A program made the translations under genes and the position numbers. The notes under the pieces were generated by a model. The model was not told the origin of the DNA. It ran no database searches and was given only the letters and a program-made list of their open reading frames with translations. This document shows, piece by piece, positions 1 through 64,000 of a stretch of 64,000 nt of DNA. This DNA is from Consotaella salsifontis (lineage in GTDB: Bacteria > Pseudomonadota > Alphaproteobacteria > Rhizobiales > Rhizobiaceae). How positions within the stretch are numbered: the stretch's first letter is position 1; every line of letters begins with the position of its first letter. The stretch lies in contig NZ_FUXL01000007.1 of NCBI RefSeq assembly GCF_900167365.1, positions 62,001-126,000 on the forward strand, written 5' to 3'.

Positions 1-755
1 AGCGATTCTGGGAGCGCCGTGAAGGCCCTGATCCTGAGGACCTCATCCTGCAGGAGCGGTTCCGCAACGAACAGGAGCACGAGAGCGCAGAGGGAAGCGT
101 ACCGAATATATACGCCCTGCTGCCGATCATTCCACTCGTCATATTGCTGGCGTTCAACCCGATCGTGCTGGGCCGCTATGGCATCAACATCAAGGTCGGC
201 GTACCGACGGCCATCGTCCTGAGCGTGCTGATCGCCATGATGTTCGACTTCATCCGTCGGCGGAATGCGCTCGACGTGCTGGGCGGCATGAAGCAGTTCT
301 TCGAGGGAATGGGAAAGCAGCTGGCGGTCGTGGTCGCGCTGATCGTCGCTGGCCAGGTGTTCGGTGAAGGCCTGATCGCCACCGGTGCCGTCAACTCTCT
401 GATCACCGGTGCGGAGACCGCCAACCTAGGGGCTGGCTTCATGGTCGTCGTCATGGGCCTCATCATCGGCGTGGTCGCCTTCCTGATGGGATCCGGCAAC
501 GCGCCGTTCTTCTCCTTCGCGGCGCTGATCCCGGAAATTGCCACCAAACTGGGCATCCCGGCGGCGGCCATGTTGCTGCCTCTGCAGATCATGACCGGTA
601 TCGGACGCACGATGTCGCCGGTCACCGGCGCGATTGTGGCCGTGGCTGGCATTGCGGGTGTCTCGCCCTTCCAGATCGTGAAGCGCAACGCCATCCAGCT
701 GGTCCTGTGCACTCTGGTTACGTTCCTCGCGACCTTCCTGGTGGTCCTTCCCTGA
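1..755 (+). CDS. DcuC-family C4-dicarboxylate carrier, 5' end cut by window edge
   Basis: The reading frame is open from base 3 to the stop at 755, so the gene begins outside the window and about 250 residues are visible. After a charged loop rich in Glu and Arg the protein is almost entirely hydrophobic, with several membrane spans. The GSGNAPFFSF stretch and the MSPVTGAIVAVAG stretch near the end are typical of the C-terminal half of DcuC-type anaerobic dicarboxylate carriers, which move succinate, fumarate and similar acids across the inner membrane. The catabolic genes that follow on the same strand suggest it imports their substrate. The exact acid cannot be read from the sequence. An ATG at 144 lies inside a membrane segment and is not a believable start. 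Confidence 0.75.
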   Translation, partial: RFWERREGPDPEDLILQERFRNEQEHESAEGSVPNIYALLPIIPLVILLAFNPIVLGRYGINIKVGVPTAIVLSVLIAMMFDFIRRRNALDVLGGMKQFFEGMGKQLAVVVALIVAGQVFGEGLIATGAVNSLITGAETANLGAGFMVVVMGLIIGVVAFLMGSGNAPFFSFAALIPEIATKLGIPAAAMLLPLQIMTGIGRTMSPVTGAIVAVAGIAGVSPFQIVKRNAIQLVLCTLVTFLATFLVVLP

Positions 756-954
756 CAGCCGTGCGGGCGGTCGCCTGGAAGGCGCCTCTCGAGGCAGTCT
801 TTCAGGCGGCAGGGCCCCCACACGAGAACCAAGCCAGAGAGAATGCGACGGACCGCCGCTTCTCTCGAAACGCACTGCCTCAGCAGGTTGCTTCTTCCAA
901 AGTCCCAGGACTTTCCAGCATCATGCTCCAGGCATCGCCATCCCAAGGTGAGAC

Positions 955-2286
955 ATGACGGCATCCCCTCAGCAAGAGCTGGCTTCATTCATAGCCGGTT
1001 GCGACCTGCAGCTCATTCCCAACCGGCTCATCGCTGACATGAAGTACCGCGTCATCGACTGGCTCGGATGCGCTTCAGTCGGGAGAAACTACGAGCAATG
1101 CGCGATCGCGCGGCGGCTGTTCAGCGAAATGGGCGGTGCGTCCGAGGCGACCATGATCGGCGCCAGAGGGCTCTACCCCGTTGCCAGCGCGGCCATGGTC
1201 AACGGCATCGTCGGCCATGTTTCGGAACTCGATGACGGTCATCGAAAGGCGATCGGCCATCCCGGTTCCGTCACCCTGCCCGTCGCATTGGCGCTGGGCG
1301 AGAAGCGATCGGTGACAGGCGCCGATTTCCTCAAGGCGCTGATCATCGGTTACGACGTCTTCATCCGTCTCGGACAGGCGGTTAACCCATCCCATTATGC
1401 TTACTGGCACACCACCAGCACCTGCGGCAGCTTCGCGGCGGCCGCAACGGCGGCCTCGCTCATGAAGCTGTCACCGACGCAGACGTGCAACGCGCTCGGC
1501 ATTGCCGGAACCTTGACGGGTGGCCTGGTGGCATCCTTCGGCTTTCATGCCAAGGCGTTGAACGTCGGCCATGCCTGCCAGAACGGCATCCAGGCGGCGA
1601 TGCTGGCGGAGGCGGGCTTTACCGGCTCGCCCCGGGCGATCGCCGGCGAAAAAGGCTTCCTCAGCGCCACGAGCCGCGAAGGAACCGGCATCGAGGTTCC
1701 CACCGAGGCGACCTTGTTGTCTGATACCGCGTTCTACAAGGTCTACGCCTCCTGCGGTCACACGAACTCGCCGCTGGACGTGATGTTCGCGCTCTTGCGA
1801 GATCACCCGCTGAAACCTTCGGCCATCAAGAGCATCAGGGCGGAAACCTATAGCGTTTCCGTCGCGCTGACCGGCGCCCTGAAGACCGAGAGCGAAGATG
1901 CCGCCAAGTTCTCGCTTCCCTATTGCCTGGCCGTCGCCATCATGTTCGGACGTGTATCGCTCGCCGAATTCGCCCCCGAAATGCGGAGCGATGAAGCCAT
2001 TCTGGCACTGGCGAGAAAGGTGTCCGTCATCGAAAGCGGGGAAGCGACAGCACGCTTTCCGAGACGCCAGGCCAAGGTTTCGGTCGAATTGACCGATGGG
2101 ACCATCCTCAGCAGAGAAACCATGGATTCGACCGACATCGCCGATCCCATCGTTCTCGACAAGAAATTCTTCGATCAAGCGAAAGACGTCGACAGCAATG
2201 GATCGCGGTCGGCTTTCGCGTTCGTACAGAATATTGACACCTCGCCAAGCATAACACCACTTCTGGATTTCTTAAAAAGCCTTTGA
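955..2286 (+). CDS. MmgE/PrpD family protein
   Basis: This 443-residue protein matches the MmgE/PrpD family (2-methylcitrate dehydratase, cis-aconitate decarboxylase and relatives) in length and layout. The helical N-terminal half carries a GHVSELDDGHRKAIGHPGS stretch that corresponds to the conserved His/Asp region of the family. The C-terminal alpha/beta lid contains YASCGHTNSPLD. Family members act on small tricarboxylic or dicarboxylic acids. The neighbouring carrier, DapA-like aldolase and hydroxyacid dehydrogenase suggest that it dehydrates, isomerises or decarboxylates an imported acid. It starts 199 bases after the carrier stop. Family membership is secure; the reaction is not, because many members of this family have no known substrate. 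Confidence 0.82.
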   Translation: MTASPQQELASFIAGCDLQLIPNRLIADMKYRVIDWLGCASVGRNYEQCAIARRLFSEMGGASEATMIGARGLYPVASAAMVNGIVGHVSELDDGHRKAIGHPGSVTLPVALALGEKRSVTGADFLKALIIGYDVFIRLGQAVNPSHYAYWHTTSTCGSFAAAATAASLMKLSPTQTCNALGIAGTLTGGLVASFGFHAKALNVGHACQNGIQAAMLAEAGFTGSPRAIAGEKGFLSATSREGTGIEVPTEATLLSDTAFYKVYASCGHTNSPLDVMFALLRDHPLKPSAIKSIRAETYSVSVALTGALKTESEDAAKFSLPYCLAVAIMFGRVSLAEFAPEMRSDEAILALARKVSVIESGEATARFPRRQAKVSVELTDGTILSRETMDSTDIADPIVLDKKFFDQAKDVDSNGSRSAFAFVQNIDTSPSITPLLDFLKSL

Positions 2287-2616
2287 CGCCGTCATCCATC
2301 GACAAGAAAAATACGATCAATATCAAAAAAATAAATCGATCCATCAACAAACGCACGGCGTAACTAGGGTGCCAACACAAAGCCCTGAAGCAATCGAAAG
2401 AAAGGAGAACCATCAAGTCGCAGTCGAAGCTGGGTATCGTCGGAAGGCCACGACCATCGACCGTGGCTCACAGTATCTGGACTGACCCAATCGCGGCCAT
2501 TGAGAGGCAGGGTTGTCGGGCCGGTATCTCACGACGATCCCGATCTGATATGGTGCCGCCCATTGGCGTCGGAATAGAATGCTCTTATTCCGACCGAGTC
2601 TCCGAAAGATCTAGGC
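2287..2616. other. 330-bp AT-rich intergenic region upstream of a GntR gene
   Basis: No believable gene is present. Bases 2305-2345 are clearly richer in A and T than the surrounding DNA, as in a promoter region, and the stretch separates the MmgE/PrpD gene from its likely regulator. I could not assign -35/-10 boxes or an operator with confidence. Confidence 0.4.
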
Positions 2617-3339
2617 ATGGCCCGACCCCAGCTCGACAAAATGAACCCTGTAAAAATCCAGATGAGGACAAAGTCGGAGACGATATATTCTGACCTGAAA
2701 GGTAGAATTCTATCCGGCGAGCTTAAGGCGGAGACCCGATTGAAAATCCGTGAGCTGGCAACGCTGTACGGGAGCAGCGATATTCCCGTCAGGGAAGCGC
2801 TGAAAGAACTGGCAGCCGAAAACCTGATCGAGATGAGCCCGCACAAAGGTTCTGTCGTCAAGAACCTCTCCTTCAAGGAAATGCGGGATATGCTGGAGGT
2901 TCGCGAGGTCCTGGAGCCGCTTGCCGCCAAGCTTGCGGCGGAACATGCGACACCCGAGCTGGTGGCGGCTCTCAAGGCGATCAACGCCAAATGCGTCTGG
3001 CTGGCACAAGAGGGCGACTATCTTGAGTATTCAGACGCGAATCGCGAGTTCCACAGGCTTATTACCGAATCCTGCGGCAACGATTACATCAACAAGATCA
3101 TGAGCGAGCTGCTGCGCGTACAATTGTACACGAAGACAGTTTTCGATCTCTTCCCGGACATCATAGAAAGCTCGCTCAAAGAGCACCGAGAAATAATTGA
3201 GCTTATCGAACACGGAAGCGGAGATGAGGTTTACAACCTGATCCTCAAGCATAAACGCCGCGCATACAACAAACTGCGCGAGCACTTCGGAAACATGCAG
3301 GCACAATCGTCGCTAGAGGGTGACGTTCGCCACGAATGA
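2617..3339 (+). CDS. GntR-family transcriptional regulator, FCD (FadR) subfamily
   Basis: The 240-residue protein has an N-terminal winged helix-turn-helix (about residues 15-80, including SSDIPVREALKELAAENLIE) followed by an all-helical FCD ligand-binding domain. The FCD metal and ligand positions are visible as the R-E-L-E-P helix, the DANREFHRLI motif and the late KEHREI helix. Such proteins normally repress catabolic genes until an organic acid binds. It sits between the MmgE/PrpD gene and the DapA-like gene and is probably their local regulator. The ATG at 2617 gives the complete domain; a second ATG at 2641 is possible and would remove only eight residues. Confidence 0.85.
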   Translation: MARPQLDKMNPVKIQMRTKSETIYSDLKGRILSGELKAETRLKIRELATLYGSSDIPVREALKELAAENLIEMSPHKGSVVKNLSFKEMRDMLEVREVLEPLAAKLAAEHATPELVAALKAINAKCVWLAQEGDYLEYSDANREFHRLITESCGNDYINKIMSELLRVQLYTKTVFDLFPDIIESSLKEHREIIELIEHGSGDEVYNLILKHKRRAYNKLREHFGNMQAQSSLEGDVRHE

Positions 3340-3583
3340 GAACTCCTTCGGCTGGGATTGGACTCTCGCGCCCGCTCCTGCCGCCCCGGCGATGCCGGAT
3401 CCTGGGCTCAAAGAGTCATGAGATGCCTCTGAGTCGACAGGCGTGCTGGCCAGCCAGCCGTGACGTTCTCCTCGCTTGATCCGGAGTGATCGCGCCCCCC
3501 CTCGCCCCAGGCGCCGAGGGCGGTGGCCAACGAGCCATCGACGCGCCGAACATGGGCGAACAGAGCCAAGTTGGAGAATTGAA

Positions 3584-4465
3584 ATGGCCTTCGGTGGTGT
3601 GTTTCCGTATCTTGTCTCGCCTATCGACGAGTCCGGCGCAGTGATGCGCGATGTACTCGGCGATCTCGTCGAGCATCTCATCAATGCCGGGGTTCATGGG
3701 CTGACGCCGCTTGGCAGCACCGGCGAGTTCGCCTACCTGACCTGGGAGCAGCGGCGAGAAGTGGTCGAGACGGTCGTGGCCACTGCAAGGGGCCGGGTGC
3801 CGGTGATCGCCGGCGTCGCCTCCACCTCCACGCGCGATGCCGTGGCGCAGACGAAGCACATGGTCTCCGCCGGTGCCGACGGCATCCTGGCAATTCTGGA
3901 AACCTATTTCCCGATCGGTGACGAGGGTGTGGAAGCCTACTTCACTGCCATCGCCGGAGCCGCCCAGGGGCGACCAGTCGTCATTTACACCAACCCGCAG
4001 TTCCAACGCTCGGACCTGACATTGCCAGTCATCGAGCGGCTCAGCCACGTCGAGAACATCCGCTATATCAAGGACGCCTCCACCAACACCGGGCGCCTTC
4101 TTTCCATCATAGAGCGTACACGCGGCCGCCTGGACGTATTCGCGGCATCGGCGCACATCCCTGTCTGCGTCATGATGATTGGGGGCGTGGGCTGGATGGC
4201 AGGGCCGGCCTGCATCGCGCCCGGCCAGAGCATTGCGCTTTACGACGCCGCCAGACGCGGCGACTGGGTCGGCGCGATGGAACTTCAGCGCCCGCTGTGG
4301 CGCGTCAACGAGATCTTCGCCAAGTACTCGATCGCTGCATGCATCAAAGCGGCGCTAGAATTGCAAGGCTTTCCGGTCGGCGCGCCGATTCAGCCCCAGC
4401 AGCCACTGACGCAAGCGGCCCGGGACGAAATCGAGACCGTGCTTCGCGGCATAGGTGCGCTTTAA
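3584..4465 (+). CDS. DapA-family (dihydrodipicolinate synthase / N-acetylneuraminate lyase) aldolase
   Basis: This is a 293-residue TIM-barrel class I aldolase. The Schiff-base lysine is Lys163 in IRYIKDAS, the catalytic tyrosine is Tyr135 in VVIYTNPQF, and the GSTGEF carboxylate-binding loop is at residues 44-49. The start at 3584 is chosen because GGAG lies eight bases upstream and the protein then begins at the usual family position; the longer frame from 3476 adds only low-complexity Arg/Pro sequence. In this setting, next to a hydroxyacid dehydrogenase and outside any lysine operon, it is more likely a catabolic aldolase or dehydratase of a keto acid than DapA itself. The substrate is unknown. 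Confidence 0.85.
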
Positions 4466-4736
4466 CGCAATCCCCGTAGAGACGCGAAGCGATTCCGCCT
4501 TTGGAATGGATCGAACGCCAAAGCCTTGGAGCAGCGAAGGTGAACCGTATGTCACCGGAAGTGCTCCAGAAAGGGCGCCGCGCCGCGCCCCCCGGGTAAC
4601 CTTCTGTTTGTGCGCGATGTTTTCCGAGGCGCAATGCGACGTCTCGACATCACGTCCTTGAGCTTGTCCAAATCCGCCCCTGCGGCGAGCCATGGGCAAA
4701 GGCCCTTCCCGGCTCGATGAAAGATGAAATAGCAAG

Positions 4737-5690
4737 ATGCACAAGGTCGTTCTGATCACGCGGCTCAACCGGGTCGCGGACATTTTCCGTAGCGCCGTGC
4801 CGACCGACTTCGAGGTCTTCTTTCTGCCTATGTCGGCTACGGAGGAGGAGAAGATCGCCGCGGTCAGGGATGCGGAATTCATCGTTCTGCAACCCGCCGA
4901 TATCTCCAGCACGGTGATTGGAGAATGTCGCAAGCTTCGGCTGTTACAGCTTCTCGGCGCCGGATACGACCAGATCGATCTCGGAGCCGTCGCCGAGCGC
5001 GGCGCGCTGGTCGCCACCAACGGCGGCGCCAATGCCTGGGCCGTGGCCGAGCACACCATCGCGATGCTACTCGCGCTTTATCGGCGCCTCACCGCCTGCG
5101 ATGCCTCGGTCCGGGCGGGAACGTGGCGGCGCCCAGCCACCGAGTTCGGCACGTTCGAGGTCGCCGGCAAGACCCTGGGCATTGCGGGCGCGGGGACCAT
5201 CGGCAAAAAGGTTGCGCACCGGCTGAAGGCATTCGAGACCGAGATCGTCTATTTCGATCCCGTCGCGCGCCCGGAGCTTGAGCAACAGCTTCAGGCGCGT
5301 CGCGTTTCCCTGGAGGAGCTCTTGCGGGTGTCCGACATCGTCAGCCTGCATCTGCCGCTGACGAAGGAGACAGCGAACCTTATCGGGCGCGAGCAACTGG
5401 CCTTGATGAAGGCCAACGCGGTGCTACTCAATCCCAGCCGTGGCGAGATCGTCGATGAGGCCGCGCTTGTTGAGGCTCTGCGCGAGGGGCGCATCGCCGG
5501 CGCCGGCCTGGACGTCTTCCAGCGCGAGCCTGTGGCGCCGGACAACCCGCTGCTCAGGCTCGACAACGTCGTCCTGTCGCCCCACTCGGCCGGTCATTCC
5601 TATGAAGGATGGTTCCGGCGCAGCAGTTTTTCGTGGGAGAACATCCAACGGGTCGTCTCCGGAGAAATGCCGACCTCGATCGCGCGATAA
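4737..5690 (+). CDS. D-isomer-specific 2-hydroxyacid dehydrogenase
   Basis: The 317-residue protein has the two-domain fold of the D-2-hydroxyacid dehydrogenase family. The NAD-binding GAGTIG is at residues 151-156. The catalytic triad is Arg235 (NPSRGE), Glu264 (FQREP) and His283 (SPHSAG). The enzyme would interconvert a 2-keto acid and a D-2-hydroxy acid with NAD(P)H in the cytoplasm, and could act after the DapA-like aldolase upstream. Its 3' end lies 26 bases from the convergent iolR gene, marking the border with the inositol region. Glyoxylate, hydroxypyruvate or a longer acid could be the substrate. Confidence 0.85.
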   Translation: MHKVVLITRLNRVADIFRSAVPTDFEVFFLPMSATEEEKIAAVRDAEFIVLQPADISSTVIGECRKLRLLQLLGAGYDQIDLGAVAERGALVATNGGANAWAVAEHTIAMLLALYRRLTACDASVRAGTWRRPATEFGTFEVAGKTLGIAGAGTIGKKVAHRLKAFETEIVYFDPVARPELEQQLQARRVSLEELLRVSDIVSLHLPLTKETANLIGREQLALMKANAVLLNPSRGEIVDEAALVEALREGRIAGAGLDVFQREPVAPDNPLLRLDNVVLSPHSAGHSYEGWFRRSSFSWENIQRVVSGEMPTSIAR

Positions 5691-5716
5691 GCGACAATAC
5701 AGGCCACGGCGGGAGG

Positions 5717-6562
5717 CTAGTGCCCTCGTCTCTTGTTGGCTGCGGCCACCGCCAGTGCCACACTCAACGCCATCGTGGCGCCAAGCGAGCGAAAGCCTTC
5801 GAAATCGGACTCGGCGATTTCCAGCCAAACCTTCGACAACCGGGCGACAGGGGAAAAGACGCTGTCCGTGATGCCGACCACCGGCACGTCACGGTTGGCG
5901 AGAATCTGAACCCAGTCGACCGTTGCCGAGGCATAGGGTGTGAATGAAATAGCGATCGCCGCGTCCTGCGGCCGAGCCAGTTCCAGAACGGTTTCCTCGC
6001 CGCCCTGGGCCGACCCCACGATACAGGCCCGCATCTTCAGCTTCCCGAAGATATAGGCGAGATAGCTGGCGACCGGGAATGAGCGCCGCTGCGCGAGCAG
6101 ATAGATCGTGTCGGCCTCGGCCAGAACCGTCGTGGCCGCTTCCAGAGCCTCGGGATCGAGCTTCGGCAGGGCCTGTTCGATGGATTGGACAGCCGCTTCG
6201 AGAATCCCAACGGCCAGTACATGCGTGGCCGAGGTGTTGTCTGGGATCATCGACTTGGCATGCGCCAGCCGCTCTTCGTAGGAGGAATTCTGCACCTTCA
6301 GACGTTGGCGGAACACCGCCTGAAGGTCCGTGAAGCCCTGGTAGCCGAGGCTCTGTCCCAAGCGCACCAACGTCGAGGGCTGCACATGCGCGGCCTTGGC
6401 GATGCTCGCCGCTGTCCCGAACGCCACCTCCTCCGGGTTTTCCACCGCGAAGCGCGCGACCTGCGCCAAGCGCTTCGGCAAGGTGCCATGCCGCGCGAGG
6501 ATCAGCGCCCGCAGGGAATCGAAATCCTGCGGTGAAGCGTCTTCATCGGCCACAACAACCAT
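5717..6562 (-). CDS. iolR: MurR/RpiR-family regulator, probable inositol repressor IolR
   Basis: The 281-residue protein has an N-terminal RpiR helix-turn-helix (about residues 18-90, including AASIAKAAHVQPSTLVRLGQ) and a C-terminal SIS sugar-phosphate-binding domain (about 130-270, including AQRRSF and AISFTPYA). It is the last gene of the minus-strand run that carries iolA, iolB, iolE and iolC. An RpiR-type IolR occupies the same neighbourhood in rhizobia, where it represses the pathway until an inositol-derived ligand is present. There are 80 bases between iolA and this gene, containing a candidate self-operator, so it may be partly autoregulated. The assignment as IolR rests on family plus position. 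Confidence 0.82.
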   Translation of the reverse strand: MVVVADEDASPQDFDSLRALILARHGTLPKRLAQVARFAVENPEEVAFGTAASIAKAAHVQPSTLVRLGQSLGYQGFTDLQAVFRQRLKVQNSSYEERLAHAKSMIPDNTSATHVLAVGILEAAVQSIEQALPKLDPEALEAATTVLAEADTIYLLAQRRSFPVASYLAYIFGKLKMRACIVGSAQGGEETVLELARPQDAAIAISFTPYASATVDWVQILANRDVPVVGITDSVFSPVARLSKVWLEIAESDFEGFRSLGATMALSVALAVAAANKRRGH

Positions 6563-6570
6563 TAGCTCAC

Positions 6571-6590
6571 CAATTCAACTTGGAATATAC
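6571..6590. promoter_or_regulatory. Candidate IolR site upstream of iolR
   Basis: The sequence TTCAACTTGGAA is a near palindrome, and it runs into TGGAATATA (6581-6589). Almost the same nine bases, TGGAATATT, recur on the minus strand in the iolC/iolG divergent promoter region and upstream of the ABC transporter genes. This is the expected pattern for an operator shared across the regulon. No binding data are available; it is a pattern-based call. Confidence 0.4.
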
Positions 6591-6642
6591 TTGCGCGAAG
6601 AGCAGTCGTCGCCCGAAAGCTCAAGCCGCTCTTCGCGCGATG

Positions 6643-8238
6643 TTATCGCGTCATCGTGCCGTCCCAGGTCGTCACCTTGGCAGGGATAGCCTTGCCGGTG
6701 AACCAGGTCGACGTGACATTCTTCGTTTCCGTGAAGAACATGAAACCGTCCTTGCCCATGCAGTGCAGGTCGCCGAAGAAGGACTGCTTGTGACCGGTGA
6801 AGCCGAAGATGCCCAAGGGCACGGGAATGCCGACATTGATGCCGACCATCCCGCCATCCGTGTGCTTGGCGAATTCCCGCGCATAGTGGCCGCTTTCGGT
6901 GAAGATCACCGAGCCGTTGGCGAAGCGGCTGGCGTTCATCACCTTCAATCCTTCCTCGAAGCTGTCGACGCGCTTGATGCAGAGAACCGGCCCGAAGATC
7001 TCCTCGCGGCCGCACGACATCTCGTCCGTGACGTGATCGAAGATCGTCGGACCGACGAAGAAGCCGGTTTCACAGCCCGATGCGACGTCCGGCTTGCGCC
7101 CGTCGAGAACGAGTTCCGCCCCTTCCTTGATCGCTGTTTCGATCCAGTTGAGAACGAAGTCCTTGTGCCCCTTGTTGACCACCGGCCCCATGCCTGTCGC
7201 CTTGTCATAGGCCGCTCCCAGATTGACCTTCTCGGCCAGATCCTTGACGAGCCCGACGAGCTTGTCGGCGATGGCGTTCTCCACCACGACCACAGGCAGG
7301 GCCATGCAGCGCTCGCCGGCACAGCCGCAGAAGGAGTTGATGATGCTCTGCGCCGCGCGCTCCAGCACCGCGTCCTGAAGCACCAGCGCATGGTTCTTGG
7401 CTTCCGTCAGCGCCTGAACCCGTTTGCCGTTGCTTGCCGCGGTCGCATAGATATGCTGGCCGACCGCCGTCGAACCCACGAAGGAAACCCCTTTGATATC
7501 GGGATGGCGAAGCAGAATTTCGGCCTCATTGCGGCTGGTCGTCACGATGTTGAGGACCCCTTCGGGCAAGCCGGCCTCAGCCCACAGCTCGGTGATCCGC
7601 ATCGCCGATTGCGGGGCGAAACTCGCCGCCTTGAGCACCATGCAGTTGCCGGTCGCCAGGCAGATCGGCGCCATCCAGCCCTGCGGAATCATCGCCGGGA
7701 AGTTCCATGGGGCGATGCCCGCAAAAACGCCCATGGGCTCGCGGAACTGCACCGTGTCATAGCCTGACGAGACGTTCATCAGGGATTCGCCCTTCATCAT
7801 CTGCGGCGCGCCGCAGGCGAACTCGACGACTTCGATGACCTTGAGGATATCGCCCTGAGCCTCGTCCCACTTCTTGCCGTTCTCCTCCGCGCAAAGACGA
7901 GTGAGTTCTTCGAGGTGTTCGTCCAAAAGGTGCTTCATGCGAAACAGCACCTGAACACGCTTGGAAACCGGCGTGTCGCGCCACGCGGGAAAGGCGGCAG
8001 CCGCAGCGGCGATCGCTTCCTCGACCTCGGCGGCAGTGCACTGGGGCGCATAGGCGATGACCGCGCCGGTCGAGGGATCGTAGCACGGCATGAGCTTTTC
8101 GCTGCGGGAGCGCTTCCACGTTCCTCCGACGCCATAATGGAGGATCTTGGGCCGCTTTCCGCTGATGGGATCAGGCTTAGTCTCGGAATCGGTCGAAAAG
8201 TAACGGTTCGGAGCCTCAGTCTTGGGCATTGCTGACAT
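6643..8238 (-). CDS. iolA: CoA-acylating methylmalonate-semialdehyde dehydrogenase
   Basis: This aldehyde dehydrogenase of 531 residues oxidises malonate or methylmalonate semialdehyde to acetyl-CoA or propionyl-CoA, the last step of inositol breakdown. The nucleophile is Cys311 in GERCMA. The usual general-base glutamate of hydrolytic aldehyde dehydrogenases is replaced in the AKNHALVL motif (Asn282), which is diagnostic of the CoA-dependent MMSDH branch. A hydrophilic N-terminal extension of about 30 residues makes it slightly longer than the usual 500. AGGAAG precedes the ATG at a good distance. It is transcribed in the same direction as iolB, iolE and iolC. The symbol mmsA would also fit by sequence; the context favours iolA. 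Confidence 0.92.
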   Translation of the reverse strand: MSAMPKTEAPNRYFSTDSETKPDPISGKRPKILHYGVGGTWKRSRSEKLMPCYDPSTGAVIAYAPQCTAAEVEEAIAAAAAAFPAWRDTPVSKRVQVLFRMKHLLDEHLEELTRLCAEENGKKWDEAQGDILKVIEVVEFACGAPQMMKGESLMNVSSGYDTVQFREPMGVFAGIAPWNFPAMIPQGWMAPICLATGNCMVLKAASFAPQSAMRITELWAEAGLPEGVLNIVTTSRNEAEILLRHPDIKGVSFVGSTAVGQHIYATAASNGKRVQALTEAKNHALVLQDAVLERAAQSIINSFCGCAGERCMALPVVVVENAIADKLVGLVKDLAEKVNLGAAYDKATGMGPVVNKGHKDFVLNWIETAIKEGAELVLDGRKPDVASGCETGFFVGPTIFDHVTDEMSCGREEIFGPVLCIKRVDSFEEGLKVMNASRFANGSVIFTESGHYAREFAKHTDGGMVGINVGIPVPLGIFGFTGHKQSFFGDLHCMGKDGFMFFTETKNVTSTWFTGKAIPAKVTTWDGTMTR

Positions 8239-8413
8239 CGGTCACTTCCTACGAACGGGTTAGAAGGTCGAAGCCGAACATGCTCGGCCCGAACTGTTTG
8301 ATTTCACCGCGATTGGCCTGACGATCCAGGCACGGTTTGCGCCACTCTTGCGCGATCGGGCGCGTGATCTGCCGCTCCGCATGCCTTCCGATACGAAGCA
8401 TCTCGGTCGCCCG

Positions 8414-9235
8414 TCACGCAGGCTTCGACAGCAGCCACGCGTGCTCCGGCGCATTGTGAAATTTCCAGGTGCGCTTCGGTCCGGCCATGACATTGAGGTA
8501 GTAGAGGTCATAACCGTACGTCGCGGCGCAGGGATGGTAGCCCTTTGGTACCATGGTCACGTCGCCGTCCTCGAGGGTCATGACCTCGTCGAGCTCGCGA
8601 TGCCCGCTCCCGTCCGCGTCCGTATAGACACGCTGGAAGGCGAACCCCTGGGGCGGGTTGATGCGGTGATAGTAGGTCTCTTCGAGGTAGGATTCGTCCG
8701 GCAGGTTGTCCGTGTCATGCTTGTGCGGGGGATAGGACGAGGTGTGCCCTCCCGGCGTTATGACCTCGACAACCAGCAGCGAATCCGCCTCGACGTCGCT
8801 CTCGGGAAGGATATCGGTGACGTAGCGCGTATTGGTCCCGACCCCGCGGGTCGTCTGGCGCAAGCCGTCGGGACGGATCACGCGCGCCGCGTGAGACCCC
8901 GCCTTGGCCGGAGCCGAGCAGACCGCGAGTTCGACGGGGGTCTTTGCCCTCACCCGGAAGTCCGAGCCCGCCGGCACATAGACGGACCAGGGCTTGCCCG
9001 AGAACGGGTCCATTCGCTCGCCAAGCGCGCCGAAATCCTGGCCGGCGGCATCCACCGCCGCGATACCCGAAACCAGGACCAGGCAGACCTCCCTGTCCTT
9101 CGTCGTGTCCGCAAAGCTCTCTTCAGGCGCCAGCCTGACCAGAGAAAAGCCGACATAGGTCCAGCCCGCGCTTTCCGGTGTGATCTCGATCACGCGACCG
9201 TTCGCCTTGCTTGCCCTTACCTTCAGCCGGGACAT
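8414..9235 (-). CDS. iolB: 5-deoxy-glucuronate isomerase
   Basis: The 273-residue protein is of the KduI/IolB cupin type, with the metal-binding HTSSYPPHKHD motif (His and Glu ligands) near residue 165 and the conserved YYHRINPPQGFAFQRVYT stretch. IolB converts 5-deoxy-glucuronate to 5-dehydro-2-deoxy-gluconate. The start is supported by GAGGGG just upstream. It lies between iolE and iolA on the same strand; the gap of about 175 bases before iolA contains no gene. Confidence 0.92.
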   Translation of the reverse strand: MSRLKVRASKANGRVIEITPESAGWTYVGFSLVRLAPEESFADTTKDREVCLVLVSGIAAVDAAGQDFGALGERMDPFSGKPWSVYVPAGSDFRVRAKTPVELAVCSAPAKAGSHAARVIRPDGLRQTTRGVGTNTRYVTDILPESDVEADSLLVVEVITPGGHTSSYPPHKHDTDNLPDESYLEETYYHRINPPQGFAFQRVYTDADGSGHRELDEVMTLEDGDVTMVPKGYHPCAATYGYDLYYLNVMAGPKRTWKFHNAPEHAWLLSKPA

Positions 9236-9330
9236 TCAGATCCCCTCTTTCTGCGGACACTGTCTGTCCTATTGCATTCCAGCGAAGGCGCCCGGCCGGC
9301 GCCAACGACGAAACCTGCAGAGCGCGCCGA

Positions 9331-10224
9331 CTAGGCAGTCTTGCGCAGTCCGGCCTCGTTCAGAAAACGAACGAGATTGGCATAGCCCATCGCCACATAC
9401 TTCTTGGGATTGGCTTTTTCCGGGTCCTGCTCGGCCTCGATAATGACCCAGCCCGTATAGTTCGGGAGCTCTCTGAAAAAGGCCACATAGTCGACGGCAC
9501 CGTCGCCGGGAACCGTATAGACCCCTTCAAGGACCGACTTCAGGAAGGACCAGTCGCCTTCCGCCGCCTTCCTGGCGACGTCCAGGCGAACATCCTTGGT
9601 GTGGATATGCGCGATCCGATCGCGGTAGCGGGCGGCGAGTGCCACGGGGTCGACCCCCGCCCATGTGGCGTGGCCGGTATCGAGCAGCAGCTTCACCGCC
9701 TCTCCCGTTCCGGTCATGAAGCGATCGATGTCGGCCTCGCTCTGAACCACGGTGCCCATATGGTGGTGGTAGACGAGCGTCAGGCCGTATTCCTGCTTCA
9801 CCAGCTCCGCGAAGCGCGTCATGCGCGGCAAAAGACGGGCCCATTCGTCCGGAGTCAGGATCGGCCTCCGCGACAAGGGCACGTCGATGCTGCCATGAAC
9901 CGTGCGGGTGCATTCGCAAGTCACCAGAACCTCGGCGCCGGAGTCGCGGCGAAAGGCGAGTTCGGGGCGTTGCGCTTCCAGCTCGGCCTCGGCGTCGCGC
10001 TCCAGAAGGAAGGTCGACAGCCAACCGGAAACGAAGACAAGACCGTATTGCCCGAGCTTCGCTCTCATCTCCGAGGCAGTCTTGGGAAACTTGTTGCCGA
10101 GTTCCATGCCTTCCAGGCCGATCTCGGACGCTTCCGAGAGGCATTGTTCCAGCGGAATGTTTCCGCCGATCTCTTTCATGTCGTCGTTCGACCAGCAGAT
10201 CGGATTGGCGCCGATGCGGATCAT
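9331..10224 (-). CDS. iolE: Myo-inosose-2 dehydratase
   Basis: This is a TIM-barrel sugar-phosphate isomerase/epimerase-like enzyme of 297 residues that dehydrates 2-keto-myo-inositol. The N-terminus MIRIGANPICWSNDDM, the VYHHHMGT motif, LLLDTGHATWAGVD and IHTKDVR are hallmarks of IolE and contain its metal ligands. I place the start at 10224 rather than 10272, because GGAGAAG sits directly upstream and the protein then begins at the normal family N-terminus. It is the second gene after iolC in the minus-strand run. Confidence 0.92.
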   Translation of the reverse strand: MIRIGANPICWSNDDMKEIGGNIPLEQCLSEASEIGLEGMELGNKFPKTASEMRAKLGQYGLVFVSGWLSTFLLERDAEAELEAQRPELAFRRDSGAEVLVTCECTRTVHGSIDVPLSRRPILTPDEWARLLPRMTRFAELVKQEYGLTLVYHHHMGTVVQSEADIDRFMTGTGEAVKLLLDTGHATWAGVDPVALAARYRDRIAHIHTKDVRLDVARKAAEGDWSFLKSVLEGVYTVPGDGAVDYVAFFRELPNYTGWVIIEAEQDPEKANPKKYVAMGYANLVRFLNEAGLRKTA

Positions 10225-10378
10225 GGTCTTCTCCAGTTCCAATTGCCTCGCCGCCGTAAAGCTGCTTGGCACACAGCAGTAGCGGCCTCATCCCTGTCTC
10301 GATCGCGGATGGCATCCCTCGGGCCCGCCGGGCCCTTATGTCCCCTTCAAACATAGCGCTTTCAAAGCGCTCCGTGCG

Positions 10379-12310
10379 TTATGCCATCGTCTGTTGCGAA
10401 GCGCGCGCTGCCTCCCAGGCCTCCAGAAGAGCAAGAAATTTCCCGGCCATGTCGTCGATCGCCACTTCGTCGTCGATCGCGCCGGCCAGCCATTTGCGGG
10501 CGGCATCAGCAAAGATCGTGCGGCCGACGGCGAAGCCCTTGACCATGGGCGTGGAAGCGGCGGCAGCGAAAGCGGCTTCCAATTCCGGCCGCGACGCGTC
10601 GAGGCCAAGCAGAACGATCCCGCGACACCAGGGGTCACACTCCTCGATCACCGCCGCGATATTGGCCCAGGCGCGAGGCGAGGCCTGCGGCTCGAGCTTC
10701 CACCAGTCCGGCCTGATCCCCGACCGATAGAGATGGTTCACGACACGTGCGACGGTATCGTCCTCAAGGCGTCCGTTCTTTCCGGCGATGATCTCCACCA
10801 GAAGTTCACGACCGACCCGGCGGGAGGCCTCGTAGACGCGCAGCAGAGTTTCCGTCTGCTCAGACTGGAGCGCGGCCGGATCGTCGGGATGAAAGAAGCA
10901 CAGGCACTTGATGACGTGGTCAACGGGCCACTCGACCAGGCGCGACCCGATATCGCGGCCATGCTCGAACTCGAGAGGCCGAGACCCCGGTTTCTCCACG
11001 GGTCGACCGATCCAGAATCCCGCTTGGCCCGCCGCCCCCAGCGCCCTGCGACCATAGGTTTCATCGAGGAGCATGCCGATGCCCGGCCGCCCCTCCCCCC
11101 CGCGCTGCGCGGCCTTGACGGCCAGCTCCTTGAACAGCCCGATCCGCTCTGTCTCCACACCGGCCTCGCGGGCCATCTCTTCCAACTGCGTGCGATGATC
11201 GATCGCGAGAGCCGCGAGCTTCGGCCACTGGCGGCGGCGGGTCGTCACCCAGTGAAGGTGGTTGATCTCCGTGTCCTTGCGCAGCGCCTTGAACGGAGAG
11301 CCGTGCTCCAGGAAATACTGGAGTTCGGTAAAAGTCGGGCTTTCCGGCGAGCAAAGCAGGCGCGACACCGCGAAGGCGCCGCAGGCATTGGCCCATGTCG
11401 CGGCCGTCTCCAGGTCCTCGCCCGCGAGATAGCCGCGCAGCAGGCCCGACATGAAGGCGTCGCCCGCCCCCAGCACGTTGAACACCTCGATCGGGAAGCC
11501 CTTGCCGACGATCCCTTCCTCCAGGTCGCCGGCGATGGGGCCCTCATAGATGATGCACCCCATCGGCCCCCGCTTCAGAACGATCGTCGCCGCCGAGAGC
11601 GCGCGGATCGCCCTTAGAGCCGTAAGAACGTCTTCAGATCCCCCGGCGATCATGACCTCTTCTTCGGTGCCGACGATCAGGTCACAGTCCGGCAGGACGC
11701 TCGCAAGCGCTTGCGAGACGACATCGGAGGCGACGTATCGGGAAAAGCCCGCCGCATGGCCGGCCAGACCCCAAAGGTTCGGCCGATAGTCGATATCGAA
11801 GCAGATCTTCGCGCCGTTCTTCTTGGCGATCGCCATCGCCTTCTTCTGGGCCGCGGCGGTGTTCGGCCGTGAGAAATGCGTTCCGGATACGACGATCGCG
11901 CGGGCGCGGGAAAAGAACGCCTCATCGACGTCGTCCTCACTGAGGGCCATGTCGGCGCAGTTCTCGCGATAAAAGATCATCGGGAAGCTTTTGTCGCTCT
12001 CGACAGCCAGGAGCACCAGCGCCGTCAGACGGTTCGGATCGGTGACGACAGCGCCAACGTCGACCCCCTCGCGAACCAGCTGCTCGCGAATGAAGCGCCC
12101 CATCTGCTCGTCGCCGACGCGCGTGAGGACGGCACTCTTCAGCCCCAGGCGCGCCGTCCCGATGGCGATGTTCGACGGGCACCCTCCCACCGACTTCGCC
12201 ATCGACGTGACATCCTCGAGCCGCGATCCGATCTGCTGGCCGTAGAGATCCACCGACGAACGGCCGATGGTGATGACGTCCAGCATCGGCGAACCCAATC
12301 CCACAGCCAT
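10379..12310 (-). CDS. iolC: 5-dehydro-2-deoxygluconokinase fused to a DUF2090 aldolase-like domain
   Basis: The 643-residue protein is a two-domain fusion. Residues 1 to about 330 are a PfkB/ribokinase-type sugar kinase, with GGCPSNIAIGTARLG near the N-terminus and the NVLGAGDAFMSGLL anion hole carrying the catalytic Asp. The C-terminal 310 residues are DUF2090, a domain that resembles the IolJ-type aldolase. Together they could phosphorylate 2-deoxy-5-keto-gluconate and cleave the product. This fused form is common in alphaproteobacteria, and no separate iolJ is seen in the window. The start at 12310 follows GAGGAAAA; the open frame extends upstream only because it crosses the divergent promoter and runs opposite to iolG. 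Confidence 0.9.
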   Translation of the reverse strand: MAVGLGSPMLDVITIGRSSVDLYGQQIGSRLEDVTSMAKSVGGCPSNIAIGTARLGLKSAVLTRVGDEQMGRFIREQLVREGVDVGAVVTDPNRLTALVLLAVESDKSFPMIFYRENCADMALSEDDVDEAFFSRARAIVVSGTHFSRPNTAAAQKKAMAIAKKNGAKICFDIDYRPNLWGLAGHAAGFSRYVASDVVSQALASVLPDCDLIVGTEEEVMIAGGSEDVLTALRAIRALSAATIVLKRGPMGCIIYEGPIAGDLEEGIVGKGFPIEVFNVLGAGDAFMSGLLRGYLAGEDLETAATWANACGAFAVSRLLCSPESPTFTELQYFLEHGSPFKALRKDTEINHLHWVTTRRRQWPKLAALAIDHRTQLEEMAREAGVETERIGLFKELAVKAAQRGGEGRPGIGMLLDETYGRRALGAAGQAGFWIGRPVEKPGSRPLEFEHGRDIGSRLVEWPVDHVIKCLCFFHPDDPAALQSEQTETLLRVYEASRRVGRELLVEIIAGKNGRLEDDTVARVVNHLYRSGIRPDWWKLEPQASPRAWANIAAVIEECDPWCRGIVLLGLDASRPELEAAFAAAASTPMVKGFAVGRTIFADAARKWLAGAIDDEVAIDDMAGKFLALLEAWEAARASQQTMA

Positions 12311-12418
12311 GAATATTTTCCTCACTCCGCAAGGCTCGCCGAATTCGTCGGAAATGCGGACAGCGGTCGGATCCGACTTGCTCTCGGTCGCTCTGCCATT
12401 GCGCAATAATTGAAACAG

Positions 12419-12456
12419 CAAATTCCATTCGGTGTCAACACGGATTGAATATTCCA
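12419..12456. promoter_or_regulatory. Candidate IolR operator between divergent iolC and iolG
   Basis: The 195-bp gap between the divergent iolC and iolG starts contains GGATTGAATATTCC (12442-12455) and, on the minus strand, TGGAATATT (12448-12456) and TGGAATTTG (12419-12427). A minus-strand TTGACA (complement of 12433-12438) lies between them and could be the -35 box for iolC; the -10 is weak. The 14-mer differs by one of eight defined bases from a GGAA-N6-TTCC motif that I recall for Sinorhizobium IolR (from memory, not checked). Confidence 0.45.
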
Positions 12457-12505
12457 CACGGAAGCGGTATGGCAGAGATGGTGAGCTTGGTGAGGGAGAA
12501 GACTC

Positions 12506-13498
12506 ATGCTCAATTTCGGGCTGCTGGGCGCCGGCCGGATCGGCCAGATCCATGGGCGCAACATCGCGGCAAATCCCGAGGCACGCCTGGTGGCTCTGGC
12601 GGACCCGGTTCCGTCCGCTGCCGAGGCCCTCGCCGCTCAAACAGGCGCTGAGGTGCGCTCGATCGACGCCATCCTGGATGCCGATGACATCGACGTTGTG
12701 GCGATCTGCACCCCCACGGATAGTCACGCGGAATATATCGAGCGGGCAGCCGCGGCAGGAAAAGCCATCTTTTGCGAAAAGCCGGTCGATCTTTCCAGCC
12801 AGCGCATCAAGGCGCTTCTCGGACGCATGCGCGCGGTCCCGACGATGATCGCCTTCAACCGGCGCTTCGATCCCAATTTCGCGGCCCTGAAGGCGCGCAT
12901 CGACGCCGGCCAGATCGGCGAGGTCGAGCTCGTCTCGGTCGTCTCCCGAGATCCGGGGCCGCCGCCGGTCAGCTATATCCAGAAGTCGGGCGGGCTTTTC
13001 CGCGACATGATGATCCATGATTTCGACATGGCGCGGTTTCTTGTCGGCGAGCCCTTCGAAACTGTTCAGGCGGTCGGCTCATGCCTCGTCGACCCAGGTA
13101 TCGGCGAAGCCGGCGATGTGGACACCGCGGCGGTCCTTTTGAAGACCGCGTCCGGCAAGATCTGCCAGATCTCCAATTCGCGCCGGGCGACCTATGGTTA
13201 TGATCAGCGCATCGAGGTCCATGGATCGAAGGGGCTGCTCACGGCCGGCAACATCCACGAGACGACCGTCTGCCTCGCGAACGGCGCAGGCATCACGGCC
13301 GACCCCATCCAGAATTTCTTCCTCCAGCGCTACATGGCGGCGTACCGGAGCGAGATCGAACATTTCATCAGTGCCCTTGCCAATGGTCGCGAGCCCAGCC
13401 CAACGGCGCTCGACGGCTTCGAGGCCGGGCGCCTTGCCGATGCGGCGACGGAGAGCCATCGCACCGGCCGCACGATCGAGCTGGCCCAATTCGCCTGA
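12506..13498 (+). CDS. iolG: Myo-inositol 2-dehydrogenase, Gfo/Idh/MocA family
   Basis: The 330-residue protein opens with the Rossmann motif GLLGAGRIGQIHGRN and has the catalytic EKPVDLSS motif (Lys of EKP) near residue 92, with MIHDFDMARFL supplying the proton-relay Asp and His. It would oxidise myo-inositol to 2-keto-myo-inositol with NAD+, the entry step of the pathway. It is divergent from iolC and followed by iolD on the same strand. Substrate choice within this family is hard to read from sequence; the position next to iolD and the presence of a second, more distant homologue at 20026 make this one the better iolG candidate. Confidence 0.88.
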   Translation: MLNFGLLGAGRIGQIHGRNIAANPEARLVALADPVPSAAEALAAQTGAEVRSIDAILDADDIDVVAICTPTDSHAEYIERAAAAGKAIFCEKPVDLSSQRIKALLGRMRAVPTMIAFNRRFDPNFAALKARIDAGQIGEVELVSVVSRDPGPPPVSYIQKSGGLFRDMMIHDFDMARFLVGEPFETVQAVGSCLVDPGIGEAGDVDTAAVLLKTASGKICQISNSRRATYGYDQRIEVHGSKGLLTAGNIHETTVCLANGAGITADPIQNFFLQRYMAAYRSEIEHFISALANGREPSPTALDGFEAGRLADAATESHRTGRTIELAQFA

Positions 13499-13679
13499 GG
13501 ATGCGGAGCTTCCTTTCCGGGCTGCCTGAAAGGGACCATGATATTGGCACGGCTTCGACAGCTCGCCGGGAAGTGTGCCGAATGACACGATCATCCTGGC
13601 GGGTGAGAAGCAATTTTCCTATGGCGCTCCATCGCCCATTCGGCGAGATGCGACGCGGGCCGAGGGGAGGACGACAGAC

Positions 13680-15509
13680 ATGGGAACCATCAGACTGACC
13701 GCCGCTCAGGCGATGGTGCGCTTTCTCATCGTTCAACGCAACGAGGAGGGAGCCCCCCTCATCCCCGGCGTCTGGGCCATCTTCGGTCACGGCAATGTCG
13801 CGGGCCTCGGCGAGGCGCTGGCCGAAGCGGGCGATGCGCTTCCGACGTGGCGCGGGCACAACGAGCAATCCATGGCCCACGCCGCCATCGCCTACGCCAA
13901 GGCGACGAATCGGCGTCAGGCCATGGCCGTCACGACCTCGATCGGCCCCGGCGCCACCAATATGGTGACCGCCTGCGCCGTCGCGCACGTGAACCGCCTC
14001 CCCTTGCTTCTCGTCCCCGGCGACGTTTTCGCGACCCGTCAGCCCGATCCGGTGTTGCAGCAGATCGAGGATTTCGACGACGGCACCGTCTCGGTCAACG
14101 ACTGCTTCCGCCCAGTGGCCCGCTACTTCGACCGGATCGGCCGTGCCGAGCACCTGCTCTCGGCACTTCCCCGAGCGATGCGCGTGTTGACGGATCCTGC
14201 GGACTGCGGCCCGGTCGTTCTGGCCTTCCCGCAGGATGTCCAGACAGAGGCGTACGACTGGCCAGAATCGTTCTTCGCCGAACGTATTTGGCAGCGCCGT
14301 CGCCCGCATCCCGATCCGCGCGAGATCGATCGCGCGGCGGAGATGATCCGGGCTGCGAAAACGCCGATGATCGTCGCCGGCGGCGGCGTTCTCTACTCCG
14401 GCGCGATGGATGCGCTGAAGCGGTTTGCCGATGCCCACAACATCGTCGTCACGGAAACCCATGCCGGCCGCTCGGCGCTTCCCTGGAGCGATCCGCTCAA
14501 CTTCGGCGCCCCAGGCGTCTGCGGCAGCGCGGCCGCAAATGCCGTCGCCGAAAAGGCCGATCTCGTCATCGGCGTCGGCACGCGCTTCCAGGACTTCACG
14601 ACCGGCTCCTGGGCCGTGTTCAAAAACCCGGAACGCCGGCTCCTCGCCATCAACGTCTGCTCCTATGATGGGATCAAACACGGCGCCGTGCCGCTCATCG
14701 CCGATGCCAAGGTCGCGCTTGAAGCACTCGACGCTGCGCTCGGCCAGCATAAGGCGACACTCCCCGACCCTGCCATCCGAGAGGATTGGTTCAAGGAGGT
14801 CGACCGTGCGACGGCGGCGCCCCACGGCAATGCCCTGCCGACAGATGCCCAGGTGATCGGCGCCGCGCAACGCGGCCTCGACGAGAACGCCGTTCTCCTA
14901 TGTGCGTCCGGCGGCCTGCCGGGCGAATTGCAGAAGCTGTGGAAGGCTTCCAAGCCCAACGGCTATCACATGGAATACGGCTATTCCTGCATGGGCTATG
15001 AGATCGCCGGGGCCATAGGCGCCAAGATGGCGATGCCCGACCGGGAAATCTGCGTGATGGTCGGCGACGGCTCCTATATGATGATGAATTCCGAGTTGGC
15101 CACCTCGGTCATGATCGGACAAAAGATCATCGTCATCCTCCTCGACAATCGGGGCTTCGGCTGCATCAACCGCCTGCAAATGGCCTGCGGCGGAAAGAGC
15201 TTCAACAATCTCTTGGACACGGCGCGCCACGTCGTGCCTTCCAACATCGACTTCGCCGCCCACGCCGCCGCGATGGGCGCTATCGCGGAAAAGGTCGATT
15301 CGATTTCCGAACTCGAAGAGGCTCTGGGACGAGCGCGAGCGTCCGACCGGAGCCATGTCATCGTCATCGACACCGATCCCCTTCCCTCCACCGAGGCCGG
15401 TGGGGCGTGGTGGGAAGTCGCCGTGCCTGAAGTCTCCAACCGCGCCGAGGTTCGTAAGGCGCGCGATGACTACGAGGCGCATCTGGCGGCCCGCAAGGCG
15501 ATCAACTGA
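13680..15509 (+). CDS. iolD: 3D-(3,5/4)-trihydroxycyclohexane-1,2-dione hydrolase (ThDP enzyme)
   Basis: This is a thiamine-diphosphate enzyme of 609 residues that opens the ring of the cyclic trione to give 5-deoxy-glucuronate. The N-terminal Pyr domain holds the activating glutamate in WRGHNEQSMAHAA. The C-terminal PP domain carries the metal/ThDP motif GDGSYMMMNSELATS followed by ILLDNRGFGCINRLQ, typical of IolD. The start at 13680 is preceded by GGGGAGG at nine bases; an upstream in-frame ATG at 13575 adds 35 residues with no family match. It lies 181 bases after iolG and is probably co-transcribed. Confidence 0.93.
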   Translation: MGTIRLTAAQAMVRFLIVQRNEEGAPLIPGVWAIFGHGNVAGLGEALAEAGDALPTWRGHNEQSMAHAAIAYAKATNRRQAMAVTTSIGPGATNMVTACAVAHVNRLPLLLVPGDVFATRQPDPVLQQIEDFDDGTVSVNDCFRPVARYFDRIGRAEHLLSALPRAMRVLTDPADCGPVVLAFPQDVQTEAYDWPESFFAERIWQRRRPHPDPREIDRAAEMIRAAKTPMIVAGGGVLYSGAMDALKRFADAHNIVVTETHAGRSALPWSDPLNFGAPGVCGSAAANAVAEKADLVIGVGTRFQDFTTGSWAVFKNPERRLLAINVCSYDGIKHGAVPLIADAKVALEALDAALGQHKATLPDPAIREDWFKEVDRATAAPHGNALPTDAQVIGAAQRGLDENAVLLCASGGLPGELQKLWKASKPNGYHMEYGYSCMGYEIAGAIGAKMAMPDREICVMVGDGSYMMMNSELATSVMIGQKIIVILLDNRGFGCINRLQMACGGKSFNNLLDTARHVVPSNIDFAAHAAAMGAIAEKVDSISELEEALGRARASDRSHVIVIDTDPLPSTEAGGAWWEVAVPEVSNRAEVRKARDDYEAHLAARKAIN

Positions 15510-16123
15510 ACGCCGTGCGCCATCCGGGGCGGCCAGTCCTTGCACGAGCCGCCTCATCAAACCATCCAACCCATCATTCTTAAGTCGCGGCAAGCCGCAC
15601 GATGCCCGAACCCGTAGAAATGGGCGAGGCGCCGGTCGGCTTCTTCCGCGCGTTCCGCTTCCCGTCGATCCAAGGCTCTGACCGGCATCAGCAAAACCGT
15701 TCAAGAATGGCGCGGATCGAAATATTCCATATTGACTGCCGAATGGGATTGATATTTCATATCTGCATAAGAAGGCAGAAGCTGGAGGATGCAGACGATC
15801 TGCATGCTTCTGCCGCCGAGCGGAGGGGATGAATCATACATCCCCCTGCCAATGGAGGAGACGCAGAGGCTTGTTCTTCTGCGGAACGGCAATGACCGAA
15901 AGCAGCTCGAAGCTTGTCGAATTCAGCCGCATCGAGATCTTTGGCCGGGCGCCGGCCGAAGAAGGTGATGATGGCGGCGTCTCTCGTTCTTATCTTGCGC
16001 TCGAGGGATTTTTCACCCGATCATCCACCTGCCTTCTTCCTTCCCTCAATATTCTTGACGGAATTCGGATCATTTCGGGGATCGGCCGTGCTTCGATGAC
16101 CGGCGATTGCGCAGGGATCATCC
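15510..16123. other. 614-bp intergenic region with candidate IolR sites before the ABC transporter
   Basis: The short open frames here lack family features, good ribosome sites and codon bias, so I call no gene. The middle is AT-rich. It contains a GGATCGAA-type box running into ATATTCC (15714-15728), with TGGAATATT on the minus strand (15721-15729), and a related GGATTGATATTTCA (15746-15759). The first seven bases of the last are identical to those of the iolC/iolG box. This places the transporter operon in the presumed IolR regulon. Confidence 0.45.
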
Positions 16124-17632
16124 ATGAGTACCGGTAAGTTGCTGCTGCAGGCGACGGGAATCTGCAAGAAGTTTTCAGGGGTCGTTGCCCTCGATCATGT
16201 GAGCCTCGACGCGAAGGCCGGAGAAATCCACGCCATTGCAGGAGAGAATGGCGCGGGCAAGTCGACGCTGATCAAGATCCTGACCGGCGCTTATACGCCG
16301 GACGAGGGCAAGATCATCTTCGATGGCGAAGAGATGATCCACACCGATCCGCGCAGGGCCATGCAGGCCGGAATCGCCTGCATCTATCAAGAGCTCAACC
16401 TCATTCCGCACCTAACGGTTACTGAGAATATTTTCCTTGGGCGTGAATACCGACTGGTTGGTCACACCAACGTCCTCGACCGCAGCAGGATGCGCAAGGA
16501 AGTCGGAGAGCTGATGCGAGAGCTTGGGCTTGCGATCGATCCTGATGCGCGCATCGCCACTCTCGGCGTTGGACAGCAGCAGATGGTCGAGATCGCCCGG
16601 TCCGTGCGCTCCAACGCCAAGCTGATCATCATGGACGAGCCGACCTCGTCCCTGTCCGAGAAAGATGCGGAAGAGCTGTTCCGCATTGTGCACCGGATCA
16701 AGGCGCGCGGCGTCGCCGTGCTGTTCATCTCGCATCGGTTGGACGAGATGAAGAACCACTGCGATCGAGTGACCATTCTGCGCGACGGCAGCAGCGTCGC
16801 GACTCTCAAGATCGCGGAAACATCGGTCGACGAAATCATCAAGCTGATGGTCGGACGCGACATCACGAACAAATACCCGAAGGTCAAAGCGACCTGGGGC
16901 GACGTCGTTCTGGCGGTCGAGGGCCTGACCCGCAAGGGCGTCCTCCATGACATTTCCTTCGAGTTGCACGCGGGCGAGGTGCTCGGGCTCGCGGGCCTTG
17001 TCGGCTCGGGTCGCACGGAGACCGCGCGAGTCATCGCCGGCGCCGATCCGCTGGACAAGGGCAGGATCAAGGTCTTCGGCAAGGAGGTCAGGATCCGCGA
17101 GCCACGCGATTCCATCGATGCCGGGATCGCGTTCCTCACGGAGAACCGCAAGGAGCAGGGCCTCATCCTGATCCAGAGCGTCGAGTTCAACTCGACCATG
17201 GTCAAGATGGAGCAGTATGCGAAGGGCAGCATCCTCGATCTCGCCAAGCTCAAGGCCATGACCGAGAAGATGGCGACCGGCCTGAGGCTGCGCGCGGCTT
17301 CGGTGAAGATGCCTGTTGGGCAGCTCTCAGGCGGCAATCAGCAGAAGGTCGTGATTGCCAAGTGGCTGCTGTCCCACGCGAAGATATTCATCTTCGACGA
17401 GCCGACGCGCGGCATCGATGTCGGAGCCAAGGTCGAGGTCTATCGGCTCATCAACGAGCTCGTGGCCGGCGGGGCGGGCATCATCATCATCTGCTCCGAA
17501 ATGGACGAGGTCCTCGGCATGGCCGACCGCATCCTGGTGATGCACGAGGGGCGCATCACGGCGAACATGATGCGTTCGGACGCGACCCAGGAAAAGATCA
17601 TGTATGCGGCATCCAACGTTTCTGTGAACTAG
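16124..17632 (+). CDS. Ribose/inositol-type ABC transporter, duplicated ATP-binding protein
   Basis: The 502-residue protein contains two tandem ABC domains, as in RbsA, MglA and IatA. The first has Walker A GENGAGKST, signature LGVGQQQMVEI and Walker B LIIMDEPTSSL. The second has the usual degenerate Walker A of this family (GLVGSGRTE), signature LSGGNQQKVV and Walker B IFIFDEPTRGID. It powers uptake through the permease encoded 49 bases downstream. Its place between the iol genes and its own periplasmic binding protein suggests inositol or a related polyol as substrate. Confidence 0.9.
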   Translation: MSTGKLLLQATGICKKFSGVVALDHVSLDAKAGEIHAIAGENGAGKSTLIKILTGAYTPDEGKIIFDGEEMIHTDPRRAMQAGIACIYQELNLIPHLTVTENIFLGREYRLVGHTNVLDRSRMRKEVGELMRELGLAIDPDARIATLGVGQQQMVEIARSVRSNAKLIIMDEPTSSLSEKDAEELFRIVHRIKARGVAVLFISHRLDEMKNHCDRVTILRDGSSVATLKIAETSVDEIIKLMVGRDITNKYPKVKATWGDVVLAVEGLTRKGVLHDISFELHAGEVLGLAGLVGSGRTETARVIAGADPLDKGRIKVFGKEVRIREPRDSIDAGIAFLTENRKEQGLILIQSVEFNSTMVKMEQYAKGSILDLAKLKAMTEKMATGLRLRAASVKMPVGQLSGGNQQKVVIAKWLLSHAKIFIFDEPTRGIDVGAKVEVYRLINELVAGGAGIIIICSEMDEVLGMADRILVMHEGRITANMMRSDATQEKIMYAASNVSVN

Positions 17633-17681
17633 TTCGGAATCGTTCGCCAAGACTGCCAAGCATGAACATGCATCGGGAGCG

Positions 17682-18686
17682 ATGACGGAGATGACACCCA
17701 TGACGAGCGTCGCCGATCAATTGGAAAAGGGCAAGAAAGGCTCGATGACCGAGCGGCTGTATAGCCTGGGCGTCCTTCTCAGTCTCTTGCTCCTGTGCTT
17801 GATCATGAGCTTCCTGTCCAATCGCTTCCTGACGATGGACAATCTGATGAACGTGGCGGCCCAGGCAGCGGTCAGCGCCATCGTGTCGATCGGCATGTTC
17901 CTGGCCATCCTGACGGCCGGTATCGATCTTTCCGTCGGCTCCATCCTGGCGCTGTCCACGATGGTCATGGGCGTCGTCGGCGTGAACTGGGGGTTCGGCC
18001 CCTACACCTCCATCCTCGCATGCCTAGCGACCGGCGCGTTTCTCGGCCTTTGCAACGGCTTGATGCTGACGCAGCTGCGTCTGCCGCATCCGTTCATTTC
18101 GACGCTCGGCATGCAGAAGATGGCGCGCGGCATCGCACTGGTGATCACCGCCGCGGCGCCGATCAGCATGTTCCCGGAGCCGGTGACCTATCTCGGCAGC
18201 GCCTCGGTGGGCGGCATTCCGGTGAGCTTCGTCCTCGTCGCCGTTCTCTATATCGGCATGTACCTCTTCCTCACCCGCACGACGACGGGGCGATACATCT
18301 ACGCGGTGGGCGGCAACAAGGAGGCGAGCCGCCTGAGCGGCATTCGCGTCAACGGCATTCTCAACCTCGTCTACACGATCAGCGGCTTCACCGCCGCGCT
18401 CGCCGGCCTCGTCCTCGCCGGCCGGGTCGATGCCGTCTATCCGCTGGCGGGGCTCGATTACGAGACCGATGCGATCGCCGCCGTCATCATCGGCGGCGCC
18501 AGCTTCTTCGGCGGCGTCGGCTCGATCGGCAACACGATCATCGGCGTTCTTCTCATCGCCGTGCTGCGAAACGGTCTCAACCTGCTCAACGTCGATTCCG
18601 CCTACCAGACCTTCGCCATCGGCGCCGTCATCATCGTCGCCGTGGCTGTCGACGTGGTGCGTCAGAAGTTCATGGTCGCGCGCTGA
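17682..18686 (+). CDS. Ribose/inositol-type ABC transporter permease (RbsC family)
   Basis: The 334-residue membrane protein has eight to ten hydrophobic spans and the RbsC-family features LTAGIDLSVGSILAL and YAVGGNKEASRLSGI, the latter being the cytoplasmic loop that docks the ATPase. It should act as a homodimer. Several start codons (17682, 17691, 17700) lie close together and cannot be separated with certainty; the first has GGGAG nearby. Confidence 0.9.
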   Translation: MTEMTPMTSVADQLEKGKKGSMTERLYSLGVLLSLLLLCLIMSFLSNRFLTMDNLMNVAAQAAVSAIVSIGMFLAILTAGIDLSVGSILALSTMVMGVVGVNWGFGPYTSILACLATGAFLGLCNGLMLTQLRLPHPFISTLGMQKMARGIALVITAAAPISMFPEPVTYLGSASVGGIPVSFVLVAVLYIGMYLFLTRTTTGRYIYAVGGNKEASRLSGIRVNGILNLVYTISGFTAALAGLVLAGRVDAVYPLAGLDYETDAIAAVIIGGASFFGGVGSIGNTIIGVLLIAVLRNGLNLLNVDSAYQTFAIGAVIIVAVAVDVVRQKFMVAR

Positions 18687-18818
18687 TCCGGCGGCCCTGT
18701 ACCAGGCCAGGCATGGCCTGGATTCGGAATCGCCGGGTCGCATCACAATGCGCGGGAGGCGCAGACCCGGCGAACAGCCAGCATCATACCAAGCAAGAAC
18801 CAATGGGAGAGAACCGAT

Positions 18819-19763
18819 ATGAAATTCCGCCATCTCATGTTCGCGCTGGCAGCCGCGGCCGTCGCCATCAACGCCGGCAGCGCGGCAGCCGCTGAAAAGC
18901 CGCGCATCGCCGTGATCCTGAAGACCCTCAGCAGCCAGTATTGGAAGGTCGTCGCGGCCGGTGCCCAGGATGCCGCCAAGAAGTACGACGTCGACCTCAT
19001 CCTGCTCGGGCCGCCGACCGAGGACGCCGTCGAACAGCAGATCAACATGGTTCAGGACGCCCTTTCGCAGCATCCCGGCGCCCTCGTCTTCAGCCCGTCG
19101 CAGCCTCCGACGGCGGTCGGCGTTCTCAAGAAGGCCGCAGAGGCGAAGGTGCCGGTCATCCTCGTGGATACCGGAATGCCCGAGCGCTTCACGGACTATG
19201 TGACCTTCATCGGAACGGACAATCTGGCGGCGGGCAAGGCCGGCGGCGAGGCCCTCGCCAAGGTGCTGAAGAAGGGAGACAAGGTCATCCTTCTCGACGG
19301 CGCGCCAGGTAATCCCTCCATGACGGACCGCGTCGATGGAGCGAAAGAGGTTCTTGAAGCCGCCGGGATCGAGGTCGCGTCTCGCCAACCGGCCTACAGC
19401 GACCGCGAGAAGGCCTTCACGGTCACACAGAACATTCTTCAGTCGACACCGGACATCGCCGGCGTCTTCGCCGGCAACGACGAGGAAGCGCTGGGCGCAA
19501 TGCGCGCGCTTCAGCAGAGCGGCAAGAAGGTTCCGGTGATCGGCGTCGATGCCAACGACGAGAACCTGAAGGCCATTCTCTCCGGCGACCTCTATGGCTC
19601 CATCGCCCAGGGCAACTACCAGATGGGCTATCTCGGCATCGAGAAGGCGCTCGACGCCATCAACGGCAAACCGGTCGACAAGCGCATCGACTCGGGCGCG
19701 ACGCTCGTGACCAAGGAGAATGCCCAGAAGGTGCTGGACGATCGGGCCAACATGTCACAGTGA
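18819..19763 (+). CDS. Periplasmic sugar/polyol-binding protein (RbsB/IatP-type)
   Basis: This 314-residue protein has a Sec signal peptide (MKFRHLMFALAAAAVAINAG, cleaved after AAA near residue 25) and two lobes of the periplasmic-binding type 1 fold. Binding-site features are the early TLSSQYWKVVAAGAQDAAK, the central VDTGMP and GTDNLAAGKAGGE, and VFAGNDEEALGA with VIGVDAND near the end. It delivers the substrate to the permease encoded upstream. GGGAGAG precedes the start. The context favours myo-inositol or an isomer. Confidence 0.9.
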   Translation: MKFRHLMFALAAAAVAINAGSAAAAEKPRIAVILKTLSSQYWKVVAAGAQDAAKKYDVDLILLGPPTEDAVEQQINMVQDALSQHPGALVFSPSQPPTAVGVLKKAAEAKVPVILVDTGMPERFTDYVTFIGTDNLAAGKAGGEALAKVLKKGDKVILLDGAPGNPSMTDRVDGAKEVLEAAGIEVASRQPAYSDREKAFTVTQNILQSTPDIAGVFAGNDEEALGAMRALQQSGKKVPVIGVDANDENLKAILSGDLYGSIAQGNYQMGYLGIEKALDAINGKPVDKRIDSGATLVTKENAQKVLDDRANMSQ

Positions 19764-19842
19764 CGTCGCAGCAGCCGCGCCCTTCCGCATGACGCCTGGA
19801 GCGGCCGTCGCGGCACATCAGGGCTCGGCAAAACGACGTCAA

Positions 19843-19873
19843 CCGCCACGGAGGGATGTTCCCTCCGTGGCGG
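19843..19873 (+). terminator. Strong hairpin downstream of the binding-protein gene
   Basis: A perfect 13-bp stem (CCGCCACGGAGGG pairing with 19861-19873) closes a five-base loop about 80 bases after the binding-protein stop. No T-run follows, so it is either an intrinsic terminator without a good tail or an mRNA 3'-stabilising structure that keeps binding-protein mRNA abundant. Confidence 0.6.
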
Positions 19874-19956
19874 GATAGTCGGCGGGATCGGGCGCCTTGG
19901 CTGCGGTCAAAGGCAGTGCCTCGGAAGAGCCGGACGTCCGAAAGCACAGCACCAAA

Positions 19957-20020
19957 GGCGCGAAGGCGCGAAGGCGCGAAGGCGCGAAGGCGCGAAGGCG
20001 CGAAGGCGCGAAGGCGCGAA
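19957..20020 (+). repeat. Eight perfect tandem copies of an 8-bp unit, GGCGCGAA
   Basis: The unit GGCGCGAA is repeated eight times without error over 64 bases and ends five bases before the ATG of the next gene. The unit length is not a multiple of three, so a gain or loss of copies would shift any frame crossing it. It would also move or alter sequence just upstream of the ribosome-binding site (AAGGA at the repeat exit). Such arrays mutate by slipped-strand mispairing. Confidence 0.97.
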
Positions 20021-20025
20021 GGAAA

Positions 20026-21027
20026 ATGTCGCAAGAACTTCGAATTGGCATCGTCGGGCTGGGCAGGTTGGGCAAACGGCACGCGAGCAATCTCGCCTTT
20101 CGCGTACCCGGCGCCTCACTCGTCGCCGCGGCAAGCCCCGTCGAGGAGGAACGCCGCTGGGCGGAGCGCGCCCTTCCGGGGGTTCGCATCTACAGTGGCC
20201 TGCCAGACCTTCTCGCCGATCAAACGGTCGAGGCAGTTTGGCTGGTGACGCCGACCTCTCTCCACGCGGATCAGACCATTGCGGTTCTTGAAGCCGGCAA
20301 GCATGTCTTCTGTGAGAAGCCGCTCGCGCTCGAAGTCGAGGATTGCGACCGCGTTCTCGACGTGGCCAGACGCCATGGCGGCCAGCTCGCAATGGTCGGC
20401 TTCATGCGCCGGTTCGACCGCGCCTATGCCGAGGCCAAGCGCCGCATCGACGCCGGCGAACTCGGACAGGTCTTCCACATTGCCTGCCGGTCGGAAGACC
20501 CAATCGATCCCGACGGCTTTTTCGTCAAGTTCGCGCCAACCTCCGGTGGCATCTTTCTCGACTGCTGCATCCACGACATCGACCTCGTGCAGTGGATGCT
20601 CGATGGCGCCAAACCCGTCGGCATAAGCGCGACGGGCACGCGCATCATGTATCCGGCCCTGGGGGAATGCGGCGATGTCGACAATGGCTTTGCGACAGTC
20701 ACCTTCGAGAGCGGAGCCGTCGCGACCTTTCACGTCTCGCGCACCTCGCATCAGGGCTATGAGGCAACGATGAGCCTTTCGGGAACGAAGGCCGGCATCG
20801 ACATCGGCGCCGGCCTCACGCGCGTTCCCACTCTGTCACGAAGCACCGGAGGCCGCTTCCTCGAAGGGCAGACGGATTTCTTCCAGCGCTTCGACGAGGC
20901 GTTCCTTCTGGAAGCCAACGCGTTCGTCGAGGCGGTGCGGAGTGGCAAGCCTTCCCCGCTGTCACTCGAGGACGCGCGCGAGGCGACGGACCTCGCCTGC
21001 CGGCTGCGCGACGCTCTGAAGGTTTGA
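20026..21027 (+). CDS. Gfo/Idh/MocA-family NAD(P)-dependent oxidoreductase
   Basis: The 333-residue protein has the Rossmann motif GIVGLGRLGKRHASN, the catalytic EKPLALEVED and the IHDIDLVQWML stretch of the family. It would act on an inositol, sugar or aminosugar. It follows the inositol-type transporter and may handle a second isomer such as scyllo- or chiro-inositol, which is inference. The start at 20026 gives the normal N-terminus; a longer frame from 19897 reads through the tandem repeat as an Arg/Ala/Glu repeat and is unlikely to be used in the present repeat state. It converges on the peptide-type ABC operon, leaving only ten bases. Confidence 0.87.
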   Translation: MSQELRIGIVGLGRLGKRHASNLAFRVPGASLVAAASPVEEERRWAERALPGVRIYSGLPDLLADQTVEAVWLVTPTSLHADQTIAVLEAGKHVFCEKPLALEVEDCDRVLDVARRHGGQLAMVGFMRRFDRAYAEAKRRIDAGELGQVFHIACRSEDPIDPDGFFVKFAPTSGGIFLDCCIHDIDLVQWMLDGAKPVGISATGTRIMYPALGECGDVDNGFATVTFESGAVATFHVSRTSHQGYEATMSLSGTKAGIDIGAGLTRVPTLSRSTGGRFLEGQTDFFQRFDEAFLLEANAFVEAVRSGKPSPLSLEDAREATDLACRLRDALKV

Positions 21028-21037
21028 CAGGTCGATA

Positions 21038-21844
21038 CTACGAGCCGAAGCCGGCCTCCGCCCCGCGTGCCATCGCATCCGGGGCATCGTCGCCCAAAAG
21101 GCTCGCCTCGAAGAGCGTCGCCGAATACTCGTGATGGGTGCGGCCGAAGCGGATATCGTCTTTCGTCAGCTCGTCGACGAAAACGCCTTCCTTCATGACC
21201 AGAACGCGATCGCACATGTGCCCGATCACGGCCAGATCGTGGCTGACCAGAAGCAGCGTCAGCGTGCGCTCGTCCCGCAGGTCGCACATCAGGTTGAGAA
21301 CCTCCGCCTGAACCGAGACGTCCAGCGCCGAGGTCGGCTCGTCCAGAAGCAGGATCGGCGGCGACAGCATGAGCGCGCGGGCGATCGCCACGCGTTGGCG
21401 CTGGCCGCCCGAGAGCTCGTGCGGAAAGCGATTGGCGAAGTCGGCGGGCAGTCCGACCTGGGTGAGCGCTCCGGCAACGGCGTTCCAGCCCTCGCCGATT
21501 CCCATGGCGCGATGAGGCTCGGCCAGCGCCATTCCGATGCGATGGCGCGGATGCAGCGAGCCGTAAGGGTCCTGGAAGACCATCTGGGCGCTCTTCAGCT
21601 CGTCCCGGCTGCGCTCCTTCCCGACGAGCCGTCCGGCAAGATGAATTTCGCCGCTCCAGTGGCTCTCGAGCCCCGCAATGCAGCGCAGCACCGTTGACTT
21701 GCCGCAGCCGGATTCGCCGACGATACCGAGGGTCTCGCCCTTGGCCGCCTGGAAGCTGACCGAGCGCACGACGTGGTTTTCCTGTGGCGAGCCTCGATCG
21801 AAAACGACATCGAGATCGCGGACTTCGATCATCGTCTCGCTCAT
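21038..21844 (-). CDS. Dipeptide/oligopeptide-type ABC transporter ATP-binding protein (DppF/OppF-like)
   Basis: The 268-residue protein has Walker A GESGCGKST, signature [15 protein letters not shown], Walker B ILLLDEPTSALD and the H-loop LLVSHDL. Its length and the C-terminal tail are those of DppF-type subunits. It is the last gene of a five-gene minus-strand operon and overlaps its upstream neighbour by four bases (ATGA), which suggests translational coupling. Confidence 0.9.
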   Translation of the reverse strand: MSETMIEVRDLDVVFDRGSPQENHVVRSVSFQAAKGETLGIVGESGCGKSTVLRCIAGLESHWSGEIHLAGRLVGKERSRDELKSAQMVFQDPYGSLHPRHRIGMALAEPHRAMGIGEGWNAVAGALTQVGLPADFANRFPHELSGGQRQRVAIARALMLSPPILLLDEPTSALDVSVQAEVLNLMCDLRDERTLTLLLVSHDLAVIGHMCDRVLVMKEGVFVDELTKDDIRFGRTHHEYSATLFEASLLGDDAPDAMARGAEAGFGS

Positions 21845-22680
21845 GACAGGGCCTCCAGCACCGACCGGTCGAGCGTGGACAAGCGGCGGACGGGATGGCG
21901 CGGGTCCGGCATCGCGGCGATCAACCCCTTCGTATAGGGGTGGCGAGCATCGGACAGGCTGGTCAGCATCTCCACGATACGTCCCTTGTACATCACCGCG
22001 ATCCGCTCGCAGAACGCGGCCACCATGCGGATGTCATGGCTGATCAGGATCAGCCCCGAGTTGTTTTCGCGCACCAACTCGTCGAGCAGCTTCAGGACTT
22101 CATGGCGCACACTGACATCGAGGGCCGAGGTCGGCTCGTCGGCGATGACGAGGCGCGGCTTGGCGAGCAGCATCATGGCGATCATCACCCGCTGGCCCAT
22201 GCCGCCCGATATCTGGTGGGGATAAAGATCCATGACGCGATCGACATCGCGAATACGCACATGGCTCAGCATCTCGCGGGCCTTGTCGCGCCCCGCCTTG
22301 CCCTTGAGGCCGAGATGCAGCAACGCGGCTTCCGCCACCTGATTGCCGACCGTCAGCACAGGATTGAGCGAATAGCGCGGGTCCTGCATGATCAGCGCGA
22401 TCTCGCGCCCACGCAGAGACCGCATCTCCTTTTCGGAACACTCCGGCAGGGACCGCCCGCCAAAGCGCATCTCCTTCGCCTCGATGCGCGCGGACTTCGG
22501 CAGAAGGCGCATGATGGCGCGACCCGCCGTCGACTTGCCCGAACCGGACTCGCCGACGATGCCGAAGCGCTCGCGCCCGAGCGTCAGGTTGAAGCCGTCC
22601 ACCGCCTTGACCGTGGAACGCCGAAAGGTGACGTCGAGCCCCTCGATCGTCAGGATGGGTGCGTGTTCAGGAACGGTCAT
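21841..22680 (-). CDS. Dipeptide/oligopeptide-type ABC transporter ATP-binding protein (DppD/OppD-like)
   Basis: The 279-residue protein has Walker A GESGSGKST, signature ISGGMGQRVMIAMML (ISGGM in place of LSGGQ, a common variant in DppD) and Walker B LVIADEPTSALD. The C-terminal RHPYTKGLIAAMP segment is typical of the DppD/OppD group. I choose the ATG at 22680, which begins MTVPEHAPILTIEGL at the usual position; a longer frame to 22752 runs back into the permease gene. It overlaps the permease stop by 14 bases. Confidence 0.9.
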   Translation of the reverse strand: MTVPEHAPILTIEGLDVTFRRSTVKAVDGFNLTLGRERFGIVGESGSGKSTAGRAIMRLLPKSARIEAKEMRFGGRSLPECSEKEMRSLRGREIALIMQDPRYSLNPVLTVGNQVAEAALLHLGLKGKAGRDKAREMLSHVRIRDVDRVMDLYPHQISGGMGQRVMIAMMLLAKPRLVIADEPTSALDVSVRHEVLKLLDELVRENNSGLILISHDIRMVAAFCERIAVMYKGRIVEMLTSLSDARHPYTKGLIAAMPDPRHPVRRLSTLDRSVLEALS

Positions 22681-23569
22681 ATCGCGGATCCAGAATGTCG
22701 CGCATGGCATCGCCGATGATGTTGAAGGCAAGGCTGGTGAGTAGGATCGCAATGCCGGGCATGACCGCCACCCACCAATAATCCAGCATGAACTTGCGAC
22801 CGCTGGCGATCATGGCGCCCCATTCCGGCGCCGGCGGCTGCGCCCCGAGGCCGAGGAAGCCAAGGGAGGCGGCGGTGAGCGTGATGGTCGCCATGTTCAG
22901 CGTCAGTCGCACGATGACGGAGGGAATGCACATCGGCGCGATGTAGAGGAACAACAGCCGCATCCGTGAGGCGCCGTAGAGGCGCGCGGCTGCCACGTAG
23001 TCCGTGCGCCGAACCACCAGGGCCTCGGCGCGGGCAAGACGGGCGATTGGCGGCCAGGAGGTCAAGGAAATTGCGATGACCGCCGTGTTGAGCCCCGCGC
23101 CCATCGCGGCGGCGAAGCCGAGGGCGAGCACGAGGGCCGGAAACGACAGCACGATGTCGGTTGCCCGCATCAGGACGGCGTCGATGCGCCCGCCGAAGAA
23201 ACCGGCGATGACGCCGATGGCAAGGCCAATCGGGCCGATGATGATGCAGACGGAGAAGACCGTGCGAATGGTGATCTGGGCGCCGAACATAAGCCGGCTC
23301 AGAATGTCGCGGCCAAACTCGTCGGTGCCAGCCCAATGCGCCCAGCTCGGCGGTTGCAGCACCTCGCCGAGAGACTGCACGTTGGGCGGATAGGGCGCGA
23401 TGACCGACGCCAGCGCGGCGACGATGATGATGATGGCCAGCACGATGCATCCAGCGAAGCCCAGCGGCTCGCGCGTCATCTCGCGGCCGATCCTGAACAG
23501 CGTGCCGATGGCGCGGAATGCGGCCGCTGAACGCGGCGCGCGCACGGTTTCGACGGGCATCTCGGTCAC
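22667..23569 (-). CDS. Dipeptide/oligopeptide-type ABC transporter permease (DppC-like)
   Basis: The 300-residue permease has a cytoplasmic N-terminus of about 30 residues, an early span and the DppC-family GTDEFGRDILSRLM motif, followed by five further hydrophobic segments and the EAA-type coupling loop around YVAAARLYGASRMRLLF. It pairs with the DppB-like permease encoded immediately upstream, with which it overlaps by four bases. Confidence 0.9.
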   Translation of the reverse strand: MTEMPVETVRAPRSAAAFRAIGTLFRIGREMTREPLGFAGCIVLAIIIIVAALASVIAPYPPNVQSLGEVLQPPSWAHWAGTDEFGRDILSRLMFGAQITIRTVFSVCIIIGPIGLAIGVIAGFFGGRIDAVLMRATDIVLSFPALVLALGFAAAMGAGLNTAVIAISLTSWPPIARLARAEALVVRRTDYVAAARLYGASRMRLLFLYIAPMCIPSVIVRLTLNMATITLTAASLGFLGLGAQPPAPEWGAMIASGRKFMLDYWWVAVMPGIAILLTSLAFNIIGDAMRDILDPRYDRS

Positions 23570-24594
23570 GACGTCGCCTCGCGGGTGCGGGGATCGAGCA
23601 CCGCATAGGCGATGTCCGAAAGGAAGTTCAGAAGCATGAAGACGATACCGATGACGATGGTGGTCGCCGTCACCGCATTGACGTCGCCGATCAAGAGAGC
23701 GCTCGTCATGTATTGACCGATGCCCGGCCAGGAGAAGACGATCTCCGTGACCACCGCCCCTTCCAGAAGGGCGCCGTAGGAGATGGCGAGCACCGTGACG
23801 AGCTGCACGGCGATGTTCGGCAGGATGTGACGAAACAGTGTGCGGCGGGGCGAGACGCCCTTGGCGCGCGCGGCGATGACGTAGTCCTGCCCCAGCTGCT
23901 CCAAGGTGAAGCTGCGCGTCATGCGGGTGATGTAGGCCATCGCCGAATAGGCCAGCATGAAGGCCGGCAACGCGATGTGGGAAAGGGCGTTGAAGAAGAT
24001 CTCCTTCTCACCGGCCAGCAAACTGTCGACCAGAAGCATGCCCGTCACGCTGGGCACCAGCCCCTCATAGTAGACGTCGAGCCGTCCGGGGCCACCGACC
24101 CAGCCAAGGCCGGCATAGAAGATCAGGAGGCCGATGATCCCCAGCCAGAACACCGGGATGGAATGACCGACGAGCGAGACGACACGCGCCGTCTGATCGA
24201 TCCAGGTGTCGCGGAACAGGGCCGCAGCCAGCCCCAGGGGAACGCCAACGAAAGCCGAGATGAAAATGGCGAGGGTGGCGAGTTCCATCGTCGCGGGGAA
24301 AGCCTGGGCGAGGTCGCTCGAAACAGGGTTGCCGGTGAGCGCGGCCATGCCGAGGTCGCCGTGCAGAAGATTCCAGAGATAGACGAAGAACTGCTCGTAA
24401 ACCGGCAGGTTGAGCCCGAGCCGCTCACGCATCGCTGCGTAAGCGGCCGGATCAGCGAGCTCGCCGACGATGGAGCCGACCGGATCGGTCGGGAGAACCC
24501 GACCGATCACGAAGGTCACAGCAAGCAGGATGAACAGGCTCAGTACGAGCTGGGCCAACCGCTTGCCCAGCTGACTGGGAGAAAAGTGCTTCAT
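23566..24594 (-). CDS. Dipeptide/oligopeptide-type ABC transporter permease (DppB-like)
   Basis: The 342-residue permease has an N-terminal span (LAQLVLSLFILLAVTFVIGRVLP), the large periplasmic loop typical of DppB, and the coupling loop DYVIAARAKGVSPRRTLFRHILPN near residue 215. Five further spans follow. It is the second gene of the operon, 21 bases after the binding-protein gene. Confidence 0.9.
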   Translation of the reverse strand: MKHFSPSQLGKRLAQLVLSLFILLAVTFVIGRVLPTDPVGSIVGELADPAAYAAMRERLGLNLPVYEQFFVYLWNLLHGDLGMAALTGNPVSSDLAQAFPATMELATLAIFISAFVGVPLGLAAALFRDTWIDQTARVVSLVGHSIPVFWLGIIGLLIFYAGLGWVGGPGRLDVYYEGLVPSVTGMLLVDSLLAGEKEIFFNALSHIALPAFMLAYSAMAYITRMTRSFTLEQLGQDYVIAARAKGVSPRRTLFRHILPNIAVQLVTVLAISYGALLEGAVVTEIVFSWPGIGQYMTSALLIGDVNAVTATTIVIGIVFMLLNFLSDIAYAVLDPRTREATS

Positions 24595-24615
24595 GGGAAG
24601 AGGGCTCGGACCTTA

Positions 24616-26220
24616 TCAGTCGCTCTTGGTCACGTTTTCCAGCCGCGTCGATTGCATCGAGTGGCCGACATAATTCTCTACCCGATCGGACAAGACGATC
24701 GGATTGAAGCGTTCAAACATCGGCAGAACCGCCGGCTTGAGGTCGAAGAACATCTGCTGCATCTGCTTGAGCATATCGCAGCGCTTGGCCGGATCTTTTT
24801 CCAGCGTCGCCTCTGCGGTCAGCTTGGTCAGCTCGGGAATGTCCCAATCCGAGCGCCAGACGAAGTTGCCGGCGTTGTTGGCTTCCTTGGAGTTATCCGG
24901 ATTGGTGGAGAACTGCTCCATCGTGCCGATCACATTCGGCATGTAGGACCCGGTCTGAGGCATCAGCAGATCGAAGTTGCGCGCCCTGTGGTCCGAGATG
25001 ATGTCGGGCCCGTTGCCCTGCTGCACGGAGATATCGATCCCAACCTTCTTGAGCGAGGCCTGGATCGCCGTCGCGAGATCGACGCGTGGCGTTTGCGCGA
25101 TGGTCTTCAGGGTCAGCGACAAGCCGTCGCCATAGCCCGCCTGCTTCAGGAGCTCCTTGGCCTTTTCGGGCTGATAGGACCAGCCGAGATCCTTGACGAC
25201 GCAGTCATAGTTGGCAGGCACAGGGATCGTGCGAGCGCGTCCATAGAGGCCCATGACTGCCTTTTCGATGCCGTCATAGTCGATGCCGTAGGCAATAGCC
25301 TCGCGCACCTCGGGCTTGGAGAGGGCTTCTCGTCCCGCGTTCATCGCCAGCACGTAGAAGCCGCCCGTCGGCACCTTCTGGATGGCGAAACCGTCGCGAT
25401 CCTTGAAGGACGCCAGATCGGTGGCCGTCAGGGCGTTGGCGATGTCGATATCGCCGCGCTCCAACATCAGCCTCTCGACCTGGCTCTCTGGAACATGGCG
25501 CATGATCACGCGGCGCATCTTTGGAGCGCCGGCGAAATAATCGGGATTGGCCTCCAGGATGACAATCTCGTTGGGCGACCATCTCGACAGCGTGAACGGC
25601 CCCGAACCGGCCGAATGGGTGCGCAGCCATTCGTTGCCGTTGTCGCCGGCATCGTGCTTCTTGACTTCGACGCTGTCGACGATGCTCGTATTCCCGAGCG
25701 CCAGACGATAAAGCAGATAGTCCGCCGTGATGACGTCGCTGAGGTCGATGCGGAAGGTGTGTGCATCGACCGCATGCACCATCGACTCGACATTGTCTTT
25801 CGTATAGCCGGCCGCCGTCATCTTCATGGCAGCGGCCTGGTTCATCTTGATAAGACGCACGATCGAGTAGACGACATCCTCGCTTGTCACCGGATTGCCC
25901 GAAGCGAACTTGGCGTCTTTCACGAGATGGAAGGTGATCCCCTTGTCGTCGGCTTCCCAGCTCTCGGCGAGCTGCGGCAGGACCTTGCCGTCATTGTTCG
26001 TCGCGACCAAGCGGTCGTAGATGTTGGCGATGATTTCCTGAGCCCCTGGCTCCTGCCCCTGATGAGGGTCGAGCGAAAGAAGCTGAGCAAGGGATGTACC
26101 GATTACCAATTGGTTGGCAGGCGTCTCCGCAAAGGCCGCCGGCACCGCAACCGCCGAGAGGGCTACCCCCAGCAACGCCACTCTGAGGGCACCTATCGCG
26201 CCCAGCCCGGTTCGTGTCAT
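24616..26220 (-). CDS. ABC transporter substrate-binding protein, family 5 (SBP_bac_5)
   Basis: The protein of 534 residues has a Sec signal peptide (VALLGVALSAVAVPAAFAE) and the family-5 binding fold: SLDPHQGQEPGAQEIIANIYDRL at the N-terminus, then LAESWEADDKGITFHLVKDAKF, and a long C-terminal lobe. GGGGAGG lies directly before the ATG at 26220, so I prefer it to 26244. Family-5 proteins bind peptides, but also nickel, opines and sugar oligomers. The linked UxuA-like gene and a regulator with shared operators hint at a uronate-containing substrate rather than a peptide. Confidence 0.88.
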   Translation of the reverse strand: MTRTGLGAIGALRVALLGVALSAVAVPAAFAETPANQLVIGTSLAQLLSLDPHQGQEPGAQEIIANIYDRLVATNNDGKVLPQLAESWEADDKGITFHLVKDAKFASGNPVTSEDVVYSIVRLIKMNQAAAMKMTAAGYTKDNVESMVHAVDAHTFRIDLSDVITADYLLYRLALGNTSIVDSVEVKKHDAGDNGNEWLRTHSAGSGPFTLSRWSPNEIVILEANPDYFAGAPKMRRVIMRHVPESQVERLMLERGDIDIANALTATDLASFKDRDGFAIQKVPTGGFYVLAMNAGREALSKPEVREAIAYGIDYDGIEKAVMGLYGRARTIPVPANYDCVVKDLGWSYQPEKAKELLKQAGYGDGLSLTLKTIAQTPRVDLATAIQASLKKVGIDISVQQGNGPDIISDHRARNFDLLMPQTGSYMPNVIGTMEQFSTNPDNSKEANNAGNFVWRSDWDIPELTKLTAEATLEKDPAKRCDMLKQMQQMFFDLKPAVLPMFERFNPIVLSDRVENYVGHSMQSTRLENVTKSD

Positions 26221-26260
26221 CCTCGTCCTCCCCGATAGAGACATGTTGAGCCTTTTGCGC

Positions 26261-26278
26261 TATTATGAATTCATAGTA
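26261..26278. promoter_or_regulatory. Palindromic operator candidate between the ABC operon and its GntR regulator
   Basis: TATTATGAATTCATAGTA is an 18-base palindrome with a single mismatched pair, lying in the divergent region between the binding-protein gene and the GntR gene. Both halves read ATTCATANTA outward from the centre. The same ten bases recur twice as an inverted repeat just after the regulator gene. Confidence 0.65.
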
Positions 26279-26319
26279 TGATGTGTTTGTCCAGCACGCG
26301 ACGCGAGGAAATTTCACGG

Positions 26320-27069
26320 ATGCAAAGCAAGCCGGAGCAGGGACGCAGCGCGAAAGGCGACAAACGCAAGGAGCGCCTGTCGGAACGAGTCGTTGCGTTG
26401 CTGCGCGCCCAGATCCTGTCAGGAGACTTGCTGCCTGGCGCCCAGCTGCCGACGGAACCGCAGCTTATTCAATCGTTTGGCGTCAGCCGCACGGTCATTC
26501 GCGAGGCCATCGCGGAACTGCGTTCGACCGGCATGGTGAAGCCGATCCAAGGGCGGGGCGTCTTCGTCAGAGAGCGGGAGGAAGCCGGCCTGCTGACTCT
26601 GCCACATGTCGACATGCTGAGCTTGCCGGTTGTGCTGGAAATGCTCGAATTCCGCCTTTCAGTCGAGGTGGAAGCAGCGGCCATCGCGTCCGTTCGCCGC
26701 AGCGCCATGCAGGAGCACGCCATTCGGCTGGCCCATCTCAAGATGGCGTCGGCCGTCCGCAACAGAGAGCCCGCCGTCGACTTCGACGTTGAGTTTCACG
26801 CCGCGATCGCCAAGGCAACCAACAACCGATTCTACATCGAGGTTTGTTCCAAGTTTGGCCGAGAATATATCCCGCGAAGCCAGTTTCCGGGGTTTCGCGA
26901 CGAAGACAACGGCTCCTACCTCGAGGTCGTGGTCGCAGAGCACGAGAAAATATACCGGAGCATTGAGGATCAGGATGCCGATCGGGCGCGCTCTGCCATG
27001 CGGGAGCATCTGATGGCGAGCCATCGGCGCTATCGCGCCCTCGCGGAACGAGTTGTTCTAGATTCATAG
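26320..27069 (+). CDS. GntR-family transcriptional regulator, FCD (FadR) subfamily
   Basis: The 249-residue protein has a winged helix-turn-helix at about residues 15-85 (QLIQSFGVSRTVIREAIAELRSTGMVKP) and an FCD effector domain at about 100-230, with LEMLEFRLSVEVEAAA, DFDVEFHAAIAKATNN and EHEKIYRSI marking its helices. The start at 26320 is preceded by GAGGAAA; an in-frame ATG at 26278 lies inside the operator. Matching palindromes on both sides of the gene suggest that it controls both the divergent ABC operon and the downstream UxuA-like gene, and probably itself. Confidence 0.88.
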   Translation: MQSKPEQGRSAKGDKRKERLSERVVALLRAQILSGDLLPGAQLPTEPQLIQSFGVSRTVIREAIAELRSTGMVKPIQGRGVFVREREEAGLLTLPHVDMLSLPVVLEMLEFRLSVEVEAAAIASVRRSAMQEHAIRLAHLKMASAVRNREPAVDFDVEFHAAIAKATNNRFYIEVCSKFGREYIPRSQFPGFRDEDNGSYLEVVVAEHEKIYRSIEDQDADRARSAMREHLMASHRRYRALAERVVLDS

Positions 27070-27089
27070 TACGTTTTCGTAGTATGAAT
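27062..27089. promoter_or_regulatory. Inverted-repeat operator candidate upstream of the UxuA-like gene
   Basis: Two 12-base arms, ATTCATAGTACG and CGTAGTATGAAT, face each other across TTTT with one mismatch. The left arm overlaps the stop codon of the GntR gene. The ATTCATANTA halves match those of the palindrome on the other side of the regulator. Confidence 0.65.
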
Positions 27090-27118
27090 GCGCGAACCCA
27101 AAACCTGAGGAGACGGCG

Positions 27119-28093
27119 TTGTATCTCGGAACTCAGTTCGAAGTCCGCTCGGATGACGACTATCGCGTGTTCGCCCAGCTCGGCGTCAATCACATTTGCA
27201 TGGACCCTCCGGGACGACCGGATAGTTGGACTCTCGGTGATCTGAAGCGCCACCGCGAGCATGTCGAGAGCTTCGGCCTCGTTCTCGACATGATCCAGCT
27301 TCCATTGCCGTCCCAGCCCATCGAGAAGGCCCCCTGCCCGGACATTCTGCTTGCCGGGCCCGACCGCGACCGCCAGATCGACCTGGTCTGCAAGATGATC
27401 GAGAACGCAGCGAACGCCGGCATCCCCGCCGTCAAATACAATCTCAATCTGATCGGCATTCCGCGCACGGCGCGCGAGACCGGCCGGGGTGGCTCGAGCA
27501 ACGAGGCCTTCCGCTGGGAAGCCGCGGACAAGGATGCCGCTCCCGGCGCCGCAGGCGTCCTTTCCGAGGATGAGAACTGGGAGCGGATCGACTATTTTCT
27601 GGAACGGGTCGTTCCCGTTGCCGAAAGCAACCGGTTGCGCCTCGCCTGCCACCCGCACGATCCTTACACGCCGCCGGGATACCGCGGTGTCACGCGCGTC
27701 CTCGGCACGGTGGATGGGTTGAAGCGCTTCGTCACGATGCGTGAGAGCCCCTATCACGGCCTCAATTTCTGCCAAGGCACCGTCGGTGAGATGCTCGACG
27801 ACCCGCGCAACGAGATCGACGACGTCATCCGCTGGTTCGGCGAGCGCGGAAAGATATTCAACGTTCATTTCCGCAACATCCGCGGCGGCAAGCTGTCGTT
27901 CATGGAGACCTTTCCCGATGAGGGCGACATGGACATGGCGCGCTCGCTGAAGGTCTACCGCGATGTCGGCTACCGCTACATGATCATGCCGGACCACGCG
28001 CCGCAGGTGAGCGGCCCCGATCCCAGAGGCGTCGCCTTCGCTTTCTGTTATGGCTACATCGCAGCCCTGTTGCAGCAGCTCGCGGCGGACTGA
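27119..28093 (+). CDS. UxuA-like (mannonate dehydratase family) TIM-barrel protein
   Basis: The 324-residue protein resembles mannonate dehydratase UxuA. It has a HPHDPYTPPGYRGVTRVLG segment in place of the canonical HPDDPP metal site, then LNFCQGTVGEM, FNVHFRNIRGG and the late MPDHAPQ motif, all UxuA landmarks. It is shorter than classical UxuA (about 390 residues), and its HPHDPY differs at two positions, so the substrate may be a different sugar acid. The frame begins with TTG, preceded by GAGGAG at a suitable distance; no ATG fits. It should be regulated by the GntR protein encoded just upstream. Confidence 0.75.
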   Translation: MYLGTQFEVRSDDDYRVFAQLGVNHICMDPPGRPDSWTLGDLKRHREHVESFGLVLDMIQLPLPSQPIEKAPCPDILLAGPDRDRQIDLVCKMIENAANAGIPAVKYNLNLIGIPRTARETGRGGSSNEAFRWEAADKDAAPGAAGVLSEDENWERIDYFLERVVPVAESNRLRLACHPHDPYTPPGYRGVTRVLGTVDGLKRFVTMRESPYHGLNFCQGTVGEMLDDPRNEIDDVIRWFGERGKIFNVHFRNIRGGKLSFMETFPDEGDMDMARSLKVYRDVGYRYMIMPDHAPQVSGPDPRGVAFAFCYGYIAALLQQLAAD

Positions 28094-28140
28094 AGATCGC
28101 CGGCTGACCTCGGCAGGGCATGCCCCCGCGCCAAATCCTC

Positions 28141-28181
28141 GCCCGAACGAGCTTTTCCTCCAAAGCACGTTCGGGCTTTTT
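28141..28181 (+). terminator. Rho-independent terminator after the UxuA-like gene
   Basis: GCCCGAACG pairs with CGTTCGGGC (28168-28176), with an inner GCTTT/AAAGC pairing, and TTTTT follows at once. It lies about 50 bases past the UxuA-like stop and separates that gene from the LacI cluster. Confidence 0.88.
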
Positions 28182-28326
28182 GTTGAACCAGCTTCAGCCG
28201 TATTCGCCGATCCTGAGATCAATCACCCCACGCGCTTTCCAGCGCAGGTCCGGGCGATCTCCCACCTCACGCCGTCCCCTTCGCGCACTTCCTTCGCCTC
28301 GGCTTGACGAGGATGCCCTCAGTTGA

Positions 28327-28359
28327 TAATGCGTATTATCAGATTGCTAATTCGCATTA
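28327..28359. promoter_or_regulatory. Two tandem LacI-type operators
   Basis: TAATGCGTATTA (28327-28338) and TAATTCGCATTA (28348-28359) both fit the palindrome TAATKCGYATTA with the central CG typical of LacI-family sites. Their centres are 21 bases apart, two helical turns, so two dimers could bind the same face. They lie 22-54 bases before the start codon of the LacI-family gene, which implies autoregulation and control of the operon that follows. Confidence 0.75.
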
Positions 28360-28380
28360 CCTGGGAGGGATGTTGCGAGC

Positions 28381-29403
28381 ATGGCCGTCAAGCGCCTCAC
28401 ACAACGGGACATTGCTCAACTGGCTGGGGTGAGCCAGGCGACCGTGTCACTGGTGCTGAACGGCTCCTCGCATTCCCAGGACCGCATTCCCGACACGACG
28501 CGCCAGAAAGTCTGGAAGATCATCCGCGAAACCGGCTATGTCGCCGATCCGGTGGCCCGGCGCATGGCCCATTCGCGAAACAGCATCCTCGGCGTCTTCA
28601 CCTACGAGCCGGCCTTCCCGAGCGAGCAGGCCGACTTCTTCGCGCCCTTTCTGTTCGGCATTGAGCAGGAAGCCCAATCGCAGGGCTACGATCTGCTGCT
28701 GCTGACGGCAGCCGCTCCAGGCGCGGACGGCTCCAAGAAGATCTTCGACGAGAGAAACCGGCTTCGCCTGGCCGATGGCTGCCTGGTGCTGGGACGCAAT
28801 TTCGATCGGGACGAGCTCGCCCGCCTTGTCTCGGACGGCCACCCTTTCGTCGCAGTTGGCCGACGCGACGACGCCGGCGGCCCGGTTCCCTATGTCGGCG
28901 CGGACTATGTCGCGGCGACATCCGATCTGGTCGCATTCGCCCGCGCAAACGGACATGATCGCCTCGCCTATGTCGGCCCGCATCAAGGCGCCGAATCCAC
29001 CTTTGATCGCTGGCGCGGCTTCCAGGCCGCGATGGGCGACGCACGCCTGGTGCATCACACGAAGACCGTGGGTCGCGATCCTGGCCATCTGCTCGCCGAG
29101 ATTCGGCGCGACGGCGCGACGGCGGTCTTCTTCACCGAACTCGCCGATGCCATCCCCTTCCGCCGCACCGCGCTTGCTGAGGGGCTGCGTGTGCCCGGCG
29201 ACCTCTCCCTGATCGTTCTCGGCAGCCATGTTCGCCCGGCCGACCACGGCACACAGTTCGCCACCTACGCGATCCCGCGCGAGGAGATGGGCCGCCGGGC
29301 CACGCGCATGCTCGTCGACGAGCTCGAGGGGCGGGAGGGCGAACGCCAGATCCTGCTGACATGTCAACGCATCGAGGGCGAGACCCTCGGCTCAATCCAA
29401 TAG
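28381..29403 (+). CDS. LacI-family transcriptional regulator
   Basis: The 340-residue protein has the LacI headpiece (residues 5-60: TQRDIAQLAGVSQATVSLVLNG, then the hinge helix VADPVARRMA) and a periplasmic-binding-type effector core. It heads a run of genes on the same strand encoding an FAD oxidoreductase and a complete sugar ABC transporter, and presumably represses them until a sugar or sugar derivative binds. The start is set by GGGAGG 13 bases upstream and by the headpiece position. Confidence 0.9.
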   Translation: MAVKRLTQRDIAQLAGVSQATVSLVLNGSSHSQDRIPDTTRQKVWKIIRETGYVADPVARRMAHSRNSILGVFTYEPAFPSEQADFFAPFLFGIEQEAQSQGYDLLLLTAAAPGADGSKKIFDERNRLRLADGCLVLGRNFDRDELARLVSDGHPFVAVGRRDDAGGPVPYVGADYVAATSDLVAFARANGHDRLAYVGPHQGAESTFDRWRGFQAAMGDARLVHHTKTVGRDPGHLLAEIRRDGATAVFFTELADAIPFRRTALAEGLRVPGDLSLIVLGSHVRPADHGTQFATYAIPREEMGRRATRMLVDELEGREGERQILLTCQRIEGETLGSIQ

Positions 29404-29410
29404 GTTCGCC

Positions 29411-31021
29411 GTGAAGGAATATTCTGCAGACATCGCGATCATCGGTGGCGGCCTGGGCGGCGTCGCGGCGGCGCTCGGCGCCCTGCGCAGCGGCCGCTCC
29501 GTCATCTTGACCGAGGAATACGACTGGATCGGCGGTCAGATGACCAGCCAGGCCGTGCCGCCTGACGAGCACTCTTGGATCGAGCAGATGGGGGCGACGC
29601 GCTCCTATCGGGCGCTGCGGAACGGCATCCGCCAGTACTACCGCGATCATTACCCGCTGACCGAGCGCGCCCGCGCCTGGACCGATCTCAATCCCGGCGC
29701 CGGCTGGGTCAGCCGCCTCTGCCACGAGCCCCGCGTTGCGCTGGCGGTGATGGAGGCGATGCTGACGCCCTATATCGGCTCGGCCCGCCTGCGACTGCTG
29801 AAGCCCTACCTCCCGGTCGAGGCCGAAACCGACGGGGATAGCGTCCGTTCGGTGACGGTGCGCCACCGCGACAGCGGCGAGAAGGTCGTCGTCACCGCGC
29901 CCTATTTCATCGACGCGACCGAACTTGGCGACGTTCTGCCCCTGACCGGCACGGAGTACGTGACCGGCTTCGAAAGCCAAAAGGAAACGGGGGAGCCGAG
30001 CGCGCCGGACGAGGCGCAGCCGGACAATCAGCAGGCGGTCTCGATCTGCTTCGCCGTCGATCATGTCGACGGCAACCACGTTATCGACAAGCCGGCCAAC
30101 TACGACTTCTGGCGCTCCTATCGACCGGATTTCTGGGGTGCGCCGCTCCTCAGCTTCAAGGGGCCGAACCCGCGCACGCTGGAGATCACCGAGCGCTCCT
30201 TCACGCCCAATCCCGGCGACGATCCGCTGGAGGTCGACGCCGATCAGCGCCTCAACGCCGGCGATGCCAACCTTTGGACCTTCCGGCGCATTGCCGCGCG
30301 CGACAACTTCGTGCCCGGCGCCTATGCTTCCGACATCTGCCTCGTCAACTGGCCGATGATCGACTATTTCGAGGCGCCGATCATCGACGTTCCCGAAGAC
30401 ATATATCGCGCCCGCCTCAAGGCGGCGGCGGAGCTCTCCTATGCCATGTTCTATTGGCTGCAGACGGAAGCGCCGAGGCAGGATGGCGGCGTCGGCTTCC
30501 CCGGCCTGCGGCTGCGCGGCGACGTCACCGGCACCGATCATGGTCTCGCCATGGCTCCCTACATCCGCGAAAGCCGGCGCATCCGCGCGGTGACGACGGT
30601 CGTCGAGCAGGATCTTTCCTACTCGGTGCGCGGCGAACAGGGCGCGGTCAGCTATCGCGACAGCATCGGCGTCGGCATGTACCGCATCGATCTCCATCCC
30701 TCGACGGGCGGAGACAACTATATCGACGTGCCGTCCTGCCCGTTCGAGATCCCGCTCGGCGCGCTGTTGCCGACGCGCATGAGCAACCTGCTTCCCGCCG
30801 GCAAGACCATCGGCACGACGCACATCACCAACGGCTGCTACAGGCTGCATCCCATCGAGTGGAACATCGGCGAGGTTGCCGGCCTGCTCGCCAGCCACTG
30901 TCTCGACCGGCAAACGACGCCGCACGCGGTCCAGGAGGACGACGCGGCTTTGGCCGACTTCCAGGCACTCCTGCACAAGGAAGGCATCGAAATCCGCTGG
31001 CCGGTCATCCGCGGGTACTGA
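29411..31021 (+). CDS. FAD-dependent oxidoreductase (FAD_oxidored family)
   Basis: The 536-residue flavoprotein starts with a dinucleotide-binding motif (IAIIGGGLGGVAAALGALRSG, glycines at about residues 12-17) and continues with WIGGQMTSQAV and FIDATELGDVLPLTG, characteristic of this poorly understood family. A late LPAGKTIGTTHITNGCYRLHP segment contributes to the FAD site. It starts with GTG, eight bases after the regulator stop, and lies directly before a sugar-binding-protein gene, so it probably oxidises or modifies the imported compound. No substrate can be named. Confidence 0.82.
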   Translation: MKEYSADIAIIGGGLGGVAAALGALRSGRSVILTEEYDWIGGQMTSQAVPPDEHSWIEQMGATRSYRALRNGIRQYYRDHYPLTERARAWTDLNPGAGWVSRLCHEPRVALAVMEAMLTPYIGSARLRLLKPYLPVEAETDGDSVRSVTVRHRDSGEKVVVTAPYFIDATELGDVLPLTGTEYVTGFESQKETGEPSAPDEAQPDNQQAVSICFAVDHVDGNHVIDKPANYDFWRSYRPDFWGAPLLSFKGPNPRTLEITERSFTPNPGDDPLEVDADQRLNAGDANLWTFRRIAARDNFVPGAYASDICLVNWPMIDYFEAPIIDVPEDIYRARLKAAAELSYAMFYWLQTEAPRQDGGVGFPGLRLRGDVTGTDHGLAMAPYIRESRRIRAVTTVVEQDLSYSVRGEQGAVSYRDSIGVGMYRIDLHPSTGGDNYIDVPSCPFEIPLGALLPTRMSNLLPAGKTIGTTHITNGCYRLHPIEWNIGEVAGLLASHCLDRQTTPHAVQEDDAALADFQALLHKEGIEIRWPVIRGY

Positions 31022-31050
31022 GACGCCTGCGCAATCAAGAGGAGGAAAGC

Positions 31051-32313
31051 ATGACCATTGCGAGACTGAGGACCACCGTCGCCATCGCCGCCCTCGCCCT
31101 GCCCCTTGCGGCGGGCATGGCGCGGGCCGAGGACAAGATCGACCTTCGCATGACGATCTGGAGCGCCAACGACGCGCATCTGGCGATGTTCAAGGACATC
31201 GCCGACGGTTATGCGAAGCTGCATCCGAACGTGTCGGTGACGTTCGACTCCCTGCCGTTCGACAACTACACGACGACGCTGACCACCCAGATCGCCGGCG
31301 GCAATCCGCCGGACCTCGCCTGGATCCTGGAAGGCACGGCAGCCGATTTCGTCACCTCCGGCGCGCTGGCGCCCCTGAATGAAGCGTTCACCAACACCGA
31401 AGGCTACGACCTCGACGACGTGTCCGAGCAGGCGACCGCCCTTTGGACGCAGGATGGTGAGCTTTACGCCTATCCCTTCTCCACCTCGCCCTTCGCCGTT
31501 TTCGTCAACAGCGATCTCGTCGCGGCAGCCGGGGCAAAATCGCCTGCGGAGCTGATCAAGAGCGGCGAGTGGACCTGGGAGAACGCGGTGGACGTCTCGG
31601 CCAAGGTCGCGAAAGCCGGTCATGCGGGCCTGATCGTGCGCGACTTCAACTACCAGATCTGGCAGAACCTCGCCACGATCTGGCGTGGCTGGGGCGCCAC
31701 CGCCTGGAGCGCGGACGGCAAGACCTGCGCCTTTACCGAGCCGGCGATGGTCGATGCCATGAGCTTCATCCACAAGGCCATTTTTGAGCAAAAGGCGATG
31801 CCGGGCCCTGGCGAGAATGTCGACTTCTTCGCCGGCGACGCGGCCATGACCATCACCCAGATCTCGCGTGCCTCGCTGCTGCCCAAGGGCGACGGCGCGT
31901 TCAAGTGGGATCTCGTGCCGCTGCCCAAGGGCCCGGCCGGCGACTATGCCGTGGTCGGCCAGGCAGGCATCGGCGTCTTCCAGAACTCGGCCCATCCGGA
32001 CGCGGCGATCGATTTCCTCGCCTATATGTCCAACCCCGAGAACTCGAAGAAGCTGGCCCAGTTCTTCCCGCCGGCGCGCAAGAGCCTCCTCAACACCGAA
32101 ACGCTGTCGTCCACCAACCCGCGCCTTTCGCCCGAGCAGATCGAGAACGTCGTCATCAAGGGCATCGCGAACGGCAAGGTTCTGCCCGGACACACGAACT
32201 TCGCGCAGATCCAGCAGACCGTCCGCGCCCAGCTCGACAGTCTCTGGCGTCCTGACGCGGACGTGGCGGCGGTGATGCAGTCCGTCTGCGACCGCGTCGG
32301 ACCGATGCTCTAG
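31051..32313 (+). CDS. Sugar ABC transporter substrate-binding protein (family 1)
   Basis: The 420-residue protein has a signal peptide (IAALALPLAAGMARAED) and the family-1 (maltose-binding-like) fold: MTIWSANDAHLAMFKDIADGYAKLHPNVSVTFDSL at the N-terminus and GAGAVFQNSAHPD-type elements near the end, here VGQAGIGVFQNSAHPDAAIDFLAYM. GGAGGAAAG precedes the ATG. It supplies the two MalF/MalG-type permeases encoded immediately downstream. Confidence 0.9.
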   Translation: MTIARLRTTVAIAALALPLAAGMARAEDKIDLRMTIWSANDAHLAMFKDIADGYAKLHPNVSVTFDSLPFDNYTTTLTTQIAGGNPPDLAWILEGTAADFVTSGALAPLNEAFTNTEGYDLDDVSEQATALWTQDGELYAYPFSTSPFAVFVNSDLVAAAGAKSPAELIKSGEWTWENAVDVSAKVAKAGHAGLIVRDFNYQIWQNLATIWRGWGATAWSADGKTCAFTEPAMVDAMSFIHKAIFEQKAMPGPGENVDFFAGDAAMTITQISRASLLPKGDGAFKWDLVPLPKGPAGDYAVVGQAGIGVFQNSAHPDAAIDFLAYMSNPENSKKLAQFFPPARKSLLNTETLSSTNPRLSPEQIENVVIKGIANGKVLPGHTNFAQIQQTVRAQLDSLWRPDADVAAVMQSVCDRVGPML

Positions 32314-32327
32314 GCGACGGCAAAGCC

Positions 32328-33266
32328 ATGGCACCCGCGACGTCACCCACCGGCTCGGACCACACCGGATCGCGCCGCCGCCCCTTCTGGACGATGGAGC
32401 GTCGCGATGCCTTGGCCGGCTATCTCTTCATCGCGCCGCAGCTGATCGGGATCACCATCTTCGTGCTGATCCCGCTCTGCCTGGTCTTCTGGTTCTCGCT
32501 GCACGAATGGAACGTGCTGGCGGCGCGCTTCACCTATACCGGTGCGGCCAACTACAAGGCGCTGCTCTCCGACCCCGGCCTTGGCGAGGTGTTCGGAGCG
32601 ACGGCGATCTTCTCGCTCGGCCTCGTCGTCCTCAACATGAGCCTGGCGCTGTTGCTGGCCGTGCTTCTGTCGCAGAAGCTCACCGGCATCACCGTCTTCC
32701 GCACCCTCTTCTTCTCCCCGGTGGTGGTCTCGCTCGTCGCCTGGACGATCGTCTGGAGCTTCCTCTTGCAGAAGAACGGCGGCCTGAACGCCATCCTGCA
32801 GGTCTTCGGGCTCGAGGGCAGCAACTGGTTGCGCGATCCGACGACCGCGATGATCTCGGTGATCGTCGTTCAGGTGTTCAAGAATGTCGGCCTGAACATG
32901 ATCCTATTCCTGGCTGCTCTCCAGGGCGTGCCGAAGGAGCTTTATGAGGCCGCGCGGGTGGACGGCGTCTCGCCCTTCAAGCAGTTCCGGCGCATCACGG
33001 TGCCGCTCATCAGCCCGACGATCCTTCTGACCTCGATCATCACCATCGTCGGTTCGCTCCAAGTCTTCGCCCAGATCGCGGTGCTCACCCAGGGCGGCCC
33101 CGGCATGTCGACCACCGTGCTGGTCTACTACCTCTACCAGCAGGCCTTCCAGTTCCACCGCTTCGGCTACGGCTCGACGCTCTCCATCGTCCTGTTCGTC
33201 ATCGTCGCGGTCCTGACTTTCGTCCAATGGCAGATGCGCAAGAGGATCGTCTTCTATGAACGGTGA
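32328..33266 (+). CDS. Sugar ABC transporter permease, MalF/UgpA type
   Basis: The 312-residue protein has six predicted spans and the coupling loop VPKELYEAARVDGVSPFKQFRRITVPLI (EAA motif) near residue 205. A cytoplasmic N-terminus of about 28 residues precedes the first span. It overlaps the next permease gene by eleven bases. Confidence 0.92.
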   Translation: MAPATSPTGSDHTGSRRRPFWTMERRDALAGYLFIAPQLIGITIFVLIPLCLVFWFSLHEWNVLAARFTYTGAANYKALLSDPGLGEVFGATAIFSLGLVVLNMSLALLLAVLLSQKLTGITVFRTLFFSPVVVSLVAWTIVWSFLLQKNGGLNAILQVFGLEGSNWLRDPTTAMISVIVVQVFKNVGLNMILFLAALQGVPKELYEAARVDGVSPFKQFRRITVPLISPTILLTSIITIVGSLQVFAQIAVLTQGGPGMSTTVLVYYLYQQAFQFHRFGYGSTLSIVLFVIVAVLTFVQWQMRKRIVFYER

Positions 33267-34098
33267 GCTCTCCCCGCGCATGAAGGTCGTCGTCTACGGC
33301 TTGATGTCGGTCCTGTTGATTCCCTTCGTGTTTCCGACCTGGTGGATGGTCACGTCCTCGATTAAGCCGATCTCAGACATCTTCGCCTTTCCGCCGGAGA
33401 TCGTGCCCAGCCGCCTCGATCTTTCGACCTACGCCAAGGTCTTCGAGCTGCAGCCCTTCGCGCAGCAATACTGGAACTCGGCCTATATCGCGGCGGTGGT
33501 TACGGTCGGCACGATGCTGTTCTCCTCCATGGCGGGCTATGCCTTCGCCCGCATCCGCTTCCCATTCGCCAACACGCTCTTCATGATCGTGCTGCTCGGG
33601 CTGCTGATCCCTTCCGAGGTGACGATCGTGCCGCTGTTCCGCATCTTCCTGTCGTGGGGCATGGTCAACACGCACTGGCCGCTGATCCTGGTGCCCATCT
33701 TCGGCGCCCCCTCGGTCTTCGCGACCTTCGTGATGCGGCAGTATTTCATCGCCCTGCCGGTGGAGCTGGAGGAGGCCGCGCGCGTCGACGGGCTGGGCCG
33801 CTTCAAGATCTTCCGCACCATCGCCTTGCCGCTGGCGCGCCCGGCGCTCGGCGCCGTCGGCATCTTCACCTTCCTCCACAGCTGGAACCTCTATCTCGAG
33901 CCGATCGTGTTCCTCTCCTCGCCGGAGAAGTTCACCCTGCCGCAGGCCTTAACCCAGTTCACCGACGCCTATGGCGGAGCCATGTGGAACATCCAGCTCG
34001 CCGCCGCGACGATGACCGCCATTCCCGTTCTCATCGTCTTCATCGTCGCTCAGAAGCAGTTCATCGAAGGCCTGGCCCATACCGGCCTCAAAGGCTGA
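33256..34098 (+). CDS. Sugar ABC transporter permease, MalG/UgpE type
   Basis: The 280-residue permease has six predicted spans. The EAA loop is [32 protein letters not shown] near residue 170. With the MalF-type protein it forms the membrane channel of the importer. It is followed eleven bases later by the ATPase gene. Confidence 0.92.
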
Positions 34099-34109
34099 AA
34101 GGACCCGTC

Positions 34110-35162
34110 ATGGCCCCCGTCAAACTCGCGAACGTGCGCAAGTCCTTCGGCGCTGTCGAGATCATCCAGGGCGTCGACGTCGATATCGTCGACGGCGAAT
34201 TCCTGGTGCTGGTCGGCCCCTCCGGCTGCGGCAAGTCCACGCTTCTCAGGATGATCGCCGGCCTCGAATCCATCTCGAGCGGTGAGATCGCGATCGGCGA
34301 TCGCGTCGTCAATGATTTGGAGCCGAAATTCCGCGATATCGCGATGGTCTTTCAGAACTACGCCCTCTATCCGCACATGACGGTCGAGAGGAACATGGGC
34401 TTCTCGCTCGAACATCGCGGCCACTCGAAGTCCGAGATCGCCGAGCGCGTGCAGTGGGCGGCACAGATCCTGGACCTTGCGAAGCTGCTCGACCGCTATC
34501 CGCGTCAGCTCTCCGGCGGCCAGCGGCAGCGCGTCGCCATGGGCCGCGCCATCGTGCGCAACCCGCAGGTGTTCCTGTTCGACGAACCGCTGTCCAACCT
34601 CGACGCCAAGCTGCGCGTGGTGATGCGCGCGGAGATCAAGAGCCTGCACCAGCGGCTCGGCGTCACCACGGTCTATGTGACCCATGATCAGGTGGAGGCC
34701 ATGACCATGGCCGACCGCATCGTCGTCATGAACGGCGGCAAGGTCGAGCAGATCGGCACGCCGCTCGAGCTTTACGATCGTCCCGCCAACCGCTTCGTCG
34801 CGGGCTTCATCGGCTCACCGGCCATGAATTTCCTGCCGGGAACGATCACCCGCGCGGGCTTCGAGGCAGGCGGCGTGACCTTGCCATTGCCAGGACCGAT
34901 AGCCGAACGCGACGGCCAGGACGCGGTCTACGGCATACGGCCCGAGCATCTTGCCCTCGATGGCGAGGGGCTGGAAGCGGAAGTTCTTCTGGTCGAGCCG
35001 ATGGGGTCGGAGACGCAGGTGACGCTGCGCCTTGCCGGGCAACAGATGATCGCCGTGTTCCGCGAGCGGATTTCCGCCCGTCCGGGCGAGACAATCCGCC
35101 TGCGGCCGGACGTTGCCGCCGCTCATCTCTTCGATGCGGCATCCGGCGCGCGTCTCAACTGA
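34110..35162 (+). CDS. Sugar ABC transporter ATP-binding protein, MalK/UgpC type
   Basis: The 350-residue protein has Walker [10 protein letters not shown] (residues 36-44), signature [14 protein letters not shown], Walker [13 protein letters not shown] and H-loop [10 protein letters not shown], then a C-terminal TOBE regulatory domain ([11 protein letters not shown]). It energises the transporter encoded upstream. The gene ends 33 bases from the convergent nuoN-like gene, so the two operons meet back to back. Confidence 0.93.
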
Positions 35163-35195
35163 TTTTCCCCGGAATCGCGCCGACAGGCGGCAGCG

Positions 35196-36608
35196 TCACC
35201 CCAACGGCAGGAAGCCCGAGCGCATGAGGGGCGTGAGAAGCCCCTCGGCCAGCATGGCGAGGATCAGGATGGCACCCGATCCGATCGCCACTGCAACGCC
35301 CGTCGGCAGGCCGAGCGTTGCCACCGGCCTCGTCGGCGGCGCGAACATCATCGGTGCGATGAAGCGCAGATAATAGAAGAGCGAGGCGACCGTGTTGATG
35401 ACCGCCGCCGCCGCCAGCCAAGAATAGCCGCCGTCCACGGTCGCCAGGAACAGCTCCAACTTTCCGACAAAGCCGATCGAGGGCGGAATGCCCACCAGCG
35501 ACAACAGCGCGAGGATGATCGTTCCCGCGACCCATGGCCTCGTCGTGGCAAGACCATCATAGTCGGCGCGCGCCGTCCGCCCGCGCAGATGCGCGACGGC
35601 AGCGAATGCCGTGAGGTTGCTCGCGGCATAGCCGAAGAGAAAGAGGATCAACGCCGGCACGGCATGCGGCGACAGGCCGACGACGGCGACAGCCATGAGC
35701 GCATAGCCCGACTGCGAGACCGACGACCAGCCGAGCATCCGGCGAAGATCCTCCTGCCAGAGCGCGGCGAGGTTGCCGAGCGTCATGGTGATCAGCGCGA
35801 GCGCCGCCACCAGCGGCCGGATGGCGACGCTGCCTTCAGGAAACAGCGAGACGAAGCGGGCGAAGGCGATCGCCGCGCCCACCTTTGGCACCACGGTGAG
35901 AAAGGCGGTTGACGGCACCGGCGCGCCTTCCGCGACATCCGGCATCCAGGCGTGCATCGGCGCCGCGCCGAGTTTATAGGCAAGGCCGAGGATGACGAGC
36001 ACAGCGCCGACGAGCAAAACCGGTGAGCCTTGTCCGCCTGCCAGCGCGCCCCCCATGCCGGCAAAGCCCGTGCTGCCAAGCATGCCGAATGTCAGGACGA
36101 CACCGACCACCATTGCGGTGTTGGCGAGCGCGCCGATGAGAAAGAACTTCATCCCCGCCTCGACCGAGAGCGCCCAGTCGCGGTGATAGGCCGCGAGCAC
36201 ATAGCCCGATGCCGACGAGAGCAGCGCGCCCATGACGAGTTGCAGAAGATCGGCCGCCCCCGCCATCGCCATCGCGCCAAGCGCCGAGAACAGGAGCATG
36301 GCGTAGTATTCCCCGTGCCGCCGGTCCTCGGCAAACCAGCCCGGCGCGAGCAGGGTCGTAAAGGCGGTGGCGCCGAGAATGAGAAGGCGCCCCCACTGGC
36401 TCGCCGCATCGAGCGCCCAACTTTGCGAGAAGGTCAGCCGCGTCTCGCCGAACTGGGCAACGCACAGGGCGGCCGCGGCGGCGAGCCCGACAAGCGCCAG
36501 CGGCGCGCCGATCCACTGCAAGCGCTGCGGCGCGAAGGACGCGAAGAGCAGAATCGCGACCGCCGAAAGGACGACCGCGATCTCGGGAAGGATGTCGCCG
36601 ATCGGCAT
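35196..36608 (-). CDS. NuoN-like proton-channel subunit of a complex-I-related membrane complex
   Basis: The 470-residue protein has about 14 hydrophobic spans and the antiporter-like core PMHAWMPDVAEGAPVPSTAFLTVVPKVGAA, including the conserved Lys of VPKV and the acidic MPD segment. By sequence it is an ordinary NuoN homologue. It is the last gene of an eight-gene operon that lacks every cluster-bearing subunit. The start at 36608 leaves one base after the nuoM-like stop; an ATG at 36629 would overlap that gene. Confidence 0.88.
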   Translation of the reverse strand: MPIGDILPEIAVVLSAVAILLFASFAPQRLQWIGAPLALVGLAAAAALCVAQFGETRLTFSQSWALDAASQWGRLLILGATAFTTLLAPGWFAEDRRHGEYYAMLLFSALGAMAMAGAADLLQLVMGALLSSASGYVLAAYHRDWALSVEAGMKFFLIGALANTAMVVGVVLTFGMLGSTGFAGMGGALAGGQGSPVLLVGAVLVILGLAYKLGAAPMHAWMPDVAEGAPVPSTAFLTVVPKVGAAIAFARFVSLFPEGSVAIRPLVAALALITMTLGNLAALWQEDLRRMLGWSSVSQSGYALMAVAVVGLSPHAVPALILFLFGYAASNLTAFAAVAHLRGRTARADYDGLATTRPWVAGTIILALLSLVGIPPSIGFVGKLELFLATVDGGYSWLAAAAVINTVASLFYYLRFIAPMMFAPPTRPVATLGLPTGVAVAIGSGAILILAMLAEGLLTPLMRSGFLPLG

Positions 36609-36609
36609 C

Positions 36610-38106
36610 TCAGCGGACGCCCCCGGCACCGGGCAGGAACGCCGAGCCCGTTTCGATCAGCGTAAGAAGCCAACTCGGGTAGATGCCGATCAGAACGACG
36701 AGCACGAGAAGCCCGGCGACGACCGCCGCCTCCGTGCGAGAGAAATCCGGGAAGTCCCGCGTCGGAACGGCCGCCCGGCCCATGAAGAGCTTCTGCGCCA
36801 TGGACAGGAACAGCGCCGCCGTGACGACGATGCCGATCAGCGCGACCGCCGCCAGCCAGGGATAGACGGCGAAGGTGCCGGCGAAGATCTGGAATTCGGC
36901 GACGAATCCCGCGAGCGCCGGAAGCCCCAGGCTGGCGAAGGCGGCCAGGAAGAAGGCGGCCGTCAGCTTGGGGGCCGTACGCGCCAAGCCGCCGAAAGCC
37001 GACATCTCATAGGTTTGTGCCCGCTGCCAGAACGATCCCGCCATCAGGAACAGCGAGCCGGTGATCAGCCCGTGCGCCACCATCTCCGTGACGGCGCCGG
37101 TGAGCGCCAACGTCCGGGCACTTTCCGCCCCCAGGGCCGCGCCCGCGGCGGCGATGCCGAGCACCGTGTAGCCCATATGGTTGACCGAGGTGTAGGCGAT
37201 CCGCCGCTTCAGGCTGGTCTGGCCGAGGGCGACAATCGCACCCCAGAGGATCGAAACGAGCGCCAGAATGGCGAGCGGCAGGGCATAGGCGGCGAAGGTT
37301 TCGCGCATCATCGAGAACGGGATGCGCACGATGCCGTAGGTGCCCATCTTGAGCAGGACGCCCGCAAGAATGGCCGAGGCCGGCCCCGGCGCCTCGACAT
37401 GGGCGAGCGGCAGCCAGGTGTGGAACGGCACCAGCGGCGTCTTGATGGCGAAGCCAAGGAGAAGGCCGAAAAGAACGAGGCTCGCCTTAAGGTCCGTCCC
37501 CCGCAGCGGCTGGGCGGCGATCAGCGCGCGCATGTCGAAGGTGAGCGTATCGTTCGCCAGCACCAGGGCAAGGATCGCCAGCAGCATCGCGAGCGAGCCG
37601 GCCAGCGTGTAGATGAAGAACTTCAGCGCCGCATATTCCGCATCGCCATGCCCCCAGCGCCCGATCAGAAAGTACATGCCGACGAGGCTGAGGTCGAAGA
37701 AGACGTAGAAAAGAAGGAGGTCGAGCGCCAGGAACAGGCCGAGCGAAACGCCCTGGAGAAACAGGAACCAGGCGTAATATTGCCGCGCCTTGCCCTTGTA
37801 GTCGGCCGGCCAGGCGATCGAGCCGACGAAGAGGAGCGCGCTCATCAGGGCGACCGCCAGCGCCATGCCGTCGACGCCGACGCGCCACGCGACACCAAGC
37901 GCCGGAATCCAGGCAAATTCGGCCACGGCCTGGAAGGCGGGCGCGCCGGCGCCGGTGTCGAAGCCGAGCCAGACCACGACCAGCGCCAGCAGCGACAGGG
38001 CGGAGGCCACCAGTGCGATCACCCGCGCGACTCTCTCCCCAAAGCCGGGGCCAAGGGCCAGCGCGAGGGAGGCGATCAACGGAAGGAGGATGGCGAGCGT
38101 CAGCAT
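36610..38106 (-). CDS. NuoM-like proton-channel subunit
   Basis: The 498-residue protein has about 14 spans and the family core PLVPFHTWLPLAHVEAPGPASAILAGVLLKMGTYG, including the conserved Lys of LLKMG and the His residues of the channel. It looks fully functional as an ion-translocating half-channel. Its start lies three bases after the nuoL-like stop. The same fold occurs in MrpD antiporters, but the gene set here (A, H, J, K, L, M, N) is that of complex I. Confidence 0.9.
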   Translation of the reverse strand: MLTLAILLPLIASLALALGPGFGERVARVIALVASALSLLALVVVWLGFDTGAGAPAFQAVAEFAWIPALGVAWRVGVDGMALAVALMSALLFVGSIAWPADYKGKARQYYAWFLFLQGVSLGLFLALDLLLFYVFFDLSLVGMYFLIGRWGHGDAEYAALKFFIYTLAGSLAMLLAILALVLANDTLTFDMRALIAAQPLRGTDLKASLVLFGLLLGFAIKTPLVPFHTWLPLAHVEAPGPASAILAGVLLKMGTYGIVRIPFSMMRETFAAYALPLAILALVSILWGAIVALGQTSLKRRIAYTSVNHMGYTVLGIAAAGAALGAESARTLALTGAVTEMVAHGLITGSLFLMAGSFWQRAQTYEMSAFGGLARTAPKLTAAFFLAAFASLGLPALAGFVAEFQIFAGTFAVYPWLAAVALIGIVVTAALFLSMAQKLFMGRAAVPTRDFPDFSRTEAAVVAGLLVLVVLIGIYPSWLLTLIETGSAFLPGAGGVR

Positions 38107-38109
38107 GGG

Positions 38110-40035
38110 TCAGGACACGGACAAGAGGAATAGGATGGCGACAGCGCCCGCGGCGACCGCCAGGGCGTAGTAGTGGTGGGAGAGCCCGGTCTGGATGCGG
38201 CGGGCGTCACGGCCGCTCTGACCGACCATGAGCGCCGTCCCATCGGCGAGACCGTTGAGCAGCCTTTCCCCCACACCTCCGCCGAGTGAAGCCACCCGAC
38301 TGGTTGCGGCAGCCAATCCGGCGACGACGCTGTCGACGCTGACATCGGCGAGACTCGACCAAAGCCGTCCGGCCTGTCTGCCGCCCTTGCCGATGGCCCG
38401 CACCATCGCATCGATGACCCAATCGTCCACGGCGGCGGCGGCTTTCGCCAGGCCGATGGCCGGACGTGTCACCAGCCGATCGATGAGCGCCGGCAAGCCA
38501 AGCCAGTTCGCGGCGCCGCGCGCGTCTCCCTCCCGCCCGAGCCCCGGATGGCGACGGGCGACAACCGCGCCCGCGATGCCGCCGAAAAGCACGGCAAGGG
38601 TCGAGAGAACGAACGTCACTAGCTTCGCTTCCGGCAGCTCAACGTTCAGCCAAGACGCCACCGCGTTCCGGACGAGGGGAAGCCAGAGCAGCGACGTCAC
38701 GACTACCAGGACCGCCAGAACGGCCAAGGCGGCGAGTTCTATCCGTCCGGGGCGATAGCCCTCGTCCTTCTCTTCTTCTGGCGACGAAGCGTCGAAAGCC
38801 GAAAGCGCGAATCGCGCCGCATAGGCCGCGCTCAGAGCGCCCGCCGCGATGACACCGGCCGCGATCCAAAGATCGACGTGCTCGCCGGCCGTGACGATCC
38901 CCTCCTTCGTCCAGCCACCGCCGAGCGGCGGCAAGCCAGCCAGAGAGAGCGCACCGACCGCCACCAGGACGGCGGTCCATGGCAGGACGCGCCCAAAGCT
39001 CATGCGATCGAGCGAATAGGTGCCGGCGCGGCTTCCCGCGATGCCGGCGCCGAGGAACAGGAGCGCCTTGAACGCCGCGTGGGCGGCGAGGTGCAAGAAT
39101 GCGACGCCGGGAAAGCCGGCGCCGATGGCGACGAACATCAGGCCGAAATGAGCGGAGGTCGAGGCGGCGAGAAGCTTCTTGGCGTGGATCTGAAGCACGG
39201 CCACCATGCCGCCGGCGAGCGCCGTCGCCAGTCCCAGGCCGAGGATCGTCACCGAGGCGCCCGGCACGGAAGCGAGGAACGGCTCCAGCTGGATCAGGAT
39301 ATAGGCGCCGGCGGCGACCATCGTCGCGGCATGAAGCAAGGCGGAAACCGAGGTCGGGCCGGCCATGGCGCGGAACAGCCAGGGCGAGAACGGCACCTGC
39401 CCGGATTTCGCCGCCGCCGAGAGGATGAGACCGAAGGCGACGTCGGCAGCAAGGGGGGCAGGAATGCCGCCGAGCGCCGCGTAGGAGAAGGAGCCGGTGG
39501 CCGCGAACGTGGCGATGGCAGCGACGAAAAGACCGAGATCGCCGAGCCGCGTCACCAAGAACGCATAAAGGCCGGACGCGGGATTCTCCTCCTCGCGCCA
39601 TTCGTGCCCGATCAGGAGGTAGGAGCAGGCGCCGACCAGCTCCCAGCCGATGAGCAGCGTCAGAAGGTCGGCGGCGATCACCAAAAGCTCCATGCCGGCA
39701 ACGAAGAGCAGCAGGAAAGCGACAAGGCGCGCCAGCCCTTCCTCCTCTTCGTGGAAGGTTGCGTAGGCGAGGATCGGCAGGGCGATCAGCGGCACCAGCA
39801 TCGCCATCGCGGCCGAGATCGGCGTCAGCGCCGCCGTCAGGACGATGGGTCTGGCCCAGACCAGCATCCCTGCCCAGCCATTGACGGCGGCGATGAAAGC
39901 AAACGCCAGCGTCCCCGCCAGTCCCACAAGGGCGACGCCCAGCAGCCTGCCCCGCGCTCCTCCGCTGGTATTCGAAACCGCGAAGGGCACAGCCAGGGCG
40001 GCCAAAATCGGCGGAAGTATCAGAAGAAACAGCAT
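38110..40035 (-). CDS. NuoL-like proton-channel subunit
   Basis: The 641-residue protein has the NuoL core QVPFSPWLFRAMAGPTSVSALLHAATMVAAGAYIL, with the conserved Lys near AAAKSG and the SALLHAATM motif. The C-terminal part extends beyond the channel as in NuoL, where a lateral helix lies along the membrane arm. Its ATG overlaps the nuoK-like stop. Canonical channel residues are kept, in contrast to the quinone-end subunits of this operon. Confidence 0.9.
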   Translation of the reverse strand: MLFLLILPPILAALAVPFAVSNTSGGARGRLLGVALVGLAGTLAFAFIAAVNGWAGMLVWARPIVLTAALTPISAAMAMLVPLIALPILAYATFHEEEEGLARLVAFLLLFVAGMELLVIAADLLTLLIGWELVGACSYLLIGHEWREEENPASGLYAFLVTRLGDLGLFVAAIATFAATGSFSYAALGGIPAPLAADVAFGLILSAAAKSGQVPFSPWLFRAMAGPTSVSALLHAATMVAAGAYILIQLEPFLASVPGASVTILGLGLATALAGGMVAVLQIHAKKLLAASTSAHFGLMFVAIGAGFPGVAFLHLAAHAAFKALLFLGAGIAGSRAGTYSLDRMSFGRVLPWTAVLVAVGALSLAGLPPLGGGWTKEGIVTAGEHVDLWIAAGVIAAGALSAAYAARFALSAFDASSPEEEKDEGYRPGRIELAALAVLAVLVVVTSLLWLPLVRNAVASWLNVELPEAKLVTFVLSTLAVLFGGIAGAVVARRHPGLGREGDARGAANWLGLPALIDRLVTRPAIGLAKAAAAVDDWVIDAMVRAIGKGGRQAGRLWSSLADVSVDSVVAGLAAATSRVASLGGGVGERLLNGLADGTALMVGQSGRDARRIQTGLSHHYYALAVAAGAVAILFLLSVS

Positions 40036-40340
40036 CAGTTCTTCAGCGTCCCGAGGCTTTCCGTCGTATCCGCCTGTCGCTTGCGATAGACCGCCGTCAC
40101 CAGGGCGAAGCCCACGGCCATGTCGACAGCCATCACCGCCATGATGATGATCGCCAGAAGCTGCCCCTCGGGCGCGCCGCCGAGAGCGAACGACCAGAAG
40201 CCGATGACGGCGAGGAGCGCGCCGTTCAGCATCAGCTCGAGTCCCATCATGAGCATGACGAAGGACTGCTGCGACAGCGCGCCGTAAAGGCCGATGCCGA
40301 TCAACGCGGCGGCGACAATGAGGACGCTGGATAGGGTCAT
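40035..40340 (-). CDS. NuoK-like small membrane subunit
   Basis: The 101-residue protein has three spans. The first buried Glu is present in GLELMLNG. The second buried acidic residue, normally Glu in the third span, appears as Asp in MAVMAVDMAVGFAL. These residues belong to the proton path along the membrane arm. The length is that of NuoK and MrpC; NuoK is the better fit because of the neighbouring J and H. Confidence 0.9.
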   Translation of the reverse strand: MTLSSVLIVAAALIGIGLYGALSQQSFVMLMMGLELMLNGALLAVIGFWSFALGGAPEGQLLAIIIMAVMAVDMAVGFALVTAVYRKRQADTTESLGTLKN

Positions 40341-40361
40341 GAGTTTCCGGCTCCCCTTATC

Positions 40362-40973
40362 TCAACCGTGCATGTGATGGTGATGGTGGTGACCGCCGGA
40401 TTCCTCCGGCTTGCGGCCCGCCGGCTCGCCGCCCGGCTCCAGCCCCGGCGGCAGCGAGCCTTCGTCGGAAGCACCGAAGCGGCCGCTGCGCGCCGACAGG
40501 ACGACGGCTCCGACCATGGTCGCGAGCAGCGTGACGCCCGCCGTCTCGAAGGTCAGCATCGAGGGGCCGAGAAGCTCTATGCCGAGATCATGAACGACGC
40601 GCTTGGCCGGATCGACGCGGTTGTCCACAAAGTCCGTGGCCAGCGCCGCAAGGCTCAGCCCGGCAAAGGCGACGACACCGGCCCCGATGGCAAAGCGGTT
40701 CTGATGAACCATCATCATCGGATTGAGGCCGGCGGGGTTCATCATGAACATGACCATGAAGAGGGCCATGACCATCATCTCCACCGCCATCATGAAGATA
40801 GTCGCGACGCCGATATAGGGTGCCGCCATCAAGAGGATGATCAGCGCCACGGCGACGAAGGAGAGAAGCAGCAGGAAGGAGGCGCGCACCATCGAGTCGG
40901 TGACGAAGACCCGCCAACCGGAGATGACCGCAACCGCAGAGAGAAGGATGAAGGCGATGTCGATCAACCCCAT
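40362..40973 (-). CDS. NuoJ-like membrane subunit with Met-rich helix and His-rich tail
   Basis: The 203-residue protein has five spans and the overall size of NuoJ. Two features are unusual. The third span, where NuoJ normally has a YVGAVAVLF-type segment with a pi-bulge, reads MMAVEMMVMALFMVMFMMNP: nine Met in residues 61-78 and a buried Glu65. A further MMM follows at about 86-88. The C-terminus ends with GGHHHHHHMHG, seven His within the last eleven residues. Both are classic soft-metal or Ni/Cu-binding features and are not part of normal NuoJ. The start overlaps the nuoH-like stop by ten bases. Confidence 0.85.
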   Translation of the reverse strand: MGLIDIAFILLSAVAVISGWRVFVTDSMVRASFLLLLSFVAVALIILLMAAPYIGVATIFMMAVEMMVMALFMVMFMMNPAGLNPMMMVHQNRFAIGAGVVAFAGLSLAALATDFVDNRVDPAKRVVHDLGIELLGPSMLTFETAGVTLLATMVGAVVLSARSGRFGASDEGSLPPGLEPGGEPAGRKPEESGGHHHHHHMHG

Positions 40974-41887
40974 AGCAGCAACTCCACGCCAACGGCGGCG
41001 AGCATCAGGAAGGACAGCGGCAGCAGCGCCAACCAGAGAAAGCTCATCATGCGCGCCGGCGGCATCCGCGCGAACCAGTTACCGGCCGCAACCAAGGCGA
41101 CGAGCACGAGGGCGCTCTTCAACGCCAGCCAGACGAAGCCGGGCAGGACGGGGCCGAGATACCCTCCGAGGAACACCGTCGCCGTCATGGCGGATACCGA
41201 AACGAGCATCGCAAGGCGCGCCAGCCGCCAGCTCAGCCGCGCGGCGCCGGAAACCTCCGCCTGCGTACCGCCGGCGAGATCGTAAGGATCGGCGTAGTCG
41301 AAAGGCCCGCGCAGGCTGACCGAGAGGCCGAGCATCAGGAAGAGGACCAGCCCCGCCGGCTGGCGCACGACGTTCCAAACGTCCCGCTGCGACTCGACGA
41401 TCTCGACGAGGCCGAGGGACTGCGCGGGAAGCGCCGCGCCGATCAGCACGAACATCGAGAGCAACATTGCCGGCAGGCCGATGGCGACATAGCGGTAGGC
41501 GCCCATCAGCGGCAGCGGCGCGTTGGCCGACCAGCCGTGCAGGAAGACCGCGACGACGGTCAGCGCCTCGCAAGCGCCCCAGAGAACGATGCCGACCTCA
41601 GACGGGGCCGCGACGAGCCTCGGCGACAACGGAACGACGCTGAGGCCGACAGCCGCCAAGGTGAAGTAGAGGATGGGCGCAAGGACCCAGCCCACGCGAT
41701 CCGGGTGCTCCGTGTCGCTCTTCGGCGCGATGGCCATGGCCGCTGCCACCGCGAACGGCGCCGAAAGGCTACTCTTCATCGGCCGCCCGGCGACGAGCGC
41801 TGGAATCGCCCGGTCCAGCATGGCCGCCGCGGCGATTCCGGCTGTGAGGAACAGCAGTAGAATGAGGATCGCGAGCATCTGTGTCAT
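40964..41887 (-). CDS. NuoH-like membrane subunit with degenerate quinone loop
   Basis: The 307-residue protein has about eight spans and keeps the NuoH landmark HGWSANAPLPLMGAYRYV (canonical GWSSNSKYALLGALR). The segment that in NuoH reads PFDLPEAE and forms the quinone-site and E-channel loop is here PFDYADPYDL, so the Glu pair is gone. The N-terminal amphipathic helix with its RxGPNRVG loop is also not recognisable. The subunit probably anchors the membrane arm but cannot be expected to bind quinone normally. It overlaps the upstream gene by four bases. Confidence 0.8.
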   Translation of the reverse strand: MTQMLAILILLLFLTAGIAAAAMLDRAIPALVAGRPMKSSLSAPFAVAAAMAIAPKSDTEHPDRVGWVLAPILYFTLAAVGLSVVPLSPRLVAAPSEVGIVLWGACEALTVVAVFLHGWSANAPLPLMGAYRYVAIGLPAMLLSMFVLIGAALPAQSLGLVEIVESQRDVWNVVRQPAGLVLFLMLGLSVSLRGPFDYADPYDLAGGTQAEVSGAARLSWRLARLAMLVSVSAMTATVFLGGYLGPVLPGFVWLALKSALVLVALVAAGNWFARMPPARMMSFLWLALLPLSFLMLAAVGVELLLWG

Positions 41888-43020
41888 GCGCTCCCGCCCC
41901 CGCCGTGGTTCATGGCGTGGCCGGCGGAATGGTGGTCGCGGCTCGAATGGTCGTGATGATGATGTTCGCCCTCGCCTTTCTCGGCGTTCCCGTCTTCCTT
42001 TTCGACCGGCGCCATGGCCAGGAGAGCCTTGTCATCGAAGCTGTTGATCACGAGTATAGCCTCGGTCCATTCGAGTCCCTCGAGGAGGTCGACGAGCCTT
42101 GCGGGTTGCTCCGAAGAGGCAGGATCGGCCGGATCGGGTCTCTGCACGCCCAACTCATCGAGCCAGCGCCGCATCCGGCTCCTGACGTCTCGGCCATCAA
42201 CCACTCCGAGCCCCGGCGGGATCGCCGCCAATGCGCCGGACCAGCGCACGAGACGTCGGAGCTTTGCGAAATCGACCTCCTCTCCGCACTCCGAAGCCCG
42301 GGATGCGTCCTGAAGCCGATCGGCATGAGCGTCGAGCCCGAGGATCCGCAGGAGGCGAGCGACCCGGCGCAGGCGCAATGCGCGTGTTGGCCCATCGTCG
42401 TGCTGTGCCAACGGCGGCCGGAGCACCTCAGCCTTCTGCACCACGTCACCTTGCAGCGTCAGCGACAGCTTCAGCCCCGGCGGCAGCATTGGCAGGAAGG
42501 GACCAAAGGGCGCCGTATAGGCGTCGAGCGCCAAGCCGTCGCGCAGATCGTCGTTGGTCATAGCCATCGGCCGGCCATAGGGGGTGCCACCCATCATGCC
42601 CTTGCCACCCTGGCCGTGCGGGCCTTCACCGCGCCATGGATTGGCTGGTTCGTTCGGCAACAGGTCGGGCTCGCTCGCCCGCTCAACCATGATCAACGCC
42701 CGGTGAGCGGCCACGATGGCAGCCACCGGATCGTCCTCCACCGCGATTGTCGTAAGATCGTCGAAACCAAAGATGGGATCGCTCCCCCACCACACCGTTG
42801 CGCGTGGGGGCGGCATCTGATCGTGAAGCCGGCGAAGATCGTCATGGTCCTCGTCGCGCAAGGAGCCGGCGACAAGCAGAACATTGGCCTGACGGACGCT
42901 GAGGACACGGGTCAGCCGCGGATCATAGAACAGTCGCTCCACCCGGCCGCGACTTCCTGCGCCGACGGCCGCGAAGACGGAAACGGGCGCCGAAGGAGCT
43001 GATTTTTCCAGAAGCCTCAC
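41884..43020 (-). CDS. Cysteine-free NuoB/NuoD-like fusion protein with His-rich tail
   Basis: The 378-residue protein has a NuoB-like N-terminal part. LSVRQANVLLVAGSLRDEDHDDLRRLHDQMPPPRATVWWGS (residues 40-80, shown in parts) lines up with the NuoB ASPRQADVMIVAGT/YDQMPEPRWVISMGSC region. The tandem Cys pair of the N2 cluster falls where FAAVG now stands, the MGSC Cys is replaced by WGSDP, and the whole protein has a single Cys (255). Residues 130-200 (GLALDAYTAPFGPFLPMLPPG, then LTLQGDVVQKAEV) resemble the NuoD N-terminus. Residues 353-372 hold nine His. GTG at 43020 overlaps the NuoA-like stop; weak start, good coupling. No redox function is possible through an N2 cluster. Confidence 0.72.
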   Translation of the reverse strand: MRLLEKSAPSAPVSVFAAVGAGSRGRVERLFYDPRLTRVLSVRQANVLLVAGSLRDEDHDDLRRLHDQMPPPRATVWWGSDPIFGFDDLTTIAVEDDPVAAIVAAHRALIMVERASEPDLLPNEPANPWRGEGPHGQGGKGMMGGTPYGRPMAMTNDDLRDGLALDAYTAPFGPFLPMLPPGLKLSLTLQGDVVQKAEVLRPPLAQHDDGPTRALRLRRVARLLRILGLDAHADRLQDASRASECGEEVDFAKLRRLVRWSGALAAIPPGLGVVDGRDVRSRMRRWLDELGVQRPDPADPASSEQPARLVDLLEGLEWTEAILVINSFDDKALLAMAPVEKEDGNAEKGEGEHHHHDHSSRDHHSAGHAMNHGGGGSA

Positions 43021-43367
43021 TGCCACCGGAAGACGCCCTCCCGCCAGCCATAGAGGATGCCCACAGAAAGGATGGCGAGGAACATGCCCATCTCCATCAT
43101 CGCCTTGCCGCCTTCCTCGACGAAGACGACGGCCCACGGATACATGAACATCATCTCCATCTCGAAGGCGATGAAGAGCAGCGTCATCGGATAGTAGCGG
43201 ACGTGATAGCGCTGCCAGGCGTGAGTGGTCGGCGCGCCGCCGCCGAGAAACGGCACCTTTTGGGGCTCCGTGATCGGAGCAGCGAACGGCGAGCGCGCGG
43301 ACCGAACCAGCGCGGCAACCGTTGCCGCGACAAGCACGATCACCAATGCTCCAGCCAGTCCCGCCAA
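43017..43367 (-). CDS. NuoA-like membrane subunit, TTG start
   Basis: The 116-residue protein has three spans and the length of NuoA. FIAFEMEMMFMYPWAVVF corresponds to the NuoA FDLEVAFLFPWAV helix, with Leu and Val replaced by Met, and GWREGVFRW matches the NuoA C-terminus. The TMH1-2 loop, normally PYECG with the Cys of the active/deactive switch, is PFLGGG here, so both Glu and Cys are lost. No ATG fits; TTG at 43367 follows AAAGGAGGGG at an ideal distance. It is the first gene of the operon, divergent from the CsoR-family gene. Confidence 0.8.
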   Translation of the reverse strand: MAGLAGALVIVLVAATVAALVRSARSPFAAPITEPQKVPFLGGGAPTTHAWQRYHVRYYPMTLLFIAFEMEMMFMYPWAVVFVEEGGKAMMEMGMFLAILSVGILYGWREGVFRWQ

Positions 43368-43433
43368 GTGCCCCTCCTTTGCGCGATCGAAGGGCCGGCC
43401 GCCCTCACCGCGCCGTACAAGCTCCAGCCACCG

Positions 43434-43449
43434 ATACCCCTGCGGGTAT
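43434..43449. promoter_or_regulatory. CsoR/RcnR/FrmR-type operator
   Basis: ATACCCCTGCGGGTAT is a perfect inverted repeat (ATACCC, four-base centre, GGGTAT) of the C/G-tract type bound by CsoR-family repressors. It is centred in the 154-bp gap between the CsoR-family gene (+) and the nuoA-like gene (-), so a single site can control both directions. Confidence 0.8.
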
Positions 43450-43521
43450 GCAACGGACCGATCGCGAAGCTCGTTCCCCTGCGGTTCCGCTTGATTTGCT
43501 TCGGCGGCGAAGGAGCATTCG

Positions 43522-43800
43522 ATGCATTCCGAAGAGAACCGGGCCGCCGCGATGAAGCGCCTGAAGCGCATCGAAGGGCAGGTGCGCGGGGTCATCAAGA
43601 TGATCGAGGAAAGCCGCGACTGCGCGGATGTCCTGGACCAGAGTCTGGCGGTGCGCCGGGCGCTGCAATCGTTCGAGGCGCTCCTCCTCGCCGACCACAG
43701 CCTCCACCGGATGGGCGTCGCGGCGCGAACGGGTGATGCCGAGGACCAGAAGAAGGCGCTGAACGAGATCATCGCTTTGGCGATGAAGGCTCGGCCTTGA
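43522..43800 (+). CDS. CsoR/RcnR/FrmR-family metal-sensing repressor
   Basis: The 92-residue all-helical protein matches the family over its full length (RLKRIEGQVRGVIKMIEESRDCADVL). Likely ligands are His2, Cys34 and His59, the N-terminal-His/Cys/His set found in RcnR and FrmR. The second Cys of copper-type CsoR would fall at residue 63, which is Arg, although His62 is adjacent. The sensed species could therefore be Ni, Co, another metal or formaldehyde rather than Cu(I). It is divergent from the complex-I-like operon across a matching operator. Its 3' end overlaps the convergent DsbE-like gene by 32 bases. Confidence 0.88.
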   Translation: MHSEENRAAAMKRLKRIEGQVRGVIKMIEESRDCADVLDQSLAVRRALQSFEALLLADHSLHRMGVAARTGDAEDQKKALNEIIALAMKARP

Positions 43801-44431
43801 TAGCCGATCCTTCCCGCACGGCCGTGTTCCCTTCGGCGCCGGAAGCCTCGCTCTGGAGGCGTCGGACCAGGGGCAGGATGGTCTCGTCCAGCGCCTTCTG
43901 GTCGACAGGCCCGATATGCTTGTAGGCAATGCGCCCGCCGCGATCGATGACGAAGGTTTCCGGCACCCCGTAGACGCCGAAATCGATGGCAACCCGCCCG
44001 TTACGGTCCGATCCGACCCGGTGATAAGGATCGCCGAGTTCCGCGAGCCAGTCGAGAGCGTTGTCCGGATCGTCCTTGTAGTTGAGGCCGTGGAGCGACA
44101 CGGCGCCTTGCGCCGACAGCTTCATCCAATAGGGATGTTCCTCCAGGCAGGCGGTGCACCACGACGCGAAGACGTTGACGATCGAGGCCTCGCCGACGAG
44201 GTCGCGGCTGGCGAGGCCGGGCGGCCGGCCCGGCAGCGGCGGCAACTCGAAATCCGAGATGGTCTGCCCGATCAGCGCCGAGGGAATCTCGCGCGGATTC
44301 CTCGTCAGCCCGACGGCGAAGGCGACGCCGAGGCTGATGAAGAGCAGCAGGGGGAGCGCAAAGAGCCAATGGCGGGAGGTCGGGCGCGCCGAGGCACCGG
44401 CCGCAGCGGCCACTCCCTCAGTCGTGGCCAT
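43769..44431 (-). CDS. DsbE/TlpA-type membrane-anchored thioredoxin
   Basis: The 220-residue protein has one N-terminal anchor (about residues 22-41) and a periplasmic thioredoxin fold with the active site FASWCTACLEEHP (Cys92, Cys95) and the cis-Pro in YGVPETFVI. DsbE/CcmG and TlpA proteins reduce apo-cytochrome c or copper-site thiols in the periplasm. Here it is linked to DUF2933, a cytochrome c and a metal sensor rather than to ccm genes. The start at 44431 overlaps the DUF2933 stop by 14 bases. Confidence 0.87.
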   Translation of the reverse strand: MATTEGVAAAAGASARPTSRHWLFALPLLLFISLGVAFAVGLTRNPREIPSALIGQTISDFELPPLPGRPPGLASRDLVGEASIVNVFASWCTACLEEHPYWMKLSAQGAVSLHGLNYKDDPDNALDWLAELGDPYHRVGSDRNGRVAIDFGVYGVPETFVIDRGGRIAYKHIGPVDQKALDETILPLVRRLQSEASGAEGNTAVREGSAIKAEPSSPKR

Positions 44432-44693
44432 GACCGCTGGTCCGCTCTTCGTTCGGCTCGAGCATGATCTCCTTGAGCGCCCCCTCCCCATTCTGGTCGC
44501 CGCCATGGCCGCCATGCCGCCCGTGCATCAAGCCGTGCATGGCAAAGCAGAGCAACAGCGGCAGATAGGCCAGAAGCGCACCGCCCCGGCTCGCGTCCCA
44601 GGCAAGAAGCCCGAAAGCCGCGACCACGGCAGCGCCGGTCAAGGCGCTCGTCCGAGGCTTGTTTCTTACGTAACCGACGATACCGTCCAACAT
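44418..44693 (-). CDS. DUF2933-type small membrane protein with His/Gly-rich motif
   Basis: The 91-residue protein has two hydrophobic segments (TSALTGAAVVAAFGLLAW and GGALLAYLPLLLCFAMHGL) followed by MHGRHGGHGG and a His-containing C-terminal GHGHD. This is the pattern of DUF2933 proteins, which from general knowledge often sit in copper and other heavy-metal resistance clusters. It is co-directional and overlapping with the DsbE-like gene, and divergent from the response regulator. Confidence 0.7.
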   Translation of the reverse strand: MLDGIVGYVRNKPRTSALTGAAVVAAFGLLAWDASRGGALLAYLPLLLCFAMHGLMHGRHGGHGGDQNGEGALKEIMLEPNEERTSGHGHD

Positions 44694-44846
44694 CCAGCGA
44701 CCTTCCCAAGTCTTTGTTCAAGGCAGCGGATACGCCGCCGCCATTGCGAAGCCGGCACAAGATGACGCGCGACGCTCTCTCAAGTTTGACGACCGCGAGG
44801 GATTTGGTGACAGTTCTTGGCAGGGATGGCTTCTGGCAAACTCCGT

Positions 44847-44871
44847 CACACTTTTTTCGGTCGTTGCGACA
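44847..44871 (+). promoter_or_regulatory. Candidate response-regulator site upstream of the two-component genes
   Basis: CACACTTTTTTCGGTCG followed by TTGCGACA lies 25-49 bases before the response-regulator start. A close relative, CACACTTTTCGGCCGG followed by CGTGACA, occurs upstream of the small exported protein gene at 47126. Shared spacing and sequence suggest a common binding site, probably for the OmpR-type regulator encoded next to it. Confidence 0.4.
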
Positions 44872-44895
44872 CGCCGCGACTGTATAGTCCGCGCC

Positions 44896-45645
44896 ATGGA
44901 AGCCTCGCCTCACGTCCTGATCGTCGACGACCATCGCGATATCCGCGATCTCGTCGGCAAGTTCCTCTCCAAGCACGGCCTGCGCATCACGCAGGCCGCC
45001 AACGGCACGGAGATGTGGCAGGCGCTCTCCAATCACCGGATCGATCTCATCGTTCTGGATTTGATGCTGCCCGGCGAGGACGGGCTCAGCCTTTGCCGGC
45101 GGCTGCGGGCCGAGGGGGCGACGACGCCGGTGATCATGCTGACCGCCATGGGCGAAGAGACAGACCGCGTCGTCGGCCTGGAAATGGGCGCCGACGACTA
45201 CATGGCCAAGCCCTTCTCCTCGCGCGAGCTCCTGGCGCGCATCAAGGCCGTGCTGCGCCGAACGCAGATGAACGCGGCGGCCGCTGCGGTGGTCCCGACA
45301 GTCGGGGACGAGCGGGCCATTGCCCGTTTCACCGGATGGACGCTGGACCTCGCGCGGCATGACCTGCATAGGGCGGATGGCGTTGTGCTGCCGCTCAGCA
45401 AGGGCGAATACACGCTGCTCGTCGCCTTCGTGGAGCGGCCGAAAAGGGTGCTCTCGCGCGATCAGCTCCTCGATCTCGCCCGAGGACGCTCGGCCATCCC
45501 CTTCGACCGCAGCATCGACACCCAGGTCAGCCGGCTGCGCCGGAAGTTGGAAGACGATCCCGCCAACCCGACATTGATCAAGACGGTGTGGGGCGATGGC
45601 TACATGTTCACTGCCGACGTCAGCTTCGATGACCATCAGAGCTAG
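44896..45645 (+). CDS. OmpR-family response regulator
   Basis: The 249-residue protein has a receiver domain with Asp11 and Asp12, phosphoacceptor Asp55 (LIVLDLMLPGEDG) and Lys105 (AKPF), then a winged-helix DNA-binding domain (SRDQLLDLARG, DTQVSRLRRKLEDDPANPTLIKTVWGDGYMF). It overlaps the sensor kinase gene by 17 bases and forms one operon with it. The neighbours suggest a role in periplasmic metal or envelope stress sensing. Confidence 0.92.
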   Translation: MEASPHVLIVDDHRDIRDLVGKFLSKHGLRITQAANGTEMWQALSNHRIDLIVLDLMLPGEDGLSLCRRLRAEGATTPVIMLTAMGEETDRVVGLEMGADDYMAKPFSSRELLARIKAVLRRTQMNAAAAAVVPTVGDERAIARFTGWTLDLARHDLHRADGVVLPLSKGEYTLLVAFVERPKRVLSRDQLLDLARGRSAIPFDRSIDTQVSRLRRKLEDDPANPTLIKTVWGDGYMFTADVSFDDHQS

Positions 45646-47002
45646 GCGCTGGCGGCTGCCCCTGCCGCGCAGCATGGCCGGGCAGACCATGCTGCTCCTC
45701 GTCGTCGGCCTGACGCTCACCCACGCCGTTAGCATGTTGTTCTATTCGCACGATCGCGACACGCTGCTGGCCGCGACCGGCGGGCGCGAATTCGCCCACC
45801 GCGCCGCCGTGGTCGTCGAGATGATCGCCGCCGTGCCGGCCGCGCAGCGGCCGCAGCTCGTCGAGGCGGCCAAGGCGACCGATCTCGACGTCTCGCTCTC
45901 GCCGCAGAACCCGCTGGTGCGCGAACACGAATCAGACTGGCGCGGCGCAATGATCCGCCAGCTTCTGGGCGAGGAACTCGGGCCGGAGCTCGCCAGCCGC
46001 ACCACCGTCCAGGTGTTCGATCCGGACCCCGAAGGCGGCTTCGGCCTTGCCAGCCTCGGCCCCACGGCGGCGGCCAATGTGCGGGCATCCATCGGCCTTG
46101 GCGACGGGTCCTACATCTCGGTGACTGGCGCATTGCCTGTCCATGGCATGCGTCCGTCCGGCGGCGCCCTCGCCTCCACGCTGGTGATGGCCGGTGCGGT
46201 TCTCGCGCTGTCCTTGGTCGCCGTACGGCGCATGACCGGGCCGCTCCGTCGGCTCGCGCTGGCCGCCGAACGGCTGGGCCGCGACGTCGCCGCGCCCCCG
46301 CTCGACGAAGGTGGCCCGGACGAGGTGCGGCGCGCCGCGATCGCCTTCAACGGAATGCAGGCGCGCCTGCGCCGCTTCGTCGAGGACCGCACGCAGATGC
46401 TCGCGGCCATCTCCCATGACCTGCGCACACCCATCACCCTGCTTCGCCTCAGGGCCGAGCTGATCGAGGACGAGGGGGAGCGTGGCAAGACGCTGGCGAC
46501 GCTCGACGAGATGGAGGAGATGATCCGCTCGACCCTGGCCTTCGCCCGGCAGGACGCCGAAGGCGAGCCAATGCAGCGCGTCGATCTCGGCGCGCTGATT
46601 CAAAGCCTGTGCGACGATCTCGCTGAGGTCGGAAGGCCGGTTTCCTGCGCCGAGCCCCCCTCGCTCGTGCTTTCATGCCGGCCCCAGGCGCTGCGCCGGG
46701 CGCTGGGGAACCTTATCGAGAACGCCGCAAGATACGGCCACAGGGCCGAGGTCGCGGTCGAGGAACACCCCGGCGCGGTTCTCATCCATGTGGATGACGA
46801 AGGCCCCGGAATTCCAGAAAACCGGATCGACGAGGTCTTCCGCCCCTTCTACCGGCTCGAGGGATCGCGCGCTCGCGAGAGCGGCGGCGTCGGGCTCGGC
46901 CTCAGCATCGTCGCCAGCGTCGCCTACGCCCATGGCGGCGACATCGCCCTGGCGAACCGCGATGGCGGTGGCCTTCGCGCGACCCTGCGGCTGCCGCGCT
47001 AG
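45629..47002 (+). CDS. Sensor histidine kinase (EnvZ/RstB type)
   Basis: The 457-residue kinase has two spans (about 20-38 and 178-199) enclosing a periplasmic domain of 140 residues with no recognised ligand motif. A HAMP linker, HisKA with His263 (AAISHDLRTPIT) and HATPase_c (NLIENAARYG, DDEGPGIP, GGVGLGLSIV) follow. The start at 45629 fits overlap with the regulator gene; the frame extends upstream to 45596. No cysteine or methionine cluster marks the sensor loop as a metal sensor, so the signal is open. Confidence 0.9.
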   Translation: MTIRARRWRLPLPRSMAGQTMLLLVVGLTLTHAVSMLFYSHDRDTLLAATGGREFAHRAAVVVEMIAAVPAAQRPQLVEAAKATDLDVSLSPQNPLVREHESDWRGAMIRQLLGEELGPELASRTTVQVFDPDPEGGFGLASLGPTAAANVRASIGLGDGSYISVTGALPVHGMRPSGGALASTLVMAGAVLALSLVAVRRMTGPLRRLALAAERLGRDVAAPPLDEGGPDEVRRAAIAFNGMQARLRRFVEDRTQMLAAISHDLRTPITLLRLRAELIEDEGERGKTLATLDEMEEMIRSTLAFARQDAEGEPMQRVDLGALIQSLCDDLAEVGRPVSCAEPPSLVLSCRPQALRRALGNLIENAARYGHRAEVAVEEHPGAVLIHVDDEGPGIPENRIDEVFRPFYRLEGSRARESGGVGLGLSIVASVAYAHGGDIALANRDGGGLRATLRLPR

Positions 47003-47053
47003 GGCAGGATGAGTTGAGCGTCGCTCATCGTCCCGATCTAGCTTCTTCTTTGC

Positions 47054-47098
47054 GCATGACCTTTTCCGAAAGCCGGTTCCCACTTTTCGGGATCATGC
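47054..47098. repeat. Imperfect palindromic intergenic repeat, rhizobial type
   Basis: The segment starts GCATGACC and ends GATCATGC, with CCGAAA and TTTTCGG forming the inner arms. Its sequence closely resembles a short palindromic repeat that I recall as scattered in intergenic regions of many Hyphomicrobiales genomes. It lies 51 bases after the kinase stop. It can form a hairpin, but no T-run follows. Confidence 0.6.
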
Positions 47099-47125
47099 TC
47101 CAAGCGCGCGCTCGTCACACACTGA

Positions 47126-47148
47126 CACACTTTTCGGCCGGCGTGACA
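47126..47148 (+). promoter_or_regulatory. Second copy of the candidate response-regulator motif
   Basis: CACACTTTTCGGCCGG followed by CGTGACA mirrors the motif at 44847 upstream of the response-regulator gene. Extra GTCACAC and TGACACAC words precede it (47114-47130). It lies 93 bases before the start of the small exported protein gene. Confidence 0.4.
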
Positions 47149-47240
47149 AAGCCCTGTTTCAGGGCCGCTGTCAGGTGGGGACTGTCAAAGGCAGGCGGCT
47201 TGGGCCGCAAAGCGCCGGGCACGCCCACAAGAGAGCCGAT

Positions 47241-47681
47241 ATGAAAAAGAGCAAAAGCCGGAATTTGCAGTCCAGGAGCCGCTGGCTGCTCGGCGCGGTC
47301 GGTGGCCTGGCCATCGCGTCAGCCGCGGTCTTCCTCGCCTATCCTTCCATGACCGCGACGGCGGCCGCCAACCCGCCGATCCCGAGCGGCGAAACCTTGT
47401 CATCCTGGGTCGAGAACGGTCGCGGCGGGCGTTATCTGCTGGAACTGATCGACGGCCAGGCGCCCTCCAGCGCCACCTCCGGCACTGTCTTGAGTGATGC
47501 GGACTGCGAGCCCGACGCCGACAGGATCAATCACTGCCACAACGAGATCAAGCTGGCGGACGGCCGAACGATCACCGTGATCAACAACCACCGCATGATG
47601 AACAATCGCTGCCTCGGCCCCGGCGACAAGCTGAAGATCGAGACCCTCGATTCCGGCTGGGTCGTGGGCAAACTGGTGTAG
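47241..47681 (+). CDS. Small exported protein of unknown function
   Basis: The 146-residue protein has a positively charged N-terminus, a hydrophobic segment (WLLGAVGGLAIASAAVFLAYP) and a mature domain of about 100 residues. I do not recognise the family. The mature part has the pattern DADCEPDADRINHCHNEI, then VINNHRMMNNRC, with three Cys, several His and a Met pair in a short span. This could be a metal or heme site, or a disulfide-linked fold. The start at 47241 gives a sensible signal or anchor; the longer frame to 47175 does not. Confidence 0.65.
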   Translation: MKKSKSRNLQSRSRWLLGAVGGLAIASAAVFLAYPSMTATAAANPPIPSGETLSSWVENGRGGRYLLELIDGQAPSSATSGTVLSDADCEPDADRINHCHNEIKLADGRTITVINNHRMMNNRCLGPGDKLKIETLDSGWVVGKLV

Positions 47682-47752
47682 CCCGCAAGCGTCTCGCATT
47701 CGCTCCCTTGCCCTCAGCCAAACTTCTTCAAGCCTCCATCGTGACCATCGAC

Positions 47753-48679
47753 ATGCCCGCACCCAAAGCCTCTCGCAGCTCGGCCCGCTTCCCCTCGCGT
47801 CTCGCCGGGCCGGCACTCGCCCTTGTCCTGCTTGCCTCCCCATCGCTCGGCTGGGCCGAGGATGGCGCGTCGGGCGCCGCCGTCTCCTCCCTTGCGACAA
47901 CCACGGACGGCGAGCTGTTGAAGGTCCAGGGCGGCGACCTCTACGCCAGTCGCGACCAAGGACGCAGTTGGATCGAGCTTGCCCTGCCGGCCGAGGCGAC
48001 AGGAAGGATCGACGAGGTCGCCGTCGCGGCCGGACCGGACGAAGCGCTCTATGCCAGCGGTCCCGACGTCGGGGTTTTCCAGTCGAAGGATGACGGCAAG
48101 AGCTGGACGAATGTCGGCGGCACCCTGCCGAGCCTCCATGTCACGGCGTTTGCCCCGCATGCCACGGAGGCGAGCACGCTCTATGCCTTCATCCCCGAGA
48201 AGGGCATCTATCGCAGCCGCGACGCCGGCGGCGAGTGGACGATGATGGCGCGAGGCCCCGCGCCGCGCGAAGGCGCGCTGCTCGACCAGATGGATGCGGT
48301 CGTCGACAATGTGCGTCAGTTTCTCCACACCGACATGGAAGGCAGCATGGAATCCGGCTGGCTCTACGCCGCCACCTCGGAGGGCCTGCGCGTGACCATG
48401 GATTGCTTCTGCCTGTGGCGGGAAACCGGCGAATTTCCCGGCACAGTCGAGGCTGTCGCCGCTGATCCCACGCACCCCGAAGACGTCTATGCCGCAGCCG
48501 GCGCGGAACTCTTCAAGAGCGCCGATGGCGGACGCACCTTCAGCACGGCTGCGGCGCCGGAGACCCCGGTGACGGCCATGACCGTTCAGGCCGGCGGCCT
48601 GGTCTATGCCGGCACCGAGGACGGCGCCGTTCTCGTCAGCCGCGACAAGGCGGCGGGTTGGACCCGCGCCGATGAGTAG
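47753..48679 (+). CDS. Exported BNR/YCF48-type beta-propeller protein
   Basis: The protein of about 308 residues has a signal peptide (LAGPALALVLLASPSLGWAED) and at least four Asp-box or BNR-type blades (LYASRDQGRSWIEL, VFQSKDDGKSWTNV, IYRSRDAGGEWTMM, LFKSADGGRTFSTA). The family resembles the F510_1955 group of putative exported propellers. A DCFCLW motif contributes two Cys. It overlaps the cytochrome c start by eight bases, so the pair is probably translated together. GTG at 47741 is an alternative start. No enzymatic motif is visible. Confidence 0.75.
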   Translation: MPAPKASRSSARFPSRLAGPALALVLLASPSLGWAEDGASGAAVSSLATTTDGELLKVQGGDLYASRDQGRSWIELALPAEATGRIDEVAVAAGPDEALYASGPDVGVFQSKDDGKSWTNVGGTLPSLHVTAFAPHATEASTLYAFIPEKGIYRSRDAGGEWTMMARGPAPREGALLDQMDAVVDNVRQFLHTDMEGSMESGWLYAATSEGLRVTMDCFCLWRETGEFPGTVEAVAADPTHPEDVYAAAGAELFKSADGGRTFSTAAAPETPVTAMTVQAGGLVYAGTEDGAVLVSRDKAAGWTRADE

Positions 48680-49145
48680 GCGTTGCCTCATCGTCCTTGC
48701 GGGCGTCCTGGCGACATCCGCCTCTACCGCTCAAGTGCCCTCCCCCCTCGATCCCGCCACGGTCGAAGCCGGCAGGGCGATCTATGGCGAAAACTGCGTC
48801 GCCTGCCATGGCGAGCGCGGGCAAGGCGCGGAGAACTGGCGGCAGCCGGACGAGAACGGCAACCTCCCGCCGCCACCGCACGACGCAAGCGGACACGCCT
48901 GGCGCCATCCGGACGCGGTGCTCTACCACATGGTGCTCGACGGTTGGCGTGATCCCTTCAACAAGATGGAGGATCTCACCATGCCCCCCTTCGAGGGTGT
49001 GCTGGAGCCCCGCGAAATCCGCGCGGTCCTCATCTACGTCAAGACCCTTTGGACGCCGGAGCAGCGCGCGGCCCAGGCCGAGGAAAGCCGCGACCGACCG
49101 TTTCCCGACGAAGCCCACACGCCAGTGGGACACGGGCGGCCCTGA
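48672..49145 (+). CDS. Periplasmic class I cytochrome c
   Basis: The 157-residue protein has a signal peptide (CLIVLAGVLATSASTAQV), a heme-binding CVACHG (Cys42, Cys45, His46) and a probable axial Met104 in DLTMPPFEG. The middle is rich in Pro and His (LPPPPHDASGHAWRH). It is the kind of small mono-heme protein often found in copper-resistance clusters, and could take part in periplasmic oxidation of a metal or thiol. The ATG at 48672 overlaps the stop of the propeller gene. Confidence 0.88.
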   Translation: MSRRCLIVLAGVLATSASTAQVPSPLDPATVEAGRAIYGENCVACHGERGQGAENWRQPDENGNLPPPPHDASGHAWRHPDAVLYHMVLDGWRDPFNKMEDLTMPPFEGVLEPREIRAVLIYVKTLWTPEQRAAQAEESRDRPFPDEAHTPVGHGRP

Positions 49146-49253
49146 CCAGGACCACGCCCCATCCATGATCGCCGCGAGCGCGGCGGTTCTCGAACGGCGC
49201 CCCGGGCACCAAGCCCGCGAGCCTTATAGCAGCAGAAAGACAGGAGTTTTCCC

Positions 49254-49697
49254 ATGAAAAGAGCGATCGCGGCTTCGGCATTGGCGGCACTCATGAGCCT
49301 CGGCGTGGCGAGCGCCTATGCGCAGCCAGCCGGCATGACGCAAAGCGAGCACGAGGCGCATCATCCCGATGGCGGTGCGGACCAACAGGCGAAGGGAACC
49401 GGCATGATGGGCCAGGGCATGATGTCCGGCTCGGGAATGATGGGCGCCGGCATGATGCAGGGAATGATGGGCCAAGGCGGCATGCGCGGCGGCGCCCACG
49501 GCATGATGGGACCGGGCATGACCAAAATGATGGTCATCATGATGGACACCGACGGCAACGGCACGCTGTCGCTCGACGAGGTGCAGGCGGTGCATGCCCG
49601 CATGTTCAAGGCCATGGACGCCAATGGCGACGGTCAGCTTTCCGCCGACGAGATGTCGTCATTCTGCTCCGGTGGCGCGGCCCAGAGCACCGATTGA
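49254..49697 (+). CDS. Exported Met-rich EF-hand protein
   Basis: The 147-residue protein has a signal peptide (AASALAALMSLGVASAYA) and a central region with repeated GMM and GM units (residues about 48-90, roughly one Met in three). Two EF-hand loops follow, DTDGNGTLSLDE and DANGDGQLSADE. Met-rich periplasmic segments are typical Cu(I)/Ag(I) ligands, and EF-hands bind Ca(II). The HEAHHPDGG segment near the N-terminus adds His. It is well placed as a periplasmic metal-binding protein of the surrounding island. GAAAGACAGGAG precedes the ATG. Confidence 0.82.
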   Translation: MKRAIAASALAALMSLGVASAYAQPAGMTQSEHEAHHPDGGADQQAKGTGMMGQGMMSGSGMMGAGMMQGMMGQGGMRGGAHGMMGPGMTKMMVIMMDTDGNGTLSLDEVQAVHARMFKAMDANGDGQLSADEMSSFCSGGAAQSTD

Positions 49698-49826
49698 GCG
49701 AGATTGGTCCGGATCAGGGCTTGCATCGTCGCGCAACAGGATATTTCCATCGGTGCCACTTGATGGATTCGCCTGCGTTCTGTGACAGCGTGCGAAACCG
49801 AGACCTTGATCCGAAAAAGGACCACC

Positions 49827-50759
49827 ATGACAAAGATGAGCCCCGTTCTAGCGATTCACGGCGGCGCGGGGGTCATCCTTCGCGCCTCCATGACGGCGGA
49901 TATGGAAGCCGCCTACCATGAGGGGCTCCGCACCGCGCTGCAGGCCGGCCATGCCGTGCTCTCGAAAGGCGGCAAGGCGCTGGACGCCGTGGTCGCGGCG
50001 GTCATGGCCTTGGAGGATGACCCGCTGTTCAACGCCGGGCGCGGCGCCGTCTTCAACGCCGAGGGCCGGCTGGAGATGGACGCGGCAATCATGGACGGAA
50101 GCGACCGCCGCGCCGGCGCGATCGCCGGTCTCTGCGGCCCGCGCAACCCGATCCTGGCGGCCAAAGCCGTGATGGAGAAGAGCGACCACGTCTTCTTCGC
50201 CGGCCCCGGCGCCGCTGCCTTCTGTCGCTCGGCGGGCCTTGTCATGGAAGACGAATCCTACTTCCGCACCGAGCGGCGATGGAAGTCGTTGCAGGACGAG
50301 CTGGAACGCCGCCGCACGGGGCAGGCGGACGATAACGACGAGGCCCGCAAGCACGGCACGGTGGGAGCCGTCGCCCTGGACAGTGCCGGCCATCTCGCCG
50401 CCGCCACCTCCACCGGCGGCATGACAGCCAAGGCCGAAGGACGCGTCGGCGACAGTCCGGTGATCGGGGCCGGCACATGGGCCGAGGATAATACCTGCGC
50501 CATCTCGGCGACCGGCCACGGCGAGATCTTCATCCGTCATGCCGTTGCGCACGAAATTTCGTCGCGGATGCGCTGGGGCGGCCAGTCGCTGAAGAAGGCG
50601 GCGGAGGGCATCATCGCCGAGATCGCGCCCCTCGGCGGCTCCGGTGGATTGATCGCTGTGGATGGCGAGGGCAATGTTTCGATGCCGTTCAACTGCTCAG
50701 GCATGTACCGGGGCGTCGTTCGTGGCGACGGAAGCCTGGAAACGGCGATATTCGCCTGA
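49827..50759 (+). CDS. Isoaspartyl peptidase / L-asparaginase, Ntn-hydrolase family
   Basis: The 310-residue precursor is of the IaaA type. It opens with VLAIHGGAGVI, has the substrate loop FNAGRGAVFN, and the autocleavage site is before Thr in ARKHGTVGAVALD, which makes that Thr the nucleophile. The STGGMTAKAEGRVGDSPVIGAGTWA stretch and the GHGE motif complete the active site. It would hydrolyse isoaspartyl dipeptides or asparagine. It is on the same strand as the metal genes but has no evident link to them. AAAAGGA precedes the ATG. Confidence 0.92.
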   Translation: MTKMSPVLAIHGGAGVILRASMTADMEAAYHEGLRTALQAGHAVLSKGGKALDAVVAAVMALEDDPLFNAGRGAVFNAEGRLEMDAAIMDGSDRRAGAIAGLCGPRNPILAAKAVMEKSDHVFFAGPGAAAFCRSAGLVMEDESYFRTERRWKSLQDELERRRTGQADDNDEARKHGTVGAVALDSAGHLAAATSTGGMTAKAEGRVGDSPVIGAGTWAEDNTCAISATGHGEIFIRHAVAHEISSRMRWGGQSLKKAAEGIIAEIAPLGGSGGLIAVDGEGNVSMPFNCSGMYRGVVRGDGSLETAIFA

Positions 50760-50864
50760 CATTCCATGATGCCGCCGACGCCCCCGCCTTCTCGGGAGCG
50801 CGTCGGCGACAACGCCTTTCCGGTCGCGCGAAACCAATTTCATCGCGCGGCCGTTCTATGCGCC

Positions 50865-51434
50865 ATGAGATATTTTCCTGCCTTCGCGGTCGCCGCCCTC
50901 GCCGTGGCCATTCCCCTCAGCGCCTGCTCCCAGACGGAGGAGAGGACGAGCGTCGTTGCCGCCGCCGAGGCGGCCCCGGCGCCTTCGCCCAAGCCCGCAT
51001 CGGCCAAGATCATCGGTCTTGAGGGGCTGGGCGATCTTCGGATCGGCGAGCCAGTTCCCAGAGGCAGCTCCTGGGCGGAGCGCGGGGCGCAGACCAGCGA
51101 CAAATGCCGGACGGTCAGTTCGCCCGCCTATCCTGGAGTCTATGCCATCGTGACGGATGGCAAGGTCCGCCGTATTTCCGTCGCCAAGAGCTCGGACGTG
51201 AAACTGGCAGAAGGGATTGGGGTCGGAGCGACCGAAAAAGAAGTGAGGCAGTGGTTCGGCGGATTCCGGGAGGAGCCGCATAACTACTGGTCCGCCCCAG
51301 CGAAATACCTCACCGCCCCGAACGCCAAGGACGGCAGTTCCGCGCTGCGTTTCGAGATCGGGACTGATGGCAAGGTCAGCCAGATCCACGTGGGTACGAT
51401 GCCGATCCTGGGCTATGTCGAAGGATGTGCTTGA
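50865..51434 (+). CDS. Putative lipoprotein of unknown function
   Basis: The 189-residue protein has a short signal with a lipobox (IPLSAC, Cys near residue 20) and then a low-complexity Ala/Pro linker. The mature domain begins around IIGLEGLGDLRIGEPVPRG and has C-T-V-like and EGC termini, so it may hold a disulfide. I do not recognise a family. The start at 50865 is chosen because it puts the signal at the N-terminus; no strong ribosome site is seen. Confidence 0.6.
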   Translation: MRYFPAFAVAALAVAIPLSACSQTEERTSVVAAAEAAPAPSPKPASAKIIGLEGLGDLRIGEPVPRGSSWAERGAQTSDKCRTVSSPAYPGVYAIVTDGKVRRISVAKSSDVKLAEGIGVGATEKEVRQWFGGFREEPHNYWSAPAKYLTAPNAKDGSSALRFEIGTDGKVSQIHVGTMPILGYVEGCA

Positions 51435-51486
51435 GATTTCTTCGACGCATCAAGCTGATGCCGACCCTGTCGAGGCCTTGAATTGC

Positions 51487-51524
51487 CAACGGGGCGCCTC
51501 AATCGAGGCGCCCCGTTGTTTTCT
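51487..51524 (+). terminator. Rho-independent terminator between convergent genes
   Basis: A perfect 14-bp stem (CAACGGGGCGCCTC, loop AATC, 51505-51518) is followed by TTTTCT. It ends transcription of the lipoprotein gene before the convergent fdhF. The opposite-strand tail is not T-rich, so it mainly serves the plus strand. Confidence 0.9.
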
Positions 51525-51583
51525 CTTCCGCATCGCGCGCCTCGTCGGGCCGCCGCATCGGCAGCCCGCAAGGCTTGCCCTCG

Positions 51584-53761
51584 TCAGGCCACTTCCGCAA
51601 CCTTCATCGCGGCGGTGTTCTCGACGGCGCCGCGCAGCTTGCCCTTGAGGCTGGCATATTCCTGCTGCACGTGGTTTTCCGCCCAGAGCTGGTCGGCGAT
51701 CGGCTCCACCTTGACGGCGCTGTACTTGTATTCCGGCGTCTTCGAGGTCGGATCGAAGTTCTCGCCCGTCAGTTCGTTGCAGGCGCCGATCCACCACTGG
51801 TAGGTCATGTAGACCGCACCCTCGTTGGTGCGCTCCGTGATCTGAGCCCTGGTGATGATCTTGCCGCGACGCGACGACACGTGGACCAGCTCGCGGTCCT
51901 TGATGCCGAGGCGCTTGGCGTCCTTCGGGTTCATCGTCACGAAGCCCGGCTCGTCGGCGAGCGTTTGCAGCGCCGAGCAGTTGCCGGTCATCGAGCGGCA
52001 CGAATAGTGGCCGACCTCGCGCACGGTGCACAGGATCATCGGGAAATCGCTGTCCGTCTGATCCATCGGCGGATGCCATTCGCACGCATAGAGCAGGCCC
52101 TTGCCGCTCGGACGCTCGAACTTGTTGCCGTGATAGAGGTATTTGGCGCCATGGGCGTCCTCGACCTCATAGCAAGGCCACTGCACGTAGCCGAGGCCTT
52201 CCATCTTCTCGTAGGTCGCGCCGTAGAACTTGGGTGCGAGCTCGCGCAGCTCGTCCCAGATTTCCTGGGTGTTCTGGTAGTGCATGGGATATCCCATCGC
52301 CGTCGCGATCTCGGCGATGATTTCCCAGTCGTGCTTGCATTCGCCCTTCGGCGGCACGGCCTGATAGAAGCGCTGGAAGGTGCGGTCGGCGGCGGTGAAG
52401 ACGCCCTCGTGCTCGCCCCAGGAGGTGGCGGGCAAAACCAGATCGGCGAGCATCGCCGTCTTGGTCATGAAGATGTCCTGGACGATGACGAATTCCATGC
52501 CCGCCAGGGACTTGCGCACGGCGGTGAGGTCCGGGTCGGTCTGCGCCGGGTCCTCGCCCATGATGTAATAGCCCTTGAGCTTGCCATGCTCGACGAGGTG
52601 GGGAACGTCCGTCACCATCGCGCCGACCTTGTCGGGCAGCGAGGCCACGCCCCAGCGCTTGGCGAACTTCGCGCGGATGGCGGCGTCCGTCACCGGCTGG
52701 TAGCCGGGGAAGACGTTCGGCAGCACGCCGAGATCACACGAGCCCTGGACGTTGTTCTGGCCGCGCACCGGCCCGACGCCGACATGCGGACGGCCGAGAT
52801 TGCCGGTCAAGAGCGCGAGGCCCGACAGGCCCTTCACCACGTCGACGCCCATGGTCCACTGGGTGACGCCCATGCCCCACAGGATTGTGGCGCTCGGCGC
52901 GGCGGCATAGATGCGCATCGCCTCGCGGATGTCGTCGGGATCGAGGCCGGTGATGTCGGCAACGTATTCCGGCGTGTATTTCGAGACGATCGCCTTGTAT
53001 TCCTCGAAGCCTTCCGTGTGGTTGGCGACATAGGACTTGTCGTAGAGGTTCTCGGTGATGAGAACATTGGCGAAGGCATTGACCAGCGCCATGTTCGAGC
53101 CGTTCTTCAGCGGCAGGTAGAGGTCGGCAAGGCGCGCCGTCTCGATCTTGCGCGGATCGCAGACGATGACCTTGGCGCCCTTTTCCTTCGCCTCGATGAC
53201 GCGGCGCGCGATGACCGGATGGCTGTCGGCGACGTTGTAGCCGAAGATCAGCAGGCAGTCGGTCTCGCCGATCTCCTGGATCGAGTTCGACATGGCGCCG
53301 TTGCCGAGCGTCTGGGCGAGACCGGCGACAGAAGGCGCGTGGCAGACGCGGGCGCAGTTGTCGACATTGTTGGTGCCGATGACGGCGCGAGCGAACTTCT
53401 GCATGACGAAGTTCGTCTCGTTGCCGCAGCCGCGTGAGGACCCCGTCGTCATGATGGCGTCGGGACCATACTTCGACTTGATCTCGGAGAACTTGGTCGC
53501 GGCGATCTTGATCGCCTCGTCCCAGGAGATGCGCTCGAAATCGGCATCGCGCGAGCGGCGATACATCGGGTGGAGCAGGCGCGGCGTCAAAATCTTCGTG
53601 TCGTTGACGAAGTCATAGCCGTAGAGGCCCTTGAGGCACAGCCGCCCCTCGTTGGTGATGCCGTTCAGCGGCTCGACGCCGACCACCTTCTCGTTCTCGA
53701 CCAGAAGGTTGAATTTGCATCCCGTGCCGCAATACGGGCACACGGACATATGCTTTTCCAT
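51584..53761 (-). CDS. fdhF: Formate dehydrogenase H, molybdopterin subunit, Cys form
   Basis: The 725-residue protein is close to Escherichia coli FdhF in length and numbering. The 4Fe-4S ligands are Cys8, Cys11, Cys15 and Cys42. The active-site residue that is selenocysteine in E. coli is Cys140 (ARVCHAPSVAG), with His141 next to it, and NGAMSNSI follows. The protein oxidises formate at a bis-MGD molybdenum or tungsten centre and passes electrons to ferredoxin-like subunits. GGAAAGG precedes the ATG at 53761. It is divergent from the hyf operon and co-directional with the HydN-like gene, so the whole is a formate hydrogenlyase locus. Confidence 0.93.
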   Translation of the reverse strand: MEKHMSVCPYCGTGCKFNLLVENEKVVGVEPLNGITNEGRLCLKGLYGYDFVNDTKILTPRLLHPMYRRSRDADFERISWDEAIKIAATKFSEIKSKYGPDAIMTTGSSRGCGNETNFVMQKFARAVIGTNNVDNCARVCHAPSVAGLAQTLGNGAMSNSIQEIGETDCLLIFGYNVADSHPVIARRVIEAKEKGAKVIVCDPRKIETARLADLYLPLKNGSNMALVNAFANVLITENLYDKSYVANHTEGFEEYKAIVSKYTPEYVADITGLDPDDIREAMRIYAAAPSATILWGMGVTQWTMGVDVVKGLSGLALLTGNLGRPHVGVGPVRGQNNVQGSCDLGVLPNVFPGYQPVTDAAIRAKFAKRWGVASLPDKVGAMVTDVPHLVEHGKLKGYYIMGEDPAQTDPDLTAVRKSLAGMEFVIVQDIFMTKTAMLADLVLPATSWGEHEGVFTAADRTFQRFYQAVPPKGECKHDWEIIAEIATAMGYPMHYQNTQEIWDELRELAPKFYGATYEKMEGLGYVQWPCYEVEDAHGAKYLYHGNKFERPSGKGLLYACEWHPPMDQTDSDFPMILCTVREVGHYSCRSMTGNCSALQTLADEPGFVTMNPKDAKRLGIKDRELVHVSSRRGKIITRAQITERTNEGAVYMTYQWWIGACNELTGENFDPTSKTPEYKYSAVKVEPIADQLWAENHVQQEYASLKGKLRGAVENTAAMKVAEVA

Positions 53762-53790
53762 GAAGGTTTCCTTTCCTTGGCGCGCGGCGG

Positions 53791-54327
53791 TCAAACGGCG
53801 ATGGCGGCGATCGCCGTGCGCTCGCGCAGCTCGGCAAGCGACTGCTGGAGGCTCGCCTCGTCGACGAGACGAAGCGCATTGGTCGGGCAGGCGCCAACGC
53901 AGGCCTGCCCGGCGGCCCGATCGATGCACAGATCGCACTTGTGGGCGCGAGCCTTGACGCCGGCCGAAACCTGGATGCCGGCAATCGACTTCACCGCAGG
54001 CACGGTGATGACTTCCATGACGCCGAAGGGGCAGGCCATCACGCAGTTCTTGCAGCCGACGCAGCGGCTCTGATCCACCTGCACGCTATCGGCGCGATAG
54101 ACGATGGCCCCTTCCGGACATGCGTTGAGGCACGGCGCGTCCTCGCAGTGATGGCACATCACCGCGGTGGAGACGGTCGCGGTCTTGATGACGCGAATCC
54201 GCGGCTCGAAATTCGTCGGCGCCAGGGCCTCCGTCGAGCCATCGGGGCGGTGTGCCATCGCACAGGCGATCTCGCAGGTGCGGCAGCCGATGCATTTGCC
54301 CGGGTCCGCGGCCACGAATCTGTTCAT
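53791..54327 (-). CDS. hydN: HydN-like 4Fe-4S ferredoxin, formate dehydrogenase electron carrier
   Basis: The 178-residue protein has four CxxCxxCxxxC/CP-type groups: CIGCRTCEIAC, CHHCEDAPCLNACP, CVGCKNCVMACP and CDLCIDRAAGQACVGACP. It would carry electrons from FdhF to the hydrogenase and belongs to the HydN/HycB/HyfA group. The gene starts 29 bases upstream of fdhF on the same strand and is probably its first operon partner. HydN and HycB are hard to separate by sequence; the fdhF linkage favours HydN. Confidence 0.85.
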   Translation of the reverse strand: MNRFVAADPGKCIGCRTCEIACAMAHRPDGSTEALAPTNFEPRIRVIKTATVSTAVMCHHCEDAPCLNACPEGAIVYRADSVQVDQSRCVGCKNCVMACPFGVMEVITVPAVKSIAGIQVSAGVKARAHKCDLCIDRAAGQACVGACPTNALRLVDEASLQQSLAELRERTAIAAIAV

Positions 54328-54740
54328 TCCTCAGTTCCCTTTCCTGATCCGGCCTCCAGCGAAGGCCGCCTCCGAGCCGGTTGCCGAACGGACGAGGAGC
54401 AGCTGCCCGCCATCACGATCCACGGCACACGATCGAAAATCCCTATCACTCAATAAGCGAAACATATCCGATCGATCGAATATGTATATCTGCCGATAAG
54501 AATCCTCTATCAACGGATATTTGAAAATATAGCCTGTTCGATTTGCGTTCGTTAAGAGACGGATTGCCGCATGTCAATTTATGAGACACGGTGATAGCAG
54601 GACACAAAGAGAGCATTAGGGAAATAAACTCACATGGGCCGAGCCAATACTTGTTTTCTATTGCTCGATCAGGATTCTCGATCGAGCGTGGATCGCCGGG
54701 GTTCGATGCCGGAGAACGCGATGCAAGGAGATGCCGGTCA
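54328..54740. other. Divergent control region between hydN-fdhF and hyfA
   Basis: No believable gene lies in these 413 bases, which are AT-rich in the middle. They contain a near-perfect 22-base palindrome (54461-54482) and an 8-bp inverted repeat (54663-54670 with 54680-54687). I looked for a sigma-54 promoter (GG-N10-GC) on both strands, as used by enteric FHL genes, and did not find a convincing one. Confidence 0.5.
54461..54482. promoter_or_regulatory. 22-base palindrome in the FHL divergent region
   Basis: The arms CATATCCGATC and GATCGAATATG meet at a central CGATCGATCG core and pair with a single mismatched position on each side. It lies 134 bases from the hydN start, so it could serve either operon. 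No family of regulator can be assigned from the sequence. Confidence 0.5.
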
Positions 54741-55325
54741 ATGAACCGCTTCATCGTTGCCGAAGCTGGACGATGCATCGGCTGCAACACGTGCATGGCC
54801 GCCTGCACCCAGGCCCATAAGGAGGCCGGGCGACAGAGCCATCCACGCCTGACCGTCACCAAGACGGCCGACGCGACGGCTCCGGTCGTGTGTCATCATT
54901 GCGAGGACGCGCCCTGCGCGCTCGTCTGTCCGGTGCGTGCCATCACGCACCAGGACGGCATGATCATGCTCGACGAGAAGACCTGCATCGGCTGCAAGCT
55001 CTGCGCGCTCGCCTGCCCCTTCGGCGCCATCACGCCGTCGGGAACGGGGCTTGCCGGCGTCGCGGGCATCGCCTTCCCCACGGTGAGGCCGCAGACGCTC
55101 GATCCGCTTCTGGTCTGGGAGCAGGGCGTCAAGTCGGTCGCCGTGAAATGCGACCTCTGCGACTTCCGCGACGAGGGTCCGGCCTGCGTACCCTCCTGCC
55201 CCACCAACGCCCTCTACCTCGTCGGCGACGACGGCATGGACGCGGTCGTCGCCAACAAGCGCGAGGTCACGGCCGATCAGCTGGGTCGTCCGAAGCTTCT
55301 TTCGGCCATGGGAGGTCGCGAGTGA
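54741..55325 (+). CDS. hyfA: Hydrogenase-4 4Fe-4S ferredoxin subunit HyfA
   Basis: The 194-residue protein has four 4Fe-4S groups (CIGCNTCMAAC, CHHCEDAPCALVCP, CIGCKLCALACP, CDLCDFRDEGPACVPSCP) and passes electrons from formate dehydrogenase to the NiFe subunits. AAGGAG lies ten bases before the ATG at 54741; the frame extends further upstream but without family features. Its stop overlaps the hyfB ATG, consistent with tight coupling. It is paralogous to the HydN-like protein at 53791. Confidence 0.88.
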   Translation: MNRFIVAEAGRCIGCNTCMAACTQAHKEAGRQSHPRLTVTKTADATAPVVCHHCEDAPCALVCPVRAITHQDGMIMLDEKTCIGCKLCALACPFGAITPSGTGLAGVAGIAFPTVRPQTLDPLLVWEQGVKSVAVKCDLCDFRDEGPACVPSCPTNALYLVGDDGMDAVVANKREVTADQLGRPKLLSAMGGRE

Positions 55326-57346
55326 TGACGCCGCTCGAATTCCTCGGTCTGTCGCTCGCCCTGTCGCTTATCGGCGCCTTCGCGAGCTTGATTCTCGGCC
55401 GATCCGAAACTCTCGCGAGCGGGATCGCCAGCGTGGCCGGCGTCCTGGCCGCGGCGTCCGGCCTCGGCGCCGGCCTCCTCTCGCTCACCGGCCCCGTTTC
55501 GACCCTAGCCCTCGACGGCCCCTACCCCTTCGCGCACTTCGTCCTGAGGCTCGATCCTCTCGCCGGCCTGATGGTCGCGGTGATCTCGCTGCTTTCGCTG
55601 GTCGCCTGGATCTACGGTCTTGCCTATGTGCGCGAGTATTCCGGGCGCGGCGTCGGCGGCATGGGCTTCTTCATGCACCTCTTCATCGCCTCGATGATGC
55701 TGGTGGTGACGGCCGACAACGCCTTCTGGTTCCTCATCTTCTTCGAGATGATGTCGCTCGCCTCCTACTTCCTCGTCATCTTCGACGAGGACAAGAACGC
55801 GGTCGGCGCGGGCTTCCTCTATTTCTTCGTCGCCCATGCCGGCTCGGTGCTGATCATGGCGGCATTCTTCCTTCTGGCCAATGCCGCCGGCAGCTTCGAT
55901 TTCGAGGCTTTCCGCCACGTCTCGCTGTCCGCGCCCATGGCCTCCACCGTCTTCGTTCTCGGCTTCCTCGGCTTCGGCGCCAAGGCGGGCATGATCCCGC
56001 TCCACATATGGCTGCCCAAGGCGCACCCGGCCGCACCGTCTCACGCCTCGGCGCTGATGTCGGGCGTCATGATCAAGATCGGCATCTTCGGCATCGTCAA
56101 GGTCGCGCTCGACCTTCTCGGCGGCGGCCAGCCGATGCTGTGGTGGGGCGTTCTGGTGCTTGCCTTCGGCGCGGTGTCCTCGGTGCTGGGCGTCGTCTAC
56201 GCGCTCGCCGAACACGACATCAAGAAGCTCCTCGCCTACCACTCGGTCGAGAACATCGGCATCATCCTGCTCGGTGTCGGCACCGGCATGATCGGCCTGG
56301 CCGAAGGACAGCCGGTGCTCGCCGTGCTCGGGCTGATGGCCGGCCTCTATCACCTCGTCAACCACGCTGTCTTCAAGGGGCTGCTCTTCCTTGGCGCCGG
56401 CTCGGTCATTTTCCGCGTCCACACCAAGGACATGGAGGAGATGGGCGGGCTGGCAAAGACGATGCCGTGGACGGCGCTCTCCTTCCTTGTCGGCGCCCTG
56501 GCCATCTCGGCGATCCCGCCGCTCAACGGCTTCGTCTCCGAGTGGTACACCTACCAGGGCCTCTTCGCGGCGGCGCTTTCCGGCTCTTTCCTCGTCCAGT
56601 TCGCGACACCCATCGCGGCTGTCATGCTGGCGCTCACCGGCGCGCTGGCGGTGATGTGCTTCGTCAAGGCCTATGGCGTCATCTTCGCCGGCCCCTCGCG
56701 CAGCGCCCACGCCGCCCATGCGACGGAGGCTCCGGCACCGATGGTCACGGGCATGGTGGTGCTGGCTCTCGCCTGCGTCTGCCTCGGCCTCGCCGCCCCG
56801 TGGATCGCCCCGGTGATCGGAGGTATCGCTTCGGCCACCCTCGGCCTGCCGACGACGACGCTGGCCGACGGCGCCTTGCTGATCCCCGGTGCGGCAAGCA
56901 CGACGGTTCTCTCGACGCCGCTCATCGCCATCCTGCTTTTGGCGCTGGCCACGCTGCCGATTGTCGTCAAGGCGATGTTCTCCGGTACCCGCATAGCGCG
57001 GCGCCGCTCCGACGCCCCGTGGGCGGCAGGATACCTTCCCGACATCCGCATGGCGCTCACGGCCAAGAGCTTCGCCCAGCCGATCCGCATGTTCTTCGTG
57101 CCGCTCTACGCGGTCAGGAAGTCCGTCGCCGGCGCCTGGTCGCATATCACCATCGGCTTCGAAAACTTCGTCTGCCTGGCTCGGCGCACCGAGCCCTGGG
57201 CCGACACTCGCTTCGTCGATCCCGTCACCCGCGGCGTCACCGTCACCGGGCGCTGGATGCAGGTGATCCAGGGCGGCGATTTCCGCATCTACTGCCTCTA
57301 CATCGTCGGCGCACTGATCGTGCTGCTCGCCGTGGCAGCCCACTAG
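55325..57346 (+). CDS. hyfB: Hydrogenase-4 membrane subunit HyfB
   Basis: The 673-residue membrane protein has about 15-17 spans and the NuoL/M-type ion-channel core MIPLHIWLPKAHPAAPSHASALMSGVMIKIG, with the channel Lys of MIKIG. The C-terminal extension (ADTRFVDPVTRGVTV) is characteristic of HyfB and HycC. It couples the redox chemistry to ion movement. The length matches E. coli HyfB (672). Confidence 0.92.
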   Translation: MTPLEFLGLSLALSLIGAFASLILGRSETLASGIASVAGVLAAASGLGAGLLSLTGPVSTLALDGPYPFAHFVLRLDPLAGLMVAVISLLSLVAWIYGLAYVREYSGRGVGGMGFFMHLFIASMMLVVTADNAFWFLIFFEMMSLASYFLVIFDEDKNAVGAGFLYFFVAHAGSVLIMAAFFLLANAAGSFDFEAFRHVSLSAPMASTVFVLGFLGFGAKAGMIPLHIWLPKAHPAAPSHASALMSGVMIKIGIFGIVKVALDLLGGGQPMLWWGVLVLAFGAVSSVLGVVYALAEHDIKKLLAYHSVENIGIILLGVGTGMIGLAEGQPVLAVLGLMAGLYHLVNHAVFKGLLFLGAGSVIFRVHTKDMEEMGGLAKTMPWTALSFLVGALAISAIPPLNGFVSEWYTYQGLFAAALSGSFLVQFATPIAAVMLALTGALAVMCFVKAYGVIFAGPSRSAHAAHATEAPAPMVTGMVVLALACVCLGLAAPWIAPVIGGIASATLGLPTTTLADGALLIPGAASTTVLSTPLIAILLLALATLPIVVKAMFSGTRIARRRSDAPWAAGYLPDIRMALTAKSFAQPIRMFFVPLYAVRKSVAGAWSHITIGFENFVCLARRTEPWADTRFVDPVTRGVTVTGRWMQVIQGGDFRIYCLYIVGALIVLLAVAAH

Positions 57347-57356
57347 GAGGATCGAG

Positions 57357-58295
57357 ATGCCGACCCTTTCCCACCTCCTTCTTGCTCTTGGCCAGGCGCT
57401 TCTGCTCTTCGCCGCGGCTCCTCTCGTCTCGGGTCTCTCCCGCTTCGAGCGCGCCAAGATGCACACCCGCCATGGCCCTGGGATATTTCAGGACTACCGC
57501 GACATCGCCAAGCTCCTGAAGCGCCAGGACATCACCCCGCCGGATGCCGGCGGCGTCTTCCGGGTGATGCCCATCGTCATGCTGGCGACGCTGTTCGTCA
57601 TCGCCACCGGCCTGCCGATCTTCACGCGGTTCACGCCGCTGGCCGCCGTCGGCGACCTCATCACCATCGTCTATCTCTTTGCTCTCCTGCGCTTCTTCTT
57701 CTCGCTCTCGGGCATCGACTCCGGCTCTTCCTTTGCCGGCATCGGCGCCAGCCGCGAGCTGACCATGGGCGTTCTGGTGGAGCCGATCATGATGCTCGCC
57801 CTCTTCGTGGCGGCGCTCCTTGCCGGCTCCACCAATCTCGGCGCCATCGGCACGGCGATCGCCGACGGCGAGGTGCGCTCGGCAGCGGCCACGGTTCTCG
57901 CCGGCTGCGCCTTCGCCTTCGCCATCTACATCGAGTTGGGCAAGCTGCCCTACGACATGGCCGAAGCCGAGCAGGAACTTCAGGAAGGCCCGCTCACCGA
58001 ATATTCGGGGCCTTCGCTGGCGCTGGTCAAATGGGCGATGGCGCTGAAGCAGACCCTCGTCATGGGCTGGTTCATCGCGGTCTTCCTGCCCTTCGGCAGC
58101 GCGACCGAGCTGAGCGCGGGTGGCCTTCTCGTCGGGCTCATCGTCTTCGTCGTGAAGCTGTTCGTTCTCTTCGGCCTCGTCGCCATCGTCGAGAACAGCG
58201 TGGCGCGGGCGCGCTTCCGCCTGACGCCCCAGCACAGCTGGCTCGGCGTCGGCGCAGCCTCGCTCGCCTTCGTGTTCTTCCTGGTTGGCCTTTGA
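57357..58295 (+). CDS. hyfC: Hydrogenase-4 membrane subunit HyfC (NuoH-like)
   Basis: The 312-residue protein has about eight spans and the HyfC/HycD motifs QDYRDIAKLLKRQDI and LGKLPYDMAEAEQELQEGPLTEYSGPS, the latter being the NuoH-type PFDxxEAE loop with its glutamates intact. That contrasts directly with the degenerate NuoH-like protein at 40964. GAGGATCGAG precedes the ATG. It anchors the peripheral arm. Confidence 0.92.
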   Translation: MPTLSHLLLALGQALLLFAAAPLVSGLSRFERAKMHTRHGPGIFQDYRDIAKLLKRQDITPPDAGGVFRVMPIVMLATLFVIATGLPIFTRFTPLAAVGDLITIVYLFALLRFFFSLSGIDSGSSFAGIGASRELTMGVLVEPIMMLALFVAALLAGSTNLGAIGTAIADGEVRSAAATVLAGCAFAFAIYIELGKLPYDMAEAEQELQEGPLTEYSGPSLALVKWAMALKQTLVMGWFIAVFLPFGSATELSAGGLLVGLIVFVVKLFVLFGLVAIVENSVARARFRLTPQHSWLGVGAASLAFVFFLVGL

Positions 58296-58318
58296 GAGCC
58301 GCGTAGGGACCCCATCCA

Positions 58319-59782
58319 GTGATTACTCTCCCAACGACATTACCCGCCATCCTGGCCCTCGCGGCGACGCTGGTGCCCTTCCTCGGCGCGGCGCTCATCG
58401 CGGCCCTGCCGCGCGACGCCGGCAAATGGGTTTGCCAGATCTTCGCCGCCGCCGCCGTGCTCATCGCCCTGTGCCTTGCCTGGATCTTCGAAGCCGGCGG
58501 CTTCGAGAGCGCGCACACTAGCCTGATCGGTCTCGGCTCCACCGAGATCCTCGGCCTGACGATCGACCGCGTCAGCGTCCTCGTCGCCTCCGCCGTCATC
58601 GTCATCGGCTATCTGGTGGCGCTCTATTCCATCGGCTACCTCAACCAGGGCAACCGCGAGCATCCCGATATCGGACGGCGCCGCTTCTACGCCTTCCTGC
58701 TGATCTTCATCGGCGCGATGGCAGGGCTGGTCTTTACCTCCACAGTCATCGGCCAGCTCGTCTTCTTCGAGATCACCGGCGCCTGCTCCTGGGCCCTCAT
58801 CGGCTACTACGAGAGCCCGAAGGCGCTGCGCTCGGCGGCCAAGGCGCTGATCGTCACCCACATCGCCTCGCTCGGCCTCTACGTCGCCGCCGCGCTCATC
58901 TTCATCGACACCGGCACCTTCGCGCTGACGGCGATCGCAGGCCTTCCGGCGTCCCAGAAGGCGACCATCCTCCTCGCCATCCTCATCGCCGCATGGGGCA
59001 AGTCGGCGCAGCTCCCCTTCCACATGTGGCTGCCCGACGCGATGGAGGCGCCGACGCCGGTGTCCGCTTACCTCCATGCCGCCTCGATGGTGAAGGTCGG
59101 CGTCTACATCTTCGCCCGCGGCCTGCTCTCTTCAGGCGGCGCGCCGGAGATCGTCGGATGGGTCGGCGCGGTGATGGCGACCCTGACGCTGGTCTACGGC
59201 TTCGCCATGTACCTGCCGCAGATCGATATGAAGCGGCTGCTTGCCTATTCGACCATCACGCAGCTCTCGACCATCTTCCTCGGGCTGTCCTTCTCCGTCT
59301 TCGGCTCCGACCTCGCCTTCAAAGGGGCCATCGCCCACATCTTCAACCACGCCTTCGCCAAGACGCTGTTCTTCCTGGTGGCGGGAGCCCTGTCCTACAC
59401 CGCCGGCACCCGTCTCCTGCCGCAGCTTCGCGGCATCATGGCCAAGAAGCCGCTGCTCGGCGTCGGTTTTGCCGTGGCCGCCATGGCGATCGCGGGCGTG
59501 CCGCCCTTCTCCGGCTTCTTCTCCAAGTTCGCGATCTTCGCCGGCGGCTTCCAGGTCGGGCGCGAGCACTGGCCGCTGATGGTGATCGCGGTCATCGCGC
59601 TCGCCGAATCCGTCGGCACCTTCGCCTGGTTCCTGAAGTGGCTCGGCACCTGCATTCCCGGAACGCCCTCGGAGGCCATCGAGCAATCGGGACCGACGCC
59701 GAGAAGCATCCAGATCGTCCTCGTCGTCCTCATCATCATGTCGGTTGCTTCAAGCGGCATCGCCGCCTGGTGGCTGGGCTGA
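58319..59782 (+). CDS. hyfD: Hydrogenase-4 membrane subunit HyfD (NuoL/M-like)
   Basis: The 487-residue protein has about 14 spans and the antiporter-like core QLPFHMWLPDAMEAPTPVSAYLHAASMVKVG, with channel Lys in MVKVG. Hyc-type systems lack this gene, so its presence marks the cluster as hyf rather than hyc. It begins with GTG, 23 bases after the hyfC stop. Confidence 0.88.
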   Translation: MITLPTTLPAILALAATLVPFLGAALIAALPRDAGKWVCQIFAAAAVLIALCLAWIFEAGGFESAHTSLIGLGSTEILGLTIDRVSVLVASAVIVIGYLVALYSIGYLNQGNREHPDIGRRRFYAFLLIFIGAMAGLVFTSTVIGQLVFFEITGACSWALIGYYESPKALRSAAKALIVTHIASLGLYVAAALIFIDTGTFALTAIAGLPASQKATILLAILIAAWGKSAQLPFHMWLPDAMEAPTPVSAYLHAASMVKVGVYIFARGLLSSGGAPEIVGWVGAVMATLTLVYGFAMYLPQIDMKRLLAYSTITQLSTIFLGLSFSVFGSDLAFKGAIAHIFNHAFAKTLFFLVAGALSYTAGTRLLPQLRGIMAKKPLLGVGFAVAAMAIAGVPPFSGFFSKFAIFAGGFQVGREHWPLMVIAVIALAESVGTFAWFLKWLGTCIPGTPSEAIEQSGPTPRSIQIVLVVLIIMSVASSGIAAWWLG

Positions 59783-59792
59783 GGAGAATTCC

Positions 59793-60446
59793 ATGCAAGG
59801 CACTTTGTTCATCAACGGTCTATCCGGCTTCCTGATCGTCACGGCACTGCTCGTGGCGCTGGCGCCGCGCCCCGTCCAGGCGGCCCGCTTCTACGCTCTC
59901 CAGTCGCTGGTTCTGGTCGCCCTCTTCGTGTCGATCGCCATGACCACCGGCTCCACCGAGCTCTATCTGTGGTCTGCCTCGGCCTTCGTCACCAAGGTCG
60001 TCCTGGTTCCGGTCATCATGACGAAGATGTTCCGGCGGCTCGAGGACCCCGAGCTCGGCTCTGGGGCGGTGATGCCGGCCGCGCTTTCGATCGTCGGCGC
60101 GGCCCTCATCGTCATCCTCTGCTACGCGGTCATCTCCCGCGTGACGCTGCCGGCCGCCCTGCCGCTCAAGCCGGCTCTGGCCATCTCGCTCGCCCACTTC
60201 TTCCTCGGGCTCGGCTGCATCGTCGGCCAGCGCAACATCCTCAAGCAGGTCTTCGGCTACTGCCTGATGGAGAACGGCTCGCACCTGACGCTGGCCATCC
60301 TGGCGCCCAACGCGCCCGAGCTGGTGGAGGTGGGCATCGCCACCGACGCCGTCTTCGCCGTCGTCATCATGGCGGTGCTCGGGATGCGCATCAGCAAGAC
60401 GCTGGGCTCTCTCGACGCCCGCAAGCTCACGACCCTCAAGGGCTGA
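59793..60446 (+). CDS. hyfE: Hydrogenase-4 membrane subunit HyfE
   Basis: The 217-residue protein has about six spans and the length of E. coli HyfE (216). The NuoK-like part contains YCLMENGSHLTLAI with a buried Glu. GAGGAG precedes the ATG at 59793; the longer frame from 59745 runs into hyfD. Confidence 0.88.
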   Translation: MQGTLFINGLSGFLIVTALLVALAPRPVQAARFYALQSLVLVALFVSIAMTTGSTELYLWSASAFVTKVVLVPVIMTKMFRRLEDPELGSGAVMPAALSIVGAALIVILCYAVISRVTLPAALPLKPALAISLAHFFLGLGCIVGQRNILKQVFGYCLMENGSHLTLAILAPNAPELVEVGIATDAVFAVVIMAVLGMRISKTLGSLDARKLTTLKG

Positions 60447-60449
60447 ATC

Positions 60450-62063
60450 ATGACACCCTCGTCCCTGCCCCTTTTCATTCTCGCCGGACCGCTGGTGATC
60501 GCCCTGGCGATCCTGCTCCTGCCGGCCCGCGTCATGAGCTTGAGAGCCTGCGAGGCGGCCCACGTCGTCTCCATGGTCCTCGTCTTCGCCCTTGCCCTCG
60601 CCATGACCGGGCAGGTGCTCGGCGGCGCGCGGCTCGAGGCGCTGGCAAGCTGGCTCTATGTCGACTCACTCGGCGCGATCTTCCTGATGATCATCGCCGT
60701 CGTCGGCCTGATGACCGGGCTCTATTCTCTCGGCTATATCCGCCACGACATCGAGGTCGGCCATCTCGATATGCGCCGGGCGAAGATCTACTACGGCTTC
60801 TTCAACCTCTTCGTCTTCACCATGCTTCTGTCGGCGACAGCCAACAACATCGTCATGATGTGGGTGGCGGTCGAGGCGACGACGCTGGGTTCCGCCTTCC
60901 TGGTCGGCATCTACGGCGAGAAGACCTCGCTCGAGGCCGCCTGGAAATACGTCGTCATCTGCACGGTGGGCGTTGCCTTCGGCCTCTATGGCACGGTGCT
61001 GGTCTTCTCCAACGGCTCCGAGGTTCTCGCCGATCCCCATCAGGCGGTGCTGTGGACGTCGCTCGCCCAGAACGCCGCGTCCCTCGATCCCTCGCTGATG
61101 AAGATCGCCTTCGTCTTCGTGGTCATCGGCTTCGGCACCAAGGCGGGCCTCTTCCCGATGCACGCCTGGCTGCCGGACGCCCACTCCGAGGCTCCGAGCC
61201 CGGTGAGCGCGCTGCTTTCCGGCGTGCTTCTGAAATGCGCCCTCTTCGTCATCATCCGCTACCTCGCGCTGATGGTGCGGGCGATCGGGCCGGAATTCCC
61301 GCAGACGCTGCTTCTCACCCTCGGCGTTCTGTCGGTCGTGGTCGCGGCGATGCTGTTCTTTGTCCAGAAGGACCTGAAGCGAAAGCTGGCCTACTCCTCC
61401 GTCGAGCATGTCGGCCTCATCGCCATCGGCCTCGGCCTCGGCGGCCCGCTGGGCGTCGCCGCCGCCCTGCTCCACTCCATCAACCACAGCCTCGCCAAGG
61501 CGCTGCTCTTCTGCGGCTCGGGCAACGTGCTGATGAAGTACGGCACCCGCGACCTCGACAAGGTGAAGGGCATGCTGCGCCTCGCCCCGGCGAGCGGCCT
61601 GCTTCTGATGATCGGCGCGCTGGCGCTGTCGGGCTTTCCGCCCTTCAACGTCTTCGTCAGCGAGTTCCTGGTGTTCGCAGCCGGGCTGAAGGCCGGCCAT
61701 CCCTGGCTGATGCTCGTCTGCCTCCTCTTCTTCACCGTCACCATAGCCGGCTTCATCCAGATCATCTCCGGCTCGGTGCTCGGCAAGACGAGCGAGGGCG
61801 CCAAGCCCGGCGACGTTAGCGCCGCCACGCTGGTGCCCCTCGGCATCCTCGCCGCGCTCGTGCTGGTCATGGGCTTCGCCGTGCCGGCCCCCATCGCCAA
61901 GCTCGTGGCCGACGCCAGCGCCATCGTCCTCGACGGTGGCGACCCGGTGACGGTCGCCAGCCCCTGGCAGTTTGGCGGCACCACCCTCTTCGCCGATGAC
62001 AACGGCCTCCTCGCAACTCCCGCCGCGGCTGCCGAGCCCGCCGCCGAGAAGGAGACGAAATAA
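60450..62063 (+). CDS. hyfF: Hydrogenase-4 membrane subunit HyfF (NuoL/M-like)
   Basis: The 537-residue protein has about 14-15 spans and the channel core GLFPMHAWLPDAHSEAPSPVSALLSGVLLKCAL, with Lys of LLKCAL. A short polar C-terminus rich in Ala and Glu ends the protein. It is the third NuoL/M-type protein of the complex, as in E. coli Hyf. It shares a base with the hyfG start. Confidence 0.9.
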   Translation: MTPSSLPLFILAGPLVIALAILLLPARVMSLRACEAAHVVSMVLVFALALAMTGQVLGGARLEALASWLYVDSLGAIFLMIIAVVGLMTGLYSLGYIRHDIEVGHLDMRRAKIYYGFFNLFVFTMLLSATANNIVMMWVAVEATTLGSAFLVGIYGEKTSLEAAWKYVVICTVGVAFGLYGTVLVFSNGSEVLADPHQAVLWTSLAQNAASLDPSLMKIAFVFVVIGFGTKAGLFPMHAWLPDAHSEAPSPVSALLSGVLLKCALFVIIRYLALMVRAIGPEFPQTLLLTLGVLSVVVAAMLFFVQKDLKRKLAYSSVEHVGLIAIGLGLGGPLGVAAALLHSINHSLAKALLFCGSGNVLMKYGTRDLDKVKGMLRLAPASGLLLMIGALALSGFPPFNVFVSEFLVFAAGLKAGHPWLMLVCLLFFTVTIAGFIQIISGSVLGKTSEGAKPGDVSAATLVPLGILAALVLVMGFAVPAPIAKLVADASAIVLDGGDPVTVASPWQFGGTTLFADDNGLLATPAAAAEPAAEKETK

Positions 62064-63778
62064 TGGACATTCTCTCTCAGGACCGGGTCGGCGCCTCCAT
62101 CCTGTCGGCCCTTCGCGGCGTCCTGCCCCACGCCATCCTCCAGGAGGAATGGCAGACGCCGCGCCAGGTGACGATCACGGTCAAGCCGTCGGCGCTCCAG
62201 GACGTGGTCAAGACGCTCTATTACGAGCACTACGGCTGGGTTTCCGTGGTGGTCGGCAATGACGAGCGTTCGCTCACCGGCGTCTTCGCGGTCTACTACG
62301 TGCTGTCCATGGAAGGCCCCGAGAAGTGCCACATCGTGGTGCGGGTCGAGGTGCCGGCCGACACGCAGGAATTCCCCTCCGTGACGCCGGTCGTTCCGGC
62401 CTGCGTCTGGGGCGAGCGCGAGGTGCGCGACATGTTCGGGCTGAAGCCGGTCGGCCTGCCCGACGAGCGGCGTCTGGTGCTGCCCGACGACTGGCCGGAC
62501 GATCTTCACCCCCTGCGCAAGGACTCGATGGACTACCGGATGCGTCCGGCGCCCGTCGCCGACAACGAGACCTATCCTTTCATCAACGAGGCCAAGGGAG
62601 AGACCACCATCGTTCCGGTGGGGCCGCTCCACATCACCTCGGACGAGCCCGGCCACTTCCGTCTCTTCGTCGACGGCGAGGACATCATCGACGCCGACTA
62701 CCGCATGTTCTATGTCCACCGCGGCATGGAGAAGGTGGCCGAATCCCGCATGGGATACAACGAGGTCACCTTCCTTGCCGATCGCGTCTGCGGCATCTGC
62801 GGCTATGCCCACTCGGTGGCCTACACCACCTCCATCGAGAATGCCCTCGGCATCAACGTTCCCGCCCGCGCCCAGGCCATCCGCTCGATCCTGCTCGAAA
62901 CCGAGCGCATGCACAGCCACCTGCTCAATCTCGGCCTCGTCTGCCACTATGTCGGCTTCGACACCGGCTTCCAGCAATTCTTCCGCGTGCGCGAGAAGGC
63001 GATGACGCTGGCCGAACTCCTCACCGGATCGCGCAAGACCTACGCCATGAACCTCATCGGCGGCGTCCGGCGCGACATCCTGGGCGAGCAGGCAGCCGAG
63101 ACGCGGCGCGTTTCGGCGGAGCTAAGGGTCGACACCCAGCGCCTTGTCGACATCTTGCTGGAAACCGCCAATGTCGGCGGCCGCGTCAACGGCGTCGGCC
63201 TTCTCGACAAGCAGATCGCCCGCGACTACTCGCCCGTCGGGCCGCTCGTGCGTGGCTCCGGCCACGCCCGCGACACCCGCGCCGACCATGCCTTTGCCGG
63301 CTACGGCCTAGTCAAGAACACCATCCGCTCCCACGATGGCTGCGACGTGCTCGCCCGCACCCTGGTGCGCGCCGAGGAAGTGTTCGACAGCCTCGACCTC
63401 ATCGACGCGCTGCTCGACACGGCGCCCGGCGGGGCGATCCTCACCGAGGACTTCGAGTACCTGCCGCACAAGTTCGCCCTCGGCTTCACCGAGGCGCCGC
63501 GCGGCGAGGACATCCACTGGTCGATGACCGGCGACAACCAGAAGCTCTATCGCTGGCGCTGCCGGGCCTCGACCTACAACAACTGGCCGGTTCTCCGCTA
63601 CATGCTGCGCGGCAACACGGTGTCGGACGCCCCCGTCATCGTCGGCAGCCTCGACCCCTGCTACTCGTGCACGGACCGCGTCACCTTCGTCGACGTGCGC
63701 AAGCAGAAATCCGTCACCGTCCCCATCGAAGAAGTCGAGCGCTACGGCCGTGAGCGCAAGAACTCCCCGCTGAAGTGA
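62063..63778 (+). CDS. hyfG: Hydrogenase-4 NiFe large subunit HyfG/HycE
   Basis: The 571-residue protein combines a NuoC-like domain (about 1-175, ending [17 protein letters not shown]) with a NuoD-like group 4 NiFe large subunit. The nickel-iron ligands are present as CGIC (Cys243, Cys246) and DPCYSCTDR (Cys533, Cys536). The tail after the second pair (ending RERKNSPLK) matches the cleavable maturation peptide of E. coli HycE. It evolves H2 from electrons supplied by formate. Confidence 0.95.
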
Positions 63779-63788
63779 GGTCGCCGTC

Positions 63789-64000
63789 ATGCTGAAACTC
63801 TTGAAGGAGATCTTCCGCACCGGCGAAGCCACGGTGAAGTATCCTTTCGCTCCCCTCGAGGTGTCGAAGGACTTCCGCGGCAAGCCGGAACACGAAGCGG
63901 AAAAGTGCATCGCCTGCGCCGCATGCACCATCGCCTGCCCGCCCAACGCCATCCAGATGGAGACGGACATCGAGGCAGGCACGCGCACCTGGTCGATCAA
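63789..64000 (+). CDS. hyfH: Hydrogenase-4 ferredoxin subunit HyfH, 3' end cut by window edge
   Basis: About 70 residues are visible. They start [20 protein letters not shown] and reach the first 4Fe-4S group [16 protein letters not shown], as in HyfH/HycF, the NuoI-like subunit of about 180 residues. It starts eleven bases after the hyfG stop. hyfI (NuoB-like), maturation and regulatory genes are expected beyond the edge. Confidence 0.88.

Follow-up and report, generated by a model that had tools for sequence, protein, structure and literature searches.

A complex I-related membrane arm with a methionine-rich E-channel module, often encoded beside copper-resistance genes

An eight-gene operon in Consotaella salsifontis encodes a relative of the complex I membrane arm that has lost the residues of the quinone end, keeps most of those of the proton paths, and may be a copper-linked, non-redox kind not described before. 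The operon lies in a stretch of 64,000 nucleotides (the window), with all eight genes on the minus strand at 35196-43367 in the order NuoA, X, NuoH, J, K, L, M and N. Pfam profiles above cut-off were Oxidored_q4 (A), NADHdh (H), q3 (J), q2 (K) and, in each of L, M and N, Proton_antipo_M. The order was exact in 73/83 relatives and broken by contig ends in 7 others, so that the original prediction of an operon built from complex I relatives was borne out; this conservation of gene order is far beyond chance.

At the quinone end, the NuoA-like subunit (43017..43367; TTG start preceded by AAGGAGG) has lost the YECG loop, reading PFLGGG instead of PYECG, and the NuoH-like subunit (40964..41887) has PFDYADPYDL instead of PFDLPEAE, both as previously quoted. 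In this NuoH, E157 is lost, E218 is deleted and E241 is replaced by Arg. The NuoA loop and the three NuoH glutamates are missing across the rows aligned, E157 being lost in 80/81 rows and kept in one. For these and the following residue counts, the window row was added to each subunit alignment after a length filter that dropped 6/81 rows for J, 1/83 for A, 2/80 for K, 1/81 for H, 3/79 for L, 2/77 for M and 0/76 for N.

Protein X (41884..43020; GTG start) is an eroded NuoB-NuoD fusion. By sequence and fold, the window X resembles NuoB and the long-form X resembles NuoD. NuoB is also the only Pfam match of the window X, below threshold, and its best fold match, with X modelled alone, is the NuoB-type subunit of formate hydrogenlyase. 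The cluster cysteines are gone, as the first reading of the sequence had stated: in 66 aligned X proteins (from 65 of the 83 loci, plus the window) there is no conserved Cys column, the best reaching 22/66. Besides a His/Met-rich C-terminal tail (41887..41976), X has a best conserved loop, PNPWxGxG..GQGGxGMMGGxPYGRPMAM (42526..42651), at the place where HMBD domains are found inside the X proteins of a deep sister clade of three genomes. One sister X (L217) combines in a single protein an HMBD (PF19335; E 1.1e-31, 108.9 bits against a cut-off of 23.6) and a Complex1_49kDa domain (3.4e-13). A TCPMHPEV signature is common to all three sister loci; PF19335 above cut-off is absent from the window X.

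In the alignments the E-channel module (A, H, J and K) is rebuilt as a methionine-rich region. Counting Met columns with at least 95 percent occupancy in the family and below 20 percent in canonical subunits, we found gains of 6 in A, 10 in J, 4 in K, 2 in H, 0 in L, 1 in M and 2 in N; Met content relative to canonical subunits was 2-3-fold in A, J and K, and lower in H, L, M and N. The NuoA TM2 reads FEMEMMFMYPW, and TM3 of the NuoJ-like subunit (40362..40973) carries the motif MMxxEMxVMAxFMVMFMM (40740..40793). The published list of E. coli E-channel residues includes V58J, Y59J and A62J (PMC13324432); at these positions the family has Met, Met and Glu in 76/76 rows, as do the 3 sister rows. 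On helical wheels, the Met residues of J TM3 and A TM2 did not gather on a single face, and we therefore do not claim a Met stripe. In the NuoK-like subunit (40035..40340), Met is gained at 29, 31, 67 and 70, E36 is kept and E72 is Asp, as in 10/79 rows. The C-terminus of NuoJ is His-rich in 78/81 proteins, with uninterrupted runs of at least six His in only 20/81; in the window it is a poly-His tail (40365-40391). Such His tails would equally suit Cu(II), Ni or Zn.

The proton-path residues of L, M and N, together with NuoK E36/E72, are retained with few exceptions. NuoL (38110..40035) keeps its path residues in the window, H334 being other than His in 2/77 rows (one of these reads X). NuoM (36610..38106) and NuoN (35196..36629) retain their lysines, the exception to the predicted conservation of channel lysines being NuoN K217, which is Glu in 2/77; NuoN H224 is Gln in 1/77. 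NuoM E144 is Asp in 76/76. NuoN Glu133 is Leu in 77/77, a change overlooked in the original prediction; the lost residue adjoins the coupling point and counts against the explanation that we favour below.

Relatives of the operon occur in a scattered manner, mainly in Alphaproteobacteria and Gammaproteobacteria, and many hosts bear names of marine or halophilic genera, Chromohalobacter being one of the carriers; none was found in the viral contigs searched. The NuoJ motif and X co-occur, in the same 8/398 genomes. In trees with 31 family rows including the window (the NuoH tree being a quick version), the family formed its own NuoM clade with support of 100/99, joined to the sister clade, on long branches, with support of 94/85. 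When 385 genomes of the class were searched for further sister-clade members, there was a single match, confined to query residues 142-245, the HMBD part. In the records that we opened, the annotation is that of ordinary NADH-quinone oxidoreductase subunits and a hypothetical protein, and the system is thus easily overlooked. No description of a comparable system was found in the open-licence literature, the only literature searched.

We searched 86 loci with E. coli NuoB, C/D, E, F, G and I, queries that gave matches in 19-20 of 20 canonical regions as a positive control. Neighbouring nuoC-G or nuoI genes in relatives had been named in advance as grounds for abandoning the redox-dead reading. 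No NuoC, E, F or I was found beside the operon, and the check did not overturn that reading; the matches were two to NuoG, at L030 (annotated as formate dehydrogenase) and L089, and a 24-bit NuoC/D match at the sister locus L216, which we take to be X. Canonical nuo genes, whose presence elsewhere in the genome the original prediction had left to be checked, lie at other positions of the C. salsifontis genome, and a canonical NuoD (E<1e-100) was found elsewhere in 36/39 host genomes searched; the operon is therefore not the respiratory complex of these hosts. In the other 3/39, for which genome completeness is not given, the operon is present and canonical NuoD was not found.

Copper-resistance markers were found in the flanks of 41/80 loci compared with 3/40 control regions, the latter taken at arbitrary positions, mostly on contigs with canonical nuoD. 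Because the copper reference proteins came partly from the case loci, we recounted without the donor loci and obtained 32/71 versus 3/40 (p 3e-5), a figure in which loci within one genus are not independent. With these references no marker was found at 39/80 loci, in 21/40 genus-level groups (assigned by hand from record titles), or at the three sister loci (20, 11 and 11 kb examined). Of the 41 loci with markers, 29 have the nearest one no more than 1.5 kb away. Annotated copper genes adjoin the operon at all three plasmid loci that we opened, and of four further members, three (L218-L220) have copper markers and one (L221) has none. Copper-resistance genes are the most widespread families in the flanks, with multicopper oxidase, CopB, DUF411, CueR, Cus and cupredoxin genes at loci other than the window, and an HMBD is present also in a neighbouring CusB-type protein. 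An ion-channel gene is found in the flanks of 5/80 loci. The expectation that CsoR and DUF2933 would be conserved neighbours was mostly not borne out (2 and 1 of 80 loci, by single-sequence search).

In the window itself, a CsoR/RicR/RcnR-family regulator gene (43522..43800, plus strand) diverges from the operon, as predicted, and between them lies a perfect dyad, ATACCC-N4-GGGTAT (43434..43449); the window has no other (mean expected by chance 0.03, one mismatch allowed). The genome holds two copies, the second inside a tRNA-Ser gene. Cys34 and His59 of the regulator align with CsoR, and Arg63 replaces the third ligand of the Cys-His-Cys Cu(I) triad, a loss that weakens the proposed metal-sensor assignment. 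Among the relatives of the regulator are sensors of copper, of nickel (InrS) and of formaldehyde (FrmR). Metal-sensor control of this operon through the candidate operator is plausible. Across the family, a CueR-like motif upstream of NuoA occurred in 2/84 sequences (83 loci plus the window) versus 13/2400 background windows, and two stricter patterns in 0/84, the CsoR pattern being too strict to catch even the window dyad. Exact inverted repeats shared among the 83 loci were limited to two GC-rich words, one present in 6 loci and the other in 4. Beyond the regulator lie a TlpA-like redoxin gene (thioredoxin fold; 43769..44515, minus strand) and a DUF2933 gene (44418..44693, minus strand); the listed redoxin start overlaps the latter, and the true start is probably later.

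The lost electron carriers, the gain of Met and the frequent copper-gene neighbours together suggest that the operon may encode a proton-driven copper machine. We give roughly even chances to a proton-coupled, non-redox soft-metal machine, most likely for Cu(I), working by Mrp-like exchange and exporting copper from the cytoplasm at the expense of the proton motive force. The products would presumably assemble into one complex, in which electrons and quinone would no longer be handled and L, M and N would still conduct protons. The E-channel of A, H, J and K, a carboxylate path that transmits the quinone signal in complex I, would now be rich in Met and contain a new buried glutamate, NuoJ Glu65. 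On the cytoplasmic side, the soft metal, most likely Cu(I), would be picked up by the His-rich tails and by the Met/HMBD loop of X; it would then enter the A-J-K module, and its movement would be linked by electrostatics to the proton flow of N, M and L, the proton motive force driving copper from the cytoplasm. We are somewhat less confident, at a little under even, of the full scheme in which Cu(I) passing through the E-channel replaces quinone chemistry, X is the metal-loading subunit and the whole is a copper pump driven by the proton motive force. The comparative evidence supports the redox-dead, complex I-built and metal-linked parts of the original prediction, the metal probably being copper; as between a transporter and a gate or sensor, we infer the former.

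That other possibility, which we think unlikely, is a proton valve or sensor gated by copper: Cu(I) bound to X and to the Met-rich module would open or close the proton paths of L, M and N while the metal itself is not moved, for example so that a cell under copper stress can adjust its pH or proton motive force. The residue and neighbourhood evidence is the same as for the pump, and copper P-type ATPases, present in 40/40 genomes tested, would make another exporter redundant or at least not obviously needed. However, the invariant Met columns of J run along the whole predicted membrane helix (depth judged from sequence) and not at one surface only, and three full antiporter-like subunits would be a high price for a valve. 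Less probable still is a soft-metal machine that handles another ion (Ag(I), Zn or Ni) or imports copper for cuproenzymes. Neither the His-rich tails nor HMBD is specific to copper, and the same is true of what the regulator's relatives sense, yet the prevalence of copper-resistance genes in the flanks argues otherwise. Similarly improbable is an Mrp-like Na+ or K+/proton antiporter of a salt and metal stress repertoire, with copper genes hitch-hiking on islands and plasmids. The marine or halophilic host names, the occasional ion-channel gene and the half of loci lacking copper neighbours are consistent with it, as is the use of the same module by Mrp for Na+/K+, the cations being proposed to pass through its J/K-type module (PMC7419157); but invariant Met, His-rich tails and HMBD are unexpected of Na+ or K+ sites, and the nearest copper marker, at loci that have one, is typically close by. 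Finally, that this is a decaying or recruited complex I still transferring electrons with redox subunits encoded elsewhere is very improbable, despite the relation of all eight proteins to complex I subunits, given the cysteines, quinone-site residues and NuoA loop lost across the rows and the three hosts without a canonical NuoD found; decay in particular we reject on the strict conservation and the separate NuoM clade.

The favoured reading, a proton-coupled copper machine, can be set beside several known systems. Respiratory complex I (NDH-1) shares the seven membrane subunits, the H-J-K-L-M-N order of E. coli nuo (nuoI aside) and most of the proton-path lysines and glutamates of L, M and N. 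The operon differs in having no NuoC, E, F, I or NuoG proper alongside, NuoB and NuoD fused, eroded and without cluster cysteines, the quinone-end residues lost, a Met-rich E-channel and His-rich tails. The Mrp Na+(K+)/H+ antiporter is likewise a non-redox complex I relative; it has antiporter-like subunits, and its J/K-type module, where the cation is proposed to travel, is a precedent for the metal path favoured here. Mrp, however, has MrpB, E, F and G, whereas the eight genes here belong to other families; it moves Na+ or K+, and it is not known to have a Met-rich module. Counterparts of NuoB, D and H and of the antiporter-like subunits are also found in group 4 [NiFe] hydrogenases, formate hydrogenlyase and the related Ehr complexes, as seen in this window too; these systems have no NuoA, carry Fe-S and usually NiFe ligands, and keep B and D as separate subunits. 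Having no conserved Cys, X offers neither a NiFe-ligand CxxC nor an intact NuoB-type cluster. In the DAB2 carbon uptake complex, too, a cytoplasmic partner works with a subunit that resembles those conducting protons in complex I. Copper efflux systems (CopA, CusCBA, CopAB) are represented among the genomic neighbours of the operon, with an HMBD in the CusB-type neighbour, and Met-rich Cu(I) paths are the shared chemistry; to our knowledge the operon's membrane subunits have no homology to them.

There is debate over how the E-channel links what happens at the quinone end with proton pumping as much as 200 angstroms distant. A relative in which the pumps are kept and the quinone end is replaced by an apparent metal path would reveal what the coupling module needs. 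If the full copper-pump scheme is true, metal would join redox and Na+/K+ as the third kind of driver of this proton machinery, and on the favoured explanation the family would constitute a new class of proton-coupled metal machine.

The operon runs from 43367 to 35196 on the minus strand, its eight genes (A-X-H-J-K-L-M-N) overlapping or nearly so, and diverges from a neighbouring CsoR-family gene that starts at 43522. Seven of the genes encode complex I membrane subunits, every Pfam score being above the cut-off; for X, the product of the second gene (41884..43020, minus strand), NuoB was the sole Pfam match, at a sub-threshold 16.4 bits. An NCBIfam scan agreed with Pfam on the gene identities; of the scores shown for operon genes, just NuoM's (458 bits against 264) and that of one NuoK model (68 against 57) exceeded the cut-offs for complex I subunits, and the others fell short of them. 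All of the motif changes from which the original prediction argued for a redox-dead membrane arm were found in the subunit sequences. Beside the operon, 43769-49257 encodes a TlpA-like redoxin, DUF2933, a response regulator, a histidine kinase, a BNR-type repeat protein and a cytochrome c, possibly belonging to the same stress set. The operator-like dyad recurs once more in the window's genome (contig C27, G000:C27:75798-75813), within a tRNA-Ser(cga) gene, so this copy is probably due to chance.

A scan of 84,980 named species, one genome each, gave 97 relatives, of which the best 80 were taken as loci; four plasmid records also matched, and three of these were analysed, giving 83 loci. Sorted by gene end, the order A-X-H-J-K-L-M-N was exact in 73/83; seven of the remainder were interrupted by contig ends and three had an extra or split match. 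Hosts include Aurantimonadaceae, Rhodobacterales, Sphingomonadales, Halomonadaceae, Salinisphaera, Stutzerimonas, Rhodanobacter, a Burkholderiaceae MAG and an actinobacterial MAG. Two loci per genome occur in Palleronia abyssalis (L056 and L063), Palleronia pelagia (L064 and L067) and a Salinisphaera MAG (L053 and L068), and Roseivivax marinus carries X on two plasmid records. In an even phylum sample, X was found at E<=1e-10 in 8/398 genomes: the window's own, four others with strong matches and three that matched weakly. These last three form a sister clade of deep relatives (loci L215, L216 and L217) with the same gene order. A NuoM tree that included 31 family rows placed them in one clade (100/99), separate from the canonical NuoM of the host genomes.

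We searched the 83 loci and the three sister loci with E. coli NuoB, C/D, E, F, G and I. Across these 86 loci there were just two NuoG matches, one in L089 and one in L030, a locus with an annotated formate dehydrogenase, plus a single 24-bit NuoC/D match in L216, taken to be X itself. With these exceptions, the prediction that nuoC-G and nuoI do not accompany the relatives held, and the same queries recovered their genes in 19 or in all of 20 canonical regions. Other nuo genes do exist elsewhere in the window's genome, as the original prediction proposed to check, with canonical nuoB, C/D, E, F, G and I on a different contig (L111). Canonical NuoD (E<1e-100) was present in 36/39 host genomes, drawn from 40 of the 80 loci with the host of L074 left out; in the other three, Halomonas-type hosts whose genome completeness was not given, it was not found and the operon was kept. 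Separately, window positions 51584-64000 hold a hydrogenase-4/formate-hydrogenlyase-type cluster along with a formate dehydrogenase and ferredoxin-type proteins; the large subunit of the cluster (62063-63778) retains the CGIC and DPCYSC motifs. Beyond that subunit and canonical NuoD, the genome has two further PF00346 homologues (contigs C20 and C22).

The X family profile matched NuoB chains in the PDB over profile positions 36-79 (best E 1.3e-7). In Halomonadaceae and certain other hosts, X is longer and matched NuoD chains as well (best E 8.2e-7), and both examples scanned passed the Pfam 49-kDa subunit cut-off (32 and 34 bits versus 24). AlphaFold2 models were confident for both the window X and the Chromohalobacter X (mean pLDDT 84.3 and 84.1). 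Foldseek listed weak NuoB-type matches for the window X, the single one under E 0.001 being an FHL NuoB-type subunit (1.8e-4), and NuoD-type chains for the long X (best 1.7e-6). On these profile, Pfam and Foldseek matches, X is a NuoB-NuoD fusion whose NuoD end is further eroded in the window protein. No conserved cysteine was found in the aligned X proteins. The best conserved segment is the loop joining the two halves, GQGGxGMMGGxPYGRPMAM, in which Met142, Met143 and Met152 are invariant in 66/66 rows and Met154 is kept in 65; model confidence there falls below 50 (residues 136-155 in the window X, 124-165 in the Chromohalobacter X).

Each subunit was aligned with 76-83 family rows, canonical sequences from up to 21 host genomes (13 for NuoN) and E. 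coli. Methionine is enriched over canonical subunits in A (8.6 versus 2.8 percent), J (8.6 versus 3.8) and K (9.2 versus 4.0), whereas H, L, M and N contain less of it than their canonical counterparts. J has the most gains of invariant Met (10), followed by A (6) and K (4); H and N have 2 each, M has 1 and L has 0. At the helical positions examined these residues did not form a single helical face. In a 2026 E. coli E-channel study, the quantum region includes NuoJ V58, Y59 and A62 (PMC13324432); these are Met, Met and Glu in 76/76 family rows. An Mrp structure paper (PMC7419157) places the Na+ path through NuoJ-/NuoK-like parts, where the position of Y59 holds a carboxylate. In NuoH, E157 is lost in 80/81 rows, E218 is deleted in 81/81 and E241 is Arg or Lys in 81/81, and the NuoA Asp taken for D79 is Glu in 83/83 family rows, though the sister clade keeps Asp. 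Apart from NuoM E144, which is Asp, the L and M residues examined (Glu, Lys and His) are retained with few exceptions, as are the N lysines and NuoK E36; NuoN E133 is Leu in 77/77.

NuoJ carries at least three His within its last 60 residues in 78/81 rows, the others being L066, L078 and one truncated row; His runs reach at least four in 47/81 and at least six in 20/81. X has at least four His within its last 60 residues in 18/83. The positive-inside rule and the known topology of NuoJ place this NuoJ tail on the cytoplasmic side. The sister NuoJ proteins have no His tail; their TM3 matches the family at 9/9 positions examined, including Glu65. In L217, the place between the NuoB and NuoD halves of X that is taken by the Met loop in the main family is occupied by HMBD domains with His-rich linkers, two stretches scoring above threshold; the TCPMHPEV signature occurs three times in L215, three in L216 and twice in L217. 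An exact DNA pattern of the NuoJ motif, matching 58/80 family, 0/21 canonical and 0/40 control loci, occurred once in each of the 8/398 X-bearing genomes and in 0/390 others.

In Acuticoccus, Roseivivax and Halomonas plasmid loci, the operon adjoins annotated cueR, copper P-type ATPases, multicopper oxidases, DUF411 or copABCD. Clustering flanking ORFs of the 83 loci with no preset families placed multicopper oxidase first (20 loci), then CopB (17 loci) and a MerR-family regulator (14 loci). At least one copper marker, a copper-resistance gene scored by fixed reference proteins, flanked 41/80 loci versus 3/40 control 20-kb host genome regions (Fisher p 9.6e-7), the case flanks being shorter (median 12.2 kb). 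An earlier reference set gave 43/80 versus 3/40, and excluding nine reference-donor loci gave 32/71 versus 3/40 (p 3.4e-5). The nearest marker lay within 1.5 kb in 29/41 marker-bearing loci, and markers occurred in 19/40 genus-level groups. The phylum sample added four members: L218-L220 have CopA-/CopB-type neighbours and L221 has none. From these counts, the link to copper genes is strong yet not universal. The neighbours of 14 marker-less loci, judged by eye, were mostly unrelated to one another, and copper ATPases were present in 40/40 genomes tested, the window's included.

Other neighbours were also noted. An egtB-like gene, annotated for ergothioneine biosynthesis, flanks 10/80 loci versus 0/40 controls; it immediately follows NuoN in L030 (with egtB and egtD), L101 and L219-L221, and ergothioneine may be relevant to copper handling. 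An Ion_trans_2 channel gene flanks 5/80 loci (L054, L055, L060, L063 and L064), in L054 immediately upstream of NuoA (7935-8369). In L069 (8680-9228) and L073 (8686-9219), both scored without a copper marker, a Met-/His-rich protein with a signal-like start is encoded upstream of NuoA.

The family's ancestry is plain. It nevertheless fails the defining tests of complex I and of group 4 hydrogenases, and fails those of Mrp by gene content, and is therefore assigned to none of them. As no description of such a system was found in one library of openly licensed papers, we rate it, pending experiment, as categorically new, assembled from known parts. From the observed composition, losses, gains and co-occurrence, together with Mrp, we infer a non-redox complex in which proton flow through L-M-N would be coupled to a soft metal within A-J-K, and X would be the cytoplasmic metal-binding part. 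Copper export is the likeliest version, with about an even chance of being correct. A valve in which copper gates proton flow is unlikely; a different metal, or transport in the reverse direction, is more doubtful still, and Na+/K+ exchange is about equally doubtful. It is very probable that the system is non-redox and has to do with a soft metal.
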